The position numbers and the translations under genes are program-made. Under the pieces are notes generated by a model. That model had not been told where the DNA came from. It worked only from the letters and a program-made list of their open reading frames with translations, and made no database searches. Shown piece by piece: positions 1 to 64,000 of a DNA stretch of 64,000 bases (positions are counted from its first letter, which is position 1; every line of letters starts with the position of its first letter). The stretch lies in the NCBI RefSeq assembly GCF_000246855.1, contig NC_016609.1:3348001-3412000 (forward strand), in the 5' to 3' direction. The stretch is from Niastella koreensis GR20-10 (GTDB taxonomy: Bacteria; Bacteroidota; Bacteroidia; Chitinophagales; Chitinophagaceae).

Positions 1-71
1 CGGATTTGCAATGGATCGCCAATACTGACAGTATAAAAACAACTATATAGTAACCACTCTTCCCGGGAAGG

Positions 72-1268
72 TTATTTGATGATGTTCTCATTTTGTGCCA
101 ATTGATTAATTGAATAGGAGCTGTCATCACTATATGCCAGTCGGATAAAATGCAAGGCAAATTCATCTCCTGCTTTCGTTTGGGCATAGATGCCACCCTC
201 CTTTGTAAAAAATAAAGTATTGAGCCAAATGGTTTTATCTATTTCAGATTCACCTATAATTTTAAAATTTTCATTAAAAATGAGTAACCGTTGAGTTCTA
301 TCCAGTTTTTTGGCCTTATACTCGGCCTCGCTTATTTTACTTTTGACTACACGTAAGTATCTATTTTTATAAGGGTCAAAATAAACAGGACCATATGAAT
401 CCTTTGTTATATAATTCTCTAGTTGTTTTTCACCTGTTGAGAGTTCTTCTTTTGAAACGGGGGTAATGGGGGCATCCTGGTACTGGCTTTTGGCAAAATA
501 AGCAGCGTGAAAATCTGCCAGGTTCGTTTCATAAATGCAGGTGTCTGCCGCAAAGCTGAAAACAAAACGGCCATGGTTATTATAGCAATAGCTGTAATCT
601 AAAAAACTATATCCAAAAATATTTTTCTGGTATAATTCCGGCAGGTGATAATGCAGGGATGCCTTTTTGTTATGCAGGTCAAAGGCATATAACACCTTCC
701 ATTTTTTCAAATCATCCAGGGAGGTTTCTTTAACATAGGGCCTTACTCCCGCAAATAAATGATTTCCTTTAAAAACGGGCGGGTTATTGTTATCGAATAA
801 AGCAAAGGCATTATCAGGCTTTTCAACAAACTCAACTGATTTTTTGATCTTACCCACACTATTCAGCAGGTACAGCTTATTTTGATTAAATACAAAAACA
901 CTGTCAAAGCTTTTAACATAAACCGTTGTTTTGTACAGTGAATGATGCAGCCATTCTTTAACCGGGATCCTTTTTATGGGTTGCGGAAATCGAAGCGTAT
1001 AAATATTCAATGACCCGGAACGCTGATCAAAAAAAGCTAAGTATTCCTTTCCGTTTTGTGAAAATACATTTACCGACTTAATAGCATTAAAAGTACTATC
1101 ATTCAAGGGTATTGAAATCGTATCTGGTTTGCTGGCAATTTGCACAGAATGGTATTGCGGTGGAATAAATACGTAGGTACTATCAATGGTAGCATCCCTT
1201 TCCCGGCATGCCTGGCTGCCTGCAAAAACAAACAAAATAATAACTGCAATATTTATTGTTTTCCTCAT
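72..1268 (-). CDS. Probable DUF4221-like beta-propeller lipoprotein
   Basis: The 398-residue product starts with a hydrophobic segment that ends in a lipobox-like AGSQAC, so it should be an exported lipoprotein of the outer membrane or periplasm. The rest is beta-rich, with repeated short strands of the type seen in TolB-like six-bladed propellers (for example YLAFFDQRSGSLNIY near residue 75). Length and style recall the Bacteroidota DUF4221 family, whose function is unknown; the family call comes from overall appearance only. It is the last gene of the minus-strand run that begins at the SusC/SusD pair, and 83 bp separate it from the gene upstream. It may bind or sense a ligand of that transporter, but nothing in the sequence shows this. 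Confidence 0.6.
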   Translation of the reverse strand: MRKTINIAVIILFVFAGSQACRERDATIDSTYVFIPPQYHSVQIASKPDTISIPLNDSTFNAIKSVNVFSQNGKEYLAFFDQRSGSLNIYTLRFPQPIKRIPVKEWLHHSLYKTTVYVKSFDSVFVFNQNKLYLLNSVGKIKKSVEFVEKPDNAFALFDNNNPPVFKGNHLFAGVRPYVKETSLDDLKKWKVLYAFDLHNKKASLHYHLPELYQKNIFGYSFLDYSYCYNNHGRFVFSFAADTCIYETNLADFHAAYFAKSQYQDAPITPVSKEELSTGEKQLENYITKDSYGPVYFDPYKNRYLRVVKSKISEAEYKAKKLDRTQRLLIFNENFKIIGESEIDKTIWLNTLFFTKEGGIYAQTKAGDEFALHFIRLAYSDDSSYSINQLAQNENIIK

Positions 1269-1351
1269 TTTTATCGTTTTCCATTTTCTTAAATCATGCC
1301 ATATTGCCTGGTTATTTGAAACTCATCTTTACAAACGATTTAAGGAGCTTG

Positions 1352-2446
1352 CTATTTTTTTGAACGCACACGCATACTGTCTTCATAATGGTGCACCCAT
1401 TGCTTATACTCAGGGAACCCAGGCTGTTTATAATAGTCTTTTAAGATCGAATCGGTAACCGGAGTTTCGAAACCAAGTTTTAATATTATATCACGGGCAA
1501 CAATATATTGCAACAATCTTTCGCGAAGCTGTCCGGCGAAGTTTTGTTTTACCGCATCATATTGAAAAAGGTTACGCTTCTCTCTTACACCCAGGCTGTC
1601 ATTTCCATAATCAAAGTTGAATTTTTTTAAGACCTGAATGCGGTTATATTGATAGAAATAAGTAACCATTCCGTCGTAGTCTTCTTTTGACCTTAACCAC
1701 TTAGCCAAACTCCCGTTAAGCGTGGAGTCGCAAATAGCCTTCATATCTCCCTGTGTTAACCCGGATGTACTGTTTTTCATCAGGATGCTATTAAAATTCA
1801 AAAATGTCTCTGCGCGCTGTTCCTCCACTCTGTCAATTGTATGCACCTTAACCCAATCATAAATAAATGGGGAAACCTTTTCTTTATAGGATTCAAGAAT
1901 AGCCATTGACACTTCTTCACAGGTGTCCAGGTAACTTTTCCAGTTTAAATAGTCTTTTAAGGAGTTTATAATGAAGAAATCCTTTGTAGGTTGTTGTTTT
2001 TTTATTTTTTTCAGCGCTCTTAATATCTCGTGTTGTAATTGCAAGGCTTCGGCGCCTTTGCCAGTGTAATGGTAGCCATCTTTATCCAGCACTACATGAA
2101 TACTATCGCCCGGGTTAATAAGCACTCCACTTCCTAACAATGCAGACTCTGTTAGTATTGGTTTATCGGAATGTAAGGCCCAGTGTACTTTTTGATCAGT
2201 ATCATTGTCCCTGTCCTCATTCACCTGCCATTCAGGTTTTAGTTCCATTTGTTCCAGTGGCATCCAGCCAATTTTACCAACATCATTAAGTGAAAAAAAT
2301 AAATACTTTTTATAATCATTCGCATTAAGCTGTCCATCGATTATGATGTTAGCACCTTTGTCAGTATCTGCATTCGATTCCACACTCATACATGACCAGT
2401 GCATTATCATTATACTATACATAAGTATCAGGATGATATTCTTCAT
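1352..2446 (-). CDS. Exported protein; short paralogue of the thioredoxin/phosphoesterase fusion
   Basis: The 364-residue product has an N-terminal hydrophobic stretch and a Cys at about residue 19 (HWSC), a poor but possible lipobox. Its whole length aligns by eye with the first ~350 residues of the 860-residue protein at 3061-5643. Both have the block LRERLLQ followed by a hydrophobic helix, then DYY-QPGF--YK-W, and the spacing matches. This N-terminal module is typical of Bacteroidota periplasmic thioredoxin-fold proteins, where it precedes the TlpA-like domain. Here the chain ends just where the thioredoxin domain would begin, so the protein is a stand-alone N-module. The stop is clean, so this may be a functional derivative rather than a broken gene. 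Its role is unknown. Confidence 0.75.
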   Translation of the reverse strand: MKNIILILMYSIMIMHWSCMSVESNADTDKGANIIIDGQLNANDYKKYLFFSLNDVGKIGWMPLEQMELKPEWQVNEDRDNDTDQKVHWALHSDKPILTESALLGSGVLINPGDSIHVVLDKDGYHYTGKGAEALQLQHEILRALKKIKKQQPTKDFFIINSLKDYLNWKSYLDTCEEVSMAILESYKEKVSPFIYDWVKVHTIDRVEEQRAETFLNFNSILMKNSTSGLTQGDMKAICDSTLNGSLAKWLRSKEDYDGMVTYFYQYNRIQVLKKFNFDYGNDSLGVREKRNLFQYDAVKQNFAGQLRERLLQYIVARDIILKLGFETPVTDSILKDYYKQPGFPEYKQWVHHYEDSMRVRSKK

Positions 2447-2497
2447 GCCGGGACTTTATAATTTCTTAAAATTTCGGTTACACTCTATTTAAACAAA

Positions 2498-2529
2498 AGG
2501 AATAACTTTCCTTTCGAAAAGTTATTCCT
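2498..2529 (-). terminator. Rho-independent terminator of the small secreted protein gene
   Basis: A perfect 12-bp stem (AGGAATAACTTT with its complement) has an 8-base loop and is followed on the minus strand by a T-rich run (TTTTG). It lies 12 bp past the stop of the gene at 2541-2879, so that gene probably makes a short transcript of its own. Confidence 0.8.
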
Positions 2530-2540
2530 CTATTCAAATG

Positions 2541-2879
2541 TTAGGCTCTTGTTACATGGAATCCGTCACCATTATGGGTATTTAAACCGGTATTGCCTGG
2601 TGTTGCTACTGTAGTAGCTCCGGCATCACTTGTAACTGCTCCGTTTTCAGCATCACTGGTAAAACTGTTAACATTATCAGTTGCAGTAAAGTCACAGGAA
2701 TTTGCCAAACCAGCTTTACAGGTCTGTTGCTGAACACCGCCTGCGCCAACAGAGTTCTGCAATGCACCTGAAGCTTTGAAAGCGGGCTTCTCTTTTGGCA
2801 TAACCCAGGCAGTTACCGCTGAAGCTCCCATCAGTACAATACCCAGAATGGACAGCTTTTGAATTGATCCTTTTTGCAT
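2541..2879 (-). CDS. Small secreted protein, unknown family
   Basis: I start this at the ATG at 2879 (112 residues) and not at the in-frame ATG at 2927, because a typical signal-peptide start (MQKGSIQKLSILGIVLMG) begins there. The mature part is small, rich in Gly, Ala, Ser and Thr, and contains two Cys in TCKAGLANSCDF, which could form a disulphide. It resembles, in layout only, the many short exported proteins encoded next to SusC/SusD pairs in Bacteroidota. Strong hairpin terminators on both sides (2498-2529 and 3001-3039) make it a one-gene transcription unit inside the larger locus. I do not recognise the family. A secreted structural, signalling or substrate peptide are all possible. 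Confidence 0.7.
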   Translation of the reverse strand: MQKGSIQKLSILGIVLMGASAVTAWVMPKEKPAFKASGALQNSVGAGGVQQQTCKAGLANSCDFTATDNVNSFTSDAENGAVTSDAGATTVATPGNTGLNTHNGDGFHVTRA

Positions 2880-3000
2880 AAATAATAATTTAATGTTAAT
2901 GAATGAATAAGTGTTTCTTACGGCCATAAGACATTACGAAATTATATCCAGCCACTGCAGTTCAATTGCAGCCGAATATTAATTCGTGTATAGTGAAAAA

Positions 3001-3039
3001 AGAAAATGCATCAGTCCTTCCCGGGCTGATGCATTTTCT
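3001..3039. terminator. Strong bidirectional hairpin terminator
   Basis: A perfect 14-bp stem (AGAAAATGCATCAG and its complement) surrounds an 11-base loop. On the minus strand it is followed by TTTTTTC and on the plus strand by TTCTTTTT. It lies 21 bp beyond the stop of the fusion gene at 3061 and would end the long susC-susD-fusion transcript. Confidence 0.85.
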
Positions 3040-3060
3040 TTCTTTTTAGCAGCTATTTAA

Positions 3061-5643
3061 TCACCTGGTATACTGCATTGTAATTGGTTGTTCGTTTGCT
3101 ATCAATTCTTTTATCACGCCTGACCTACCTAAACGGAAAAACCTGTCATGTTCAATCAGCAATGCCTCAGATTTACCCTCAGCATGGTGAACGTCGGTAT
3201 TAATAACCTTACCCCCATAATGAACACTAATGGTGTCTGCCACTATAGTATGACCGGTTATAATATGTGATACCTGAAACTTTCGCAATGTGCTGTCAAT
3301 AATGCTTTCCTGGTCGCGGCCTTTATAGTACCCACGGTACCAGAAAGGCGATGTTTTGCCGTTAAAAAGCGCCATTAGCTGCGGCTGGCTGTTATTTGTT
3401 TTAAATTCATCCCGGTTATCCAGGTGTGGACGTACTTTATCATTTATTTGCTGTAATGACAAATCAAGTTGATTTACTTCCCTCGCAACACCCGCATGCA
3501 AATAAAGCACATCTCCAATCTTTTCCATTATGTTTTTAGTCCGTAGCCAGCGGCCCAATTCTGTATCGCCGGTAAACAGATCTTTATACTTTAACTTCAA
3601 CAGTATAATATTGTGTTTGTATTTTTCCTGAACGTATCGTTGATCGTTGGACAGGTTAAGTATTTCATGATTGCCCAATATAAAATGCACATATCCTCCG
3701 GCGGCCCGGGCTTTATCTTCCAATGCATATGTTAGCCAAAGACACTCAGTAACCTGTTGTCCACGGTCGAACATATCTCCTATGAAAATCAAATGCCCCT
3801 TACCAAATGTCCAATTATACTGTTCATCGATAACCCCATTTGCCTGTAATAATTTACGAAAGGCATCAAAATTGCCTTCAATATCAGAAAGCACTAATTG
3901 TTTTTCTGGCTGAGGATAAATGGCCGGTTCGTTTTGCAGGGACGATTTTAATGTTACTGAAAATGTATTTGGATATTGATCAGTGCTTACCTGAAATGTA
4001 ATTGATTTATTCTTAACGCTGCTTTCTGTTACCGGCAATGATCTAATAATGTAATCCATTTGCAGGGTATCACCTTTATAGAATAGATAAGGACCATCAT
4101 TGAGCTGAGCCAGTTTTGTTCTTATAAGATTTATCAGGCTTGTACCATTATCTGAACGTGGATCAGGAACAGGGTGTTCAGCTATCTCTCCGCTCACTCC
4201 CAGTAAAACAACATCTGGACAGGAATTAATACCATAATCTTCAAGCATGTCGTTATTTGTACTGCCTGTAGTGAGGTTCAGTATTCCCAACTCAAATTTT
4301 TCCTTTTGCTTTATTGCCTTCAGCCATTTATCCTTATCAGCATCAGTAAATACATTTACAAAAGCAACATTGGTATCACCTTTGAAACTTTGCCGCACCC
4401 GCTGCAAAGCCAGGGCCATTGAATCACAACCGCTGGGATAACGGTTATCCCAGAAATTTAGTAAAGTAATTTTATTTCTAAAATTTTGAATAGAATACAC
4501 GTTGCCATTAATATCCTTTAACCTGAAATCCAATGCAATTACTTCGTATTCGTCTTTGAAGTTATATTTAACAGCCGCCGTTTTTTCAAAGTTCCGCATC
4601 CAAAGTTTATAATCCCGAAAGCCTGGTTGGTTATAATAATCCCGCAACAATACTTTTGTTAAAGGATGTAAATAACCCAAATCTTTAATTATTTCTTCGG
4701 CCAGTATAAATTGCAATAACCTTTCCCTTAACAAACCGGTATACAGGGTTTTGATCTCCTGGTAGTAAAGAAGGTTTCTTTTGGCGCCGGTATTGAAATT
4801 ATCAGCTTCCCAATTCCATCCCACTTTATTAAAAACCTGTACCCTGGCATACTGGTAAAAATACCAGGTCTCATTATCGCCGATATAATCGGCCTGATTC
4901 CGTAACCATTTTGCCCAGGGTTTATTCAGGGTACTATCTGCAATATTTTTCATATCACTTACAGTCAACCTACAGTCTGCATTTTTAACACGATAATCAT
5001 TCAATACCAGATAAGCTTCGGTTCTTTGAAATTCGACCTCCTTTATTGCCCTGTTTTTGATCAGCTCATACATTACCGCAGGTATTTTACTTTTATATAA
5101 ATCGAGCTGCCGGAGAATAAATTCCAGTTTGTCATCAGAATACTTTTCCCAGTCTGTAAAGTCCTGAACAGATTTAATCTTTACATAGTGTGACAAGTGT
5201 TTTAGAATATCATTCTGGTATTGAAAAATGGAAAGCTGCAGGTTAAAAGACTCCATCCCTTTACCTGTAATTACAGGCTGGTTATTCACAAAATTGATCC
5301 GGAGACTGTCACCTGCATTAATAAAGATCGACTGTCTTAGAAATGGCAAACGTATCAATCCTGGCTCTCCTATATTTACCAGCCATTTCACCTGTTTGTT
5401 GTCAATCTTTTCTTTTATAAATGATTCCGAATTCCGCAGGGTTGTTGTGTCAAACTTATATACCCATATCCCTAACGAATCACTAAAATCAATATGTTGT
5501 TGTTTATAATAATCATAATAACTACTCTGATTTGTCGGAGGCGCATCAGAAACTATCATAGTTTTTTTCGGTTGCGGAAAAGATAAACCTAATTTGGTAA
5601 AGCCCAAGACAGCGAGCGTCAACAATAATTTCTTCTTATTCAT
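3061..5643 (-). CDS. Periplasmic thioredoxin-fold / calcineurin-like metallophosphatase fusion
   Basis: The 860-residue product has an N-terminal signal peptide and three parts. Residues ~30-350 are the Bacteroidota N-module that often precedes TlpA-like domains. Residues ~370-510 are a thioredoxin-like domain (ITLLNFW, then INSCPDVVLL with the cis-Pro), but the CxxC is lost: the site reads NFWDNRYPSGCDS, with one Cys. Residues ~580-850 are a calcineurin-like phosphoesterase with DIEGN (~586), GDMFDRG (~619), GNHE (~656), a later LHAGVA and HIITGH, which are the expected metal ligands. The phosphatase looks active on sequence, whereas the thioredoxin part cannot do dithiol exchange. The gene follows susD by 37 bp, so it is probably cotranscribed with the SusCD pair. 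The substrate is unknown; the motif style is closest to PPP-like bacterial phosphatases. Confidence 0.85.
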   Translation of the reverse strand: MNKKKLLLTLAVLGFTKLGLSFPQPKKTMIVSDAPPTNQSSYYDYYKQQHIDFSDSLGIWVYKFDTTTLRNSESFIKEKIDNKQVKWLVNIGEPGLIRLPFLRQSIFINAGDSLRINFVNNQPVITGKGMESFNLQLSIFQYQNDILKHLSHYVKIKSVQDFTDWEKYSDDKLEFILRQLDLYKSKIPAVMYELIKNRAIKEVEFQRTEAYLVLNDYRVKNADCRLTVSDMKNIADSTLNKPWAKWLRNQADYIGDNETWYFYQYARVQVFNKVGWNWEADNFNTGAKRNLLYYQEIKTLYTGLLRERLLQFILAEEIIKDLGYLHPLTKVLLRDYYNQPGFRDYKLWMRNFEKTAAVKYNFKDEYEVIALDFRLKDINGNVYSIQNFRNKITLLNFWDNRYPSGCDSMALALQRVRQSFKGDTNVAFVNVFTDADKDKWLKAIKQKEKFELGILNLTTGSTNNDMLEDYGINSCPDVVLLGVSGEIAEHPVPDPRSDNGTSLINLIRTKLAQLNDGPYLFYKGDTLQMDYIIRSLPVTESSVKNKSITFQVSTDQYPNTFSVTLKSSLQNEPAIYPQPEKQLVLSDIEGNFDAFRKLLQANGVIDEQYNWTFGKGHLIFIGDMFDRGQQVTECLWLTYALEDKARAAGGYVHFILGNHEILNLSNDQRYVQEKYKHNIILLKLKYKDLFTGDTELGRWLRTKNIMEKIGDVLYLHAGVAREVNQLDLSLQQINDKVRPHLDNRDEFKTNNSQPQLMALFNGKTSPFWYRGYYKGRDQESIIDSTLRKFQVSHIITGHTIVADTISVHYGGKVINTDVHHAEGKSEALLIEHDRFFRLGRSGVIKELIANEQPITMQYTR

Positions 5644-5680
5644 GTCAATTTTTTCAAGTTAAAGACTTAACAACTGATAA

Positions 5681-7117
5681 CTAATAATCCAGGTTCTGCG
5701 TAAGCTGATATCCTTCAACATCCTGTTGGGGTAAAGGAGCAATCGCCTTGTTGCTTGGATAAGGCAGGCTTTTATTATTCCCCCATACGTCTACCCTGCT
5801 TACACCCTTCTTCCAACGTAACAGATCGAACATCCGGAGCCCTTCAAAACATAATTCTCTTCTGCGCTCGGTATAAATAGAGTCCAGCAACGAAGCACCG
5901 GTTACTGTATTGGGCAATGCAGGCAGCGTTGCTCTTGATCTTATTTGATTTACATAATACCTGGCACTGTCTTCATTACTAATTTGAGCATAGGCTTCTG
6001 CAGCAGTAAGGTACATTTCAGAAGACCGGATTATAGTTTGATAATAAGAGGCTGCAGGAATAGTATAGTTGGCTATAACCCCCTGGGGATATTTGGTTAC
6101 TTTCCAGGTAGTACCACTACTGGTAACCCAGCCTGCACGAATATCAGATGGATATTGCTTTAGCAATAAGGCCATATCGGCAGTAGATAAATAATAATTA
6201 TAAGTAACAAATGTTGCCCCTACGAATACAGAACTGAATGTGGTAGAACTGGAGTTGGATGGGCTCAACTGAAACAAAGCTTCCGTTTCAGTAGTCGTAA
6301 ATAGTTTCGAGGGGTAACCAGTTGAGGACGCCGGCATAATAGGTACAGTTGCGCCAACTTCTCTTGCCGTATTTTTTGCAGCAGTATAATCTCCCTTAAA
6401 CAGGTAAACTCTTGCCAGCAGGGCCTTTGCCGCATTTTTATTCATAGTAAGCGCACTGGGCGTTCCTGCCTGAAACAATGGAATGGCGGCATTCAGGTCA
6501 TCGATCATGGCATTGTATACCCCGGCTACAGTTTGGCGATCACTAATTGGAGCGGCCCAGTCTGAACTGGTGACAACAGGTATGCCCGGATGTGATGCAT
6601 CTGTCGTAAAATTGTAAGCCTGGGCAAATGTATTTACAAGAAGAAAATTTATATAAGCCCGGATTGCCAGTGCCTGGGCTTTCATATTATCAGCCTTTTG
6701 GGAATTTTCGCTTCTGTATTCTTCTGATTTTTCCAACACAAAATTGCAGGCGCGGATAATTCCGTAACCATTTAACCAGATTTTATTTACATTTTCAGAA
6801 TTTGCTGCATCAACAGTGTTTTTGCTGGATAATTGTGACCAGCTGTATTCCGGAAAAAGATAAGGGACACTGGCGCCTGACGGTTTTAGATTGTCGGCAA
6901 TTATTTCCGGGTATGCCGTTATACTCCCAAATGAAAAAAGATCTTTAGCAATATTGACATATACCCCATTTAAATAAGCGCTTGTTGTATTCAGGTCATA
7001 TACATTAGCTTCTCTGGTTACGGTAGCAGGATTTGTTACGTCCAAAAAATCTTTTTTACAGGACATTGCAAGAAGCGACAAAAAAATATTTAGAAATAAT
7101 AGCTTATAATTTTTCAT
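5681..7117 (-). CDS. SusD/RagB family nutrient-binding lipoprotein
   Basis: The 478-residue product has a lipoprotein signal ending LLAMSCKKDFLD and the alpha-helical TPR scaffold of SusD/RagB. The C-terminal signature RRRELCFEGLRMFDLLRW is intact (residues ~400-420), followed by the usual ending with YPSNKAIAPLPQQD. SusD lipoproteins cap the SusC channel on the cell surface and bind the ligand. It starts 21 bp after the SusC stop, as in a normal susCD operon. The ligand cannot be told from sequence. The downstream partner is a thioredoxin/phosphatase fusion and not a glycoside hydrolase, so a glycan substrate is not indicated. Confidence 0.95.
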   Translation of the reverse strand: MKNYKLLFLNIFLSLLAMSCKKDFLDVTNPATVTREANVYDLNTTSAYLNGVYVNIAKDLFSFGSITAYPEIIADNLKPSGASVPYLFPEYSWSQLSSKNTVDAANSENVNKIWLNGYGIIRACNFVLEKSEEYRSENSQKADNMKAQALAIRAYINFLLVNTFAQAYNFTTDASHPGIPVVTSSDWAAPISDRQTVAGVYNAMIDDLNAAIPLFQAGTPSALTMNKNAAKALLARVYLFKGDYTAAKNTAREVGATVPIMPASSTGYPSKLFTTTETEALFQLSPSNSSSTTFSSVFVGATFVTYNYYLSTADMALLLKQYPSDIRAGWVTSSGTTWKVTKYPQGVIANYTIPAASYYQTIIRSSEMYLTAAEAYAQISNEDSARYYVNQIRSRATLPALPNTVTGASLLDSIYTERRRELCFEGLRMFDLLRWKKGVSRVDVWGNNKSLPYPSNKAIAPLPQQDVEGYQLTQNLDY

Positions 7118-7138
7118 AACATCATTTGAGTGAGTATG

Positions 7139-10100
7139 TTAAAGATTTATGTTCAACCCGAATGACCAGGACTTTTGATTTGGATAGGAAAAGCCATTTT
7201 GTCCAACCGCATTGGTATTTGAAATATCCCCGCCGGGATATTTGGTCCAAACAGCCATATTATATCCTGAAACGTATGCCCGGACCGAATTCAGGTTCAG
7301 GCGATGGGCGATCTGAACCGGAATTGTATATCCTAAAGTAAGGGTCTGTAATCTGATATAATCTCCATTAAATAAAAACCGGGTAGATTGTTTTGCAGGG
7401 TTTGTGTTATTAAGAAACCTCTTGGGATTTAAGGCTTCGTCACCTGGCTTCCGCCAACGATCCAATGCACGTTTGTCCTGGTTAAGCAAGGCAAGGCTGC
7501 CGTCGTTTGTTAAATTAACCCCGGAATTATCATATACCTGGAATCCATACTGGTAATAAAAAATGGCTGAGATCTGAAAATTTTTGTAAGTAATATTATG
7601 AGTGATGGCCCCAAATCCATCCGGCTGCGGTTTCCCAACATATACCTTGTCTTTTGCAGCTGACGAATAGGTTGAGATGATATTACCTGCAGAATCCAGC
7701 CATTGGGCGCTGCCATTATCCGGATTTACTCCTGCCCAACGAAGCATGTAGAAAGAGTTGAAATTCTTACCAACCTTGTTGAGTAAGACACCTGAAGAAC
7801 TAAATTGTTGAACATTGGCTTTTGTCAGTACATTTTTATTGGTGCTCCAGTTAGCATTTATGCTCCACTGAAAATTTCGGCATTTTATAATATCTGCAAA
7901 AAGCGACAACTCAACTCCCTTGTTTTCCATATCACCCAAATTGTTTCTTTCATTCTGGAAACCGGTAGCCAGTGGCAGGTCAATGGAATATATTACATCC
8001 TTTGTCTTCTTTTTATACACGTCTGCTGTTACTCCGATCCTGTTATTCCAAAAGTGAACTTCCAAACCTGCATCCCAGTTAAAAGTTCTTTCGGGTTTTA
8101 TACCAGGATTACCGGCTGTTCCAAAAGTTGATGCAAGACCTATAGTATTTAAATAAGTATAGTTTGATAATAACTGAAAGCGTGTTGCCTGGTCTATAAC
8201 AAATGAATTACCTGCAGCGCCGATGCTTCCCCGCAATTTTAAATAACTCAACCAGGACTGGCTGCTTTTTAGAAATTTTTCTTCTGTTGCCACCCAGCCT
8301 GCACCTGTTGACCAAAAGGTCCTGAATCTATTCTGAGTTCCGAACAGGGAAGAGCCATCTGTTCTTATGCTTGCTGTTAAAAAATATTTATTATCATACC
8401 CGTAATTAGTTTGGCCAAAATAAGAAAGCAGGGTTTGTTTCAATACTAAATCACTGGGAGATTTGGTGGCAGTATTTATAACCTGTGTTTCATCAACATT
8501 TCTAAATCCTGTTCCCGTTACACTTAAATTTTTAGTGTATAGTATCTGAGCTTCCTGACCTGCCAGCACATTTATACTATGTTTGACGCCAAGAGTGCTG
8601 GTATAGTTCAGGATATTAGTAGTGATCAGGTTTGAGTTACGGGTGTTTTGCTGTTGAATACGCCCTGCTGTTGCACCGCCTGGCGTTGCGCCGGTTGTTG
8701 GATCATATAAACGTGGATCATATTTCTGATACGCGTCTAAAAACATAAAGTCGGTACCTAAGGCAGCGCTAAATTTAAAATGTTTCAGAAAGCTTACTTC
8801 CCCGTACAATTTGGTCAGTCCCCGAAAACTGGTATTACGGTTCTTATTATACTGTAGAACGGCAGCCGGATTTGCAGCAAGAAAAGGATCTGAGAAGTTT
8901 AAATAATAGTTTCCATCACTCAGGCGGTTTGGGTTCAATGGTGTATTTAAATATGCGATAGCATAATAATCTCCTCCTATTAAGGAACTAAAATCCTGAA
9001 TATTGTAAGACAAGGCGGTATTCACGCCCAGCTTTAACCAGTTAACCGGGCGGTTTTCGAAGTTGAAACGAATGGATTTGCGGTCATAACCAGTTGTTTT
9101 TACTATGCCATCCTGTTTCGTATATTCTAAATTCAGATAGAAATTAGTTTTGTCAGTTCCACCGGATACAGATAGCTCATTACTTAAGGTAGAAGCGGTT
9201 TTTGCAAAAAGCTCATCTTCCCAATTGGTAAATGGATAAAAACTGGTATCGGTACCATTAACCTGAACCGGAAATTGTTTATACAATTTAGATCTTATAG
9301 AATCCTGATTTGTATAACCGGAATTAGCGTACGTTTCAAATAAAAGATCCAGGTATTCATCCCGGTTAAGCATTTCAACTTTTCCCTTCAGTCTTTTTGC
9401 AACATCAGCCTGGCTCCGGAAACTTATTCTTGTTTTACCCGCTTTCCCCTTTTTAGTAGTAATTAAAATAACGCCATTACTGGCTTTAGCGCCATACAGG
9501 GCCACAGCAGACGCATCTTTTAACACGGAGATATTATCAATGTCTGAAGGATTTAACTGAGCCATTGGATTTACAACAGCAGTTTCTGACTGGGAAAAGT
9601 TTGATTGAGATGGATAAGCATCCTGTGTAACAGGAATACCATCAACAACAATTAACGGATTTCTTATTACAGACGGCGGGTTTACAACATTGCCAGCTGT
9701 AGATATCCCTCTTAGCACAAAATTACTCAATCCACCACCCGGCTGTCCTGTACCACTGGTCACCAATAACCCAGGAACAAGCCCCTGGAGGGATTTATCA
9801 ACCGATCTGTTAGGCAGGTTTTGAATATCCTCTCCTTTCACCACGGTTACCGCCCCGGTATTCATCCTTTTGGTTGTGGTATTATACGCTACCACCACCG
9901 CTTCATCAAGGTCACTGGCTTTCTGATCCAGATCAATTGTTATAAACCCCTGCCCATTCACTTTAATTTCCCGCGTTTCATGACTTACACTGCTTATTAT
10001 TAAAGTAGCATCCTCATCCACTTCAGCCAGCGTAAAAACCCCATCCTTGTCGGTACTGGCGCCATTGTCGGAGCCTTTGATCATGATACTGGCGCCGGCT

Positions 10101-10561
10101 ACCGGAAGGTTGTTACTGGTTACTTTACCGCTTACCGCAATGAGCTTACCCTTACCTGGGTTAGAAAAAGAAACGGCAGTCGGGATAGGTGCGGAAGACT
10201 GCTGCTGCTTTCTTTTTACAATGATCGTTTTATCCACTATAGCATAGCTCAATGGCTGATTACGGAAACAGGCGTCCAGCGCCACCTGCAGACTTACATT
10301 CTGCAGATTAAGGGTAACTTTGACAGCTCCCTGCAGCAATGTTTCATTGTAAAAAAAACGGTACCCGCTTTGCTTTTCGATGCTTTGAAAGACTTTCTGA
10401 ATGGATACATTCTCATCCCGGATCGTAATCCCGCCCCGGCCATTTTCGGCTTGTATAATGGCCGGATTAAAAATCGTTAAAAAAACAAGAAATCCTGCAA
10501 ATACCAATACAGGTTTGGCCAAAATCTGACCGCTACGGATGCACCAGGTCCGTAATTTCAT
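7139..10561 (-). CDS. SusC/RagA TonB-linked outer-membrane transporter with STN signalling domain
   Basis: The 1140-residue product has, after the signal peptide, a secretin/TonB N-terminal (STN) domain (ITIRDENVSIQKVFQSIEKQ, residues ~45-95). A carboxypeptidase-regulatory-like domain follows (~120-210), then a plug with VVDGIP and a DISVLKDASAVALYGAKAS block (~300-360), and a long beta-barrel ending in a terminal Leu. STN domains in this family contact a FecR anti-sigma factor, and a FecR gene lies directly upstream (start-to-stop gap ~120 bp with a hairpin). The pair with SusD imports a ligand too large for porins and signals its presence to the cognate sigma factor. The length is normal for the family. 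Confidence 0.95.
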   Translation of the reverse strand: MKLRTWCIRSGQILAKPVLVFAGFLVFLTIFNPAIIQAENGRGGITIRDENVSIQKVFQSIEKQSGYRFFYNETLLQGAVKVTLNLQNVSLQVALDACFRNQPLSYAIVDKTIIVKRKQQQSSAPIPTAVSFSNPGKGKLIAVSGKVTSNNLPVAGASIMIKGSDNGASTDKDGVFTLAEVDEDATLIISSVSHETREIKVNGQGFITIDLDQKASDLDEAVVVAYNTTTKRMNTGAVTVVKGEDIQNLPNRSVDKSLQGLVPGLLVTSGTGQPGGGLSNFVLRGISTAGNVVNPPSVIRNPLIVVDGIPVTQDAYPSQSNFSQSETAVVNPMAQLNPSDIDNISVLKDASAVALYGAKASNGVILITTKKGKAGKTRISFRSQADVAKRLKGKVEMLNRDEYLDLLFETYANSGYTNQDSIRSKLYKQFPVQVNGTDTSFYPFTNWEDELFAKTASTLSNELSVSGGTDKTNFYLNLEYTKQDGIVKTTGYDRKSIRFNFENRPVNWLKLGVNTALSYNIQDFSSLIGGDYYAIAYLNTPLNPNRLSDGNYYLNFSDPFLAANPAAVLQYNKNRNTSFRGLTKLYGEVSFLKHFKFSAALGTDFMFLDAYQKYDPRLYDPTTGATPGGATAGRIQQQNTRNSNLITTNILNYTSTLGVKHSINVLAGQEAQILYTKNLSVTGTGFRNVDETQVINTATKSPSDLVLKQTLLSYFGQTNYGYDNKYFLTASIRTDGSSLFGTQNRFRTFWSTGAGWVATEEKFLKSSQSWLSYLKLRGSIGAAGNSFVIDQATRFQLLSNYTYLNTIGLASTFGTAGNPGIKPERTFNWDAGLEVHFWNNRIGVTADVYKKKTKDVIYSIDLPLATGFQNERNNLGDMENKGVELSLFADIIKCRNFQWSINANWSTNKNVLTKANVQQFSSSGVLLNKVGKNFNSFYMLRWAGVNPDNGSAQWLDSAGNIISTYSSAAKDKVYVGKPQPDGFGAITHNITYKNFQISAIFYYQYGFQVYDNSGVNLTNDGSLALLNQDKRALDRWRKPGDEALNPKRFLNNTNPAKQSTRFLFNGDYIRLQTLTLGYTIPVQIAHRLNLNSVRAYVSGYNMAVWTKYPGGDISNTNAVGQNGFSYPNQKSWSFGLNINL

Positions 10562-10635
10562 ACATTTGCGTTTTAGGTTTGATAAATAGAAATGTTCTCA
10601 ACAGTTTTTATTTAAAAATGACCCAACCAAACATG

Positions 10636-10669
10636 GCCGCCCCATCTCGAACATGGGACGGCTTTTTTT
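10636..10669. terminator. Hairpin between fecR and susC
   Basis: Arms GCCGCCCCAT and ATGGGACGGC pair with one mismatch around a short loop and are followed on the plus strand by seven T. On the minus strand, the direction of transcription here, the T-run lies before the hairpin. It is therefore a poor terminator for fecR and may instead be an attenuating or processing site between fecR and susC. Confidence 0.5.
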
Positions 10670-10680
10670 ATGGCTATAGG

Positions 10681-11928
10681 TCAGTTTCTCACAATTAGCG
10701 TGCGGCCTTTCAGTTCAAACCTAACTTCGGAATACTCCAGGATCTTCAATAACTGGCTCAGGTTTACATTCCGTCCAATCTTCCCGCTGAATTTATCCGT
10801 TGGTTTTCCTTCAGGATAAACGACCTCTATATCGTACCACCGGGCTACCTGCCGCATCAGCGTACTGATGTCGGCGCTTTCAAACAGGAACTCACCATTT
10901 TTCCAGGCAATCACCTGTTCAAGGTTTGGTGAATGGTCAATGGTGAGTGGTGAGTGGTGAGTAGTGAGAGGGTTTGCGATTGCAATAGCCTGTTCTCCTG
11001 GTTTCAGCACGACTGATTGTTCTAGCTTTGTCTTCTGTCCTCTGCCCTCAGCCCATTGCCTGCTGCCTACTTTCACAGAGCCCTGCAACAACGTAGTTCG
11101 AATGCTGCTTTCATCATCGTATGCGTTAATATTAAAGTGCGTCCCCAGCACGGTCACTTCTTCTTTATTGTTCACATTCACAATGAATGGCTTTTCCGCA
11201 TGGTGCGCCACTTCAAAATACCCTTCACCGGTGATGGTAACCCTGCGCTCATTTCCAATGAAGGCAGTAGGATATGTAATGGACGAAGAAGCATTCAGCC
11301 ATACCCGTGTGCCATCAGGCAATTTTACCTGGAATTGTCCGCCCGCCGGTGTGGCGAGGGTGTTATATGATACGGTTGTTGCCGGTGTTGGGGAGGAATA
11401 GCTCAACTCACCTTCCTGCTTTTCTATCTGCACGGCGCCCTGTTCGGCCAATAACCCGTTTTGGGCATTATCCAGTACAATAGTTTTTCCATCGCTGAGT
11501 TTCAGGATGGCCTTATTACCACCGGGCAATACATCGTTGGTGGCAGTTTGCGCTACCTGTTTTGTGGCGGGCCCGGGTTTATTCTGCAACCAGAAATAAG
11601 CTACGGTTGTTAATACCGCTGCTGTAGTTACCGCAGCGGCCAGGTACCTGTACCGCTTTGTATGTTGTACAGGGAAAGGAATAACAGGTGTGGTTTCAGT
11701 TGTAGCACGGTCAATTTTTCTCCATACGGCTTCTTTTGCATTTTCCGCTTCATAATAGTTGATCAGCTCCTGGCGCAAGGTTTCATCATGCGTCAACTGT
11801 TGCAGCAAATCTCGGTTACGCTGGTTTTCGCCAGCCCATTGTTCCAGTTCTATCGATTCTTCTACCGTCAATTCTCCCCGCCACTGTTTAATAATAAGGG
11901 ATGCAATTCTTTTAACTACTAAATTCAT
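10681..11928 (-). CDS. FecR-family anti-sigma factor
   Basis: The 415-residue product has an N-terminal cytoplasmic anti-sigma part (residues 1-90) and one membrane helix (YLAAAVTTAAVLTTVAYFWL, ~94-113). The periplasmic FecR domain reads TPAGGQFQVKLPDGTRVWLN, then a GEGYFEVAHHAEKPF block, then a C-terminal domain ending in EVRFELKGRTLIV. It should hold the ECF sigma factor until the STN domain of SusC signals. Two segments look foreign: residues ~285-296 (RQWAEGRGQK) and ~318-335 (PLTTHHSPLTIDHSP). They lie between conserved blocks and are encoded by repetitive DNA (11030-11074 and 10927-10972). Related FecR proteins usually have a short linker there, as does the second copy at 33805-35046. 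Confidence 0.93.
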   Translation of the reverse strand: MNLVVKRIASLIIKQWRGELTVEESIELEQWAGENQRNRDLLQQLTHDETLRQELINYYEAENAKEAVWRKIDRATTETTPVIPFPVQHTKRYRYLAAAVTTAAVLTTVAYFWLQNKPGPATKQVAQTATNDVLPGGNKAILKLSDGKTIVLDNAQNGLLAEQGAVQIEKQEGELSYSSPTPATTVSYNTLATPAGGQFQVKLPDGTRVWLNASSSITYPTAFIGNERRVTITGEGYFEVAHHAEKPFIVNVNNKEEVTVLGTHFNINAYDDESSIRTTLLQGSVKVGSRQWAEGRGQKTKLEQSVVLKPGEQAIAIANPLTTHHSPLTIDHSPNLEQVIAWKNGEFLFESADISTLMRQVARWYDIEVVYPEGKPTDKFSGKIGRNVNLSQLLKILEYSEVRFELKGRTLIVRN

Positions 11929-12307
11929 TTCAATGGTTTAAATAATAGCCTGCCTTCCCAATGAGATCAGGCGTATCAGTTACTTAATGTTGCAAGCGAA
12001 TGGATAATGGCAATCGTAGTGCAGGAAAAGGTAATGGTTTACATACACTTTCAGGATGAGGTTGGAATGTGCGATGAATGCGTATGTAACCTAGAAACGA
12101 CGGACTGTGAGTTTGTACCAAAGTAATTTTGAAGAATTCTTTTGAGATAACAATTCGATAATATGGAGTTGATTGTCAGGGAGCTGGGTGGTTAGTTATT
12201 CTCCATTCATACCTCTTTTAACAGTGCTTCTGTTGATAAATATCGAAGGAGTTTGCCTGTTTCTTAATGAATATCAAAAAAAATGTTCTTTCTGAATTTT
12301 GACTGGT
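11929..12307. other. Intergenic region upstream of fecR
   Basis: This 379-bp stretch has no supported gene. It should contain the promoter of the fecR-susC-susD transcript because the upstream STN gene has its own terminator. I could not identify a convincing Bacteroidota -33/-7 pair by eye. Confidence 0.4.
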
Positions 12308-12345
12308 ACAAAAAAGGGTATCGATCGTATTAGACCGATACCCTT
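12308..12345 (-). terminator. Rho-independent terminator of the orphan STN gene
   Basis: A 10-bp stem (AAGGGTATCG and its complement, 12314-12323 and 12336-12345) is followed on the minus strand by TTTTTTG. It lies 32 bp past the stop codon at 12377 and separates the STN gene from fecR. Confidence 0.85.
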
Positions 12346-12376
12346 CCCTATTGTTTACACCTTTATTCAAAAGGCA

Positions 12377-12868
12377 TTATTTTTTTCTTTTCTTTTCTTT
12401 TAACAGGTCCCTTAACCACTTTCTCATCTCCTTTCTAAGCTTTCTTTTTATTTTTTGCGGCCATTTCCTGACAGTTTTGTAAATTTTAAAGCTCCGGTCG
12501 GTGTAGTATAATAACAACAATGCAAACAGTGACCCCGACTCGTCACTATTCATTTCATCTGAATTCAAAAAAACATTTCTCTGGTCAATGGTGTAAGTTA
12601 TAGGCTGGTCCTTTAAACAAATATTGAGCGCATTTTTCAGCGTTGTATTTTTAAGATTGACAGATACTTTCTTTTTGTTCTTAAACAGATGATTGTTGTA
12701 TTCAAATTTATAACCGCTTTGCCGCGCCACCTCTTTCAGCACATTCTCCAGAGAGGTGTTTGTTTCAGTGATTGTGATACCTGTGGAGTCGGGTAACATA
12801 CCTGATTGCAGGGCGCAAGGAGAAAACGTTAAAACAAGGATAATCAAGTTTTTGATGATCTTTTTCAT
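12377..12868 (-). CDS. Stand-alone STN-domain protein with a basic C-terminal tail
   Basis: The 163-residue product has a signal peptide (residues 1-22) and one STN domain (ITITETNTSLENVLKEVARQ through QPITYTIDQRNVFL, ~30-105). The same domain starts SusC proteins that talk to FecR. No plug or barrel follows. The chain runs instead into a hydrophobic patch (LFALLLLYYTDR) and about 40 residues that are mostly Lys and Arg. It may be a soluble or membrane-associated competitor or adaptor for the FecR encoded next to it, or a truncated SusC that gained a new end. It has its own terminator. The clean reading frame and hairpin suggest it is expressed. Confidence 0.75.
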   Translation of the reverse strand: MKKIIKNLIILVLTFSPCALQSGMLPDSTGITITETNTSLENVLKEVARQSGYKFEYNNHLFKNKKKVSVNLKNTTLKNALNICLKDQPITYTIDQRNVFLNSDEMNSDESGSLFALLLLYYTDRSFKIYKTVRKWPQKIKRKLRKEMRKWLRDLLKEKKRKK

Positions 12869-13022
12869 TACGTTGTAGTTTTGTTATTCAGGAGTATTTT
12901 GAGCAGTATTACTATACACGGAAAGGCCTTCCTGTATCAGATATACTAATACAGGCATGCGAAGCCATTTATACACCTCAAAGGCTTGTGTCGTTAATGG
13001 CTAAATCATTTTTAATTTATTC

Positions 13023-13370
13023 TCAGGCTTCAGGTGGAGGTGAAAATTGCAGCAGGAAGGGACTTCGGGGAACGTGACAGCTACCAATGTTCATAATGAT
13101 AAAAATTGCTTCTGGCAAATACCTGGAGTGAAAGACCAGTGCAGATAACATAAGTATGTCGGTAAAAAAATCGGATCCGATCTTATGTATTATAATACAC
13201 TCTTTTCCGTTTTTCAAAGTACAAACCGCTTTAACGGTCCCCGGCGATTCATCGCATAGATAACCCTGTAAAACTATAACCGTATTAAAGGAGTGTATTA
13301 ATTGACAGCAAGTAGAGATAATTGGCAGACTAATCAATAATAGGTAGACACATTTGCAGGGAATGCTCAT
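13023..13370 (-). CDS. Possible small exported protein, unrecognised
   Basis: This 115-residue open frame starts with a plausible signal-like segment (CVYLLLISLPIIS) followed by several Cys and another hydrophobic stretch. No family is recognised. It lies between the sigma factor remnant and the orphan STN gene on the same strand. Composition is unusual, with many Cys, Ile and Leu, and a chance frame is possible. Confidence is low. Confidence 0.35.
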   Translation of the reverse strand: MSIPCKCVYLLLISLPIISTCCQLIHSFNTVIVLQGYLCDESPGTVKAVCTLKNGKECIIIHKIGSDFFTDILMLSALVFHSRYLPEAIFIIMNIGSCHVPRSPFLLQFSPPPEA

Positions 13371-13680
13371 GTTTTAGTTTTGGTTAAAAAAATAATAATG
13401 CCTCTCGTTCAAGGCAAGTTTGGTTGGGAATTTAAGCTACTACTCAGTATTGAACCTGGTCTTTTGTAGAATATTGGTGGTTGAAAATGATCTGTGCAGT
13501 TTACTTCAAGGGAAAATTGGCAAGCAATAAACTTCGCTCAATATTAAAACGACAATAAAGAGCTTTTATACTAATAATATTTAATAAAAATTTTACATCA
13601 ATTGACTAATCAATCGGTCAACTACAGATATTGCTCATGATGAATAAACGAATGTTGTTCATAAAAAGGGAAGAAAATAG
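13371..13680. other. AT-rich intergenic stretch, nothing recognised
   Basis: This 310-bp stretch has no supported gene, hairpin or repeat. It lies between the sigma factor remnant and the small open frame at 13023-13370. Confidence 0.4.
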
Positions 13681-13848
13681 TCACTTATTATTTCTTATAA
13701 TAACCTTTAAAACATTACGAAGCCGCTTTAAGGCCCTGGTTTTATGATTCTTTACGGTTTGGAGATTGATCTGCAGTTGATTTGCGATCTCTTCATTCTT
13801 TAGGTCATTCATGTAGGACATTTTAATTACCTGACGGCACTTTGCCCC
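13681..13848 (-). pseudogene. Remnant of an ECF sigma factor region 4, in frame after a complete sigma gene
   Basis: Directly after the TAA stop of the sigma gene (13849-13851) the same reading frame continues for 55 codons to a TGA at 13681. It encodes a clear sigma-70 region 4: KCRQVIKMSYMNDLKNEEI, then a helix-turn-helix with QTVKNHKTRALKRLR. Residues match the usual ECF consensus (KCREVFKMSY, LKNEEIA, TVKNQKARA) better than the intact gene does. The parts encoding regions 2 and 3 are absent. This is either the 3' end of a second sigma gene lost by recombination, or a former extension cut off by a stop. It could be read only by readthrough or an internal start. Confidence 0.8.
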
Positions 13849-14433
13849 TTACACCATCATCAGTATAAACAACACAAACAATTCCATGTTGTAATTCTCC
13901 AGGGCAAGCCTTAATAGTTTAATGGCGCGTGCTTTTTGATTGCGAACTGTTTGTTCAGTGAGGGATAATTGTGCGGCGATGGCTGCATTCTTCTTGCCTT
14001 CGAGCCAGGCCATTTTGAAGATGCGTTTGCACTGGGTGGGCAAATTTTCAATTTCGCTGTGCAGCTGTTTCAATACGGCGGTTTTTATTTCATCATTGGG
14101 TATGGAATTGCCTTCCTCCTGTTGGGGTACCGTATAGCCGAAAGCCTGTTTGTTTACAGTTTGCCGTTGCCTGTACCGCAGATAATCCATACAGGCATTA
14201 CGGGCTGTAATATATAAGAATGCTTTTATATTCTCTTCCGTATTAAAATTGGCACGCAGCTTCCACAGCTTTACAAACGTTTCGGCGGTAATATCCTGCG
14301 CCTCTTCCCTATCCCCGATCACCTTTTTGATGAAGCTGTACAGGCGGCTATAGTGCATATTATACACTGTAGCAAAGGCGTCTTTGCTTCCCTGTTGAAA
14401 ACCAGCAATAATGTGGTGCCCCGGATTCTTCAT
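13849..14433 (-). CDS. ECF sigma factor (FecI-like)
   Basis: The 194-residue product has sigma region 2 (residues ~10-95, with DREEAQDITAETFVKLW and NIKAFLYITARNACMDYLR) and region 4 (~125-180, LPTQCKRIFKMAWLEG then QTVRNQKARAIKLLR). It should direct RNA polymerase to the fecR-susC-susD genes at 12-5.7 kb when released by FecR. The C-terminal tail is short and hydrophobic (LFVLFILMMV), as in other Chitinophagaceae ECF factors; the second copy here ends in a similar hydrophobic tail. Unusually, its cognate fecR is not adjacent but lies 1.9 kb downstream, past a sigma remnant and two small genes. Confidence 0.93.
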   Translation of the reverse strand: MKNPGHHIIAGFQQGSKDAFATVYNMHYSRLYSFIKKVIGDREEAQDITAETFVKLWKLRANFNTEENIKAFLYITARNACMDYLRYRQRQTVNKQAFGYTVPQQEEGNSIPNDEIKTAVLKQLHSEIENLPTQCKRIFKMAWLEGKKNAAIAAQLSLTEQTVRNQKARAIKLLRLALENYNMELFVLFILMMV

Positions 14434-14664
14434 GAACCAGTTCCGTTAAGAGTGGTTATTTATTGATTAATAACAAGCAATGGGATAGGTTCAAAAATCG
14501 TAGTAGTTGTTAATTGTAGCTTTTTGAAGGCAAGGTTTACTGTGGTAAAAATAATCAAATTTAATATTGACTTGTTTAAATAATTATTAACCCGGCCAAA
14601 GACCAGGCAGACCGCCATGTTATATACAATTTACAATATAACTATCGCTTTGTTATAGAATATC

Positions 14665-14709
14665 CATTAAAGCTTTTCCTGCTTTAATGAGCAGCCATTA
14701 AAGCTGCTC
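14665..14709. repeat. Two overlapping stem-loops sharing arms
   Basis: CATTAAAGC occurs at 14665 and again at 14696, with its complement GCTTTAATG at 14681-14689. The middle arm can pair with either flank. GAGCAGC/GCTGCTC (14689-14709) forms a competing 7-bp stem. It lies downstream of the 14756-15223 gene and upstream of the sigma gene, inside a 322-bp gap that otherwise shows no gene. Confidence 0.5.
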
Positions 14710-14755
14710 GTTTATTGAAAAAATATTAACAATCTGTCAGCTGATGTGAATAAGT

Positions 14756-15223
14756 CTATAGTGAGAGATCCTTTGTTTTTTGGAAGGTGTGGATGTTAGT
14801 GAACCAGCAAATACCTAACACTATGCCTGCCTGTTCGAAAAATGAAGCGTGTCGTGTGGGGCTGGCCGGTATCTGACACACCGCCAGTGGCTCCTGTTTG
14901 TTGTGCTGATGAACGATCAGCTTTGGCTGGTTATTGTCTACAATGTTGTAATCGAAGACCTGTTTATTGATCTCAAGACGGCCGGTATTGTTGTGGTTAT
15001 GGTGGGCGAATTTTCCCTGCTCAACACCATATACATTTTTAAAAACAATGCGGTTGCTATAGCCATTTGTTTCCATAAAGAACACTAAACGTTCTTCCTT
15101 ATACGAGATGCGCACCGACTGTTGTTCGGGACTGTACTTCATTACAGCCAGTACCGACTCATCATTTACCAAATGATATTCCTTGATATCGGCCGTTACG
15201 TTACTTATCAGGGTCCACTTCAT
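14756..15223 (-). CDS. Hypothetical protein, possibly a scramblase/LURP-like beta fold
   Basis: The 155-residue product has no signal peptide and many short beta strands with regular alternation (VRISYKEERLVFFM, KLIVHQHNKQE, RLEINKQVFDYNIV). I do not recognise a family with certainty. The even beta pattern and lack of catalytic motifs would suit a LURP-one/Tubby-like barrel, but that is speculation. It is monocistronic, with divergent orientation to the small basic protein gene at 15417. The start at 15223 is the only reasonable one. Confidence 0.6.
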   Translation of the reverse strand: MKWTLISNVTADIKEYHLVNDESVLAVMKYSPEQQSVRISYKEERLVFFMETNGYSNRIVFKNVYGVEQGKFAHHNHNNTGRLEINKQVFDYNIVDNNQPKLIVHQHNKQEPLAVCQIPASPTRHASFFEQAGIVLGICWFTNIHTFQKTKDLSL

Positions 15224-15416
15224 GCAGTTAATTTAGGTGGTAAAAATCGCCGCAAGGTAACTTTTACAATGGTTACCCCGGTATTAAATCACTGTTACTA
15301 ATTTATATCATATAATAATTAATAAGTACCGGTATTGGATTTTTGGTCAAAAACTTAACATTGAGAATGTTATGCTTTTGTTACCTTTAGATTAAGTCTT
15401 TAAAATCTATTCTTGC

Positions 15417-15674
15417 ATGAGCACAACAAAAAAACAGCCCGCATCAGGGAAAGTATCTAAGAAAAAACTTTCTAAAGTAGTTCTTGAAAAACTGTCTGGC
15501 AGCCTCACTGATTATCATTTAAAAGATAAAAAGCTCGAAAACCGGTTAGAAAAGGTTAGTAAGCTGTTAGCCGGCGATATCGTTAAAGTGATGAAAAAAG
15601 AAACGCCTAAAAAAGAAAAAGCTACCCATAGCAAAAAAGCAGACAAGAACAAAAAGACAGCTGTAGCTCAATAA
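15417..15674 (+). CDS. Small lysine-rich basic protein
   Basis: The 85-residue product is about one third Lys and has no signal peptide. It has basic, disordered ends (STTKKQPASGKVSKKK at the start, KKEKATHSKKADKNKK at the end) around a short amphipathic middle (YHLKDKKLENRLEKVSKLLA). It could bind nucleic acid, like the histone H1-like or HU-tail proteins of Bacteroidota, but no fold signature proves this. Its stop lies one base from the stop of the convergent FAD oxidoreductase gene at 15676. Confidence 0.6.
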   Translation: MSTTKKQPASGKVSKKKLSKVVLEKLSGSLTDYHLKDKKLENRLEKVSKLLAGDIVKVMKKETPKKEKATHSKKADKNKKTAVAQ

Positions 15675-15675
15675 T

Positions 15676-16803
15676 TTACAAGCCAGCTATTATTTCTTCT
15701 GCCAGTCCGAACGAGAGGGTCATGCCGGCTCCCCCCAGCCCGTTAAAAATGTAAACCCCCGGTTCGGGCGATTCAAACAGATGACTTTCTCCATTGGTGA
15801 GTTTTGCATACACCCCATTCCAGGTGGAGGTAATGGTATTGCTTTTGAACCGGGCAAAGGTTTGTAAGTAATCAATAATCAATTGATTAATGCTTGCTTT
15901 ATCAAACGGATCGGGCGATAACCCATATTCATGGGAGTCTCCCACCGTTAGTTCGTACCGGCTATTTTGCGATACCATTACATGCACTCCCCACCGTACA
16001 TGCTCAGGCAATTCCTGTTCGTACCTGCGGCGCAATAACAGCAAAGAGGACGCTTTGGCGAAACTTTTATAATGGATCAGCGATAACCCACCGCATAACG
16101 AGGGGCCTATCTCCCATTTATCGGGTTGGGCTTCAAACCGTATCATCTGCAATTTGCACCGGGTAACGGGGATTTTCCCAAATACTTCGGGGTACAGGGT
16201 CTCAAAATCGGCGCCGCTGCATATAAAGATCAGGTCGGCGTTGTATTGTTCATTCAACCCAACGTATACGGTGTTATCGGCAATATAACTAACGCATTTG
16301 CCCCATTTGAATTCAATGCCGTGCCGCTCCTGTAAATAGAATGGCAACCAGGCAATTGCTTCCCGGGGATCCACAATGGCTTCTTCGGTACTGTACAATG
16401 CCCCCATTAACTGCTGTGGCACCACGGCGGGTGATTTTTCCAATACCTGTTCGGGGGTAAGCAGGGTTACCTGTCTTTCTAACCTGAACAGTTCATACAA
16501 CTCCTCCAACACCTGCCATTCATTTTGATTATAGGCCAGGTGCAAACTGCCGCTCTGCTCGCAATGAAAAGCGCCGGTTTTACTAATCTCCTGCCAGATG
16601 TTCCGGCTGCGAATGGCCCGCTCGTACCACTTCCCTTCCGGCTGTCCAATAGGCCAGATCATTCCAAAATTCCTTATGGATGCGCCAGTGGCCTGTTGAT
16701 TGCGCTCCAGGGTGGTTACTGCATATCCTTTTATGGCCAGCGCACGCGCCATTGCCAGTCCGGTTATCCCCGCGCCAATTACAATTGCAGTTGGTTTTGC
16801 CAT
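15676..16803 (-). CDS. FAD-dependent aminophosphonate oxidoreductase, TIGR03364/HpnW-like
   Basis: The 375-residue DAO-type flavoenzyme has the dinucleotide motif GAGITG (residues 10-15), an ATGASIRNFGMIWPIGQ block, and a C-terminal FAD contact (YIFNGLGGAGMTLSFGLAEE). These fit the TIGR03364 group. That family was proposed, from its gene neighbours, to deaminate an aminophosphonate oxidatively and pass the aldehyde to a PhnX-like hydrolase; such a hydrolase is encoded two genes upstream here. I start at the ATG at 16803 (MAKPTAIVIGAG). The longer frame from 16857 adds residues encoded by a repeat array (16821-16906) that cannot belong to the fold. It is the last gene of the phosphonate locus. 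Confidence 0.85.
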   Translation of the reverse strand: MAKPTAIVIGAGITGLAMARALAIKGYAVTTLERNQQATGASIRNFGMIWPIGQPEGKWYERAIRSRNIWQEISKTGAFHCEQSGSLHLAYNQNEWQVLEELYELFRLERQVTLLTPEQVLEKSPAVVPQQLMGALYSTEEAIVDPREAIAWLPFYLQERHGIEFKWGKCVSYIADNTVYVGLNEQYNADLIFICSGADFETLYPEVFGKIPVTRCKLQMIRFEAQPDKWEIGPSLCGGLSLIHYKSFAKASSLLLLRRRYEQELPEHVRWGVHVMVSQNSRYELTVGDSHEYGLSPDPFDKASINQLIIDYLQTFARFKSNTITSTWNGVYAKLTNGESHLFESPEPGVYIFNGLGGAGMTLSFGLAEEIIAGL

Positions 16804-16820
16804 ATAGTTAGTTTTAAAAG

Positions 16821-16906
16821 CCAAACGCTCAACGCGGAACGCCGAACGCAAAGCCATTATTTATACTGTATTTCGCATTAAGCATTAAGCGTTCTGTGTT
16901 CAGCAG
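16821..16906. repeat. Inverted array of 9-bp AACGC-type units (copy 1)
   Basis: Units such as CAAACGCTCAACGCGGAACG (16822-16841) are followed after about 25 bp by opposite-strand units (GCATTAAGCATTAAGCGTTC, 16875-16894). The second arm encodes the last residues and stop of the MFS gene (HRTLNA). Similar two-arm arrays lie at 32706-32858 and 50933-51080. Confidence 0.7.
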
Positions 16907-18170
16907 CTTTTTTGTACTTCTTAATAAAGTAGAACCAGGAAAAAAAAGTTCCCAATAACCCTGCTACAGAAAACAGGACCACGCAAGCCGGATAGAACTG
17001 CGTCCAGGTTAATTGTAACCGGAATATTTCTTTTGATAACATCACGGCCGAGCTGCCCAGGTAGCCCCAGGCATCTACCACATAGATCAAAAAACCCACA
17101 TTACCTGCTATTTTAAATGACGCTATCAGTCGTTCAAAAAAGATACAGTTAAAGGGGATGTAGCCCATATATAAACCCAGTCCGGCCAGTTGCATCCACA
17201 ACAAACCATTGAGCATTCCTGCAATAAATAAAGCTGAGGAGATACCGGCGAGCAAAAAACCTGCGATCACTGCCACGTGGGCCAGTTTTAAGGCGCGGAT
17301 GTTATTGCGGATAAACACCAGCAGGCTCATTACCAGTAAGATCACCAGGGAAATGGAAGTTTCGGTTTGGGTAAAGATGGCCGGTTTTGAACCATAGCCC
17401 AGCTCACTGAAGATGTTCACCATGAAATTGTCGCGCACATCGCGCATAATGGTCAGGAACAGGTAAGCCAGGATTACAGCCACCACGCCGCTGCCGAATT
17501 GTATAAAAAACAACCGGCGTTCTTCGCGCGTCATCGGTTGCCGTTTCGTTCTTTCCTGTACATCGCTTTCATCGGGCGGGGGCATTTTCTCCAACAAATA
17601 AAACAGCCCTATCAACGGCACTACGAAAAATAGCCCGGTTACAAAGGCCAGCCATTGTTCGGGTACCTGCCAGTCGTCACGCACCCACAAGGCCACCGAG
17701 CGGGTAAAACCGCCGGCAAATATGAAACTCACCGCCATAACTGCGCCGATAAAATCCGTTGCCCGCCGTCCTTCTACATAACTGAATACAATGCCCCACA
17801 TAAAACCCAGCATAAAGCCGTTTACAAACAGGCATAACATACCCCAGGGCGCGGGCACCAGCCCAAACACCCCTAAACTCAACCAGGCGGCGCCTACTAA
17901 CAGCGCACTTGTTTTCCAGCGGCCATAGCGCTTAAGTTCGGCTATGAACCGGATACCAAAAAATTTACTGAGCATATACCCCAGTCCCTGGCTAATGATA
18001 AGCAGGGTCTGGTATTTTATACCGGCAAATGTGAGGTCATTGAAGGTGGCTACGGTAAATGGCTTGCGGTATGCATATACCGAGGTATACGCCATAAACG
18101 CCACAACCGCCAGCACCACCGAGGTGCTGACCTGCTTTTTTGTATAAGTTGGCGAGAGTGTGATATTCAA
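16878..18170 (-). CDS. MFS-type transporter, DUF5690-like
   Basis: The 430-residue membrane protein has about twelve hydrophobic segments, an early YAYRKPFTVATF motif and a glycerol-3-phosphate-transporter-like layout (GYMLSKFFGIRF, GFMWGIVFSYVEGRRATDF). It resembles the Bacteroidota DUF5690 family. Given its place between a phosphonatase-like hydrolase and an aminophosphonate oxidase, I infer that it carries a phosphonate or organophosphate across the inner membrane. GlpT/UhpT-type carriers of the same superfamily move organophosphates, which supports the idea only indirectly. The C-terminus (EHRTLNA) is encoded by repeat DNA, so the original end may have been altered. Confidence 0.85.
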   Translation of the reverse strand: MNITLSPTYTKKQVSTSVVLAVVAFMAYTSVYAYRKPFTVATFNDLTFAGIKYQTLLIISQGLGYMLSKFFGIRFIAELKRYGRWKTSALLVGAAWLSLGVFGLVPAPWGMLCLFVNGFMLGFMWGIVFSYVEGRRATDFIGAVMAVSFIFAGGFTRSVALWVRDDWQVPEQWLAFVTGLFFVVPLIGLFYLLEKMPPPDESDVQERTKRQPMTREERRLFFIQFGSGVVAVILAYLFLTIMRDVRDNFMVNIFSELGYGSKPAIFTQTETSISLVILLVMSLLVFIRNNIRALKLAHVAVIAGFLLAGISSALFIAGMLNGLLWMQLAGLGLYMGYIPFNCIFFERLIASFKIAGNVGFLIYVVDAWGYLGSSAVMLSKEIFRLQLTWTQFYPACVVLFSVAGLLGTFFSWFYFIKKYKKAAEHRTLNA

Positions 18171-18207
18171 AATATTGAATATTGAATGTCAAATATTGAA
18201 TGTCGAA
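18163..18207. repeat. Tandem ATATTGAATGTC repeat between phosphonatase and MFS genes
   Basis: TATTGAATGTCAAATATTGA and related units fill the gap between the phosphonatase stop (18221) and the MFS start (18170), overlapping the first codons of the MFS gene slightly. No coding role is seen. Confidence 0.65.
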
Positions 18208-18220
18208 GTGAATACAGGCT

Positions 18221-18886
18221 CTATAATAGCCCTGGTAATTCAGCCAGGCTGTCGATAATGTGATCGGGCTGATATAATTCCAGTTCCTCACGGATATAAG
18301 CACCGGTAGTAACACTTATTACCAAACCACAACCGGCATTCCGGCCTTCTTCCACATCTACCCTGGTATCGCCCACTTTAGCAACGGCTTTACTATCGCT
18401 AACCTGCAATTGCTCCATGATGTGCCGGATCATATATGGCTGTGGGCGCCCCTCCGGTACTTCATCGCTGCAGATCACTGTATCAATCATGCCGGGCGTA
18501 TTCCATTGTAACCGCTTCAGAATGGCATTGGTAACAACGCGGGTAAAACCGGTATTGAGGGCGATCTTTACCCCAGCCTGTTTCAATTGCTGAAAAGTTT
18601 CTTCTGCATATGGCAGCGGTTGTAAGCCGGAATCGTTTTTATACAGCTCCAGTATGTTCCGGGTAAATGCCTTATGAATCTGTTCTATCAGGGCCTCATT
18701 ACTATCATCGGGCACCAGGATTTTTATCGCATCAATTTTTCTGAAACCCATAACATGGTTCACCGTATCGGCCGGGATATCCATATTAAATTCCCCGAAT
18801 GCATCGATAAACGCTTTGGCTACATTGCCGGTGTCCTGTACGGTTGTTCCTGCTATATCAAAAACCACTAATTGTATGTTGTTCAT
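18221..18886 (-). CDS. Phosphonatase-like HAD hydrolase, PhnX relative (TIGR03351 type)
   Basis: The 221-residue product is a HAD hydrolase. In place of the usual DxD it has DIAGTT at residues 10-15, the phosphonatase form (nucleophile D10, Ala at the second position). In the cap domain VMGFRKIDAIK places K50 four residues after Met, exactly as the Schiff-base Lys53 of Bacillus PhnX sits in MGLLK. EVPEGRPQPYM and KVGDTRVDVEEGRNAG complete the active site. The enzyme should hydrolyse the C-P bond of phosphonoacetaldehyde or a close 2-oxoethylphosphonate. TIGR03351 members typically sit beside FAD oxidases and not beside PhnW, and that is what is seen here. Confidence 0.9.
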   Translation of the reverse strand: MNNIQLVVFDIAGTTVQDTGNVAKAFIDAFGEFNMDIPADTVNHVMGFRKIDAIKILVPDDSNEALIEQIHKAFTRNILELYKNDSGLQPLPYAEETFQQLKQAGVKIALNTGFTRVVTNAILKRLQWNTPGMIDTVICSDEVPEGRPQPYMIRHIMEQLQVSDSKAVAKVGDTRVDVEEGRNAGCGLVISVTTGAYIREELELYQPDHIIDSLAELPGLL

Positions 18887-18970
18887 ATATTATTATAATG
18901 ATGCTTGAGTAATAATATTTGCCTTTCATGAAACGGCAAACACCGACGCGGCCAGTGCCGTTTTTAGCCT

Positions 18971-19023
18971 CTATCAACCCTGTCAACTTTATCAACTTGT
19001 CAACCTGTTAACTTGTCAACTCT
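18971..19023. repeat. GTTGACA-type tandem repeat at the 3' end of the HD oxygenase gene
   Basis: Seven to ten-base units read on the minus strand as GTTGACAAGTTAACAGGTTG and so on. The stop codon of the HD oxygenase gene (TGA of GAGAGTTGACA) lies inside the first unit. A 30-bp part (18971-19000) recurs at 24850-24879 in opposite orientation with one mismatch. Confidence 0.75.
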
Positions 19024-19588
19024 CCAAAAGATGCCTAACAATCATCTCCCTGTATCTATCCAACCCAGACACCTCCATCCCTTCTATCTTCGCCACATCA
19101 TCCCAGTGCCGCATTTGAATAATAAGATGAAACAGGGGGTCTTGTTCAAATGCTACGGCTTCGTCGGTTAACATGGGGCCGCCCTGATATTCCAGCGTTT
19201 TCTTACTAGCTTCTGACAATTGTTCATAATACAGAGGATCTTTCCAGGTGAGGTACCGTTTGGCTTCTACATGCGATTCAACCAGGCGGGATAATCTTTT
19301 GGAGAACCCTTTCTCCTTTAAAAAAACGGCTCCCACTTCTTCATGGTCTTTAATGCCCCAACCATCCATAGCATTGTGCTCGTGCGCGGCCTCACAAATA
19401 TGCCCGATGTCGTGGAGAAAGGCAGCCAGGATCACTTCTTCTTCATAGCCCTGCTGTTCGGCCAAACGCGCGGCCTGCACCATATGCTCCAGCTGCGTTA
19501 CCTTTTCACCGGCATATTCACTCCCGCCATATTGTTTATACAGTTGAATAATTTCATTTGCAATGTTGGTGGCCAATGTACTGTTCAT
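19016..19588 (-). CDS. PhnZ-like HD-domain mixed-valent diiron oxygenase (phosphonate C-P cleavage)
   Basis: The 190-residue product has the HD fold with ligands spaced as in PhnZ: H35, H59-D60, H63, H82, H106 and D163 (motifs LEH, LHDIGH, KDHEEVG, ESHVEAKRY, MRHWDD). Y25 and E28 in SEYAGEKV match the mobile Tyr24/Glu27 pair that in PhnZ guards the iron site and recognises the aminophosphonate. PhnZ oxidatively splits (R)-2-amino-1-hydroxyethylphosphonate into glycine and phosphate; related TmpB acts on the trimethylammonio form. No PhnY/TmpA hydroxylase gene is in the window. I start at the ATG at 19588, where homology-like sequence begins; the longer frame from 19636 reads through a palindrome. 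Confidence 0.88.
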   Translation of the reverse strand: MNSTLATNIANEIIQLYKQYGGSEYAGEKVTQLEHMVQAARLAEQQGYEEEVILAAFLHDIGHICEAAHEHNAMDGWGIKDHEEVGAVFLKEKGFSKRLSRLVESHVEAKRYLTWKDPLYYEQLSEASKKTLEYQGGPMLTDEAVAFEQDPLFHLIIQMRHWDDVAKIEGMEVSGLDRYREMIVRHLLES

Positions 19589-19607
19589 CGTGTTTCTTAT
19601 TTGTTTT

Positions 19608-19643
19608 AACTCCGGCGTCCCGAAGAGTCGGGACACCGGAGTT
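19608..19643. repeat. Near-perfect intercistronic palindrome
   Basis: AACTCCGG-C-GTCCCGA, loop AGAG, TCGGGAC-A-CCGGAGTT: 15 of 16 positions pair. It lies between the SusD-like gene and the HD oxygenase gene with no T-run on the minus strand. It may act as an mRNA processing or stability element, or be a REP-like unit. Confidence 0.75.
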
Positions 19644-19681
19644 CATCTGAGAAAATGTGAGATTTACTTCCTATGACCGTG

Positions 19682-21259
19682 TTATTTTATGATCCACATA
19701 AGACCATTGATATCGTCATTACCATTGAACTGACCTTGCAGTGCTTTTGTATAATTGGTGGTATTGCCTGCCTTTTCGTTTACCGGATATTGAAAGCGCA
19801 TGGCAATACGGCCGCTGTTACCGGTACCAGGTCCCGTGGTAAAGTTGGGCACGCCGGTACGGCGATATGTGAAATATGATTCCAGGCCCGAATGACGGAA
19901 CAGCGCCAGGTATTTCTGATTGAGTATCTGGGTTATACCGGCTGCATTATTACCGGCATAAGTAACGGCTGTTTGCGCATAATAAGCGCCGAAGTCAACA
20001 TTGATCGATACAACATCATATTTTGCATCTGAACCACCCGGACTACCGTCTTTGATGAAGTAAGCATTGAACTTACCTGATTCGGGGATACCATAAAAAG
20101 CCATGGATGTTTTTATCCCTGCTTTATAATAATCTTCTGCAGTTCCCAGGGCGCCTGAAGCGGCCCAGCCCCTGGCTATACCCTCTGCAATATTGAAACA
20201 CATTTCAGCAAACCCGATCTGGATCGAATTCTCGCCCAAATAGGTTTGATAATAATGCCGGCGATTGATGAGTGAATACTGTCCGCCATTGGCTTTGATA
20301 TACATAGCGCCGAGATCTTCACCCGGACTGGCGCCCAGGTAGGCATCGTAACTGGTGGTGCTTTTTCCCGCTGTTACCAGGGCGGCGGCAGGTTCTGCTG
20401 TTACAAATACCCGTGGGTCCTGTAACTGGGTTAACAAACCTATGTAGGTGCCGGAAGTGTTATAGCGTGATCCATCGAACCCAAACGTGCCTGGGTTCAT
20501 CGGATAGTCGTTGGAAGGATGCACGTATACAAACTGCAGGTTATCGGTAGCATCTTCCATAATGGGATACTTCGTCTTATTGCCAACAATGGCGGCAAAC
20601 TGCTGTTTAACGTTTATGTCTGCATCATCAGTTCTTTTACTTAAATGGATCAGCAAACGGATGCGGTAGGTATTTACCAGCTTCTGCCATTTAGAAAGAT
20701 CGTTGCCGTAATAAAAATCCCGCTCCAGCGTGTTGTCTTTGGCGGTTATCAGTTGGGCCAGCTCATTATTGGCGCTGTCTAACCACAACAGTGATTGCTG
20801 GAAGATCTTTTTCTGGCTGTCATAATCCGGGGTAAGATTGGCCCTGCCCTGTAAGGCGCTTGTCATTGGCAGATCGCCCATGGCAAGACTCATTTTTGTA
20901 AAGAAATAAGCTTTGAAGAATTTAGCCAGCGTAGTATAAGGATTCAATGAAGCGGCTCCGCCTTTGATGGCTTCCTCTTCCATTTTAGTCACATTCTTCA
21001 ACGTGGCGTAATAATCATCGCCCGATCCAAAATCGTAGCGGTTATTGCCATAATAATCATAATTACAGCAATAATACTGGCACCAGCGTTCTTTCATGTT
21101 ATTAGGCGCCTCATACATATTGAACTCAATACCGTTCAACAGCAGCGAAGGTTGCACCGAAGACGGTTTGTTCTCATTTTTGTTCATGTCGTTAAACGAC
21201 TTCTTGCAAGCAGTAAAAGCCAGTGCAAGAAACAAGGGGATATATTGAATACGTTTCAT
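19682..21259 (-). CDS. SusD-like_2 family outer-membrane lipoprotein
   Basis: Starting at the ATG at 21259 gives a lipoprotein signal (MKRIQYIPLFLALAFTACKK) and a 525-residue product; the longer frame begins in repeat DNA. The sequence (KNENKPSSVQPSLLLNGIEF, PLFRHSGLESYFTYRRTGVP-type ending, here ALFRHSGLESYFTYRR) fits the SusD-like_2 group, which is longer than classical SusD and has no conserved RRRELCFEG block. It should bind the substrate of the SusC encoded upstream. As the following genes are phosphonate-degrading enzymes, I infer that the ligand is a phosphonate-bearing lipid headgroup, glycan or peptide. Confidence 0.92.
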   Translation of the reverse strand: MKRIQYIPLFLALAFTACKKSFNDMNKNENKPSSVQPSLLLNGIEFNMYEAPNNMKERWCQYYCCNYDYYGNNRYDFGSGDDYYATLKNVTKMEEEAIKGGAASLNPYTTLAKFFKAYFFTKMSLAMGDLPMTSALQGRANLTPDYDSQKKIFQQSLLWLDSANNELAQLITAKDNTLERDFYYGNDLSKWQKLVNTYRIRLLIHLSKRTDDADINVKQQFAAIVGNKTKYPIMEDATDNLQFVYVHPSNDYPMNPGTFGFDGSRYNTSGTYIGLLTQLQDPRVFVTAEPAAALVTAGKSTTSYDAYLGASPGEDLGAMYIKANGGQYSLINRRHYYQTYLGENSIQIGFAEMCFNIAEGIARGWAASGALGTAEDYYKAGIKTSMAFYGIPESGKFNAYFIKDGSPGGSDAKYDVVSINVDFGAYYAQTAVTYAGNNAAGITQILNQKYLALFRHSGLESYFTYRRTGVPNFTTGPGTGNSGRIAMRFQYPVNEKAGNTTNYTKALQGQFNGNDDINGLMWIIK

Positions 21260-21288
21260 TGTAATAGTTGTTTTTGTCAAGAAAGGAT

Positions 21289-21342
21289 CCGTTCCAGGTT
21301 TCAGGTTGCAGGACTCCATGAAACCTGTAACCTGTAACACCT
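21289..21342. repeat. CAGGTTACAGGTT repeat hairpin between susC and susD
   Basis: CCAGGTTTCAGGTTGCAGG is followed by GAAACCTGTAACCTGTAAC, so the segment folds into a long imperfect hairpin in the transcript, directly after the SusC stop. It may reduce expression of the downstream genes relative to susC or set mRNA stability. Confidence 0.65.
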
Positions 21343-24300
21343 AAAATGCCAGGTTCAGGTTCAATCCATAACGGCGGGTTGTAGGCGATTGCAAGCCTGA
21401 AGCCCCGGTGGCATAATTGTACTGGTCCAGGTCTACGTCTTTAAACCGTTTGTCTTTATAGAAATAAAGAAGATTCCGGCCGATGAGTGAAATACTGGCC
21501 CGGTCGATAAACGATTTCTTTAACAGGCTTGCCGGCAGATCGTAAGTGAGCGTTACTTCGCGCAACTTGGCAAAGGTTTTACTCATGAGGTTACTCTCAT
21601 CAACACCATAGTACTTACTTACATAATCCTGCACATGCGTAGTTGTTTTATTATCGGCAAACTGCAGGTCTTTGTAGTTGATGATGGTGCCATTATTATC
21701 ATAGTTGATAGGCGTACCATTCGATACAACCACTCCATTTCCTACATATACACCCGGGAAGGTTTTATCACCGGCATGATCGTTATCTGCCTTTCTGGCC
21801 ACACCCAATGCGCCCTGTACGGTTTCTATATTGCGGCCGCCACGCATGGTTTTATTATGGATATAATCGGTGGTAACGCCACCTACGCTTCCATCGAACT
21901 GAAAGCCCAGGGTAAATCCTTTATAGCCAACTTTATTATAAATGCTCCATTGGTAATCGGCATTCAGGTAACCCAGGAATTGACTAACCGGGTTTTGCAG
22001 AGGCTTACCGGCATCGTCATGAATGATCCTGCCATCTGCTGTTTTAACAAACGCAGAGGTGAATAATTTATCTACGCGATCACCATTCTTGAAAAAGGTT
22101 TGATAGGTAGTTTGTCCGGGCGGCAACTCCTTGTATTTATCCTGGAAGGTTGACCAGTTAACTGTTACATCCCAGAAAAGGCCATTGTGCATTTTGAGCG
22201 GCGAACCATTCAGCGATAATTCATACCCCGTTTTTTGCGTTTTTAACGCATTCAGGTAATAATAGTTGTAACCGCTGGCGGTTGAGATGGGATTAGCCAA
22301 AATACGCGGACCATCTACATACTGAAAGGCAGTAGCGCTTAATCCCAGCCTGTTTTGCAACAGTTTAATATCGAAGCCTTCTTCATAATTCACCCGGTTG
22401 AATGTTTTTATGTTCGGGTCGTACAGGTTATTGGTATAAGCCGCAGCCGACTGGTTATTATATGGCTTGTTCATTGAATACACAGCTGCCAGGGAATAAT
22501 CGGGCCCGCCGTAAGGTGACTGGTAATTATTACCATAACCAAGCACATAATCGTACAGTGAATTACCCGAAGGTGTTGCCCCAAAGGCCGAGATGGTTGA
22601 AAATGGCGTCATACCGATAGTAGGCGAAGTTGCATCGCCATGCACCACTGCAAAGGAACCTCTTGCTTTCAGGTATGAGATCACTGATGGCAGTTGCACA
22701 TAATCAGAAATAACGGTTGCTGCGGAAACCGCCGGATAAAAATAACTGTTGTGCGCTTTTGGCAATGCTGATGATTTGTCAAGGCGGCCGGTTACAGACA
22801 CTGTAGCATATTTATCAAACGCCGCATCCAGCGAATAATAAGCGCTGTATACCCGCATATCCGATGAAAAACTGCTGCTTTGTACCGGGTTCAGGGTATT
22901 GCTGAACGTATATACACCCGGTACCGTCATATAATCGGTAGAGGTAAAGGTGGAGTTGTAGGTAAAAGAGCGAACGTTACCACCTGCCAGGCCCGACAGG
23001 TTCACGAACTTTTTTACATTGTAATTATAAGCCAGTAACAGTTCGCTATTATTTTCAAACAGGTTGCGATGATCTTCGCGATAATCGCCCAATCCGCCTT
23101 CCCTGCCATATGGGTGGGCTGAAAATGGCATACTTTCCGTTCTTAATAAACCATACGTAGTAGCCTGTGTACGGGCTGTTACATTCAGGTTGTTATTGAT
23201 CTTGAAATTGGCAGACACATAACCGAACAGATCGTTCTTGTAATGACCGCGCAACCACTCTTTTACCATGAACCAGGGGTTATGATAACGTTGGTATTCA
23301 GCAAAAACAGATTGAATGCCAATTTTAGAAGGGTTCCAGATGGCTTTAAGGTCTGGTGATTCCACATCCCAGTCTGCACCCGTCCAGATACCCACGTTAT
23401 AGATCAAACTGTTTGGCCCATAGTCCACATCGGGGAAGTTGGGCGTGTATTGCCTGTTATAATTTACATTGGCCTCGATCTTTAATCTTGGATTAACATT
23501 CACCCCCGCATACACGTTAAAGTTGGTAATATTCAATCCCATATTGGGGATAATACTTTTCTGGTATGAATGGGACATCGAGAACCGCATGTTGTAATTT
23601 TCACCGGAAGCGCTCAATGCAACGTTATTGGTTGACTGAAAACCGGTTTGCAAAAAACGGCCGAGATTGTTTACTCCACGGGCAATCCACGGTGTAGGTT
23701 TTATATGGCCTGTATAATCCTGGTTGTGGCCGCCGGGATAAGTAGTAACATATGTTTGAGTGGGGTCATATGCGCCGTCATACTGCGGGATCAGCTGGCC
23801 TTCAAAACGGGGACCCCATACATCATAGTCGTTGTCGTTTTTACCGCCGCCTTTACCATTACCAAAGGCGTAGAGGGCATTCTCGCCTGGTCCGTATTCA
23901 TCCTGTACACGGGGAAAAGCCAGGAAGCCTTTATCGATGGAGTTGGTTGAATTGAACTCCACAGAGAAGCCTTTTTTTGCTTTAGTGCCTTTTTTCATGG
24001 TAATGAGAATGGCGCCATACTGTGCCCGGCTGCCATAGAGCGCCGCTGCGGCAGGTCCCTTTAAAACGGTATACGTTTCAATGTCGTCCGGACTGATATT
24101 CCAGGTATCGGTACTAATGGGAATACCATCCACTACATACAAATTAATTTCATTACCCCGTAATAATACAGTTGGCTTACGTAACAATTCAGCGGAAGCT
24201 CCTACCGATAACCCGGCTACTTTACCGGTTAACCCGGTGATCGGGTTCTGGTCACGGGCTTTTACCAGGATATCGCCTTTTACTTCCTGCACGGCATAAC

Positions 24301-24664
24301 CAAGTTTCTTGGTTTCTTTCTTTACCCCAAGTGCAGTCACCACCACTTCGCTCAAATCTTTTGTAGATTCACTGAGCGTAATCGTCAGGTTGTCTTCGCC
24401 GGTAATTTTGATCTGTTTGGTATCAAAACCAACGCCGCTTACAATAAGCATATCGCCTTCTTTTACCTGGATGGTAAAGGCGCCTGCTTCGTTACTGGAT
24501 GTTCCGGTACCGGATCCTTTTATTTGCACAGAGGCGCCGGCAACTGGTGCATTATCCTTTGCGGATACCACTTTTCCGGTTATAGATCGCTGTGCCTGTA
24601 CTAAAAAAGGAATTACCAGTAGCCACAGGAATATTGTGGCCCTTTTAAAGGTGTGTACTCCCAT
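21341..24664 (-). CDS. SusC/RagA TonB-linked transporter of the phosphonate locus
   Basis: The 1107-residue product has a signal peptide, a carboxypeptidase-regulatory-like domain (residues ~25-110, RSITGKVVSAKDNAPVAGAS), a plug (~115-225, VVDGIPIS and TVLKGPAAAALYGSRAQYGA) and a beta-barrel ending NLNLAF. It has no STN domain, so it should not signal to a FecR protein. That fits the presence of an XRE-cupin regulator and the absence of sigma/anti-sigma genes nearby. With the SusD-like lipoprotein it probably imports a phosphonate-containing molecule, on context alone. The long segment with many Tyr, Gly and Asn is usual for the barrel of this family. Confidence 0.95.
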   Translation of the reverse strand: MGVHTFKRATIFLWLLVIPFLVQAQRSITGKVVSAKDNAPVAGASVQIKGSGTGTSSNEAGAFTIQVKEGDMLIVSGVGFDTKQIKITGEDNLTITLSESTKDLSEVVVTALGVKKETKKLGYAVQEVKGDILVKARDQNPITGLTGKVAGLSVGASAELLRKPTVLLRGNEINLYVVDGIPISTDTWNISPDDIETYTVLKGPAAAALYGSRAQYGAILITMKKGTKAKKGFSVEFNSTNSIDKGFLAFPRVQDEYGPGENALYAFGNGKGGGKNDNDYDVWGPRFEGQLIPQYDGAYDPTQTYVTTYPGGHNQDYTGHIKPTPWIARGVNNLGRFLQTGFQSTNNVALSASGENYNMRFSMSHSYQKSIIPNMGLNITNFNVYAGVNVNPRLKIEANVNYNRQYTPNFPDVDYGPNSLIYNVGIWTGADWDVESPDLKAIWNPSKIGIQSVFAEYQRYHNPWFMVKEWLRGHYKNDLFGYVSANFKINNNLNVTARTQATTYGLLRTESMPFSAHPYGREGGLGDYREDHRNLFENNSELLLAYNYNVKKFVNLSGLAGGNVRSFTYNSTFTSTDYMTVPGVYTFSNTLNPVQSSSFSSDMRVYSAYYSLDAAFDKYATVSVTGRLDKSSALPKAHNSYFYPAVSAATVISDYVQLPSVISYLKARGSFAVVHGDATSPTIGMTPFSTISAFGATPSGNSLYDYVLGYGNNYQSPYGGPDYSLAAVYSMNKPYNNQSAAAYTNNLYDPNIKTFNRVNYEEGFDIKLLQNRLGLSATAFQYVDGPRILANPISTASGYNYYYLNALKTQKTGYELSLNGSPLKMHNGLFWDVTVNWSTFQDKYKELPPGQTTYQTFFKNGDRVDKLFTSAFVKTADGRIIHDDAGKPLQNPVSQFLGYLNADYQWSIYNKVGYKGFTLGFQFDGSVGGVTTDYIHNKTMRGGRNIETVQGALGVARKADNDHAGDKTFPGVYVGNGVVVSNGTPINYDNNGTIINYKDLQFADNKTTTHVQDYVSKYYGVDESNLMSKTFAKLREVTLTYDLPASLLKKSFIDRASISLIGRNLLYFYKDKRFKDVDLDQYNYATGASGLQSPTTRRYGLNLNLAF

Positions 24665-24784
24665 AAATCAGTTTTTTTGGATGACTAGTGCAATATTTCT
24701 TTGCCAGCGAAAGTAGAAGGGTTCTATAAAGGCAGTGTTAGCGCTATTTTATGAAAACATTAATTGTATACATATACTAAACTA

Positions 24785-24810
24785 ATGTATAGTATTGATA
24801 AATACTACAT
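24785..24810. promoter_or_regulatory. Candidate operator upstream of the phosphonate susC
   Basis: An interrupted palindrome ATGTATAGTATT...AATACTACAT lies 121 bp upstream of the SusC start in an AT-rich stretch with further TATAC-type symmetry. It could be the binding site of the XRE-cupin regulator encoded next to it. This rests on symmetry and position only. Confidence 0.35.
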
Positions 24811-24819
24811 ATAAACAAG

Positions 24820-24881
24820 AGTTGACCAGTTGACGGGTTGACAAGGAATACAAGTTGATAGAGTTGACAGGGTTGATAGTG
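24820..24881. repeat. GTTGACA-type tandem repeat upstream of susC
   Basis: This is the second copy of the repeat at 18971-19023, in opposite orientation (shared 30 bp at 24850-24879, one mismatch). It lies between the XRE-cupin gene and susC. Confidence 0.75.
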
Positions 24882-24931
24882 TTAGAACACAAAAGTATCT
24901 TCCTCCTTCCGGAGGGGGACGGGGGCGGCTG

Positions 24932-25501
24932 TTAAAAAAAATAAACTACCAACAGCGATGCATCCGAATTACCAATATTCCGTAACCTATGATGGGCGCG
25001 GCCATCAAAGAATAAGGTATCGCCGGCTTCCAGGGTAAATGTTTCTTTTTCTATCTCATACTCGACCCTGCCTTTCAATACATGTTTACATTCAAAGGCA
25101 TCGGTGCGGATCATTTGTTTTCTTCCGGCGCCTTTTTTTAATTCAAGCAATACAAAATCAACTGCCTGGGTAATGAGGCTTTTGGTCAATATACGTTTAT
25201 AGGAAAAACCTCTTACCGGTTCTTTTTCAAAGGCCTTTTCTTCGCCCTTGCGTATTATTAATACATGTCCATTGGTGAAATGATCATGCATATCATCAAA
25301 GAAGGTTTTTATGTCTTCATTCAACCCGTGTATTAAATTAAACAGTACGGGTAAAGAGGGAACAGTACGGTTGTTTTCGATCTGGGAGATCAATCCCTTG
25401 GTAACCCCTGCCCTGTTGGCCAGTTCTTCGAGCGTAATGTTTTTATCGTTTCGTTTCGATTTTATATGCTGACCGATCAGGAGAATTAAATCTTCGTGCA
25501 T
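24932..25501 (-). CDS. XRE-family regulator with C-terminal cupin domain
   Basis: The 189-residue product has an HTH_3 domain (residues ~8-65, ITLEELANRAGVTKGLISQI) and a cupin_2 domain (~110-189, HVLKGRVEYEIEKETFTLEA, then DGRAHHRLRNIGN). Cupin-XRE regulators such as PuuR sense small amino or alcohol metabolites and often repress catabolic genes beside them. It is the first gene, in transcription direction, of the phosphonate locus, 267 bp before susC, so it probably controls it. The inducer may be an aminophosphonate or a product such as glycine. The gap to susC carries a palindrome (24785-24810) that could be its operator. Confidence 0.9.
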   Translation of the reverse strand: MHEDLILLIGQHIKSKRNDKNITLEELANRAGVTKGLISQIENNRTVPSLPVLFNLIHGLNEDIKTFFDDMHDHFTNGHVLIIRKGEEKAFEKEPVRGFSYKRILTKSLITQAVDFVLLELKKGAGRKQMIRTDAFECKHVLKGRVEYEIEKETFTLEAGDTLFFDGRAHHRLRNIGNSDASLLVVYFF

Positions 25502-25691
25502 GGCTATACTTATAGAAAAGCAAGGTAATTGAAAACCCCTAAATTTAATAGTAACAATAAGTTATAATCATATTTAAATTAAATGACCTGCTTCCACCTT
25601 CAATAAATGTCTTTTGGTCACATATAATTAATACAGGGGTAAAAGTCACGTCACACCTGCTGATTACTTTCACCAGTAAAATAACCCGGGA

Positions 25692-26300
25692 ATGTATTTT
25701 TTCGACTGGCTCGACCATATTGACAAGATTGCTTTTACTTTCATTCACAAAGACATGAGCACCCGCTGGCTCGATTACCTCATGTTGTTGCTGCGCAATC
25801 AATACACCTGGATTCCCCTGTACGTTTTCATGCTTTACTGGACATATAAGCTTGACCGGCCTACCGGTTTAAAGTTTATTTGTTTAACACTGCTATGTTT
25901 TGCCATTACTGATTTTACCAGTAGTAGCATTCTTAAATATCATTTTGAACGGTTACGTCCCTGTTACGATGAGGACATGACCACTGTAGTCCGCGGTATT
26001 ATTGGTTGTGGTGGAAAATATTCCTTCCCCTCTTCGCATGCTTCCAACCATTTTGGGTTGGCTACATTCTGGTACTTTACCATCTTTCATATTAAGCAAC
26101 AAAAATGGCACTGGCTGTGGTTTTGGGCATTTGCCATCTGCTATGCCCAGGTATATGTTGGTAAACATTTTCCGTTTGATATAGTTGGCGGCGCGGTACT
26201 GGGTATTTTTACCGGTTTGTGTATGTTTAAATTATTTGAAGCCTGGGTAAAACGCGATTACAATAAGTATTTAAAAAATCCTTCCTTAAGTTTGCCTTAG
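25692..26300 (+). CDS. PAP2-family membrane phosphatase
   Basis: The 202-residue product has several membrane helices and the three phosphatase motifs: KYHFERLRP (~residue 78), PSSHASN (~115) and the Q-YVGKHFPFDIVGG block (~150). PAP2 enzymes remove phosphate from lipids such as undecaprenyl pyrophosphate or lipid A. The following gene is a GT39-type glycosyltransferase 15 bp downstream, so the two are probably one transcript and may modify lipid A or a lipid-linked glycan. It diverges from the XRE-cupin gene. Confidence 0.9.
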   Translation: MYFFDWLDHIDKIAFTFIHKDMSTRWLDYLMLLLRNQYTWIPLYVFMLYWTYKLDRPTGLKFICLTLLCFAITDFTSSSILKYHFERLRPCYDEDMTTVVRGIIGCGGKYSFPSSHASNHFGLATFWYFTIFHIKQQKWHWLWFWAFAICYAQVYVGKHFPFDIVGGAVLGIFTGLCMFKLFEAWVKRDYNKYLKNPSLSLP

Positions 26301-26315
26301 CTTTTAAAATTTACT

Positions 26316-28016
26316 ATGATCTTTTCACAATCTCCTGAGCTGGAAAAAAAGTCCGCATATCCTATTGATACCTGGTTCATCTGGTTAACTGTTATTGGCA
26401 TCCTCGTTAATGCCAGTGGTTTGTTTTTACCTATACTTGAACCGGATGGCGCCTTATATGCCACCATTGCCAAAAACATGGCTCAAAGCGGCGACTTTGT
26501 AAAACTGATGATGGAAGGCAATGACTGGCTCGATAAACCACATTTTCCTTTCTGGATAACCGCACTTAGCTTCAAAATATTTGGCATTAATTCGTTTGCT
26601 TATAAATTACCCGGTTTATTATTCTGGCTGGCAGGTATTTATTATACCTATGCGTTCGCCAATAAATTATACAATAAGCAAACTGCTCAATGGGCCGTGC
26701 TGATTTACCTTTCCGTTGAGCATTTGATCCTCTCCAACAACGACGTTCGGGCTGAACCATTTTTAACCGGATTGATGATCGGCGCCGCCTATTATTATTA
26801 CCTGGCTTATCGCGACAATAAATTCAAAAATTACATTGCCGGTTCGCTGTTGCTGGCATTTGCTATAATGACCAAGGGGATCTTTATCGGCTGTATGGTT
26901 TTGGCCGGTTTTGTTATTGAATGGATCATTAAAAAAGACTGGAAACAATTTCTCAATTATCGATGGTGGCTGAGCATAGTAATGATGTTGATCTTTATAC
27001 TGCCTGAATTGATCACCCTCTATCTTCAGTTTGACCAACACCCCGAAAAACTGGTTTTCGGTCAGCACCATGTTTCCGGTGTTCGCTTCTTTTTCTGGGA
27101 CAGCCAGTTTGGCCGCTTTTTTAACAACGGCCCTATTAAAGGCTCCGGCGATAAATTCTTCTTTTTTCATACCCTGTTATGGGCTTTTCTTCCCTGGTCA
27201 ATCATCCTGTACCTGCTAGTGGGCTCGTACCTGAAAAACTACAAAGCCATATTTTCAATAACCGGGAATTATATCTGTAGCGGTATTTCGCTGGCGGGGT
27301 TCCTGGTATTTTCGTTATCCCGTTTTCAGCTGCCACACTATACCAATATCCTGTATCCGTTTTTTGCCATTGTAGTGGCCAACTGGCTGCTGAACCTGAA
27401 GCACGAAGGGTTATTGAAAGCGATCAGGTATAGTCAGAATACCCTATATTACTTACTTTTTGCGGCCTGTACCGGTTTAATTTTCCTGGTGGGACTTCCT
27501 TACCAGGTTCCTGCTATTATAATCCTGGCGCTTTTGGCGTTTGCCGGCATCCGCCTTTTTCCCGGTAAATCGCTGCAGCACGTATTAACCAGGTCTTTTG
27601 CTGTGATCATGGTGGTGAACCTGTTTTTGAACTCCTTGTTCTACCCCACCCTATTTAAATACCAGTGTGGCAATGCGGTGGCCGCCAGCTTTAATGAGCA
27701 ACGCCTGCAGCATATTTATATGTTTAGCAATGTATCGTCGGAATATGCATTCCAGTTCTATTATAAAGGAACCATTCATACCATTGATCCGCAGCAGCTG
27801 GATACGCTGAAAAACAATATTGTGGTATATACTTCGCTGGAGAAAGTAAATGCATTACAAAGGATGGGTTACCAGGTGCAGGTGGTTGAACAGTTTCCCC
27901 ATTTTCACATCAGCCAGGTTACAGGCAACTTCCTGAATTACAAAAAGCGGGAGGAGGTGGTTGAGCAGTATGTGATCGCCACTGTACAACCTGGTCTGTT
28001 AGCCAAGCGTTCATAA
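26316..28016 (+). CDS. GT39/ArnT-like membrane glycosyltransferase
   Basis: The 566-residue product has about a dozen membrane helices and the first-loop acidic motif (LEPDGALYATIAKNM, residues ~38-52) of the ArnT/PMT (GT-C) fold, with a later DKPHFPFWI contact typical of ArnT-like enzymes. It should transfer a sugar from a polyprenyl-phosphate carrier to a lipid or glycan on the periplasmic face. The C-terminal periplasmic part (~440-566) is soluble. The gene follows the PAP2 phosphatase. The stop overlaps the tail of the convergent esterase gene by 6 bp. Confidence 0.88.
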   Translation: MIFSQSPELEKKSAYPIDTWFIWLTVIGILVNASGLFLPILEPDGALYATIAKNMAQSGDFVKLMMEGNDWLDKPHFPFWITALSFKIFGINSFAYKLPGLLFWLAGIYYTYAFANKLYNKQTAQWAVLIYLSVEHLILSNNDVRAEPFLTGLMIGAAYYYYLAYRDNKFKNYIAGSLLLAFAIMTKGIFIGCMVLAGFVIEWIIKKDWKQFLNYRWWLSIVMMLIFILPELITLYLQFDQHPEKLVFGQHHVSGVRFFFWDSQFGRFFNNGPIKGSGDKFFFFHTLLWAFLPWSIILYLLVGSYLKNYKAIFSITGNYICSGISLAGFLVFSLSRFQLPHYTNILYPFFAIVVANWLLNLKHEGLLKAIRYSQNTLYYLLFAACTGLIFLVGLPYQVPAIIILALLAFAGIRLFPGKSLQHVLTRSFAVIMVVNLFLNSLFYPTLFKYQCGNAVAASFNEQRLQHIYMFSNVSSEYAFQFYYKGTIHTIDPQQLDTLKNNIVVYTSLEKVNALQRMGYQVQVVEQFPHFHISQVTGNFLNYKKREEVVEQYVIATVQPGLLAKRS

Positions 28017-28736
28017 ATACAAACGGACCATTTTTCGCCAGTGATACGGCCGGTGAGCCTCATCATCCCATACGTACAGGGCATGAGGAATGTCTTTACT
28101 GGTAAGTACGGCACTCAGGTGTAAATTATTTTCATAAAAGGGATCTTCCTTACCCACCACCATACTGATAGACATTTTGCGGATCTTTTCCAGCAGTGTT
28201 ACGTCGGTTAAATTGGGCATATACATGCTTGGCATGTTGTAATAGATCTTCTCATCAATATACCCGTTAAACAGATCGGGGAATGTTTGTGCCGATAAAG
28301 TGAGGTCGAAGCGGGCGCTCATGGACACTACTTTATTAAAATATTCGGGGTACCTGAAGGCGATGTTCATGGCATGATACCCGCCTAAACTACAACCGGC
28401 CGCTGTAAGGGAGGTGAATTTGGGTCTGAACATAATGAGGGGCAATACCTCCTGCAAAATATAGTGCTCGTACTGCAGGTGGCGGGCTATTTTTTCGCTG
28501 GGTTGAATGGGGGCATAAAAACTTTCAATATCTACACTGTCTACACAAAACAATTGCAGCTCCCCCTGTTCAATCTTATCCCGCAGGGCCTCCACAATTT
28601 TCCAGTTCTCATAATCATAAAACCGGGCGGTGCGGGTTGGAAAAAAAAGCACTGAGGCACCGGCATGACCGAAAACAAGCAGTTCCATGTGCCTGTATAA
28701 CGAGGGGCTAAACCACTTATAATACTTTCGCGTCAT
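28011..28736 (-). CDS. Esterase family alpha/beta hydrolase
   Basis: The 241-residue cytosolic-looking product has the nucleophile elbow GCSLGGYHAMNIAFRYP (~residues 114-130), a later VVGKEDPFYENN (Asp) and a C-terminal DEAHRPYHW (His), which gives the usual Ser-Asp-His triad. It resembles the putative esterase (PF00756) family that includes esterase D and mycolyltransferase-like proteins. The N-terminal Y-R--ELLVFGHAG block is typical of the small Bacteroidota members. The substrate is unknown. Confidence 0.8.
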   Translation of the reverse strand: MTRKYYKWFSPSLYRHMELLVFGHAGASVLFFPTRTARFYDYENWKIVEALRDKIEQGELQLFCVDSVDIESFYAPIQPSEKIARHLQYEHYILQEVLPLIMFRPKFTSLTAAGCSLGGYHAMNIAFRYPEYFNKVVSMSARFDLTLSAQTFPDLFNGYIDEKIYYNMPSMYMPNLTDVTLLEKIRKMSISMVVGKEDPFYENNLHLSAVLTSKDIPHALYVWDDEAHRPYHWRKMVRLYL

Positions 28737-28786
28737 TACTTATTCAAAAGACAGATAATTTCAGTAAAAAAACAGTGACATGCCTG

Positions 28787-29392
28787 TTATGAAATTTTGA
28801 AGATTGTTTCAAAGTGCTGCGACACTGCATCTTTCCATATAAGATACCCCTTTCTGCTTAAATGTAAACCATCTGCATCATACAAATCTTTTGCAGGCAG
28901 TCCGTTGGCATCCAGCATGCGATCAAATACGTCGAGGTAATAATATTTACCATTGCTTTTATCTATTTCTGCTTTGATGAGCTGATTGGCGTATCGCACC
29001 GTTTTTGCCAGGCTCCAGCGGGTAATGCTGGGTTTTATAGAAATGTAGGTCATGCGCACATGAGGGAAACGCCTTTCCAGGCAGGCCAGCATCTGGCAGA
29101 AGAAAATATACACTTCTTCGGGCGTACGGCCATCGCCCAGGTCGTTTTCACCCGCATAAATAACTATATGCCGGGGTGAATAGGATTCCATAATCCGGTC
29201 AAAGAACCAAACACAGGCAGCCAGGGTGGAACCGCCAAATCCCAGGTTAATGGGGCGAAGTGGTTTAAGGTCTTCGTACATATCTGCCCACAATCTTATG
29301 GAGGAACTGCCATAAAAAATAGTTTCGGGAGTGTATGGTAAAGTTCCTTTTAATGCTTCCAGTTTTTTAACGTCGTTTTCGTACCAGGTCAT
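28787..29392 (-). CDS. SGNH/GDSL-family hydrolase
   Basis: The 201-residue product has the SGNH blocks: FYGSSSIRLW (Ser, residues ~27-36), NLGFGGSTL (Gly), IYAGENDLGDG (Asn) and DADGLHLSRKGY (Asp and His, ~177-188). No signal peptide is seen. Members act as lipases, acetyl esterases or platelet-activating-factor-acetylhydrolase-like enzymes. It shares a strand with the esterase gene (50 bp gap), so the two may form a small operon of hydrolases divergent from the second PAP2 gene. Confidence 0.88.
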   Translation of the reverse strand: MTWYENDVKKLEALKGTLPYTPETIFYGSSSIRLWADMYEDLKPLRPINLGFGGSTLAACVWFFDRIMESYSPRHIVIYAGENDLGDGRTPEEVYIFFCQMLACLERRFPHVRMTYISIKPSITRWSLAKTVRYANQLIKAEIDKSNGKYYYLDVFDRMLDANGLPAKDLYDADGLHLSRKGYLIWKDAVSQHFETIFKIS

Positions 29393-29432
29393 GTGATTGA
29401 ATTACTTATAATAGGTAGCCCCTTGGGACCAC

Positions 29433-29454
29433 GTAAATTTCGCGTCGAAATTAC
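29433..29454. promoter_or_regulatory. Palindrome in the divergent promoter region
   Basis: GTAAATTTCG-CGT-CGAAATTAC is a near-perfect inverted repeat (one extra base in one arm) in the 156-bp gap between the divergent SGNH hydrolase and PAP2 genes. It could be an operator. Confidence 0.4.
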
Positions 29455-29548
29455 AGTAATTACCAATCGCATGCCACAGGTTCTCCACAATGTGCGTAAC
29501 ATACTGATAACGTTGCTGTAACATTAAGGTAGCACGCCCGGGATAAAT

Positions 29549-30211
29549 TTGTCAAAAAGCGTGAAGCAATTTATCCGAATAATAAAAGCTGATCCTGGGT
29601 ACTGGGGTGTTTTGTTGATCGTTTTCACCATAAGCGGAATCTGTCTTTCTGTTTTTTCTGCCAGGCAGATTTTTTTCAGTTTGAATTCAATCCATACGCT
29701 ATACCTGGATACATTTTTTCAGAATTACACTTTATTGGGCGATGGAGTGGTTTCCATCGCCATTTTTTTAATGCTGTTACTGGCAGAAAGATGGTCTTTA
29801 GCCGTGCAGGTGCTCACTGCTTACCTGTTTTCAGGTATAGTTTCGCAGATCCTGAAAAAGGCATTTCATGCGCCCCGGCCGCACGCAATTATTTCAAATG
29901 CCGAGTACCCGCATTTTATTGAGGGTATTACCAATACGGGAATGAACAGTTTTCCTTCGGGTCACACGACTTCTGTTTTTGCCCTTGCCACCATACTTGC
30001 GTTGAACGCAACCGATAAACGTTTTTCTATCATTTACATCATCACCGCTATTATTACCGGGTATTCACGCATCTACCTGGGCCAGCATTTCCTTGCCGAT
30101 GTTACAGCCGGCGCTTTAATTGGTACTTTTTCGGGGCTGCTGGTATACTGGTATTTGCGCCAGGTGAAAATTGAATGGGTGAGCGTGAGAAATGAGCCCA
30201 CTTTGATCTAA
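29549..30211 (+). CDS. PAP2-family membrane phosphatase (second copy)
   Basis: The 220-residue product has five to six helices and the motifs KKAFHAPRP (~residue 108), SFPSGHTTSVFALAT (~130) and SRIYLGQHFLADVTAG (~175). It is a lipid phosphatase such as an undecaprenyl-pyrophosphate or lipid A phosphatase, and is distinct from the PAP2 at 25692-26300, being of the more classical PSGH type. It begins a three-gene run with a flippase-like protein and another GT39 enzyme; gaps are 16 bp and a 20-bp overlap. The start at 29549 opens with TTG; a later start is possible. Confidence 0.85.
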   Translation: MSKSVKQFIRIIKADPGYWGVLLIVFTISGICLSVFSARQIFFSLNSIHTLYLDTFFQNYTLLGDGVVSIAIFLMLLLAERWSLAVQVLTAYLFSGIVSQILKKAFHAPRPHAIISNAEYPHFIEGITNTGMNSFPSGHTTSVFALATILALNATDKRFSIIYIITAIITGYSRIYLGQHFLADVTAGALIGTFSGLLVYWYLRQVKIEWVSVRNEPTLI

Positions 30212-30227
30212 TATTAAACCGAGCTAC

Positions 30228-31151
30228 ATGATCCTTACGTTCCGAATGCCATCTGAGAAGGTGAAAAAATGGTTGAAACTATTAATCAAGATCATAATCA
30301 CGGTATTGTGCATCTGGTATATCTCAAATAAGATTGATTTGAAGAAGTTGGCGGAGGTGCTTGTGCTGTCCAATCCATTATGGATCGCAGCGTCTGTCGG
30401 CGCCTTTATATTCTCCAAAATGTTGTCATCCCTGAGGCTGAATGTATATTTCCGTAATATCGATATTCACCTGCCCGAATGGACAAACATCCGGTTATAC
30501 TGGCTGGCCATGTTCTATAACCTGTTCCTGCCTGGTTCTATCAGCGGAGACGCTTATAAAGTAGTACGGCTTACCAGGGATTATAATGTGGCCTATAAAA
30601 AAACCACGGCTGCCGTGCTGCTCGACCGCTTCAGTGGTTTGCTGGCGTTGGGAATATTGCTGGGCATCTTCTGGATAATTGCTTTTAAAGGCGGTTACTA
30701 TAGTGTTTGGCTGATGACCGGCATCTTATTGGGTATTCCTGTTTTCTACTTCCTGATAAAAATATTCTTTCCCTATTTTCTGGCAGGCTTTTTCCCTACG
30801 TTTGGCTGGGGGGGTGCCGTACAGATCTTCCAGGTGGTATGTATGTATTGTATTTTACAGGCGTTACATATACAAACCCACACCGGAAATTATATGCTCA
30901 TCTTTTTAATTTCGTCGGTAGTGGCGGTATTGCCTTTTACTATTGGCGGATTAGGCGCCCGCGAAGTAGTATTTTTATGGGGCGCGCATATTTTCGGTCT
31001 CGATCATACTGTATCGGTAATGGCCAGCCTCTTATTCTATGGCGCTACTGTAGCATCTTCCCTCCCCGGACTACCATTTATCTTTATAGATCCTTTAAAA
31101 ACCACCACGGCAAAACCTGCACCACAAACCTATGCTACAACAATGGAATAA
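30228..31151 (+). CDS. Flippase-like membrane protein (lysylphosphatidylglycerol synthase TM domain family)
   Basis: The 307-residue protein has about eight helices and the UPF0104/LPG_synthase_TM pattern (LPGSISGDAYKVVRL ~102-116, LLDRFSGLLALG ~130, LPFTIGGLGAREVVFLWG ~230). Related proteins move lipid-linked sugars or phospholipids between leaflets. It overlaps the following glycosyltransferase gene by 20 bp, so translation of the two is probably coupled. With that enzyme it would supply lipid-linked substrate or move the product across the membrane. Confidence 0.85.
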   Translation: MILTFRMPSEKVKKWLKLLIKIIITVLCIWYISNKIDLKKLAEVLVLSNPLWIAASVGAFIFSKMLSSLRLNVYFRNIDIHLPEWTNIRLYWLAMFYNLFLPGSISGDAYKVVRLTRDYNVAYKKTTAAVLLDRFSGLLALGILLGIFWIIAFKGGYYSVWLMTGILLGIPVFYFLIKIFFPYFLAGFFPTFGWGGAVQIFQVVCMYCILQALHIQTHTGNYMLIFLISSVVAVLPFTIGGLGAREVVFLWGAHIFGLDHTVSVMASLLFYGATVASSLPGLPFIFIDPLKTTTAKPAPQTYATTME

Positions 31152-32715
31152 TGTTCTTTTGCAGCTACGAACAAACAAAATAACCTGGCTATTTATAATT
31201 GCGGCCCTTTTATTATTTACCGGTATAGGCGCTACGCCCATGTATATCCTGGATGAAGCCCGTAATGCCCAGGCCGCCCGGGAAATGATGGAACGTCATG
31301 ACCTGATAGTTCCCACTTTTAATGGTGAATTGCGCGCCCATAAACCACCACTGCATTATTATTTTATGCAGCTGGCCTATCATGCCTTCGGGATGAATGC
31401 TTTTGCCGCCCGCTTTTTTTCGGCCCTGTTTGGTTGGTTAACAATCTGGATCACCTGGTATTTTACCCGGCGCTTTGTAAGTTATGGTACGGCCATCTGG
31501 TCGGTAGCCGTGTTGTTGGTGAGCACCCATTTTTTGTTTGAATTCCGCATGTCGGTGCCCGACCCTTACCTTATTTTTTTTATAACGGCGGGGATATTTT
31601 GTTTTTATGCCTATGCCCGGGAACGAAAATTAAAATGGCTGATCTGTTCTGCAATAGCCGCCGCCCTGGCCACGCTGGCCAAGGGGCCGGTAGCCCTGGC
31701 GCTAACCGGTGCCGTGCTGGTATGGTGGGCGCTGTCGCAAAAGAAATATGACCTGTTGTTCTCGTGGAAAATGATCCTGTATTTTGCAGTTATTGTTCTT
31801 GTTGCACTGCCCTGGTATGCACTTGTTCACCAGGCTTCCAACGGTGAATTTACCCGCCTTTTTTTCTTTGAACACAACTTCAATCGCTTTGGCGAACCCA
31901 TGGAAGGCCACGGCGGTTTGTTTATATTGGTGCCGGCGTTTGTACTGCTGGGTTTATTACCCATTTCAGTTTTCATTGGCGAAGTGGCTAAAAAAACAAA
32001 GCCGTTCCATACCACTCCCTTCATTCGGATGAGTATGTATGTAACCGTTGTATTTATTGCTTTCTTCAGCATCTCTGGCACCAAACTACCTAATTACCCA
32101 ATGCCCTGCTACCCGTTTGTAGCCATCCTGCTGGGCTATTTCATCAATAAAGTAATTACAGGGCAAAGCCAGGTTAAACAGTATCCCTTCTGGCTGTTAC
32201 TGGTGTTGAACGTGTTGCTGTTAACAGCAGCCTGGATTGGGCTGGGAATGGAAACCGCCACCCAACCGTTTCGTGGCTGGGCCCTGTTGTTTATCATCCC
32301 GGTTGTTACAGCCGCTGCCAGTTGGTGGTTCTTTAAAAAAGAAGGATTGAAAAAAGCGATGCATGCGATCATTGCCGGTTATTCGGTTTTTAACCTGCTG
32401 TTCCTGGCCATTGGTTACCCGGCGGTTTACAAACACAACCCCGTAACTAAAACCCTGCCCCTGTTACATGCCAATGAACAGGTGTATTCGTATAAAATAT
32501 ACAATCCGGCGTTTAATTTTTATCTGAATAAACCCATCCGGGTGTTGGATGATGCAGCGGCGGTAACCCGCATCCTGAAAGATAATCCGCAGGCCATTAT
32601 CATCTCCCGCGAAAGTCTTTTATCTGAACTGGAAACCGTGCCTTTTAAACTGCTGGCAAAAGAACGCGACCTGTTTGAAACGGCCACCACGGTGCTAATT
32701 ACCGCCAAACGCTAA
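31132..32715 (+). CDS. GT39/ArnT-like membrane glycosyltransferase (second copy)
   Basis: The 527-residue product is a GT-C fold enzyme with the first-loop ILDEARNAQAAREMM (acidic Asp-Glu, residues ~38-52), then LRAHKPPLHYYFM, and many helices. It is a paralogue of the enzyme at 26316-28016 but closer to classical ArnT/PMT_2. The donor is likely a polyprenyl-phosphate sugar, and the acceptor lipid A or another envelope lipid. The last codons (TAKR and the TAA stop) lie in the first unit of an AACGCTAAACGC repeat array (32706-32858), so the present C-terminus may have been set by the repeat. Confidence 0.88.
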   Translation: MLQQWNNVLLQLRTNKITWLFIIAALLLFTGIGATPMYILDEARNAQAAREMMERHDLIVPTFNGELRAHKPPLHYYFMQLAYHAFGMNAFAARFFSALFGWLTIWITWYFTRRFVSYGTAIWSVAVLLVSTHFLFEFRMSVPDPYLIFFITAGIFCFYAYARERKLKWLICSAIAAALATLAKGPVALALTGAVLVWWALSQKKYDLLFSWKMILYFAVIVLVALPWYALVHQASNGEFTRLFFFEHNFNRFGEPMEGHGGLFILVPAFVLLGLLPISVFIGEVAKKTKPFHTTPFIRMSMYVTVVFIAFFSISGTKLPNYPMPCYPFVAILLGYFINKVITGQSQVKQYPFWLLLVLNVLLLTAAWIGLGMETATQPFRGWALLFIIPVVTAAASWWFFKKEGLKKAMHAIIAGYSVFNLLFLAIGYPAVYKHNPVTKTLPLLHANEQVYSYKIYNPAFNFYLNKPIRVLDDAAAVTRILKDNPQAIIISRESLLSELETVPFKLLAKERDLFETATTVLITAKR

Positions 32716-32858
32716 ACGCGGAAAACGCTGAACGCTCAATGCTTAAGACTTAACGCAAAAACCCGCGGGTTGAACATTCTTATAATATTCATTAGCCCTT
32801 ATTTCAAACGCGGTTGCCTTGTGCCTCCGGCTTTCAGCGTTGAGCGTTCTGCCTTCCG
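32706..32858. repeat. Inverted array of 9-bp AACGC-type units (copy 2)
   Basis: AACGCTAAACGCGGAAAACG and AACGCTGAACGCTCAATGC (32707-32742) are followed about 90 bp later by CTTTCAGCGTTGAGCGTTC (32831-32849) in opposite sense. The stop of the glycosyltransferase gene lies in the first unit. The 335-bp gap up to the sigma gene holds this array and a weak TGCTTTT-ACT-AAAAGCA hairpin, and nothing else recognised. Confidence 0.7.
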
Positions 32859-33050
32859 TATTAAAAATAAAATAATACGAACAACCGTTTGCATATGAAT
32901 GTTTTATTTATTAAACTTGCGTCGCTAAAACCTTATTCTCCCCTCTCCTAAAGTTCGTGTAATTCTTCCCACTGAAGGTATAGTGCTTTTACTAAAAGCA
33001 TAACTTTCGGTTACCGTTCTTTTCCCCCTAAACAGGTAATCCTAAAATGA

Positions 33051-33659
33051 ATGCCAATGCATATCACGAACGATCTTCTCATCAGGTTAAATAATAACGA
33101 GCCGGCTGCGCATGCTGAATTATTCAAAGCAACTTTCGCAGACCTTACGGTTTTCGTTCACCGCATGATCGATAATGAAGACGAGTCGGAAGATATAGCT
33201 ATCTCAGCTATTACAAGATTATTGGGCAAAAAGCTCACTTTCAGTGCCGTTGAGCAATTAAAAGCCTATCTCTATATTTCCGTGCGCAACGGCGCCCTTA
33301 ACTATTTAAGAGCGGCGCAAAAAGACGATCCCTTCCGTAAACAACTACAGGACGACCTGCCCATTGCAGAAGATCCGGGTATTAATAAGAAGTATGAAAT
33401 GGACCATATGCGCAAACTGATAGAGGCCGGATTGGGCAAGCTGGAAAAACAATGTGCGGCCGTTATCAGGCTAACGATGCAGAATATGGCTCCTGACGAA
33501 ATAGCTAAAACTCTGAATATTAGTCCCAACCAGGTATATACGCAAAAGTCGAAAGGCATTTCGCGGTTGCGGGAGTTCATAGAACAGAACGGGGGCAAGT
33601 ACGGTATCCCCGTCGTAATTATCCTGTTAATGATCCTTTGTAAAATCTATTTTGGGTAA
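33051..33659 (+). CDS. ECF sigma factor (second)
   Basis: The 202-residue product has region 2 (residues ~10-95, HRMIDNEDESEDIAISAITR, then AYLYISVRNGALNYLR) and region 4 (~125-180, LEKQCAAVIRLTMQNMAPDE, then QVYTQKSKGISRLR). It ends in a hydrophobic tail (VVIILLMILCKIYFG). It begins a plus-strand unit with fecR, susC and susD and should be their dedicated activator. The first ATG at 33051 and a second in-frame ATG at 33057 are both possible. An out-of-frame ATG at 33047 gives only a 15-codon frame and is not credible as a gene. Confidence 0.92.
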   Translation: MPMHITNDLLIRLNNNEPAAHAELFKATFADLTVFVHRMIDNEDESEDIAISAITRLLGKKLTFSAVEQLKAYLYISVRNGALNYLRAAQKDDPFRKQLQDDLPIAEDPGINKKYEMDHMRKLIEAGLGKLEKQCAAVIRLTMQNMAPDEIAKTLNISPNQVYTQKSKGISRLREFIEQNGGKYGIPVVIILLMILCKIYFG

Positions 33660-33804
33660 TAATAAAAAAATGTTCCACAATTTCTTAATGTTCAGCTTGT
33701 GTTTGTTGTTTTATAATAGAGAGAAGAAAACACGCTGATTTTTAGGGGAAAGCAACGAACATTTTATTAAACCTTATTACCAATCAACCTTACAAATCGA
33801 ACAC

Positions 33805-35046
33805 ATGAAAGCACTATCTGAAAACACCACCCAACTAGCATTTGGGAAAAACGATGATGTGCCGTTGACCAGCGAAGAACAAAAAATTTGTGAGGAGTGG
33901 ACGTCGGGCAAAGCCGAAGAAATGATGAAGGTGGATGCAACCGATGAACGCCTTTTAGAATACGTTGGACTTTATGATAAACTGGAACGAAAGCAAGCGG
34001 AAGTTTGGGAAAGTATCGAGGCGGCTCATTCCCTCACCCAATCAACGCAAACAGAAATTCCAGTTATGCAGCAACCAACAGCCAGGATCGGCAAACGTAC
34101 CTGGATGCACGCTGCAGCCGTTTTAACCGGCAGTATTGTTGGCGTATACGCCCTTTACCAATTTATCAATACCGACAAGAACAGCGTTGTACCTGCACAG
34201 GGCATACCTGTTGCCAAAAGATCCATTGAGCCCGGCAGAACGCGCGCTGTTTTAACCCTGGCAGATAACAGCCAGGTTGACCTGGAGACCCTGCCAGCCG
34301 GCATGGTCGCTCACCAGGGGCAAATGGAGATCAGCAAAACAGCAAACAACCAGATCCTATATAAAACCTCAGATAATAAAGCAGGCGCTAAAGATCTGAC
34401 CAATACCTTAACCACACCCAATGGCGGCGAATACAAGGTGACGCTGGCCGACGGTTCAACCGTGTTGTTAAATGCCGGTTCGTCACTGAAGTATTCAACC
34501 GCATTCAATGGTACCGACCGGGTGGTTGAGTTAACAGGCGAAGGTTATTTTGAAGTGGCGCCCGATAAAACCAAGCCCTTTCACGTAATGGCCAATGGTA
34601 CAGAAGTGAAAGTACTGGGCACCAAATTCAATGTAAAGTCGTATAACACCGATAAACAGGTAACCGCTACTCTGGTATCAGGAGCTGTGGCCATCCAGCA
34701 TGGCAGCCTGGCGTCGAATATAAAACCGAACCAACAGGCGATCGTTGCAGGAGATAATATCACAATCGGTAACAAGAGCTCGAATGAGATGTCGCAGGTA
34801 CTGGCCTGGAAAAACGGGTTAATCAACCTGGAAGGCGAATCGGTGCAATCCATCCTGGAACAAATAAAGCGCTGGTACAATGTTGACACGAAAATTGAAG
34901 CTGGTACCCCTGAAACCACAAATATTTTAACCGGTACTGTTGAAAGATCGCAACCACTGCCAAAAGTGCTGGAACTGTTAAATACGAATTTGAGTGTGCG
35001 GTTCACTTTAGAAGGCTATACTGTGGTAGCTAAAAACAAAAAATAA
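33805..35046 (+). CDS. FecR-family anti-sigma factor (second)
   Basis: The 413-residue product has a cytoplasmic anti-sigma part (residues 1-95), a membrane helix (TWMHAAAVLTGSIVGVYALY, ~98-117) and the periplasmic FecR core (TPNGGEYKVTLADGSTVLLN ~205-225, GEGYFEVAPDKTKPF ~240). The C-terminal domain ends SVRFTLEGYTVVAKNKK. It lies 145 bp after the sigma gene and should hold that sigma factor. It lacks the two repeat-encoded segments found in the FecR at 10681-11928, which supports reading those as insertions. A terminator-like hairpin follows (35161-35188), so sigma and fecR probably form one transcript and susC/susD another. Confidence 0.93.
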   Translation: MKALSENTTQLAFGKNDDVPLTSEEQKICEEWTSGKAEEMMKVDATDERLLEYVGLYDKLERKQAEVWESIEAAHSLTQSTQTEIPVMQQPTARIGKRTWMHAAAVLTGSIVGVYALYQFINTDKNSVVPAQGIPVAKRSIEPGRTRAVLTLADNSQVDLETLPAGMVAHQGQMEISKTANNQILYKTSDNKAGAKDLTNTLTTPNGGEYKVTLADGSTVLLNAGSSLKYSTAFNGTDRVVELTGEGYFEVAPDKTKPFHVMANGTEVKVLGTKFNVKSYNTDKQVTATLVSGAVAIQHGSLASNIKPNQQAIVAGDNITIGNKSSNEMSQVLAWKNGLINLEGESVQSILEQIKRWYNVDTKIEAGTPETTNILTGTVERSQPLPKVLELLNTNLSVRFTLEGYTVVAKNKK

Positions 35047-35160
35047 ACAACCATTAAAACGTACAATAAAAAAATTATTAAAAATTCTTATAGTTAGGCT
35101 GTACTTCGCAGAGAATACCATTAGGCTCCATTAAACCACCTTTGAGTTCAAGCGTCAATA

Positions 35161-35188
35161 GCTGAGTAGTTTGTAAAAGCTACTCAGC
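35161..35188 (+). terminator. Terminator-like hairpin after fecR
   Basis: A perfect 9-bp stem, GCTGAGTAG and CTACTCAGC, is followed by ATTCCTATTTTTA. It lies 114 bp past the fecR stop. The rest of the 453-bp gap up to susC (35047-35499) has no supported gene and should carry the susC promoter. Confidence 0.7.
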
Positions 35189-35499
35189 ATTCCTATTTTT
35201 ACCATACCAAACTAATCATATTCCCGCCTGCATTGCCTGGAAAATTATTTCTTGGCCATTGCGGGCGTTGTTTATTTACTTTACATGGAGAATAACTACT
35301 TGTATGTACACACGTTTACTTAAAAAAGAACTTTTAAAAAACCATCATTTTTATAACTTCATGACTGATATCTAACCAAGCCAGTTATCAGTTACGCAGG
35401 CACAAACAGGCATTAAATTTATATTAATTCGTATCCGCCTGATTGTAATGCAGTAACCTTGGATTATTAACTGAACGTGTTTATCGGAAATAATACCGT

Positions 35500-38400
35500 A
35501 TGAAAAAGATCCTTGGTTATTTGGTTATGGTATGTTGTATTAGTGCAGCAAGGGGGCAGGATGAACATCCTGGCGGAACAGTGCATTCCCTTGAAAAAGC
35601 ACTAAAAATATTGAAGTCAAAGGGTGTATTTAAAGAGGCTGTTTATGATCCAAAGATCATGAAATGGGCTATGCCCGTATATATACCACTGTCGCCGGTA
35701 AATGACAGTGTACTGCAACGTATTTTTTCGGAACAACCTTTTTTGAAATTCAGCATCATTGCCAACCGGCTGGCCATTCTCCAAAAAGAAAAAGCAGAAA
35801 TTGAAAGCAGCCGCGAACATTTTCAATATCGCGTAAAAGGCATTGTATTAAGTGATTCCGCCGGTCCACTACCCGGCGCTACCGTACAATTACGATCAGG
35901 TAAGTATGCGAGTGCTACTAATAATGATGGGGATTTCAGCCTTATCTGGACCCTGGATGATACGTTGGAAATTACCTATGTAAATTATAAACCCGTTGTT
36001 ATTCCCTGGCAGAATAACCACCGGCCGCTTATTATTCATATGGAGCTGCAGGACCCGAACCTGGAGGTTGCGATCGTAAGAGGTTATTCCTCCTCTAAAG
36101 ACAGGGGGAATACCGCCGGCGTATTAACGGTACGGCCCAGCATTACGCCCAGTGGCGATATGTTGAAGATCATCCAGGAAAATGTGTCAGGTATTCTTGC
36201 GCCGCCCACCAGTGGGTTATTTGGCGCTACCCATAAATTTCAATTCAGAGGTCCTACTTCTATCGGACCTTCATCAGAAACAACTTATCGCCCATCGAAC
36301 AGTCCCCTGTTTGTAGTAAATGGTATTCCCTGGGCCCCCTCCCTGCGCCCGGTAAACCAGTTGACAACTATGGTGGGTACCCCACAGGCGCCCGGCGTTT
36401 CGGCCACAGGTTTTGACCCGTTTACCACCATGAGCCCGCTGGATATTGAAAGCATTACCGTGTTAAAAGATGCGGAAGCCACTGCTATATATGGAGCGCG
36501 CGGTGGTAATGGTGTTATATTGATCACTACAAAAAAGGGGGCTTCCAAAGCTCCGCAGTTAACTATCTCCTCGTCATATGGCATAGGCAGTGCACTCCCC
36601 GGCATGTCGCTGATGAACACTTCGCAATACCTGGCCATGCGCCGGGAAGCTTTTGCCAATGATAATATCACCATAACGGCTGCCAAAGCGCCCGATCTGG
36701 TGTCGTGGGATACCACCCGGTATATTGATATGAATAAATGGTTGTTGGGTGGCACGTCCAATATTTTAAATGAACACTTCTCCTTTTCACAAGGTGATTC
36801 GCTTTTTCAGTTCTTATTAAATGGCGGGTACAGCAGCCAGACCGCTACGCTGCCTTCCAATATTTATGGCAAACGCTGGTCGTTGTTGTCTGACTTTTAT
36901 TACCGTTCCAAAAACAAGAAATTAAAAGCGGGGATCTCGGCTTATCGTTCTACTGTGGAAAATAAGTGGCTGACCGAGAACGTTATGAATACACTTATGC
37001 TGACGCCCAATGCACCAGCTTTTACTGACAGTGTTGGGCACCTGGTATGGAAAGATAAAGGCGTGGCCTTTAAAAACCCATTGAGTTATTTTCAAAAGAC
37101 CGACAATATTCAAACGGACAATACATCTCTTCACACCTATTTACAGTATAAGATTTTCAGAAAGCTTCGGTTTGAAACATCGGTAGGCTTTCAGCAGATC
37201 TATGTAAAGGAAAAAAGCAGGCTGCCGGCTTTAGCGCAGAACCCCGACCAGGTTGTTGCCCGTACCTATACCCAGGCAGGGAACAGGTTTACTACCTGGA
37301 TGGTGGAGCCGGGTTTGCATTATACCGATTCGCTTTGGAAACAAATACAGGTGCAGGCAGTGTTGGGTGGCTTTTGGTCATCCCAAACAAATAACCAGTG
37401 GTCAAAAGTATATGACGGGTATACAGACGATGGGTTGATTGGCATCCCATCGGCAGCAAAAACGGTTACCAATTCAACAACCACATCGAGATACTTATTC
37501 CTTTCTACCTTTGGCCGGGTTAAACTCAATTTCAGGGACAAATATTTTCTTAGTTTAACGGCGCGGCGCGACGGTTCTTCCCGGTTCGGTCCTCAAAACC
37601 GGTTTGCCAATTTTGGCGCTATTGGCGCGGGCTGGATCTTCTGGGAAAGGTATAACAGGGAAGGCGCTGACAGCTATGCCAAACTACGGGCAAGCTATGG
37701 TTCAACCGGTAATGACCAGATCGGCGATTATGCCTATTTAAGTACATGGAATAAGGCGGCCCAGGCCTACCAGGGAATATATGGCATTTATCCCACCAGC
37801 CTGGCTAACCCTTATTATCAATGGGAAGTTACCCGTAAACTGGAAGGAGGTCTTGAATTACATGTAAACGACAACATTACTACTACCATTGCCGGCTATT
37901 ACAATCGAAGCAAAAACCAGATAATAACTTATTTAACACCAGGTCAAACTGGCTTTGCAAACGTGGTACTGAACTTTCCGGCAATTATTCAAAATACCGG
38001 AATAGAAGCGGACGCTGCGGTAAAAAAGACCTGGGGCGCTTTTACCTGGAGTAGTAAACTAACCCTGGCTGTTCCCAGAAATAAACTGGTAAAGTTTGAT
38101 GACCTGGATAATTCAACATATTCCAAAAGCCTGATAATAGGAAAACCATTGAATATTTTAATTGGTCCTCATTATACGGGTGTTGATGCTGATAGTGGAC
38201 TGTTCAGGGTGCAGGACCCTAATGCAAAACTGGTTAGTAAACAGGATCCTGATCTTTTTGGTGGTATCCGGAATTCATTTCATTTTAAGCAATTTGATTT
38301 GAGCACCTATTTTGAATTCCGGCGGCAAAAAGCCCCCTATTTTCTAACTTCAGTATATCGTTATTTAGCCCCTGGTCAAACCAATGCTGAGTTTTTTAAC

Positions 38401-38751
38401 AACCAGCCAACAGCGTTACTGGATCGCTGGCAACAAAAAGGAGATGAAGCGGCTTTGCAAAAAGTAAGTACGTTAAACACTGGTGCAGTTAAAAATGCTA
38501 TCACAAACTGGATTACTTCTGATGCCCAATTGGTGGATGCTTCTTACATCCGGTTAAAGGTGGCGCAACTGACCTATACGCTTACTGAAAGTTTTTGCAG
38601 ACGAAACCATATAAAAGCGGCTAATGTTTATACCAGTGCGGAGAATTTATTTACCATAACTCCTTATAAAGGCGCTGATCCGGAGTTACAGAATCCGTTT
38701 AGTTTGCCATTGCAAAGGACATTTACAATAGGGTTTCAAATAACCTTATAA
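35500..38751 (+). CDS. SusC/RagA TonB-linked outer-membrane transporter (third)
   Basis: The 1083-residue product starts with a signal peptide (MKKILGYLVMVCCISAARGQ), then a degenerate STN-like domain (residues ~28-95, SLEKALKILKSKGVF to FLKFSIIANRLAIL). A carboxypeptidase-regulatory-like domain follows (~108-180), then a plug with VVNGIPW and ITVLKDAEATAIYGARGG (~270-345), and the barrel ending FQITL. STN-like sequence next to a sigma/FecR pair fits signalling-competent transporters. The STN part is longer and less typical than in the SusC at 7139-10561. Its ligand is unknown and no degrading enzyme lies nearby. Confidence 0.94.
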   Translation: MKKILGYLVMVCCISAARGQDEHPGGTVHSLEKALKILKSKGVFKEAVYDPKIMKWAMPVYIPLSPVNDSVLQRIFSEQPFLKFSIIANRLAILQKEKAEIESSREHFQYRVKGIVLSDSAGPLPGATVQLRSGKYASATNNDGDFSLIWTLDDTLEITYVNYKPVVIPWQNNHRPLIIHMELQDPNLEVAIVRGYSSSKDRGNTAGVLTVRPSITPSGDMLKIIQENVSGILAPPTSGLFGATHKFQFRGPTSIGPSSETTYRPSNSPLFVVNGIPWAPSLRPVNQLTTMVGTPQAPGVSATGFDPFTTMSPLDIESITVLKDAEATAIYGARGGNGVILITTKKGASKAPQLTISSSYGIGSALPGMSLMNTSQYLAMRREAFANDNITITAAKAPDLVSWDTTRYIDMNKWLLGGTSNILNEHFSFSQGDSLFQFLLNGGYSSQTATLPSNIYGKRWSLLSDFYYRSKNKKLKAGISAYRSTVENKWLTENVMNTLMLTPNAPAFTDSVGHLVWKDKGVAFKNPLSYFQKTDNIQTDNTSLHTYLQYKIFRKLRFETSVGFQQIYVKEKSRLPALAQNPDQVVARTYTQAGNRFTTWMVEPGLHYTDSLWKQIQVQAVLGGFWSSQTNNQWSKVYDGYTDDGLIGIPSAAKTVTNSTTTSRYLFLSTFGRVKLNFRDKYFLSLTARRDGSSRFGPQNRFANFGAIGAGWIFWERYNREGADSYAKLRASYGSTGNDQIGDYAYLSTWNKAAQAYQGIYGIYPTSLANPYYQWEVTRKLEGGLELHVNDNITTTIAGYYNRSKNQIITYLTPGQTGFANVVLNFPAIIQNTGIEADAAVKKTWGAFTWSSKLTLAVPRNKLVKFDDLDNSTYSKSLIIGKPLNILIGPHYTGVDADSGLFRVQDPNAKLVSKQDPDLFGGIRNSFHFKQFDLSTYFEFRRQKAPYFLTSVYRYLAPGQTNAEFFNNQPTALLDRWQQKGDEAALQKVSTLNTGAVKNAITNWITSDAQLVDASYIRLKVAQLTYTLTESFCRRNHIKAANVYTSAENLFTITPYKGADPELQNPFSLPLQRTFTIGFQITL

Positions 38752-38761
38752 ATTATACAAC

Positions 38762-40180
38762 ATGCATCGGCTCCCGTTATTTTTTAAATGGAGTTTATTA
38801 CTGCTAATTGTCGCAGGATTGTCTTGTAATAAATTACTGGATGCAGGATCGCCTTCCAATAAAGTGATCACGTCACAGGTATATGCCAGTGATTCCCTGG
38901 CGCAAGCGGCCCTCATCGGGATCTATTTTAAGTTCATGGAAAACTTTGGTCCCAATAATGGCTGGACAACCCGGTTTCCCAGTTTAACTGCCGATGATCT
39001 AAATCGTACCAGTGTACTTGATCAGGATACCCCTTTTCTAACTAATACACTCGCTTCGGATAACACTACGGTGTTACAAATCTGGAATACCACCTATGCT
39101 TATATATACCAATGTAATGACCTGATCACAGGATTAACAGGCAACCATTCCATCACGCCAGCCTTACGGGACCAACTACAAGGCGAAGCTTATTTCCTGA
39201 GAGCCTTTAATTATTTTTACCTGGTTAATTTATATGGTGATGTTCCGTTGGTTTTAACTACAGATTATACCAAAAGCGCCACCACACCCAGAACTCCAGT
39301 GGATGATGTATATGATCAAATGATTAATGACCTGAATAAAGCGCAGGACCTTTTAACCAATACCTATGCCACCACACCCGATTTCCCATCGGCCAGGGTG
39401 CGGGTAAACAGGCAGGCGGTCAAAGCCTTGCTGGCCAGAATTTATTTGTACCGCGAGCAATGGGCCGAGGCAGCAGCTGCATCAACTGAAGTGATCTCAT
39501 CCGGCATTTATCAACTGGAGAGCGATTTACAGCAAACTTTCAAATATAATAGCCGGGAGGCTATTCTGCAATTTATGCCAGTGAGCAATGCCTATAATAC
39601 TGCAGAAGGAAGTTTTTTTATACCTGTACTATCAACCATCAGGCCGGCATTTGTTGTGAGCGATACGCTGTTAAAATATATGGAGGCGGGCGATTTGCGG
39701 CAGGCATGGATTAGAACCGCGACGGTGAGTGGTAAGCAATACAAGTCGCCTTATAAATACAAACAAAATACGGCTACTACTCCGCGGGATGAATACAATA
39801 TGGTACTGCGGTTGGCAGAACAATATTGTATTCGCGCGGAAGCTCGTGCCCGGTTAGATCAGCTGCCGGATGCGGTCAGCGATCTGAATACGATTAGGAA
39901 AAGAGCGGGGTTATCTGATCTACCCACTATATCAACACAAAACCAGGTGTTGGCTGCTGTAGAACAGGAATGCCGTACTGAGTTCTTTGCCGAATGGGGC
40001 CACCGTTGGTTCGATCTCAAACGTTGGCCGGCACGAGCTAATGACGGCAGAAAACGAATAGACGAGGTTATGAGCGCCTTACGGCCCGATACCTGGAATT
40101 CTACAGATGCCCTTTGGCCAATACCCGCATTTGAAAGGACACGTAATCGTACATTGTCCCAAAATCCCGGGTATGACTGA
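38762..40180 (+). CDS. SusD/RagB family lipoprotein (third)
   Basis: The 472-residue product has a lipoprotein signal ending LSCNKLLDAGSPSNK and the SusD signature in the C-terminal part (EQECRTEFFAEWGHRWFDLKRW, ~residues 400-421, and a TDALWPIPAFE ending). The TPR-like helices include AYFLRAFNYFYLVNLYGDVP. It follows susC by 10 bp and completes a sigma-FecR-SusC-SusD system. The stop lies 18 bp from the convergent small gene at 40199, with a shared hairpin in between. Confidence 0.95.
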   Translation: MHRLPLFFKWSLLLLIVAGLSCNKLLDAGSPSNKVITSQVYASDSLAQAALIGIYFKFMENFGPNNGWTTRFPSLTADDLNRTSVLDQDTPFLTNTLASDNTTVLQIWNTTYAYIYQCNDLITGLTGNHSITPALRDQLQGEAYFLRAFNYFYLVNLYGDVPLVLTTDYTKSATTPRTPVDDVYDQMINDLNKAQDLLTNTYATTPDFPSARVRVNRQAVKALLARIYLYREQWAEAAAASTEVISSGIYQLESDLQQTFKYNSREAILQFMPVSNAYNTAEGSFFIPVLSTIRPAFVVSDTLLKYMEAGDLRQAWIRTATVSGKQYKSPYKYKQNTATTPRDEYNMVLRLAEQYCIRAEARARLDQLPDAVSDLNTIRKRAGLSDLPTISTQNQVLAAVEQECRTEFFAEWGHRWFDLKRWPARANDGRKRIDEVMSALRPDTWNSTDALWPIPAFERTRNRTLSQNPGYD

Positions 40181-40190
40181 TAAATTGTTA

Positions 40191-40206
40191 GCTACTCCCT
40201 AGTAGC
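40191..40206. terminator. Small hairpin shared by convergent genes
   Basis: GCTACT, loop CCCT, AGTAGC lies between the susD stop (40180) and the 40199-40534 gene and includes that gene's stop codon. It could limit read-through from both sides, although neither side has a clear T-run. Confidence 0.4.
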
Positions 40207-40534
40207 GCAAATCGCTGTAAATAGTAGCATACAACCAGGGAACACCTATGCCATATTCAAATTCAACCAGATTCCCATAAGGAATATGAGAAAATGAATA
40301 TCCGCCAAACACGGCACGTAATCTATCCATCTCATAAAAGATGTCACAATATGACCCGGTAGGGTTTGTGAGATCAGCGTCGGTAAACCAGATGTAAGGT
40401 GTATCCAGCCTATACGATGTGCTGAACGGTTGAACGAACGCCATTGTTTTTTTGGCATTCATCTCAGTACTATTATTAGCGCTTGCAGCAGTAAACGCGC
40501 ATGCTAATACGAACACTGCGATCACTTTTTTCAT
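40199..40534 (-). CDS. Small exported protein, unrecognised
   Basis: The 111-residue product has a clear signal peptide (MKKVIAVFVLACAFTAASA) and a short aromatic-rich mature part with one Cys and many Tyr, Phe and Trp (PYIWFTDADLTNPTGSYCDI). In layout it resembles the small exported Bacteroidota proteins with a W--DP-G--C motif near the end (DUF6520-like), which are common next to SusCD genes, but I cannot confirm membership. It is convergent with susD. Its promoter lies in the 372-bp gap to 40907. Confidence 0.7.
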   Translation of the reverse strand: MKKVIAVFVLACAFTAASANNSTEMNAKKTMAFVQPFSTSYRLDTPYIWFTDADLTNPTGSYCDIFYEMDRLRAVFGGYSFSHIPYGNLVEFEYGIGVPWLYATIYSDLRY

Positions 40535-40906
40535 AACTGATCAGGTTTTTATGGTGTTAACAATAAGAGACGATGTAAATGGGAAGTACACTGGAAGGGA
40601 AGTATGTATCTGCTACTAATCAGTACGTGAAACAGGTAACCAAGTCTTGCGCATCAGCTTGTGTAGCGAATAAACCCCCGGACAGAATAACAGAACCCCC
40701 ATTAATATTAAACAACGCACTAATAAAATTGACAAAAAAAGCAACAAATTAGCGCTCCACATAAAAAGAACTCATAACAAAAAACCCCTTGGCTAACAGT
40801 TGTTAACAGGTTTTCATGGCTGGCTGATCTGTCTTATCATAGGTTATTATTACACACTTACACTTGCTATCTATTATCTATATTTGAAACTTATAATATC
40901 TCAACC
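40535..40906. other. Divergent intergenic region, nothing recognised
   Basis: This 372-bp stretch separates the small exported protein gene and the alpha/beta hydrolase gene. It must hold two promoters. A short palindrome (TAACAGTTGTTA, near 40795) is the only structure I see. Confidence 0.4.
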
Positions 40907-41593
40907 ATGCAACACCTCCTCTTACTCCATGGCGCCTTAGGCAGCAAAGACCAGTTTCAATCACTCATACCTTTATTGAAAGATACCTTCCAGGTACATA
41001 CATTCAACTTACATGGTCATGGTGGGCATTCACTTCCTGAGTCATCTTTTTCTATTGAATTATTCAGTGAACAAGTTGCAAGATACATTCAAGATATGAA
41101 TATTGGAAAGGCAAATGTATTTGGTTATAGTATGGGTGGATATATTGGTATGTATTTAGCTAAACAAATGCCGGATAAGGTCAACAAAATAGTAACTCTT
41201 GCAACAAAATTTTATTGGGATGAGAAAACTGCTTCGAAAGAAGTGAAGCATCTTGATGGTAAAATCATACAGGAAAAACTACCAGCCTTTGCGGAACAAT
41301 TACAACAGCGCCATGCGCCCACCAACTGGTTAACCATTCTCGATAAAACCACTGAACTATTAATCAACCTGGGGAAAAACAATACCCTGCAACTAGAAGA
41401 TTACACCAGTATTACAACACCCAGCGTGGTACTGCTCGGCGACCGCGATAAAATGGTTACCCTCGAAGAAACCCTGGCCGTATATAAGCAATTACCCAAC
41501 GCCCAATTCGGCGTACTACCCGGTACACCTCATATTTTTGAGCAGGTAAATTTGTCGCTTTTGGCGTATCTGATAAAAGGGTTTATGAAATAA
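40907..41593 (+). CDS. Alpha/beta hydrolase
   Basis: The 228-residue cytosolic protein has the oxyanion loop LLLHGALGSKDQF (residues ~3-15), nucleophile elbow VFGYSMGGYIGMY (~68-80), Asp in LLGDRDKMV (~182) and His in PGTPHIFEQ (~207), so the triad is complete. It resembles small BioH/MenH/YfbB-like hydrolases. No neighbour shows its pathway. The gene is followed by an ACCTGTCAGGT-type repeat cluster. Confidence 0.85.
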   Translation: MQHLLLLHGALGSKDQFQSLIPLLKDTFQVHTFNLHGHGGHSLPESSFSIELFSEQVARYIQDMNIGKANVFGYSMGGYIGMYLAKQMPDKVNKIVTLATKFYWDEKTASKEVKHLDGKIIQEKLPAFAEQLQQRHAPTNWLTILDKTTELLINLGKNNTLQLEDYTSITTPSVVLLGDRDKMVTLEETLAVYKQLPNAQFGVLPGTPHIFEQVNLSLLAYLIKGFMK

Positions 41594-41618
41594 AAAAGCT
41601 GGTAGGATAACCTGTAAG

Positions 41619-41752
41619 GTTCGTCACAGGGTATTGCATAATCAGTAAGATTTATCGAACCTGACAGGTTATTATAAAAAAACAGACCTGTCAGGTCTGC
41701 TTAACTCACCGGTTCAGCAAATTATCGAAGCAGACTTTACAGGTCTTCCATA
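41619..41752. repeat. Cluster of ACCTGTCAGGT-type palindromes
   Basis: AACCTGTAAGGTTCG (41619-41633) and CGAACCTGACAGGTT (41656-41670) are inverted with one mismatch, followed by TTATAAAAAAA. CAGACCTGTCAGGTCTG (41683-41699) is a perfect palindrome, and a third related half (GACTTTACAGGTCTT) lies near 41735-41749. They fill the gap between two convergent genes and probably end both transcripts. Confidence 0.7.
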
Positions 41753-41792
41753 TTTATTTCCCATTTATCCCAATAATCTCAACAATACCGGT

Positions 41793-43268
41793 TCAGACTA
41801 CTTCCTTACTCATCTTAGGCACATGCACCTTTAACGTGCACCCATGCCCCTTGGAGGAAATCACTTCCAGTTTGCCATCGAACAGCTCTATACGGCTGAG
41901 GATGTTGCTGAGCCCCACTCCTTTTCTTCTTTCCCTGGGGTCAAAACCTTTGCCGTCGTCCTGGATATTGAGATCGATAAAGTTGTTTTTTTCAAACAAT
42001 TCGATATTTACTGTATGCGCCTGGGCGTGTTTTATAATATTATTGAACTGCTCCTGTACAATGCGGTACAACGCCAGCTGCTGCTGAGGCATAATATTAC
42101 GCAGCTGTTCCTTTTCATACAGAAAGTTGATGGCGAATGGATTTACCACCCTGATATTTTCGATCAGGTCCTGTACGGAGTCGACGAGCCCGTTTTTATC
42201 CATGACCGGCGGCACTAATGATTTGGAGATCTTCCTGATCTCGTTAATAGCCAGCTGCAGATTCCTGATGCTGCGTTCCGTCAGTTCTTCCTGCAGGTCT
42301 TTTTCGTGCAGCGAGGCTTCCACATAAGCTTTTGTAACCGCCAGGATCTGGTTGATGTTATCATGCAATTCGCGGCCAATCTCGGCGCGTTCGCGCTCCT
42401 GCCCTTCTATAGAGGCCCTTACCAGCTTGCGCTGACTTTCCAGCCGCTCGCGGGCAATTTGCTCGGAGTAATCGGCCAGCTGCTTTTCGGCTTTTACTTT
42501 TTCAGTGATATCCTGGCAGGTGCCTATAAAGCTGATCCCATTCGCATCCTGGCGCTGGGAACCCCTGGCTTCGATGCATTTTTCAATACCGGTTTTACTG
42601 ATAATCCGGAACTGGGCAACCTCGGTAGCGCCACTGGCAACCGCCTTTTCACGGGCCTGAAAAATACGGGACTTGTCATCCAGATGCACAAACTGCAGAA
42701 ATATTTCAAAAGACAAAACCGCATCGATCTCCAGATCGAGGATCCGGTACAACTCATCTGAACAGGAGATCATTTCCCCATGCGAACTCAATTCCCAACT
42801 GCCTATTTTGGAGATCCGCTGTGCTTCGGCCAGTTGCCGCTGGCTGTTGCGCAGGTTTTGTTCTGCTATCAGTTTCTCCTGCCGTTCACTGGCTTCTTTT
42901 ATGGCCCGTTTTATTTTGGGTAATACCGTGAACAGTTTGTCTTTTATGGAATAGTCGGTAACCCCGTTTTTGATCAATTCTACCGCATTTTCTTCACCAA
43001 TAGTACCCGACACTATAATAAACGGCACATCCGGACAAAGCTGCTGCTTCAGGTGAAAAGCAGAAATGCCATCAAACCCCGGTAATGAATAATCAGATAA
43101 AATAACATCCGGTGTAAAATCGTTCAGGGCCTTAACAAATTCGTCTTTGGTGCCAACTATTGTTGGAGAAAACTCCAGGCCGCCCTTCTTTAATTCATAC
43201 AGCAGCAATTCAAGATCGTTTTCATCGTGTTCGAGGATCAATAATTTAATTGGTTTCAGAGTTGCCAT
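41793..43268 (-). CDS. Receiver-PAS-HisKA_3 histidine kinase
   Basis: The 491-residue soluble kinase has a receiver domain (residues ~8-125, phospho-Asp in DVILSDYSLPGFDG), a PAS domain (~155-265, KIGSWELSS), a HisKA_3 dimerisation helix (~290-355, IGRELHDNINQIL with His in ELHDN) and an HATPase_c domain (~385-485, DDGKGFD and GVGLSNI). The acidic pocket of the receiver reads LILEHDEND, so one acidic ligand is replaced by His. It is the last gene of the cluster with CheR and CheB (gap 3 bp) and should pass the signal to a receiver protein such as that of the preceding gene. Confidence 0.93.
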   Translation of the reverse strand: MATLKPIKLLILEHDENDLELLLYELKKGGLEFSPTIVGTKDEFVKALNDFTPDVILSDYSLPGFDGISAFHLKQQLCPDVPFIIVSGTIGEENAVELIKNGVTDYSIKDKLFTVLPKIKRAIKEASERQEKLIAEQNLRNSQRQLAEAQRISKIGSWELSSHGEMISCSDELYRILDLEIDAVLSFEIFLQFVHLDDKSRIFQAREKAVASGATEVAQFRIISKTGIEKCIEARGSQRQDANGISFIGTCQDITEKVKAEKQLADYSEQIARERLESQRKLVRASIEGQERERAEIGRELHDNINQILAVTKAYVEASLHEKDLQEELTERSIRNLQLAINEIRKISKSLVPPVMDKNGLVDSVQDLIENIRVVNPFAINFLYEKEQLRNIMPQQQLALYRIVQEQFNNIIKHAQAHTVNIELFEKNNFIDLNIQDDGKGFDPRERRKGVGLSNILSRIELFDGKLEVISSKGHGCTLKVHVPKMSKEVV

Positions 43269-43271
43269 AAC

Positions 43272-43727
43272 TTACGATTGATAGGGTTGATTTAATATTA
43301 ACCAGTAAAGGCCCATGGTGCTTACAGCCTCTACGTATCCTTCAAATTCTACGGGTTTTACGATATAACTGTTTACGCCGAGCGCATAACTTTCCATTAT
43401 ATCTTTTTCTTCTTTTGACGAGGTTAGCAGTACAACCGGGATCATACAGGAACGTTTGTCCGATTTCAGCTTCCTGATCACATCCAGCCCGTCTACCTTA
43501 GGCATTTTCAGGTCCAGGATAATGAGCCGGGGCTGGTTGGCGGCATTGCGGCTCACATACGGTCCGTAACAGAAAACATACTGCAACAATTCTTCCCCAT
43601 CCTTTACATGGATCAGGGAGTTTGACAGCCCTTGTTTGGCAAGGGCCCGGATGGTTAGCTCAGCATCGTCAGCATTATCTTCACATAGTACAATATCAAT
43701 TTTTGAATTGTTTGCTGGTGAACTCAT
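43272..43727 (-). CDS. Single-domain response regulator (Rcp1-like)
   Basis: The 151-residue product is a lone receiver domain of the Rcp1 type: CEDNADDAE at residues ~16-24, phospho-Asp in LIILDLKMPKVDG (~73), the Thr/Ser in VVLLTSSKEE (~104) and Lys in SYIVKPVEF. It has no output domain. It sits between two kinases of the same operon and is a likely shuttle for phosphate between them or a target of the REC-PAS kinases. Confidence 0.93.
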   Translation of the reverse strand: MSSPANNSKIDIVLCEDNADDAELTIRALAKQGLSNSLIHVKDGEELLQYVFCYGPYVSRNAANQPRLIILDLKMPKVDGLDVIRKLKSDKRSCMIPVVLLTSSKEEKDIMESYALGVNSYIVKPVEFEGYVEAVSTMGLYWLILNQPYQS

Positions 43728-43745
43728 AGAAAAAGGGGTTATAGG

Positions 43746-45242
43746 TTATAGGTCGTTATAGGTCCTGGGTAATGAAAAGTAAAAAGTAGCGCCCTCATTG
43801 ATCTTTCCTTCCGCCCACACTTTGCCGCCATGTTTAACAACTATCCGTTGTACAATGGCCAGTCCCACCCCGGTGCCTTCAAACTCATCATTGCCATGCA
43901 ACCGTTGAAACACGCCGAATAATTTGTGCGCATACTGCATATCAAATCCGGCCCCGTTGTCTTTCACAAAATAAACAAACTCATCGTCCCTTGCTTCAGC
44001 ACCTAATTCAATGACGGATTTTTCTTTTTTGGCGGAATATTTAATGGCATTGGAAATAAGATTGATGTAGACCTGCAACAAAAGCACCGGGTCGCCTTGC
44101 GTGCCGGGCAAACGATGTACGGTTATTTGTGTGCTGGCAGGTGCGGTTTGCTTCAATTCCGTTATAATCGGTTCTACCAGTTTGTTGAAATCGATAGGTA
44201 CCCGCTTAACTTCCTTCCGGCCCATGCGGCTGAATGCCAGCAGGTCGTCGATGAGGGCGCCCATTTTTGTGGCGTTCTTCCTGATCACATTGAACATGCG
44301 TAAGGATTCGTCGTTAAATGATTGCGCATGGTCGTCCTGGATCATCTGGGCATAGCCATTGATACTGCGAAGGGGCGCCCGCAGGTCGTGCGACACGGAA
44401 TACGAAAATGATTCCAGCTCTTTATTGGTCAGTTGCAGCTGGGCAATATTCCTTTCCAGGTTTAAGTTCAGTTGTTTTATTTCAAAATCGGCTTTCTTTT
44501 GCCGGGTGATGTCGCGGCCATTGGCAAACCATAAACTATGCTTATGCGCAATGTTCCAGCTAACATACCGGTGCTCACCGCTCTTCGTAAACATCAACAC
44601 TTCAAAGGAAAACGAGGGCTGGTATACACAGGCAAGTTCCCTCACTTTTATCTGCCCTTCTTCGGATAAATAATCAAGCAGGGTAGCATTCTTCATTTCG
44701 GGCACCGTGTAGCCCAGCAGCGGGAAGGCCGCTTCGTTCACCTCTTCAAACCGGAAGGTATCGGCATTGATAATGCAAATAAGATCGGCGGAATTGTTAA
44801 TGAGCAGGGCATAATTTTCCAGCGCCTGGTTCTTCTCCATCAGTTCGCGTTGCTGGCGGTGCAATTGCAACAGTACTGATACTTTCGCTTCGGTAACTTC
44901 GGGATTGAGTGGTTTGTACAGGTAATCGATGGCGCCTTCTTCAAACCCCTTCATTACAAACCGGTGCTCTTTTAATTCGGCAGTAACAAAGATGATGGGC
45001 GTTTCGCTGGTACGCTTGTTCGATTTCAGGATCTGCGCCACCTCAAACCCGTCCATCCCGGGCATTTGCACATCGAGGATAATCAGGTCAATTTCCTGGT
45101 TCAGGGCCACTTTCAGGGCCTCGTTGCCGTTGGTGGCGCTGATGAGGTTACGCCCCGGCTGGCCCAGGATCTGTTCCAGCGCATAAATATTGTTTACCTT
45201 ATCGTCTACGATCAATATATGGTCCTCCGCCTGTTTTACCAT
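43746..45242 (-). CDS. Receiver-PAS-HisKA hybrid-type histidine kinase
   Basis: The 498-residue product has an N-terminal receiver (residues ~10-125, LIVDDKVNN, phospho-Asp in LIILDVQMPGMDG), a PAS domain (~145-255), a HisKA domain (~275-345, YSVSHDLRAPLRSINGY) and an HATPase_c domain (~385-495, DNGAGFD, GTGVGLAIV). Architecture and sequence (VDDKVNNIYALEQIL) match the kinase at 58961-60208 closely; that copy lacks the PAS domain. It lies 5 bp from the CheB gene and is probably part of the same transcript. Confidence 0.93.
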   Translation of the reverse strand: MVKQAEDHILIVDDKVNNIYALEQILGQPGRNLISATNGNEALKVALNQEIDLIILDVQMPGMDGFEVAQILKSNKRTSETPIIFVTAELKEHRFVMKGFEEGAIDYLYKPLNPEVTEAKVSVLLQLHRQQRELMEKNQALENYALLINNSADLICIINADTFRFEEVNEAAFPLLGYTVPEMKNATLLDYLSEEGQIKVRELACVYQPSFSFEVLMFTKSGEHRYVSWNIAHKHSLWFANGRDITRQKKADFEIKQLNLNLERNIAQLQLTNKELESFSYSVSHDLRAPLRSINGYAQMIQDDHAQSFNDESLRMFNVIRKNATKMGALIDDLLAFSRMGRKEVKRVPIDFNKLVEPIITELKQTAPASTQITVHRLPGTQGDPVLLLQVYINLISNAIKYSAKKEKSVIELGAEARDDEFVYFVKDNGAGFDMQYAHKLFGVFQRLHGNDEFEGTGVGLAIVQRIVVKHGGKVWAEGKINEGATFYFSLPRTYNDL

Positions 45243-45247
45243 ATGTC

Positions 45248-45832
45248 TTAATTTTTCATAGTGTCCAATAAATATTGCCCAATGGCCTCGGGGTCCAACA
45301 CCTGTTGCACAGAACCGGTACGGATGGCAGCCTTTGGCATCTCCGGATAATCCGCTGTTTCAGGCGCCTGGGCAATGGTAGTTCCGCCCATACCGGCGAT
45401 CTTTTTTATGCCATGCGATCCGTCTTTATTCGCCCCGGTAAGGACAATGGCCAGCAGTCTTTCTTTATATACATCCGCCGCTGTTTCAAACAACACATCT
45501 ATCGAAGGGCGGCTGTAATTCACCGGTGCATCGCAGCTTAATGAAAAAGTGCCGTCCCGTTCAATCAGCAGGTGATAATCGGGCGGTGCAAAATAAACGG
45601 TGCCCGGTTTTATCGGTTCTTTTTCATCTGCCTGTTTTATTTTCACCTGGCACTTCTGCTGCAACACTTCTTCCAGTAAAGAGCGTTCATCGCGCGACCG
45701 GTGCTGTACCACTATTACCGGTTTGCTGAAATTTGCCGGTAACAGTTTCAAAATGCGGATCATTACATATAACCCGCCGGCCGAAGCTCCTATCACAATG
45801 GCGTCATACGATTTAATGGCTTCTATTTTCAA
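45248..45832 (-). CDS. cheB: Stand-alone CheB-type protein-glutamate methylesterase
   Basis: The 194-residue product is a CheB catalytic domain without a receiver. Catalytic residues are visible: Ser in GASAGG (S17), His in VVQHRS (H44) and Asp in LTGANKDGSHG (~D137). The family removes methyl groups from glutamates of chemoreceptors, or deamidates glutamines. No chemoreceptor or CheA gene is in the window. It lies 10 bp from cheR and 5 bp from a kinase gene, so the target may be a kinase. Without a receiver domain, its activity may be controlled by protein contacts. Confidence 0.92.
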   Translation of the reverse strand: MKIEAIKSYDAIVIGASAGGLYVMIRILKLLPANFSKPVIVVQHRSRDERSLLEEVLQQKCQVKIKQADEKEPIKPGTVYFAPPDYHLLIERDGTFSLSCDAPVNYSRPSIDVLFETAADVYKERLLAIVLTGANKDGSHGIKKIAGMGGTTIAQAPETADYPEMPKAAIRTGSVQQVLDPEAIGQYLLDTMKN

Positions 45833-45842
45833 TTTGACAAGG

Positions 45843-46655
45843 CTATTTCGTTCTCATGAATATTTTTTCCCGGTAATCAATTTCTTCAAAACACTTTTGC
45901 TTTTCCGAAAACAACAACGACTCTTTATTGCCCAGTCCTAAAAAGCCAAAAGGACAAAGGCTATCATAGAATAGGCTAATCACTTTGCTTTGCAGGCTCT
46001 GGTTAAAATAAATAAGCACATTGCGGCAAAGGATCAGCTGAAATTCGTTGAACGATTTATCCACTGCCAGGTTATGCACCGAAAAAACAATGTTCTGCCG
46101 CAACGATTTGTCCCACAACACCGAATTGTACTTTGCTTTATAATAATCAGAAAACGAATTTTTGCCGCCGGCCTTCAAATAGTTTTCCGTATAACTTTTC
46201 ATATTACTGATAGAAGAAATGCCATCACGCGCTTTTTGCAGGGCGTCCTGGTTAATGTCGGTAGCATAGATCACCGTTCTTTCCAGCAATCCTTCTTCCC
46301 TGAACAGGATGGCCATGGAATACACTTCTTCCCCCGTACTGCAACCCGCTATCCATACTTTTATGAACGGGTAGGTAGCCAGCCGGTTGATCACATTTTT
46401 TCGCAGGCTTTTATAAAAAAGCGGATCGCGAAACATCTCGGTCACATTCACCGTAATCTCCTGGATAAAATGTTCAAAGGCCGTTTCATCTTTCAGCACC
46501 ATTTTACCCAGGTCTTTCAGGCTGGCGATCTTTTTATTTTCCATGAATGTGCTTATGCGCCGGATAACAGAAGCTTCTGCGTATTCGGTAAAATCGTACC
46601 CATACACAAACCGCACAGATTCCAGAAATTGCCTGTATTCCTCGTTAGCGATCAT
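45843..46655 (-). CDS. cheR: CheR-type protein-glutamate methyltransferase
   Basis: The 270-residue product has the CheR N-terminal helical domain (residues ~1-70) and the SAM-binding catalytic domain: TVNVTEMFRDP (~68), WIAGCSTGEEVYSMA (~104), VIYATDINQDAL (~132) and LILCRNVLIYFN (~208). It should methylate glutamates with S-adenosylmethionine. It lies between the large kinase gene (20 bp) and cheB (10 bp), so its target may be the kinase's long Glu/Gln-rich coiled coil rather than a chemoreceptor. Confidence 0.93.
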   Translation of the reverse strand: MIANEEYRQFLESVRFVYGYDFTEYAEASVIRRISTFMENKKIASLKDLGKMVLKDETAFEHFIQEITVNVTEMFRDPLFYKSLRKNVINRLATYPFIKVWIAGCSTGEEVYSMAILFREEGLLERTVIYATDINQDALQKARDGISSISNMKSYTENYLKAGGKNSFSDYYKAKYNSVLWDKSLRQNIVFSVHNLAVDKSFNEFQLILCRNVLIYFNQSLQSKVISLFYDSLCPFGFLGLGNKESLLFSEKQKCFEEIDYREKIFMRTK

Positions 46656-46675
46656 TCATACAATTTTAAACATGC

Positions 46676-49600
46676 CTATTTATAAAGCCATACCCGCATC
46701 AGCGACAGCAACTGTTCCATGTTCACCGGTTTGGAAACGTAATCGCTCATACCTGCTTCCAGGCATTTCTCCCGGTCGCCCTTCATGGCCTTTGCCGTTA
46801 ATGCAATGATGGGCAGTTTATTAAACCTGTTCATTTTACGAATGGCCATGGTTGCTTCAAACCCATCCATTTCAGGCATCATGATATCCATGAGTACGAT
46901 ATCGGTATCGGGTTGTTTTTCCAGCATCTCTATGGCTACCCTGCCATTCTCCGCCACCACACACTTCATACCTTCTTCTTCCAGCACATTGGTGAGCGAG
47001 TAAATATTGCGCATGTCGTCGTCTACGATCAGCACTTTTTTATTTTTCAACACTTCTTCGGTACGGTGCAGTTTGCGAATGATCTGCTGTTTGTCTTTTG
47101 GCAGCCTGGCTTCCACCCGGTGCAGGAACAGGGCGGTTTCATCCAGCAATCGTTCCTGTGAATCGGTGGTTTTCAACACTACCGTATCGGCCAGATTTTC
47201 CAGTTGCCGCGCTTCTTCCTTGTTCATATCCCGGCCGGTATATATAATGATCGGGATCCTGTTCAGCTGTTCACTTTCCTTTATTTTTTCCATCAGTTCA
47301 AAACCAGTCATATCCGGCAGGCCAAGATCGATGATAATACAATCGAATTGCTCGCTTTGTAACATGTTGTACGCTTCCTGTCCGGTTAAGGCGGAATAAG
47401 ATTTTATATCCCCATTGCCAATAAGCTCGCGGATGGCCTTATTTTGTGCCGGATCGTCTTCCACCACCAGCAGTTTTTTCAGTTTGCGGTTTATAAAATC
47501 CTGAATACGGTCAAAAGCGCCATGAACGCCCTCCTGGGTAAGCGGTTTGCGAATAAAGTCAAATGCCCCCAGTTCAAGGCCTTCCTTGCGCCGATCGTAC
47601 CCCGACATGATCTGTACGGGGATGTGCCGCAGCTCCGGGTCGTTTTTTAACAACTTCAATACTTCGGAACCATCCAGCACCGGCAGCTTCATATCCAGGA
47701 TTATCGCGTCAGGGTGGTAGTACCGCGCCAGGCTCAAACCTGTATTGCCCTGATGGGCTAAAATGCCTTTATAACCTTTGTTCCGCGCAATATCCAGCAA
47801 CGCCTTCGCAAACGCTACATCATCTTCAATGATCAGAATGGTTTTATCATTATCCTTCAGGTGATAACGATCGTCATCTGCATCCTGGTCAGGTGCAGGC
47901 ACATGCGGTGGTATAACCGGTAATTCTGTTCTGGCGGCTGGCTTGCGTATTTCTATGTTCTTTTCTCCTTTGATCACATTGGCAGTATCGAATTTCAAAG
48001 GCAGATACAAGGTAAAAGTGCTGCCCTTTCCTGCTGAGCTTTCCAGATGTATTTCCCCGCCCAGGGCACCTGCCAGTTCCCGGCTGATAGACAGTCCCAA
48101 ACCGGTGCCGCCATACTTTCTTTTGTTTGAACCGTCGGCCTGCTGGAACGCTTCAAAAATAATACCCTGCTTACTTTCGGGGATTCCAATACCCGTGTCA
48201 CTGACTGAAAATACCACCACCTCGGGCAAACGCCTCAGTTTTTCATTGCGCAGTAACGCTTCGGGGCGTTGTACATCGATGCGAACATCTATTTTGCCAT
48301 CCCGGTCGGTAAACTTAAAGGCATTGGACAACAGGTTCCTCAGGATCTGTTCCAGCCGTTGTTTATCGGTTTGTAAAGCCGAAGGGAACCGTTTTTCGTC
48401 ACAAAGAATATTGAATTCGATGTTCTTGTTTTTCGCCACTTCGGTGAACGTTTGTTTAAGGCTGTAAACCAGCTCATTTACCGGCACCTCGTTGATTTCG
48501 ATCTCAATTTTGCCCGCTTCCACTTTCGACAGATCGAGTATTTCGTTGATCAGCGTTAACAGGTCGGAACCGGAATTGTAAATATTCCTGGCGAATTCGA
48601 TGTCTTTGGGGGAGAGTGATTTGCTCTTGTTTTCCGTTAATAATTGCGACAGGATCAGGATGCTGTTGAGCGGCGTGCGTAATTCGTGCGACATATTGGC
48701 CAGGAATTCCGATTTATATTTACTGGTCGTCTCCAGCTCGCGGGCCTTGTTCTCTACATCCATTTTGGCCAGCTCCAGTTTTTCTTTTTGTTCTTCCAGC
48801 AAATTGGCCTTTTCTTCCAGCTCTTCATTGGTTTGCTGCAGTTCTTCCTGCTGGGCACGCAACTCGGCTTCAGAACGTTCCAGCATACCGGTTTGCACAT
48901 TCAATTGTTCATTGGTTTGTTTCAGTTCTTCCTGCTGCGCCTCCAGCTCTTCACTCTGGCGCTGGGTTTCTTCCAGCAGGTCTTTTTGCAGGGCCCTGGC
49001 CTGTGAGGAATTAAACGCAATGCCAATACTTTCTGAAACGATCTTTAACAGCTGCAGGTCAAGGTCGGTGATCTCGTGCACCGTGCCAATTTCTATTACG
49101 CCTTTTACGTAGCTGTTGAACATAAATGGATACACCAGGATGTTTCTAGGCGTTATCTGTCCCAGGCCCGAATTTATTTTTACATAATCTTCCGGAATTT
49201 CAGTGAAGATGATGGGCTTTTTTTCTTTAGCCGCCTGCCCTACCAGGCCTTCACCCATTTGAAAGATATCCGGATTTCCTTTCCGGTGCGACCAGGCATA
49301 ACTGCCTGCCAGTACCAACTCATCGTTCTCCGCCACATAAATGGCGCCCACCTGTGCTCTGAAGTAGGGCGTCAACATATTGATCACTTCCCCGGCAATG
49401 TCCGCTACTACTTTATCACCTCTCAGGATATTATTCAACTCAGCAGCGCCGGTCAGTATCCAGGTGCGCATTTCATTCTCCTGCGATAATTTTTGCAGGT
49501 TTCGCTTCATGTTCTTCAAGGCCTTGCTCAACAGGTCGGCCTCGCTGCGCACTTTTATTACAGGCGTATAATCACCCCGGGCTATCGTTTCTGCTACCAG

Positions 49601-50719
49601 GGTATATTCCCGCGACACCTCCACCATCCTGTTAAATGAAGCAGCCAGGCTGCCTATTTCATCTTTGGTTTGTGCAGGCAGTACAATTTCTGTTTCTCCC
49701 ATGGCAATGCGATCGGCAGCCGTTTTTATAACCGCCAGTGAACTAACTATGGAACGTATTACATAAAACAACAGCAGGGAAATAAGCGCGATCACAATAA
49801 GTACTATAATGATGCCCCTCAGCAATGCGTCCGAAATAGCGAGCTGTTTTTCTTCTGCCAGTTGCCTGGTTTCAAAGGTGGAGCGGTCTTCCAAACCCTT
49901 TAACGCAGCTAAAAAGGAGGAAATATTTATCCGCCAGGTATCAATGGGAATGCGGGCTGCCATACCTGGGTTATTATAAACGGAATCGATCAGCATTTTT
50001 ACCCTCAATACAGCAGGATTGTTCATGCGTAAATTAAACTCAGCAGCCTGTGCCGGACTGGCATTCTTCAGGTAACGGTCAAGATTCATTTCATACTTTC
50101 CTTTCAGGCTGGCAAAATCTGCAAACTCATTTTTCACAAAGCCATTTTGCAGGATGGCAATATGCAGGCGCATCCGTAATTGCCCTAAATATCCCTGTCC
50201 TTTTAATAATAGCAAATGCGATTCTATCTGATTCCTGATCTCATCATCGTGCGCCCGGCGATAAGTAGCATTTACGTCGTCTATAAGGCGGGTGGTTATC
50301 ATGGCATAGGCCTTGCCCATGCTGTCAAGGTCTGTGGTTAACTCGTTTATACCGTTGCGAATGACCGGTAAATCATCCAGCATGGTCATCTGCTTGTTAT
50401 TCTTTTGCTTAATCAGAAGCTGGGTAAGCGCCGTAATCATTTTATCGGTAGTCAATCGCTGATTGTACAATTCATTTTTTTCCAGTTTGCCTCCGCTGGC
50501 TAAATAACTGATCGAAAAGCCACGTTCTTCCTGAATGCTGTAAATGATGTCCGAAACTTTCTCAATTTCCATTACATCATTGTACACGTGTTTAATATTA
50601 TGTTGTTTGGAGATCTTATCAGATACATCGGTGGCTAGAAAGTACAGCAATGCCGCCAGGGGCACGAGGGATACAAGCAACAATTTGTTCCTGATAGACA
50701 GGTTCTGGATAAACATCAT
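46676..50719 (-). CDS. Large membrane hybrid kinase: NIT-like sensor, HAMP, GAF, HisKA, HATPase, three receivers
   Basis: The 1347-residue product has TM1 (~12-28) and a helical periplasmic sensor resembling the nitrate/nitrite NIT domain (~45-295, YSIQEERGFSISYLASGG). TM2 is at ~300-325, HAMP at ~325-380 and GAF at ~430-565. A Gln/Glu-rich coiled coil spans ~570-660. HisKA is at ~670-740 (FLANMSHELRTPLNSIL), HATPase_c at ~785-905, and three receivers at ~955-1075 (LDMKLPVLDG), ~1080-1200 (IDLGLPDMTG) and ~1225-1340 (MDIMMPEMDG). No output domain. It is the first gene of the operon with cheR and cheB. The coiled coil carries many EE/QE pairs, the residue pairs used by methylated chemoreceptors. 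The ligand is unknown. Confidence 0.93.
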   Translation of the reverse strand: MMFIQNLSIRNKLLLVSLVPLAALLYFLATDVSDKISKQHNIKHVYNDVMEIEKVSDIIYSIQEERGFSISYLASGGKLEKNELYNQRLTTDKMITALTQLLIKQKNNKQMTMLDDLPVIRNGINELTTDLDSMGKAYAMITTRLIDDVNATYRRAHDDEIRNQIESHLLLLKGQGYLGQLRMRLHIAILQNGFVKNEFADFASLKGKYEMNLDRYLKNASPAQAAEFNLRMNNPAVLRVKMLIDSVYNNPGMAARIPIDTWRINISSFLAALKGLEDRSTFETRQLAEEKQLAISDALLRGIIIVLIVIALISLLLFYVIRSIVSSLAVIKTAADRIAMGETEIVLPAQTKDEIGSLAASFNRMVEVSREYTLVAETIARGDYTPVIKVRSEADLLSKALKNMKRNLQKLSQENEMRTWILTGAAELNNILRGDKVVADIAGEVINMLTPYFRAQVGAIYVAENDELVLAGSYAWSHRKGNPDIFQMGEGLVGQAAKEKKPIIFTEIPEDYVKINSGLGQITPRNILVYPFMFNSYVKGVIEIGTVHEITDLDLQLLKIVSESIGIAFNSSQARALQKDLLEETQRQSEELEAQQEELKQTNEQLNVQTGMLERSEAELRAQQEELQQTNEELEEKANLLEEQKEKLELAKMDVENKARELETTSKYKSEFLANMSHELRTPLNSILILSQLLTENKSKSLSPKDIEFARNIYNSGSDLLTLINEILDLSKVEAGKIEIEINEVPVNELVYSLKQTFTEVAKNKNIEFNILCDEKRFPSALQTDKQRLEQILRNLLSNAFKFTDRDGKIDVRIDVQRPEALLRNEKLRRLPEVVVFSVSDTGIGIPESKQGIIFEAFQQADGSNKRKYGGTGLGLSISRELAGALGGEIHLESSAGKGSTFTLYLPLKFDTANVIKGEKNIEIRKPAARTELPVIPPHVPAPDQDADDDRYHLKDNDKTILIIEDDVAFAKALLDIARNKGYKGILAHQGNTGLSLARYYHPDAIILDMKLPVLDGSEVLKLLKNDPELRHIPVQIMSGYDRRKEGLELGAFDFIRKPLTQEGVHGAFDRIQDFINRKLKKLLVVEDDPAQNKAIRELIGNGDIKSYSALTGQEAYNMLQSEQFDCIIIDLGLPDMTGFELMEKIKESEQLNRIPIIIYTGRDMNKEEARQLENLADTVVLKTTDSQERLLDETALFLHRVEARLPKDKQQIIRKLHRTEEVLKNKKVLIVDDDMRNIYSLTNVLEEEGMKCVVAENGRVAIEMLEKQPDTDIVLMDIMMPEMDGFEATMAIRKMNRFNKLPIIALTAKAMKGDREKCLEAGMSDYVSKPVNMEQLLSLMRVWLYK

Positions 50720-50932
50720 AGCAATAGCGATTAACAGCAGTAGTACGCTTGTATTTACTGCGGGGTATAGAAATTGCTACCTACAGAACCTTACCTGTTA
50801 CCAATTACACTGGTTATTTCATATTACTACCAGTGTTGAGCCAAATTTCTTGTCAGGAATCTTTAAACCGGGTGTACTAATCTAATAAGGAACATCAAAT
50901 TACGGAAAATATGATTACAAATATAAATATTA

Positions 50933-51080
50933 GCCGCTGAACGCTAAACGCTTAATGTTTAACGCAAAAAAAGCCGATGGCTAAAGGCAGCCGATGTTGA
51001 ATTGGTGGAGAAACGAATATTATGAGCATTCCCGAGCTGCGGGTTGTAGCGTTCAGCGTTCAGCGTTTAGCATTCAGCCT
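50933..51080. repeat. Inverted array of 9-bp AACGC-type units (copy 3)
   Basis: GCTGAACGCTAAACGCTTAA (50935-50954) and TTTAACGCAAAAA are followed about 85 bp later by GCGTTCAGCGTTCAGCGTTT (51049-51068) in opposite sense. This is the longest and cleanest of the three copies in the window. It lies in the 415-bp gap between the hybrid kinase and the glycoside hydrolase remnant. Confidence 0.75.
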
Positions 51081-51090
51081 TAAGCTAAAA

Positions 51091-51116
51091 AGGCCTCCCG
51101 ACTGATCGGGAGGCCT
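51091..51116. terminator. Bidirectional hairpin terminator
   Basis: A perfect 10-bp stem, AGGCCTCCCG and CGGGAGGCCT, has a T-run on both strands (CTCTTTTT on plus, TTTTTAGC on minus). It lies 19 bp beyond the stop of the hydrolase remnant, so the terminator of the lost gene appears to be preserved. Confidence 0.85.
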
Positions 51117-51134
51117 CTCTTTTTCTACATAAAC

Positions 51135-51451
51135 CTAATCTTCAAACACAAGTTTTACGGTTTCGCCAGGGCGCATATTAACGCGAATGGTACCGCCGGT
51201 CGTATTTGAATTTTTATTATTTTTTTGATCTGTACATTTTTCGCTGACATTGTTTTTTTGATTACGAAGCTGTGTGCAGCAGTTGCGGTAATGGTCACTT
51301 CGCGAACCTGCCGGTCGCTCCATTTTGCGGGCACCTGTGCCCCACCCGGTACGCACAAACCGGCAAATTGTCCGGTTTTCCATGCCCGTGGTAATGCTGG
51401 TAAAAATTCTATCGTACTATCCACGCTTTGTACCTGCATTTCTGCATCGTG
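51135..51451 (-). pseudogene. Frameshifted C-terminal fragment of a GH95-like glycoside hydrolase
   Basis: On the minus strand one frame reads AEMQVQS-DSTIEFLPALPRAWKTGQFAGLCVPGG, matching the end of GH95-type alpha-fucosidase-like proteins (AEMLLQS--GTIELLPALP-AW--G---GL--RGG). The final part (TGGTIRVNMRPGETVKLVFED, then stop) is in the next frame, so a frameshift occurred in the A-rich stretch near 51200-51240. The catalytic part and the start are missing. The remnant and its terminator are all that is left of a carbohydrate-active gene downstream of the HTCS regulator. Confidence 0.75.
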
Positions 51452-51487
51452 GCATGTAAGGTAATTTCACGGAAGATAAGCAACAAG

Positions 51488-51599
51488 CGTCAAACGTGAA
51501 ATGTAAAACGGCAGGGGGTTGCTGTTGTATGAATCTGTATGAATCTGTCATCCCTATGGATAGAAATATCAGGGCCCGTTTTCCATTTCACGTTTGACG
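51488..51599. repeat. 24-bp inverted repeat with 64-bp spacer
   Basis: Arms at 51488-51511 (CGTCAAACGTGAAATG and on) and 51576-51599 match in 23 of 24 positions in opposite orientation. The spacer contains a doubled TGAATCTGTA unit. It lies next to the hydrolase remnant and could be a small non-autonomous element or a recombination scar. Confidence 0.65.
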
Positions 51600-52008
51600 A
51601 TGCTGCCCGAAAACATAACCGCCCCCGTATTGTACCCCAACGGTTGCAACCAGGCGGTTTGTTTTCAGTGCAATTTTTGATCCTTAGTTTTCAGTTCCTC
51701 CTAGTAAAAGATGGCTACCCGTATACAAAGTTTATCAAACCAAACACCACTGTCCTTTTGTTATATTAGTTTTTAATCAACTGCAAGTATCCCGGAATCG
51801 ACGAACGTATTTTCATTCACACCCGATAATAATACATGGCCCTTATCGTATAACCCACATCGAAACCGTTTTCGTTATTTACCGGCTGTTGTTCTTAGGA
51901 GTGTGAAAATAATAGCGTTTTGTAATACGTAGGGTATCGGTTTGTCTAAATGAGGGTATCAAAATGTTGCCGGTGAGCAAAAACTGTCCATTTAAATGTT
52001 ATGTTTTG
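51600..52008. other. Intergenic stretch between inverted repeat and HTCS gene, nothing recognised
   Basis: This 409-bp stretch has no supported gene or clear structure. A deleted hydrolase gene or other locus genes may once have been here. Confidence 0.4.
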
Positions 52009-55000
52009 TCAACTCCCGCCCTTTTTGGCGTCTGCCTGCCAGGCAGAAGGCAGTTTTCCGAACTCGGCTTTGAAATATTTGGAGAAGTATTTGGGGTTGT
52101 TGAACCCGGTTTCATAGGCCACTTCCGCTACTGTCATTTTCGATTTAGCAAGTAATTGTGCTGCCCGTTGCAACCGCACGCTCCGGATAAATTCTATAGG
52201 AGTTTTACCAGTTAACACAAACAGGCGTTTGTATACAGCCGCCCGGCTCAGCAACAGGGCACGGCTTAATTCCTCTACCGAAAAACCGGCATTGGGAATG
52301 TTCTTTTCAACAATGGTAAGCGCCTCCTGTACAAATCTTTCATTGGGACAGGCCAGCTCAACATCTGTTGTTTTTACCGCTACCTGTTTGGTAAAAGTTT
52401 GTTTCATGGACTGTTGCTGTTGCAGCAGGTTTTTTATGCGGCTTACCAGCATTTCAAAATTGAACGGTTTTGTCATGTAATCCGCAGCTCCGGTTTCAAT
52501 ACCCTGTAATTGCTGTTCCTCAGTGTTTTGAGCTGTCAATAACACCACCGGGATATGTTTGGTGCGCGGGTCCTGCCTGATCTTTTTGCATAGCTCCAGT
52601 CCATTCATTTCGGGCATATTTACATCGCTCACTACAATATCCGGATGCACCGATAATGTTTTCTGCCAGCCTTCCCGTCCGTTCACCGCTTCGGCAATAT
52701 TGAAATATTCGCGCAGGTTGTCTTTCAGGTAAAACAAAAAGTCTTCATTGTCTTCGACGAGCAAAACTGTCTGAACCGGGATTTTTGAGATGTTTGGGAT
52801 TGTTGGGATTGTTGGGATTGGGATCACCGGGTTGGTTGGGCTAACAGAATTTGGATCGGACACAGTCATTACATCAACAGAAGAAGTGATCTCTTTTACA
52901 GGTAGCACCACCATAAACGTGGAGCCTTTACCTTCTTCGCTTTCTACACTGATGGCGCCGCCAAGCAGGGTTACAAACTCTTTGGTAATGGCCAGACCAA
53001 TGCCACTGCCCTGGTTCATTATGGTGCCGGGCAGATCGTGCTGAAAGAAACGTTCAAATATTTTTTCGTGCCGGTTGGGTGGAATGCCAATACCGGTGTC
53101 GGTTACTTTTATTTCAAGCAGGGTATCTGATTCCTTTATCACAGTACTCACGGCTACCGATACGTTGCCGTTCTCTGCTGTAAATTTAAATGCATTGGAA
53201 AGCAGGTTGAAAATAATGCGTTCCAGTTTGTCGTGGTCGAACCGGGTGTGCAGACTTTTCAGGTCAGCCGTATAAGAAAACCGGATCTGTTTTTTCTCGG
53301 CGATATCTGTAAACGAACCGGCTGATTCTTCAATAAATTGGATGATGTCGCCTTCAGTAGCATGCAGTTTTAATTCATGCACCTCCATTTTGCGAAAATC
53401 CAGTAACTGGTTTACGAGGTTCAATAACCGGCGGGCATTGCGGTGTATCAACTGGTATTGCGTTTGCTGCGCTGGTTCCGCTGCCGCTTTTATCATTCCT
53501 TCCAACGGTGTCAGGATCAGGGAAAGCGGCGTACGGAATTCATGGCTTACATTGGTAAAAAAACGGGTCTTCATGAGGTCCAGTTCGCGCATTCGGCTGG
53601 CTTCTTTTCTCTCCTGCTCCAATGCCATGCGCATTTTCGTTTGTTGAATAACGAAACGGCGGGAAAAATACAAAATAGCCAGTCCCATCAATACATATAA
53701 CAGGTAAGCCAAAGGCGATAACCAGAAGGGCGGCTGTACTACAATGGTCACGGCAACTTCCTGCACACTCCAATGGCCCCGTTCATCTGATGCTTTTACA
53801 TAAAAAGTATATTTACCGGGGTCCAGGTTGGTATAGGTAGCCTTGCGGTTATTGCCATCGGTATACAGCCAGTTATCATTAAACCCTTTCAGCCGGTACG
53901 CATACCGGGTTTTATGATTATTGATAAAACCCAATGCAGCAAATTCAAGCGTGAAGATATTTTCATCGTAACGCAGGGTGATGGCCTCCGTTTCAGAAAT
54001 GGCCTTTTGCAGGATAACATGGTTGCGTATGGTGTCTCCAACTTCAATGGGTTGATTAAATACCTGCAACCCTGTTAACAGTACCCGCGGCGCAGTGGTA
54101 TTGATGGTTATTTTAGCCGGGTCGAAAAGGTTGAACCCATTGGGACCGCCAAAAATCAATTCCCCACGCCTGGTTTTCAATGCTGCATTTTCATTGTAGG
54201 CTACACCCTGCAACCCATCGAACCGGTCGTAGTTAAGACAACTGATACAAATACCGCTTTGCAGGGTGCCAAAACAGCTTATGCGGCTAACGCCATTAAG
54301 CGTACTCACCCACAGGTCATGGGACTTGTCTTCCAAAATGTTCAGAATGGTGTTATCGGGCAGGCCTTCTTCCTTCCTAAATACCTGGAAACTGTTGTTT
54401 TTTGGGTTGTATACATTCAGGCCATCCCGGGTGCCTACCCAGGTATAACCGCGGCTATCAATGCAAATGGAAATAATATTATCATTGCTGAGCTTTGTAT
54501 CGCGCCCCAGCAATTGGGTAAAAACGCCGGTTTGTTTATTGCGCACATCGATGCCATAGGAAGTACCCACCCATAAATTCCCTTTTTTATCTTCTGTTAT
54601 AGAAGAAATATAACCCGTATGCACAGAATTTGGGGCCAGGGGTTTGTAATGGATGAACTGGTTATTGGCACGATCGTATTTCTCCAGCCCGGCCTCCAGC
54701 GTACCGATCCAGAGGTCGTTGTTACTGTCTTCATAAAGTTCCCAAACCCGGTTATCGCTCAAACTTGCAGTATCGGCAGCAACATGGCGGTGATGCGTAA
54801 AGGTTTTACCATCATAGCTATCCAGCCCGCCAAAATAAGTACCGATCCATAACACATTGGCATGATCGATAAACAGGCTTACAATAACATCATTGCAAAG
54901 ACTGTTGTCGTTAGCGGGGTTATGACGGATCTGTTTATACGTATGAGCATCCCTGTCGTAATACAACAGTCCGCCGCCATTGGTGCCGATCCAGAGATTA

Positions 55001-56151
55001 CCTTTGCCGTCTTCCACAAACTCATTCACATCATTATAAGGCAAACTGGTGTTGTCGGCTTCATCGTGCCGGTATAAGGGAAATTGTATAATGCCTTCGT
55101 GATAGTAATTGATCCCCTGTTTAAAAGTGCCCACCCAGATAATTCCCTGGTCATCTTTATACAATTCGGTAAGACTGTTCTGGGCCAGGCTGCTGATGTC
55201 GCCTGGTTTGTTCTGCAATACCTGCACCGTGTAGCCCTTTTTGTTCAGGATGTCGAGACCGCCATGGTCTGTGGCAATCCACAATAACCCCTTATCATCT
55301 TCCACCATGCTCATAATGATATTACTGCTGAGGATGGCCATCCCTTCGTTGTTAGCAATTTGTTGCAGGGTGTTTTGTTGGGGAGTGATGTGGTACAGCC
55401 CATTTATAATGCCGCTGCCATACACCCACAATTCATCCTGCGAGTCGATATACAACCGGTACAGCGAGGTGGCCACGCCTTGTTTTTGTTGCAACAAGTT
55501 GGTGCCGCCGTGTTTCGCTTTAGTGATGGCATCAAATTGTTCTATCAATCCATTGCAGTAAACCACCCATATGTTATTTTTTGAATCAGTTTTTACATCG
55601 GCAATGACATTAATCCGGGTGTTGTTGTGTGCGGTTAAAAGCTGTGCGGGCTTGTTGTTTTCATAATAGTAAACCCCCAGGTCGCGGTACGCAAACAAAA
55701 AACCTTTACCTGCCGGAATTACATCGGTCAATCCATAGGCTGGCAATTGCCGGCGTTGCAGATATTTGTCAACCCGGCGGTCAAAACTTTCCGTTGCCGG
55801 ATCATAGATGTTGAAGCCGTCGCGGGTGTTTATCCATAATTTGTTATCGGGACCGGCGGTAATTTTTACGATATAATCGTCAATAAGGGAGGTAGAATCT
55901 TTTATGCTGTGCCTGAAGGTTTTAAAGCTGTAGCCATCAAACCGGTTCAACCCACTCAGGGTGCCAAACCACAGGAATCCTTTTTTTCCTTTGTAAATAC
56001 AGTTCACCTGGTTATTGGAGAGTCCCTGGTTGAAATCGAGGTGGGCAAAATGGTAAGCCGTTGGTTGCTGCGCAGAAAGCAGCAATACCAAACACATACA
56101 AGCAGGAAGCAGAACCAGGGTTTTGATCAACAATTTCAAATAAGGCAGCAT
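52009..56151 (-). CDS. Hybrid two-component system regulator (HTCS): propeller sensor, kinase, receiver, AraC output
   Basis: The 1380-residue product has a signal-anchor start, two seven-bladed propeller modules of Reg_prop type (residues ~35-700, repeated G-LWIGT and NDLWIGT motifs), a Y_Y_Y domain (~730-800) and a TM helix (~805-828). HisKA is at ~860-925 (FFTNVSHEFRTPLSLILTPL), HATPase_c at ~975-1085 and a receiver at ~1128-1245 (VVSDVNMPEMNG). The AraC HTH is at ~1275-1375 (VAYETGFNNPKYFSKYFKAE). HTCS proteins sense glycan breakdown products in the periplasm and activate their polysaccharide locus. No such locus is intact here, only a hydrolase fragment downstream. The linker before the receiver is a run of I/P/T units encoded by a 9-bp repeat. 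Confidence 0.96.
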   Translation of the reverse strand: MLPYLKLLIKTLVLLPACMCLVLLLSAQQPTAYHFAHLDFNQGLSNNQVNCIYKGKKGFLWFGTLSGLNRFDGYSFKTFRHSIKDSTSLIDDYIVKITAGPDNKLWINTRDGFNIYDPATESFDRRVDKYLQRRQLPAYGLTDVIPAGKGFLFAYRDLGVYYYENNKPAQLLTAHNNTRINVIADVKTDSKNNIWVVYCNGLIEQFDAITKAKHGGTNLLQQKQGVATSLYRLYIDSQDELWVYGSGIINGLYHITPQQNTLQQIANNEGMAILSSNIIMSMVEDDKGLLWIATDHGGLDILNKKGYTVQVLQNKPGDISSLAQNSLTELYKDDQGIIWVGTFKQGINYYHEGIIQFPLYRHDEADNTSLPYNDVNEFVEDGKGNLWIGTNGGGLLYYDRDAHTYKQIRHNPANDNSLCNDVIVSLFIDHANVLWIGTYFGGLDSYDGKTFTHHRHVAADTASLSDNRVWELYEDSNNDLWIGTLEAGLEKYDRANNQFIHYKPLAPNSVHTGYISSITEDKKGNLWVGTSYGIDVRNKQTGVFTQLLGRDTKLSNDNIISICIDSRGYTWVGTRDGLNVYNPKNNSFQVFRKEEGLPDNTILNILEDKSHDLWVSTLNGVSRISCFGTLQSGICISCLNYDRFDGLQGVAYNENAALKTRRGELIFGGPNGFNLFDPAKITINTTAPRVLLTGLQVFNQPIEVGDTIRNHVILQKAISETEAITLRYDENIFTLEFAALGFINNHKTRYAYRLKGFNDNWLYTDGNNRKATYTNLDPGKYTFYVKASDERGHWSVQEVAVTIVVQPPFWLSPLAYLLYVLMGLAILYFSRRFVIQQTKMRMALEQERKEASRMRELDLMKTRFFTNVSHEFRTPLSLILTPLEGMIKAAAEPAQQTQYQLIHRNARRLLNLVNQLLDFRKMEVHELKLHATEGDIIQFIEESAGSFTDIAEKKQIRFSYTADLKSLHTRFDHDKLERIIFNLLSNAFKFTAENGNVSVAVSTVIKESDTLLEIKVTDTGIGIPPNRHEKIFERFFQHDLPGTIMNQGSGIGLAITKEFVTLLGGAISVESEEGKGSTFMVVLPVKEITSSVDVMTVSDPNSVSPTNPVIPIPTIPTIPNISKIPVQTVLLVEDNEDFLFYLKDNLREYFNIAEAVNGREGWQKTLSVHPDIVVSDVNMPEMNGLELCKKIRQDPRTKHIPVVLLTAQNTEEQQLQGIETGAADYMTKPFNFEMLVSRIKNLLQQQQSMKQTFTKQVAVKTTDVELACPNERFVQEALTIVEKNIPNAGFSVEELSRALLLSRAAVYKRLFVLTGKTPIEFIRSVRLQRAAQLLAKSKMTVAEVAYETGFNNPKYFSKYFKAEFGKLPSAWQADAKKGGS

Positions 56152-56228
56152 ACCAATGACAAGTATACTAAATGTAACCCGGCATTAAAAGTATTTATGA
56201 CGTTATATTTTATGACATTGGAAAAAGA

Positions 56229-56286
56229 CCTGTCAGGTGCGCCATTTTAGCTTGCATGATCAGAGGAGTCAGGCGCACCTGACAGG
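56229..56286. repeat. 15-bp perfect inverted repeat with ACCTGTCAGG core
   Basis: CCTGTCAGGTGCGCC (56229-56243) and GGCGCACCTGACAGG (56272-56286) flank a 28-bp loop. The right arm contains the last codons and stop of the truncated thioredoxin-fold gene. The core matches the repeat cluster at 41619-41752. Confidence 0.7.
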
Positions 56287-56634
56287 CCTGATTTTCTTAT
56301 CCTTTGAATAATTCCATTTTTTTTTATCCATACCAGCGCGGGAGGCTTCGCCTTCATCGTACCGGCCTATGATCCTGCCGGCAGGGTCTATCAGGATCTG
56401 GGTTGGCAGGGAATGAATGCCGAACAACTCGCTGATGTCATTGGTTTTGTCGAATCTGGTAGCGGCATCATATTTCAGCCCGCGCAACACATGATGCCAG
56501 GGAAGGCCATCTTTTTCTACCGCCCGGTGCCAGGCAGTATGATCGCGGTCGTCGTCAAAACCATCTTCTTCCTCGTTGCCGGCCGCTACGCTGTTAAGCA
56601 GTTCTTTCTCATGATATGACGCTGATTGATCCAA
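56269..56634 (-). pseudogene. Truncated TlpA/AhpC-like thioredoxin-fold gene
   Basis: The 121-residue frame encodes only the second half of a thioredoxin domain (FDDDRDHTAWHRAVEKDGLP, then ELFGIHSLPTQILIDPAGRI with the cis-Pro). The CxxC half and signal peptide are missing; the upstream sequence in any frame does not supply them. The end (RPVRCA and stop) is repeat DNA. I call it a 5'-truncated pseudogene. A short internal start cannot be excluded, but the product could not do redox chemistry. Confidence 0.7.
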
Positions 56635-56759
56635 TGGGGTAAATATAATGATAAGATAAATAGAGTGCTACAAACAAGTATAAATGCTTATTTTATAATT
56701 TTAAAAATTCCTCCGGCCGCAAGCCCGTTTCTTATTAATATTGCCGCCACTTATATACC

Positions 56760-57557
56760 ATGAAAACATTTTTATTATCCCTGTTAACGGTGCTTGTTTT
56801 ATCAGGCTGTGGTTCATCTGAAGAAAAAGAGGAAGAGAAAACTACCGCCCCGGTTACGCCAGCTATTAAATATGAAGAAGTAGATTACTTTATGCACGAC
56901 ACCTCCCTGTTTACCGAAGGATTGCTGATCCACGACGGGCAATTATTCGAAAGCACCGGTTCGCCTGAAAAAGGCAGGAAGTCGCTTATTGGCATAAACG
57001 ATCTGAAAACCGGTAATTTTATTAAGAAGGTGGAGCTGGGTCAGGACTCACTATTTGGCGAAGGCATTGTATTTTTCAAGAACAAGCTGTACCAGCTCAC
57101 GTATAAAAACCATATTGGGTTTATTTACGACGCCAACTCCTATAAGAAGATCGGACAATTTCCTATCAAAAAAGAAGGCTGGGGACTGACCACGGATGGA
57201 AAAGCGATCGTCATGAGCGATGGTACGGATACCTTAAACTATTTGAATCCCGACGACCTTACTACTTACAAAAAGTTACCAGTAACCGAAAACGGCCGCC
57301 GCCGCGACAGCCTGAATGAACTGGAATATATCAAAGGTTATATCTACGCCAACATCTGGCTAACCAACAACATCGTGAAAATTAATCCTGCGGATGGAAA
57401 GGTAGTAGGTAAACTCGATCTGAGCACCCTGGCGTTAAAAGCCGCACTTACTACAGGCGGCGATGCGTTGAATGGCATTGCCTGGGACTCCACCACCGGG
57501 TATATGTATGTGACCGGAAAATTATGGCCGCATATACATCAGTTAAAATTGAAGTAA
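56760..57557 (+). CDS. Glutaminyl-peptide cyclotransferase (plant/bacterial type), lipoprotein
   Basis: The 265-residue product has a lipobox (LVLSGCGSSE), an acidic linker and the five-bladed propeller of PF05096: TEGLLIHDGQLFESTGSPEK (residues ~52-71), KNKLYQLTYKNH, EGWGLTTDG, SDGTDTLNYL, NELEYIKGYIYANIW (~188-202) and NGIAWDSTTGYMYVTGKLWP near the end. The family turns N-terminal Gln of exported peptides into pyroglutamate. In Bacteroidota many lipoproteins and secreted proteins begin with Gln after signal cleavage, so this is probably general envelope maturation. It stands alone. Confidence 0.92.
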   Translation: MKTFLLSLLTVLVLSGCGSSEEKEEEKTTAPVTPAIKYEEVDYFMHDTSLFTEGLLIHDGQLFESTGSPEKGRKSLIGINDLKTGNFIKKVELGQDSLFGEGIVFFKNKLYQLTYKNHIGFIYDANSYKKIGQFPIKKEGWGLTTDGKAIVMSDGTDTLNYLNPDDLTTYKKLPVTENGRRRDSLNELEYIKGYIYANIWLTNNIVKINPADGKVVGKLDLSTLALKAALTTGGDALNGIAWDSTTGYMYVTGKLWPHIHQLKLK

Positions 57558-58205
57558 CTACGCAGGAATAATTACTTTTTCACCCAGGAAATGTGGCTTT
57601 TTACCAAACCAGTAATCGACAAACACTTTTACGCGGGCCAGCTTCTCACGTAACTGAACCTTAAGACCCATGGGGCCGCTTATGCCGGCAGCATTGAAAG
57701 CAACGGCGGCAATACCTTCTTTATTGGCCATATACAGGGCCCGCTCATTATGAAATTGCTGGGAAATAATGGTCACCGAATCCTGACCAAAGATCTTTTT
57801 CAATCGTACAATGGAATCAAATGTGCGGAAGCCGGCATAATCCAAAAAAATGAGCGAGGAATCGATACCGGCAGCCACCAGATCGGCGCGCATATCCTCG
57901 GGTTCGTTGTATTCTTTATGGCCGTTATCGCCACTGATGACCAGGTATTTTATTTTACCGGCTTTTAATAAACTGACGGCAGCCTGGATGCGAAAGGTAT
58001 AATAATAATTGGCATCGCCATTGCCCAAATGTTTTGATGTGCCTAACAATAACCCTACTTTATTATAAGGGATAGCAGTTACATCGGTAAACAATTTGCC
58101 TTTTGCCGATTGGGTAATAATGCTGTTACAGCAGAATGTGGTTATTAAACAAACAGGAAGTAAGGCAAGCAGGCTATAGATAATGATCTTCTTTTTGCGC
58201 TTCAT
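57558..58205 (-). CDS. SanA/YdcF-like DUF218 membrane protein
   Basis: The 215-residue product has one N-terminal membrane helix (KIIIYSLLALLPVCLITTFC) and a DUF218 domain: GLLLGTSK (~residue 51), RIQAAVSLLKAGKIKYLVIS (~72-91), ISGDNGHKEYNEPEDM, FRTFDSIVRLKKIFG and ISQQFHNERALYMA (~148). It resembles the SanA group, inner-membrane proteins linked to envelope permeability and vancomycin exclusion in Escherichia coli. It is convergent with the glutaminyl cyclase gene, stop to stop with no gap. Confidence 0.88.
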   Translation of the reverse strand: MKRKKKIIIYSLLALLPVCLITTFCCNSIITQSAKGKLFTDVTAIPYNKVGLLLGTSKHLGNGDANYYYTFRIQAAVSLLKAGKIKYLVISGDNGHKEYNEPEDMRADLVAAGIDSSLIFLDYAGFRTFDSIVRLKKIFGQDSVTIISQQFHNERALYMANKEGIAAVAFNAAGISGPMGLKVQLREKLARVKVFVDYWFGKKPHFLGEKVIIPA

Positions 58206-58479
58206 ATTAAAACAGGGTTGTATAGGAATGGGTAACTGGCATTAAAATCATATTATAATCATTCTGAAAATGAACGATTTCTGAGGTTTATAGCACAAAA
58301 ATAGCTTTCTTTTGTAGACTTTTTTACCCGACTTTTACTGGTCTGTGGATTGCACCAATACACACTATGCTTAACCTATGATCACATGTAAAAAAAATTT
58401 ATCCTAAGTTATTTACATGGAAGGGAATCCGGAAATAAATAAGAACTTATTTTTAAAACACAGGAATAATCGCTCTGAT

Positions 58480-58935
58480 ATGAATCAGCCCCGTAGTTTT
58501 TTACTCGTTGATGACGACATTGACGACATTATTATTTTTCAGGAAACCCTGAGAAAAGTAGATGATAAAGTTGGCTTTTTCTATGTTAACAATGGAAAAG
58601 ACGCCATTGATCTGCTCACTGAAAATGCTCCCAATTTACCAAGCCTTATATTTTTAGACATCAATATGCCCCGCATGGATGGCAAGGAATGTTTAAAGCT
58701 GCTGAAACAGGATGACCGCCTCAAACACATCCCGGTACTGATGTATACCACATCTTCACAATCTGCCGACATTGAAGACACCATGATGCATGGCGCCATG
58801 GCTTTTATCACCAAACCATGGGGAGTTAATGAACTTAAAAAACTATTATCAGTAATTGCCCATACACCCGTGGCAAAACTGCCAGCCGCATTGCAATCAG
58901 TTGAAAAGGAAATAAGCTGCTTTATAGTTTGTTAG
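58480..58935 (+). CDS. Single-domain response regulator
   Basis: The product is a lone receiver of the Rcp1-like group: VDDDIDDI at its start, phospho-Asp in LIFLDINMPRMDG, and Lys in FITKPWG. I start at the ATG at 58480 (151 residues, MNQPRSFLLVDDD). An earlier in-frame ATG at 58417 would add 21 residues that are not part of the fold. It heads the plus-strand signalling cluster that mirrors the minus-strand one and is the counterpart of the receiver at 43272-43727. Confidence 0.9.
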   Translation: MNQPRSFLLVDDDIDDIIIFQETLRKVDDKVGFFYVNNGKDAIDLLTENAPNLPSLIFLDINMPRMDGKECLKLLKQDDRLKHIPVLMYTTSSQSADIEDTMMHGAMAFITKPWGVNELKKLLSVIAHTPVAKLPAALQSVEKEISCFIVC

Positions 58936-58960
58936 TTCATTTTTGAATAGTATTGGTAAT

Positions 58961-60208
58961 ATGATCCTTATAGTTGATGATAAATATGAAAACCTGTTCT
59001 CCTTAAAAACGTTACTGCAATTATACGCTTATGAAACCGACACTGCGGCATCGGGTGAAGAAGCCCTGAAGAAGATCCTGAAAAATGAATATTCGGTTAT
59101 AATACTGGATGTACAAATGCCCGATATGGATGGTTATGAAGTGGCAGAGGCCATCTCGGGTCTTAACAAAACCAGGGATATACCCATCATCTTCCTTTCA
59201 GCAGTGAACATCGATAAACGTTTTATCGCCAAAGGCTACGATTCCGGCGGGGTCGACTATATTACCAAACCCTTCGATAATGATTTGCTGTTATTGAAGG
59301 TAAGAACGTTTTACCGCCTTTACCAGCAGCGAATGGAATTGAAAAAGGTGGAAGAAGCCCTGCGGCGGGAAATTGAAATGCGTAAAAGATCGCAGGAAGA
59401 AGTGGAACAGATCAACTCCCTGCTTGAATATAAGGTAGAAGAAAGAACAAAGGACCTCACGCAATTGAACAAGGACCTCGAGAGCCGGAATGCGGAACTG
59501 GCGCAATATGCGTACCTGGCCTCGCACGACCTGCAGGAACCATTGCGCAAGATCATCACCTTTATAAAGATCATCGACGAGAAATACCTGGCCGGTATTC
59601 CCGAAGCAAAGCAGGAAATGACCAAGGTAATCACTTCATCCGAAAGAATGCGGAACCTCATCAATGCACTCCTCAGTTATTCAAAGCTTTCTGCCGGTTC
59701 CTATTTTGCCCCGGTGAACCTCAACGAGGTTATTAAAGATGCACTGGCCGACCTGGAACTGGCCATAAAAGACAAACAGGCCCTTATTCAGGTAACTACC
59801 CTGCCCGAGTTGGACGCTATAGCTGCACAAATGCGGCAACTGTTCCAGAACCTGTTGAGCAATGCCCTGAAGTTCTCGAAAAAAACCATCCGGCCACAAA
59901 TAAAGATCTACAGTGAACTGGTTGATGAACTGTCGATGGAAGCCTTGCCGGTTCAGCCTGGCAAATATGTGCGCATTCATGTATGCGACAACGGCATTGG
60001 GCTCGACGAATCGTATATCGATAAAATATTTGTGATCTTTCAACGCCTGCACGGCAGAACGCAATATGAAGGAACAGGCATTGGGCTGGCCATTGTAAAA
60101 AAGATAGTTGAGAAACACAATGGATTGATAGGCGTAAAAAGTCATGAAGGAGAAGGCGCCACATTTACCATCGTACTTCCGCTGAAACAAGGCAATAATA
60201 CTAATTAA
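58961..60208 (+). CDS. Receiver-HisKA histidine kinase
   Basis: The 415-residue product (start ATG at 58961, MILIVDDKYENL; an in-frame TTG at 58943 is the alternative) has a receiver domain (~1-120, VIILDVQMPDMDG). A coiled coil follows (~125-185), then a HisKA domain (~190-255, YLASHDLQEPLRKIITFIK) and an HATPase_c domain (~295-410, DNGIGLD and GTGIGLAIVKKIVEKH). No membrane helix or PAS domain is present. It lies between a receiver gene and a large hybrid kinase and is the PAS-less counterpart of the kinase at 43746-45242. Confidence 0.93.
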   Translation: MILIVDDKYENLFSLKTLLQLYAYETDTAASGEEALKKILKNEYSVIILDVQMPDMDGYEVAEAISGLNKTRDIPIIFLSAVNIDKRFIAKGYDSGGVDYITKPFDNDLLLLKVRTFYRLYQQRMELKKVEEALRREIEMRKRSQEEVEQINSLLEYKVEERTKDLTQLNKDLESRNAELAQYAYLASHDLQEPLRKIITFIKIIDEKYLAGIPEAKQEMTKVITSSERMRNLINALLSYSKLSAGSYFAPVNLNEVIKDALADLELAIKDKQALIQVTTLPELDAIAAQMRQLFQNLLSNALKFSKKTIRPQIKIYSELVDELSMEALPVQPGKYVRIHVCDNGIGLDESYIDKIFVIFQRLHGRTQYEGTGIGLAIVKKIVEKHNGLIGVKSHEGEGATFTIVLPLKQGNNTN

Positions 60209-60238
60209 CGATTATAATTTATAAAACAGCTTTTTAAG

Positions 60239-63200
60239 ATGAATGCATTCAAACGCAACCTCATCATTGGTTATGGCATTTCTTTATTATTGCTTATTAT
60301 AAGCGCCGTAGCGTCGTATGTAAGCATCAACAACTTACTCAACAGCGCCCAATGGGTGAACCATACAAATGAAGTAGGCAAAAAAGTAGAAGGGGTGATT
60401 GCGGTACTGGTAGATGCCGAAACAGCCCAGCGCGGCTACCTGCTTACGAGCAGGGAACAATTCCTGGACCCGCTTAAAGGCGCTACAGAAAAGACCAACA
60501 ACCTGCTGACTGACCTGAAAACATTAACGGCAGATAACATCACCCAACAACAGGATTGCGATCTGCTGCGGGTAAAAGCCAATGACCGGTTGAAATTCCT
60601 GAATGAGATCATCCAAAAAAAGCGTAATGGTGAGTTGATACCCGATAGCCTGCTGATCATTGGCAAAGAGCAAATGGATAGCGTACGTGAAATTGTTGCC
60701 CGCATGCACGAACGGGAAGAATCGCTACTGAAAATACGAACGCATACGATGGACCGGTTCGCGGCCAGCACCCCTGCCCTTATTATAGTGGCTTGTGTGC
60801 TGGGCATTTTGGTTACCATCATCTCCTTTATGCGCGTGTTGAATGATTATCAAAAAAGAGCGGCCCTGCAGTTGGAATTACAGGAAAAGGATGAACAGGT
60901 TTCGAGAAGACTGGAACTGGTTGAAGATGTAGCCACAGAGATCTCGAACGGCAATTATACTATGCAGGTAGCAGATACCGGAAATGATGCCCTCGCCAGT
61001 ATTGCCGGTTCATTGAATAAAATGTCAGAAGCCCTGCACATTTCTTTTACCAAATTGAAAGACCAGCAATGGCTGCAAACCGGGATTGCGCAGTTGAACG
61101 AGATCATGATCGGGAAAAAAGAATTGGAACTGCTTACTTACGATGTAATAGAATTTATAACTAATTATACCGGTTCCGCCCAGGGCGCTTTTTACCTGCG
61201 TACCGATGAAGACATTATTCAACTGGCAGCAGGGGTGGCCATCAGCAACAAAGCCGCCAAAGCCGACATTCAGTTTGGTGAAGGCATAGCAGGCCGCTGC
61301 GCCCAGTCCGGACAAACCGTTCTTCTCGAAAATATTCCCGAATCACAAGTCACTATCGACTATACCGGCGGTTCTATTAAACCGGCATCCATCCTGGCCA
61401 TTCCTATTTTTTATGAGAACCGGCTAAAGGGTGTACTGGAAATTACCTCCCTGCAATCATATCCTCCCGTTATGCAGGATTTTATGCGGGAGGCAGGTTA
61501 CAACATCGGAATGGCGGTGCACAGCGCACGCGATCACCAGCGCTTACAGGAGCTGCTGACGGAAACCCAGGCACAATCGGAAGAATTACAATCACAACAT
61601 ACCGAACTGGAAAACATCAATGCCGAACTGGAAGCACAGGCAGAAAGATTACAAACCAGTGAAGAGGAATTGCGGGTACAGCAGGAAGAACTGCAACACG
61701 CCAACCAGGAACTGGAAGAACGCAGCCGGTTACTGGAAGAGAAAAATGAAATGATCGTGGAGCGGAACCTGGAGATCCAGGCCCGGGCCGAAGAGCTGAC
61801 CCTTAGCACCAGATACAAATCAGAGTTTTTGGCCAACATGTCGCACGAACTGCGCACGCCGCTTAACTCCATTTTGTTGTTATCTCGTTTGCTCAATGAA
61901 AACCATACGAATAATTTAACAAGCGACCAGATAGAATATGCCAATGTAATTCAAACATCAGGCAAAGGGCTGTTGACCCTGATCGATGAGATCCTCGACC
62001 TGTCGAAGATAGAGGCCGGTAAAATGGACCTGGAATACGCCGATGTTCGCATCAGCGACCTGGTGAATGAACTGGAGGCCCTGTTCTCGCCCCTGGCCGA
62101 AGAAAAACATATTTCGTTTACCGTTGAACAGGAAAGCGAACTGCCGCTTACGATTGAAACAGACCGGTTGCGGCTGAACCAGATCCTGCGCAACCTGGTC
62201 TCCAACGCTATCAAGTTCACCAAAAAAGGATCGGTAGTCCTGAGCATTACGAAGAAAGGAAACGAATGCCATTTCTCCGTGAAAGATACCGGCATAGGCA
62301 TTTCAAAAGAAAAACAGGCCATCATTTTTGAAGCCTTTCAACAGGCCGATGGCAGCACCCGGCGTCAGTTTGGCGGCACCGGTCTGGGTTTGAGCATCAG
62401 TCAGAAGTTAGCCCATTTACTGAATGGAGAAATCACCCTCACCAGTGCAGAAGGAGAAGGCAGCGAATTTACACTGGCAATACCAGTGACAAAAGCTGCT
62501 AAAATGCCAAAAGCGCATCAACCTGCTACTGGTTCTGTACATAGAGATCATATAGAAAAACCGGTAAACACAGAAGAATACCAGTTTATTTCCCCGGTTA
62601 TTCCCTCACCGGTTGAAGATGACCGTGGGGCGATCACGGCAGGCGAAAAATCGATCCTGATCGTTGAAGACGATACGGCATTTGCCCGGTCATTACTCGA
62701 TTATACCCGCGCCAAGGGGTATAAAGGCATTGTGGCCGTTCGGGGTGACGAAGGCATTGCGCTGGCCAAACAATATCTGCCGGCTGGTATTTTACTCGAT
62801 CTGCAATTACCGGTAATGAGTGGCTGGCAGGTAATGGATGAACTGAAAGCAGACAATACTACCCGGCACATCCCGGTGCATATGATGTCGGCCTACCAGG
62901 TAAAAACGCAAAGCCTCTCCAAAGGCGCGGTAGATTTCATTAACAAGCCGGTTGCCTTTGAAAAACTGGGCGAAATGTTCTCGAAGATAGAGACGGCGTT
63001 GAACCGTCATCCCAAGAAGGTGCTGATTGTTGAAGAAAACACACAACACGCCAAAGCGCTGGCGTACTTCCTCAGCAATTACAACGTAGCTTCTGAAATT
63101 GAGAACACAGTAGAAGATGGCATCAAATCACTCACGCAAAAAGAAATCGATTGCGTGATCCTGGATATGGGTATCCCCGCTCAACGCTCATACGACACGC

Positions 63201-63817
63201 TGGATGAAGTGAAGAAAACAAAGGGGCTCGAAGATGTGCCCATCATTGTATTCACCGGTAAAAACCTGTCGCAAAGCGAAGAAGTAAAGATCAAGCAGTA
63301 TGCCGATTCCATTGTTGTAAAAACAGCCCACTCATACCAACGCATCCTCGATGAAGTATCGCTGTTCCTGCACCTGGTAGAAGAAAACCAGCAGGATGCC
63401 CGCAAGTTCCGGCGAAGCCGCAAAATAGAAACCGGCGAAGTACTGAAAGGGAAAACGGTGCTGGTGGTAGATGACGACGTGCGCAATATTTTCTCGTTGT
63501 CCAAATCGCTTGAAAGTTATGGCATGCAGGTGCTCTCTGCCATCGATGGCAAAGAGGCGTTGAAACAACTGGATGGCGATGTGAAGATAGATATGGTGTT
63601 GATGGATATGATGATGCCCGAACTGGATGGCTATGAAACAACCAGGCTGCTGCGAAAAATGCCGCAATACCGCAACCTGCCGGTGATTGCCGTTACGGCC
63701 AAAGCCATGACGGGCGACCGGGAAAAATGTATTGCGGCAGGCGCTTCCGATTATATTACCAAACCTGTAGATGTTGACCAGTTGATCTCCCTGTTACGCG
63801 TGTGGTTGTATCAATAA
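60239..63817 (+). CDS. Membrane hybrid kinase: CHASE3, HAMP-like, GAF, HisKA, HATPase, three receivers
   Basis: The 1192-residue product has TM1 (~8-28), a CHASE3 sensor (~35-180, VLVDAETAQRGYLLTSREQF), TM2 (~182-202) and a HAMP-like linker (~205-265). A GAF domain spans ~285-425 and a Gln/Glu-rich coiled coil ~430-520. HisKA is at ~525-590 (FLANMSHELRTPLNSILLLS) and HATPase_c at ~640-750. Three receivers follow at ~803-920 (LLDLQLPVMSG), ~925-1040 (ILDMGIPAQRS) and ~1072-1190 (MDMMMPELDG). The second receiver reads IVEEN where an acidic pair is usual, so it may be weakly active. The next gene is cheR, as in the minus-strand cluster. The two large kinases share a plan but have different sensors. 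Confidence 0.93.
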   Translation: MNAFKRNLIIGYGISLLLLIISAVASYVSINNLLNSAQWVNHTNEVGKKVEGVIAVLVDAETAQRGYLLTSREQFLDPLKGATEKTNNLLTDLKTLTADNITQQQDCDLLRVKANDRLKFLNEIIQKKRNGELIPDSLLIIGKEQMDSVREIVARMHEREESLLKIRTHTMDRFAASTPALIIVACVLGILVTIISFMRVLNDYQKRAALQLELQEKDEQVSRRLELVEDVATEISNGNYTMQVADTGNDALASIAGSLNKMSEALHISFTKLKDQQWLQTGIAQLNEIMIGKKELELLTYDVIEFITNYTGSAQGAFYLRTDEDIIQLAAGVAISNKAAKADIQFGEGIAGRCAQSGQTVLLENIPESQVTIDYTGGSIKPASILAIPIFYENRLKGVLEITSLQSYPPVMQDFMREAGYNIGMAVHSARDHQRLQELLTETQAQSEELQSQHTELENINAELEAQAERLQTSEEELRVQQEELQHANQELEERSRLLEEKNEMIVERNLEIQARAEELTLSTRYKSEFLANMSHELRTPLNSILLLSRLLNENHTNNLTSDQIEYANVIQTSGKGLLTLIDEILDLSKIEAGKMDLEYADVRISDLVNELEALFSPLAEEKHISFTVEQESELPLTIETDRLRLNQILRNLVSNAIKFTKKGSVVLSITKKGNECHFSVKDTGIGISKEKQAIIFEAFQQADGSTRRQFGGTGLGLSISQKLAHLLNGEITLTSAEGEGSEFTLAIPVTKAAKMPKAHQPATGSVHRDHIEKPVNTEEYQFISPVIPSPVEDDRGAITAGEKSILIVEDDTAFARSLLDYTRAKGYKGIVAVRGDEGIALAKQYLPAGILLDLQLPVMSGWQVMDELKADNTTRHIPVHMMSAYQVKTQSLSKGAVDFINKPVAFEKLGEMFSKIETALNRHPKKVLIVEENTQHAKALAYFLSNYNVASEIENTVEDGIKSLTQKEIDCVILDMGIPAQRSYDTLDEVKKTKGLEDVPIIVFTGKNLSQSEEVKIKQYADSIVVKTAHSYQRILDEVSLFLHLVEENQQDARKFRRSRKIETGEVLKGKTVLVVDDDVRNIFSLSKSLESYGMQVLSAIDGKEALKQLDGDVKIDMVLMDMMMPELDGYETTRLLRKMPQYRNLPVIAVTAKAMTGDREKCIAAGASDYITKPVDVDQLISLLRVWLYQ

Positions 63818-63828
63818 ACAAAAAGATT

Positions 63829-64000
63829 ATGATCAAGGAGGAAGAGCTGGACCTGCTGATAACTGAACTGTTTGAAAGATATGGGTACGATTTCAGCAAT
63901 TATGCCCGGGCCTCACTCAAAAGAAGGGTGAACCGGGTGCTGGTAATAGATCGTTTTCCCAGCTTTGCAGAACTGTTATATAAAGTAAAGAACGATGCCG
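63829..64000 (+). CDS. cheR: CheR-type methyltransferase, 5' part only (runs off the window)
   Basis: The first 57 codons (MIKEEELDLLITELFERYG, then DFSNYARASLKRRVNRVL) match the CheR N-terminal helical domain and the start of the CheR at 45843-46655 (MIANEEYRQFLESVRFVYG, then DFTEYAEASVIRRI). It lies 11 bp after the hybrid kinase gene. A cheB gene would be expected next, outside the window. Confidence 0.85.
   Translation, partial: MIKEEELDLLITELFERYGYDFSNYARASLKRRVNRVLVIDRFPSFAELLYKVKNDA

Follow-up and report, generated by a model that had tools for sequence, protein, structure and literature searches.

A run of seven minus-strand genes in Niastella koreensis probably forms a locus for the use of esterified aminophosphonates, with SusCD-based import and two branches that would cleave the C-P bond. 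The run lies within the 64-kb stretch of DNA that was analysed (the window). If the reading holds, many Bacteroidota carry a compact cluster for SusCD import followed by C-P cleavage for phosphate, a little-described route in the phosphorus cycle of soil and water.

Results

Layout of the locus and its gene families

The seven genes that the original prediction had grouped together are all present as minus-strand open reading frames between positions 15676 and 25501, and are separated, in coordinate order, by 20, 50, 129, 45, 0 and 267 nt (Table 1). The family labels it had given stand above the cut-offs for TIGR03364, DUF5690, TIGR03276, SusD-like_2, SusC and HTH_3/Cupin_2, but the PhnX-like protein lies below that of TIGR03351 and likewise does not reach the curated cut-off of the true phosphonatase family TIGR01422 (136.5 against 220). 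The SusC gene is followed directly, with a gap of 0 nt, by the gene for a SusD-family lipoprotein, the arrangement of a SusCD importer. The SusD protein likely starts at an internal MKRIQYIP and carries a lipobox, LAFTAC, as read by eye; the true start of the oxidase is probably the internal MAKPTAIV.

Table 1 Predicted genes of the Niastella koreensis locus in coordinate order.
Predicted product	Positions	Strand	Profile or structure match
TIGR03364 (PbfD-type) FAD-dependent aminophosphonate oxidase, predicted	15676..16857	-	TIGR03364 406 bits, cut-off 285
DUF5690 membrane protein, candidate inner-membrane carrier (weakly MFS-like)	16878..18170	-	PF18943 519 bits, cut-off 25
PhnX-like HAD hydrolase (phosphonatase-like)	18221..18886	-	TIGR03351, best-scoring family, 203.5 bits, under curated cut-off 218.9; PhnX 1rql E 8e-18
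Phn-HD (PhnZ-type) HD-domain oxygenase, predicted	19016..19636	-	TIGR03276 217.6 bits, cut-off 214.6; PhnZ 4mlm E 3e-42
SusD-like surface lipoprotein (SusD-like_2)	19682..21340	-	PF12771 200 bits, cut-off 27
SusC-type TonB-dependent transporter	21341..24664	-	TIGR04056 409 bits, cut-off 368
XRE-cupin transcription regulator	24932..25501	-	HTH_3 and Cupin_2, both above cut-off

Residues of the predicted C-P enzymes

The key residues named in the original prediction are borne out by alignment. K50 of the PhnX-like protein, which had been placed at the Schiff-base position, falls on the LKID-motif Lys of the solved PhnX structure 1rql, taken to be the Schiff-base residue, and all 18 of 18 homologues aligned have it. 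For the PhnZ-like protein a Tyr-Glu pair and HD ligands had been claimed; all 113 aligned Phn-HD sequences carry the HD aspartate, while 112 have the Tyr, 112 the Glu and 112 the first His. We take these residues to be functional, those of the HD motif as metal ligands. The Phn-HD gene is the sole match of its kind within the N. koreensis genome, in which neither a PhnW above cut-off nor a PhnJ was found. PbfD enzymes, of which PbfD1 is annotated as TIGR03364, convert N-methyl-AEP and AEP to phosphonoacetaldehyde (PMC10590968). R-1-hydroxy-AEP is handled improperly by PhnW-PhnX (PMC8154272); this would account for Phn-HD as a branch of its own.

The SusCD pair is conserved beside the predicted C-P enzymes

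A strong Phn-HD gene was found in 104 of 394 Chitinophagaceae genomes, and the 81 loci with enough upstream sequence were counted. Conservation of SusCD beside the enzymes, set beforehand as the refuting test, held: the pair is in the same operon in 74 of the 81 Chitinophagaceae loci and lies within the region examined in 10 of 10 loci sampled from other families. The seven operons without it comprise two in which the gene run reaches the edge of the region (L059, L113), three with a lone Phn-HD (L133, L137, L140) and two in which none is shown (L099, L121). A SusD gene was counted 74 times across 954 kb of operon sequence, whereas the 573 kb of flank contain none. Given these counts, the gene arrangement is far beyond chance.

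Other members of the set are less constant. The PhnX-like gene is found in just 56 of the 81 operons and an XRE-cupin family regulator in 26, and a PhoRB-like pair is near the locus, within the region examined, in 17. Among the 10 loci from other families, 8 have the oxidase and 7 the PhnX-like gene, and several show new gene orders; in two (L162, L163) the oxidase, the PhnX-like gene and DUF5690 are missing from the region, and each of these genomes has an oxidase and a PhnX-like gene on a different contig (L201, L202). A scan of genome contigs with a single query sequence returned just three loci.

Searched in reverse, SusD at 300 bits or more is present in 42 of 147 genomes; it adjoins Phn-HD in 29 and is part of C-P loci without Phn-HD in 6 more, so that in 35 of 42 genomes the SusD orthologue belongs to a C-P locus. 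For three of the 13 SusD orthologues unlinked to Phn-HD (L216, L219, L221), the region in view contains no C-P genes and no recognised esterase. The best paralogue of the locus SusD within the genome scores just 99 bits, whereas of the 78 SusDs from loci elsewhere that are not truncated, 58 score at least 400 bits.

Variant loci

In four loci PhnW-, PhnY- and PhnA-type genes replace the TIGR03364 oxidase and the PhnX-like gene, which points to 2-aminoethylphosphonate and strengthens the phosphonate reading of the original prediction. These calls were made by curated cut-offs for L104 (PhnA 492, cut-off 408; phosphonoacetaldehyde dehydrogenase 666, cut-off 636; PhnW 496, cut-off 401) and by custom profiles only for the other three. 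The C-P genes of L104 lie beside SusCD, an AP-type esterase and DUF5690. Among TIGR03364 loci without a linked Phn-HD, SusCD is present in just 4 of 19, and four others have, next to DUF5690, one TonB receptor that is not of the SusC type.

Predicted exported esterases in related operons

A phosphoesterase-type gene, mostly predicted to be exported, is found in 68 of the 81 operons, and in 56 of 73 loci it lies between SusD and Phn-HD; this suggests an esterified ligand. The large bound ligand originally proposed is favoured by these genes in relatives but not by the window's own operon, which is without an esterase gene, and 13 of the 81 operons likewise have no recognised esterase. Esterase families were checked on single members. 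The active-site residues of the AP-type esterase, to which we ascribe catalytic roles, are invariant in 25 of 25 sequences. Its profile found no match in the N. koreensis genome, in a search run without a positive control, and no PDB chain at E 0.01; an AlphaFold model from one sequence (L010) had a pLDDT of 37, too low for a fold search, and the one AP-superfamily member tested had no NCBIfam match.

A crude and partly discriminating signal-peptide scan called 73 of 80 AP-type, 31 of 36 PF04185-type, 12 of 12 lactamase-like, 6 of 8 GDPD and 2 of 2 EEP esterases exported; of the comparison proteins it called 8 of 109 Phn-HD, 3 of 88 PhnX-like and 1 of 23 PhoB-like sequences, and also 83 of 93 FAD oxidases, probably because an N-terminal Rossmann strand misleads it. 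The operon combinations consist mostly of AP-type and PF04185-type genes, either one or both, and other types occur mainly as extras. The lactamase-like and GDPD types always accompany one of the two commonest families and are therefore additions more than replacements. The two commonest families may share one fold. That unrelated esterase folds substitute for one another in this slot is not borne out by the operon combinations.

DUF5690 as a candidate carrier

One copy of DUF5690 was found in the N. koreensis genome. The family is present in 29 of 32 genomes with TIGR03364 and in 13 of 363 others, counts drawn from related genomes, such that Fisher tests, which take them as independent, overstate the significance. 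Homology hints only weakly at a carrier: MFS_1 matched 1 of 20 members (E 0.0025), and comparison with UhpT gave a weak match over 66 columns (E 0.0003, probability 39), with probabilities of 1 for GlpT and 0.1 for LacY. No PDB chain matched the profile at E 1, and an AlphaFold model from four sequences reached a pLDDT of 47, too low for a fold search. We do not claim a GlpT-like antiporter, the GlpT match not being significant and that to UhpT being weak and short. The name DUF5690 was not found in the literature searched.

Discussion

Proposed mechanism

In the mechanism that we propose, each step of which is drawn from family membership and gene context, SusC and SusD would bind and import a phosphonate attached to some larger carrier, for instance the head group of a phosphonolipid or a piece of a phosphonoglycan. 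In most relatives an exported, operon-encoded phosphoesterase would release the aminophosphonate in the periplasm, while in N. koreensis this step would have to be performed by an enzyme encoded elsewhere, or would be unneeded. DUF5690 would then carry the aminophosphonate across the inner membrane. In one branch the PbfD-type oxidase would convert AEP or its N-methyl form to phosphonoacetaldehyde, which the PhnX-like hydrolase would split into acetaldehyde and phosphate; in the other, the Phn-HD oxygenase would convert 1-hydroxy-AEP to glycine and phosphate. The XRE-cupin protein would sense a pathway compound and control the operon. If true, this would make bound phosphonates (lipids, glycans) in soil and water a nutrient open to an abundant phylum, and would give a function to DUF5690 and to the AP-superfamily esterase. 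It also opens to direct test the question of which organisms mineralise polymer-bound phosphonates: phosphonolipids and phosphonoglycans are known to occur, but the enzymes known so far work on AEP in its free form and on small compounds related to it.

It is possible, though less likely than not, that the system is dedicated to phosphonoglycans or phosphonolipids. Here SusCD would import pieces of surface polymers, of eukaryotic or bacterial origin, that bear both AEP and 1-hydroxy-AEP, the exported esterase would free both, and each of the two cytoplasmic branches would release phosphate from one of them. According to its title, a 1973 paper listed in the references of PMC8154272 reports both AEP and 1-hydroxy-AEP in the phosphonoglycan of the amoebal plasma membrane. 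If correct, the locus would be a phosphorus counterpart of the polysaccharide utilisation locus, linking Bacteroidota of the soil to the biomass of amoebae or predatory bacteria.

Alternative explanations

The SusCD pair might instead import free small aminophosphonates (AEP, hydroxy-AEP) as the usual Bacteroidota outer-membrane route for scarce solutes, with the esterases of relatives acting on other organophosphates. Operons without a recognised esterase, including that of the window, would fit such an importer, as would the lone TonB receptors adjoining DUF5690 in loci without a linked Phn-HD. We nevertheless consider it rather unlikely, given the frequency of esterase genes in the operons and their usual place between SusD and Phn-HD. 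Moreover, porins are generally thought to be the outer-membrane route for small zwitterions of ~125 Da.

That phosphate esters (ethanolamine-phosphate lipids, for instance) are the substrates instead of phosphonates, and that PhnX-like and Phn-HD are mere family labels, is improbable. The score of the PhnX-like protein below its curated cut-off and the common esterase genes would agree with it, as would the commonest Flavobacterium PUS locus, which is thought to serve phosphodiesters (PMC8115612), but it is opposed by the PhnW-, PhnY- and PhnA-type replacements in four loci and by the PbfD enzymes, which left the non-phosphonate analogues tested unoxidised (PMC10590968). It is very improbable indeed that SusCD is a chance neighbour or has a glycan ligand with which the enzymes have nothing to do. 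Two other SusC/SusD-like pairs are labelled within the window, and the three SusD orthologues without C-P genes or recognised esterase lean the same way; this explanation is nonetheless largely refuted by the operon and flank counts, by the 35 of 42 genomes and by an association kept through rearrangement in other families. On the evidence set against these alternatives, a chance neighbourhood, a plain glycan locus and a phosphate-ester-only locus were all rejected.

Relation to known systems

Classical polysaccharide utilisation loci, such as those for starch and chitin, comprise a regulator, SusC, SusD, an exported hydrolase, a carrier and intracellular catabolism. The present locus follows the same general plan but differs in the glycoside hydrolase, which was found neither among the seven window genes nor among the recurrent extra proteins tested in relatives. 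The phosphate utilisation system (PUS/PusCD) loci of Flavobacterium likewise have SusCD-type importers beside phosphoesterases (PMC8115612). One phrase of that 2020 paper (PMC8115612, section 19) places phosphate-starvation SusCDs beside phosphonate-degrading enzymes in Flavobacterium; some precedent therefore exists for the locus, of which the original prediction knew no well-studied example. No word starting with Phn or aminoethyl appears in the main text of that paper. Induction by phosphate depletion was shown for PUS, whereas the present locus is known from its genes; it differs further as a defined set with Phn-HD, a PbfD-type oxidase and DUF5690 in several families.

Phosphonate uptake has been described mainly for inner-membrane systems (PMC8316502). 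AepXVW, AepP and AepSTU are dedicated to aminophosphonate uptake, as is likewise proposed here, and AepP is a GlpT-related major-facilitator permease (PMC8316502). The excerpts of that paper describe these transporters without an outer-membrane part, with no match for outer membrane or TonB, whereas the present locus has SusCD and DUF5690, for which a relationship to GlpT is not detectable. The PbfD2-PhnX route of M. fucicola shares with it a PbfD oxidase and a phosphonatase without PhnW (PMC10590968), but here the phosphonatase is of the PhnX-like kind. The PbfD enzymes come mainly from Proteobacteria, and some from PVC members, by the account given there (PMC10590968), and the main text of that paper has no word starting with TonB. 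A PhnZ-type oxygenase is common to the present locus and the PhnY*-PhnZ oxidative AEP pathway (PMC8154272); in contrast, none of the seven window genes encodes a PhnY*-type hydroxylase, and SusCD and the esterase are added. In known clusters phnZ accompanies 15 of 1,186 phnWX and 24 of 75 phnWAY sets (PMC8154272).

The locus and its gene families

The seven-gene locus is real and conserved, and it very probably serves aminophosphonates imported via its SusC–SusD outer-membrane pair (SusCD), with the ligand and the activities predicted. All seven minus-strand open reading frames of the original prediction were found in place on a single 9.03-Mb contig and are tightly spaced, with gaps of 20, 50, 129, 45, 0 and 267 nt. 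The PhnZ-type HD-domain oxygenase (Phn-HD) matches PhnZ with an E value of 3e-42. The PhnX-like label of the HAD protein holds in part: it matches PhnX 1rql (E 8e-18), but its score for the curated family lies under the cut-off. Its Lys50 aligns, as proposed, onto the lysine of PhnX that we take to be the Schiff-base former.

Features of the locus and its surroundings (genes of the locus from the family scan)
Feature	Position in window	Strand	Basis
Seven-gene locus	15676–25501	minus	
FAD oxidase		minus	TIGR03364 406 bits, cut-off 285
DUF5690		minus	519 bits, cut-off 25
PhnX-like HAD protein		minus	TIGR03351 203.5, below cut-off 218.9
Phn-HD		minus	TIGR03276 217.6, cut-off 214.6
SusD-like_2		minus	
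SusC		minus	TIGR04056 409 bits, cut-off 368
XRE-cupin regulator		minus	
SusC/SusD-like pair	5681–10680 (ends approximate)		own profiles
SusC/SusD-like pair	35500–40198 (ends approximate)		own profiles
PAP2-type gene	25692–26300	plus	Pfam and own profile
PAP2-type gene	29549–30211	plus	own profile

Conservation of SusCD beside the enzymes

Within Chitinophagaceae, 112 of 394 genomes have a Phn-HD match with an E value of 1e-3 or lower, and in 104 genomes it reaches 1e-20 or lower. The neighborhoods of all 103 strong Phn-HD genes besides the window's own were read (100 regions and three more), and counts were taken from 81 loci with at least 6.5 kb upstream, drawn from 99 of the 100 regions; L069 was left out of the counts, although the full gene set is visible there. 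Taking an operon as a same-strand run with gaps of at most 500 nt, we found a SusC–SusD pair in the run of Phn-HD in 74 of the 81 loci, confirming that SusCD is conserved beside the enzymes. The other operon members are DUF5690 (68 loci), the FAD oxidase (62), the PhnX-like gene (56) and the regulator (26). SusD labels number 74 in 954 kb of operon versus none in 573 kb of flank, and SusC-type receptor labels (two profiles) 76 versus seven. Among loci with no pair counted, the runs of L059 and L113 extend to the edge of the fetched region, with SusD at the edge in the former and none visible in the latter; no SusCD was seen at L099 or L121, and L133, L137 and L140 are solitary Phn-HD genes without SusCD. 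In a genome of the window's own genus, L139 retains SusCD and the regulator next to a partial Phn-HD (profile positions 3–80 of 179), with no downstream enzymes seen, and seems to be a locus in decay.

Among 395 Bacteroidota genomes sampled, ten from outside this family also have a strong Phn-HD, and a SusC–SusD pair is present in all ten fetched regions (L162–L171). According to our own profiles, these hold the oxidase (eight of ten), the PhnX-like gene and DUF5690 (seven each), and the regulator and an esterase-type gene (six each). Gene order frequently differs, and the retention of the gene set despite this speaks for functional coupling. The oxidase, PhnX-like gene and DUF5690 are not in the fetched regions L162 and L163; in both genomes an oxidase and a PhnX-like gene lie on a separate contig (L201, L202). 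DUF5690 is present in 29 of 32 genomes with the PbfD-type oxidase family TIGR03364 over cut-off, against 13 of 363 others, and somewhere in the genome for all 17 with strong Phn-HD. Neither DUF5690 nor PF18943 is mentioned in the open-licence literature searched, which may miss subscription work. Caulobacter vibrioides is the sole carrier of DUF5690 among 14 named controls.

Anchoring on TIGR03364 instead gave 19 more loci without a linked Phn-HD, one of them (genome G609) slightly under the cut-off. SusCD occurs in only four (L185, L188, L189, L192), which argues that it tracks the Phn-HD locus type and not every oxidase locus; in L186, L187, L190 and L193 a different TonB receptor adjoins DUF5690 (receptor domains by Pfam for the last three). 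L184, L195 and L198 combine the TIGR03364 oxidase with PhnA-like and phosphonoacetaldehyde-dehydrogenase-like genes, with no SusCD labelled and, in L195 and L198, a PhnW-like gene.

A SusD match of at least 300 bits was found in 42 of 147 genomes, adjoining Phn-HD in 29. The other 13 loci, read individually, comprise six carbon–phosphorus (C–P) loci without Phn-HD (L210, L212, L214, L217, L218, L220), L209 and L215, where only an esterase-type gene accompanies SusD, L211 and L213, which contig ends truncate, and L216, L219 and L221, with neither C–P genes nor an esterase-type gene in view. In L215 and L216 the orthologous SusCD adjoins a PhoR/PhoB-like pair, with GDPD in L215 and no C–P genes in view; these are perhaps a phosphodiester-only version. 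The closest SusD paralogue in the window's genome reaches 99 bits. Among 78 untruncated locus SusDs from the 100 fetched regions, 58 score at least 400 bits, three 200–400 and 17 below 200; the last are members of other SusD lineages, and thus the recruitment of SusCD pairs took place repeatedly.

Phosphonate pathways and the predicted ligand

Four loci (L095, L104, L108, L129) lack both the TIGR03364 oxidase and the PhnX-like gene; they hold PhnA, ALDH and PhnW-type genes together with another kind of FAD oxidase. L104 passes the curated models for PhnA (492, cut-off 408), phosphonoacetaldehyde dehydrogenase (666, cut-off 636) and PhnW (496, cut-off 401), and also has SusCD, DUF5690 and an alkaline-phosphatase-superfamily (AP-type) esterase; the assignments in the other three come from our own profiles, with no DUF5690 in view in L108 and no AP-type esterase in view in L129. 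Loci of the L104 type place the known 2-aminoethylphosphonate (AEP) pathway beside the same importer. L096, L099 and L103 have a second PhnX-like gene, with an alcohol dehydrogenase between the two; that of L096, the one tested, scores under the cut-off of its nearest model, TIGR03366 (HpnZ_proposed), a family with a proposed link to phosphonates. L113 may combine the two AEP routes: downstream of strong PhnW-like and ALDH-like genes (own profiles) come two PF04185-type genes, a TonB receptor and Phn-HD, and the oxidase and DUF5690 are on the opposite strand.

Neither PhnJ nor a PhnW over cut-off was found in the window's genome. Phosphonoacetaldehyde would therefore come from the oxidase, in line with the proposal for PbfD2 in PMC10590968, which describes its oxidases as mostly proteobacterial with some PVC members. 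Passages of PMC8154272 state that PhnW–PhnX cannot properly process R-1-hydroxy-AEP, that phnZ homologues are occasionally part of phnWX or phnWAY clusters and that R-1-hydroxy-AEP was isolated from Acanthamoeba polysaccharides; a 1973 title cited there describes an amoebal phosphonoglycan with both AEP and hydroxy-AEP. We infer a match between the two C–P branches and such a ligand: one branch each would serve AEP and hydroxy-AEP, which would fit a ligand bearing both, like the amoebal phosphonoglycan.

Esterase-type genes, regulation and precedent

Between SusD and Phn-HD, most relatives hold genes missing from the window. Of the 73 loci whose SusD lies upstream, 56 have an esterase-type gene in this interval, and 68 of 81 have one anywhere in the operon. 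The commonest protein there (58 of 114), the AP-type esterase, has ~360 residues and a signal-peptide-like start. Its one tested member matches Sulfatase and Phosphodiest barely over cut-off. Asp32, Ser109, Asp237, His241, Asp283, His284 and His297, which we take to be the superfamily's active site, are invariant in 25 of 25 aligned members, a residue pattern that predicts an active hydrolase. Other families in the interval (one member tested each) are a beta-propeller-bearing PF04185 phosphoesterase, glycerophosphodiesterase, tyrosine-phosphatase-like, EEP-type and, narrowly under its Pfam cut-off, lactamase-like. Across the 81 operons, 30 have the AP-type alone, 12 the PF04185 type alone, 10 both, 10 lactamase-like plus AP-type, three GDPD plus AP-type or PF04185 type, two EEP alone, one tyrosine-phosphatase-like plus AP-type and 13 none; PhoD, calcineurin-like and PHP proteins additionally occur outside Chitinophagaceae. 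This recurrence of hydrolases from several families is best explained by a need for ester cleavage. The AP-type profile has no match in the window's genome.

A PhoR/PhoB-like pair is present in 17 of the 81 fetched regions; L058 has a PhoU above its cut-off and a regulator closest to PhoB, with the PhoR and PhoB models both below their cut-offs. Such neighbors fit phosphorus control but may reflect inherited gene order. The 2020 Flavobacterium study of phosphate-starvation SusCDs, some beside phosphonate-degrading enzymes (PMC8115612), differs in that its main text contains no word beginning with Phn. The two further SusC/SusD-like pairs in the window show no relation to the locus. PAP2-type genes adjoin it, and in nine of 81 relatives a PAP2-type gene lies within the same-strand run.
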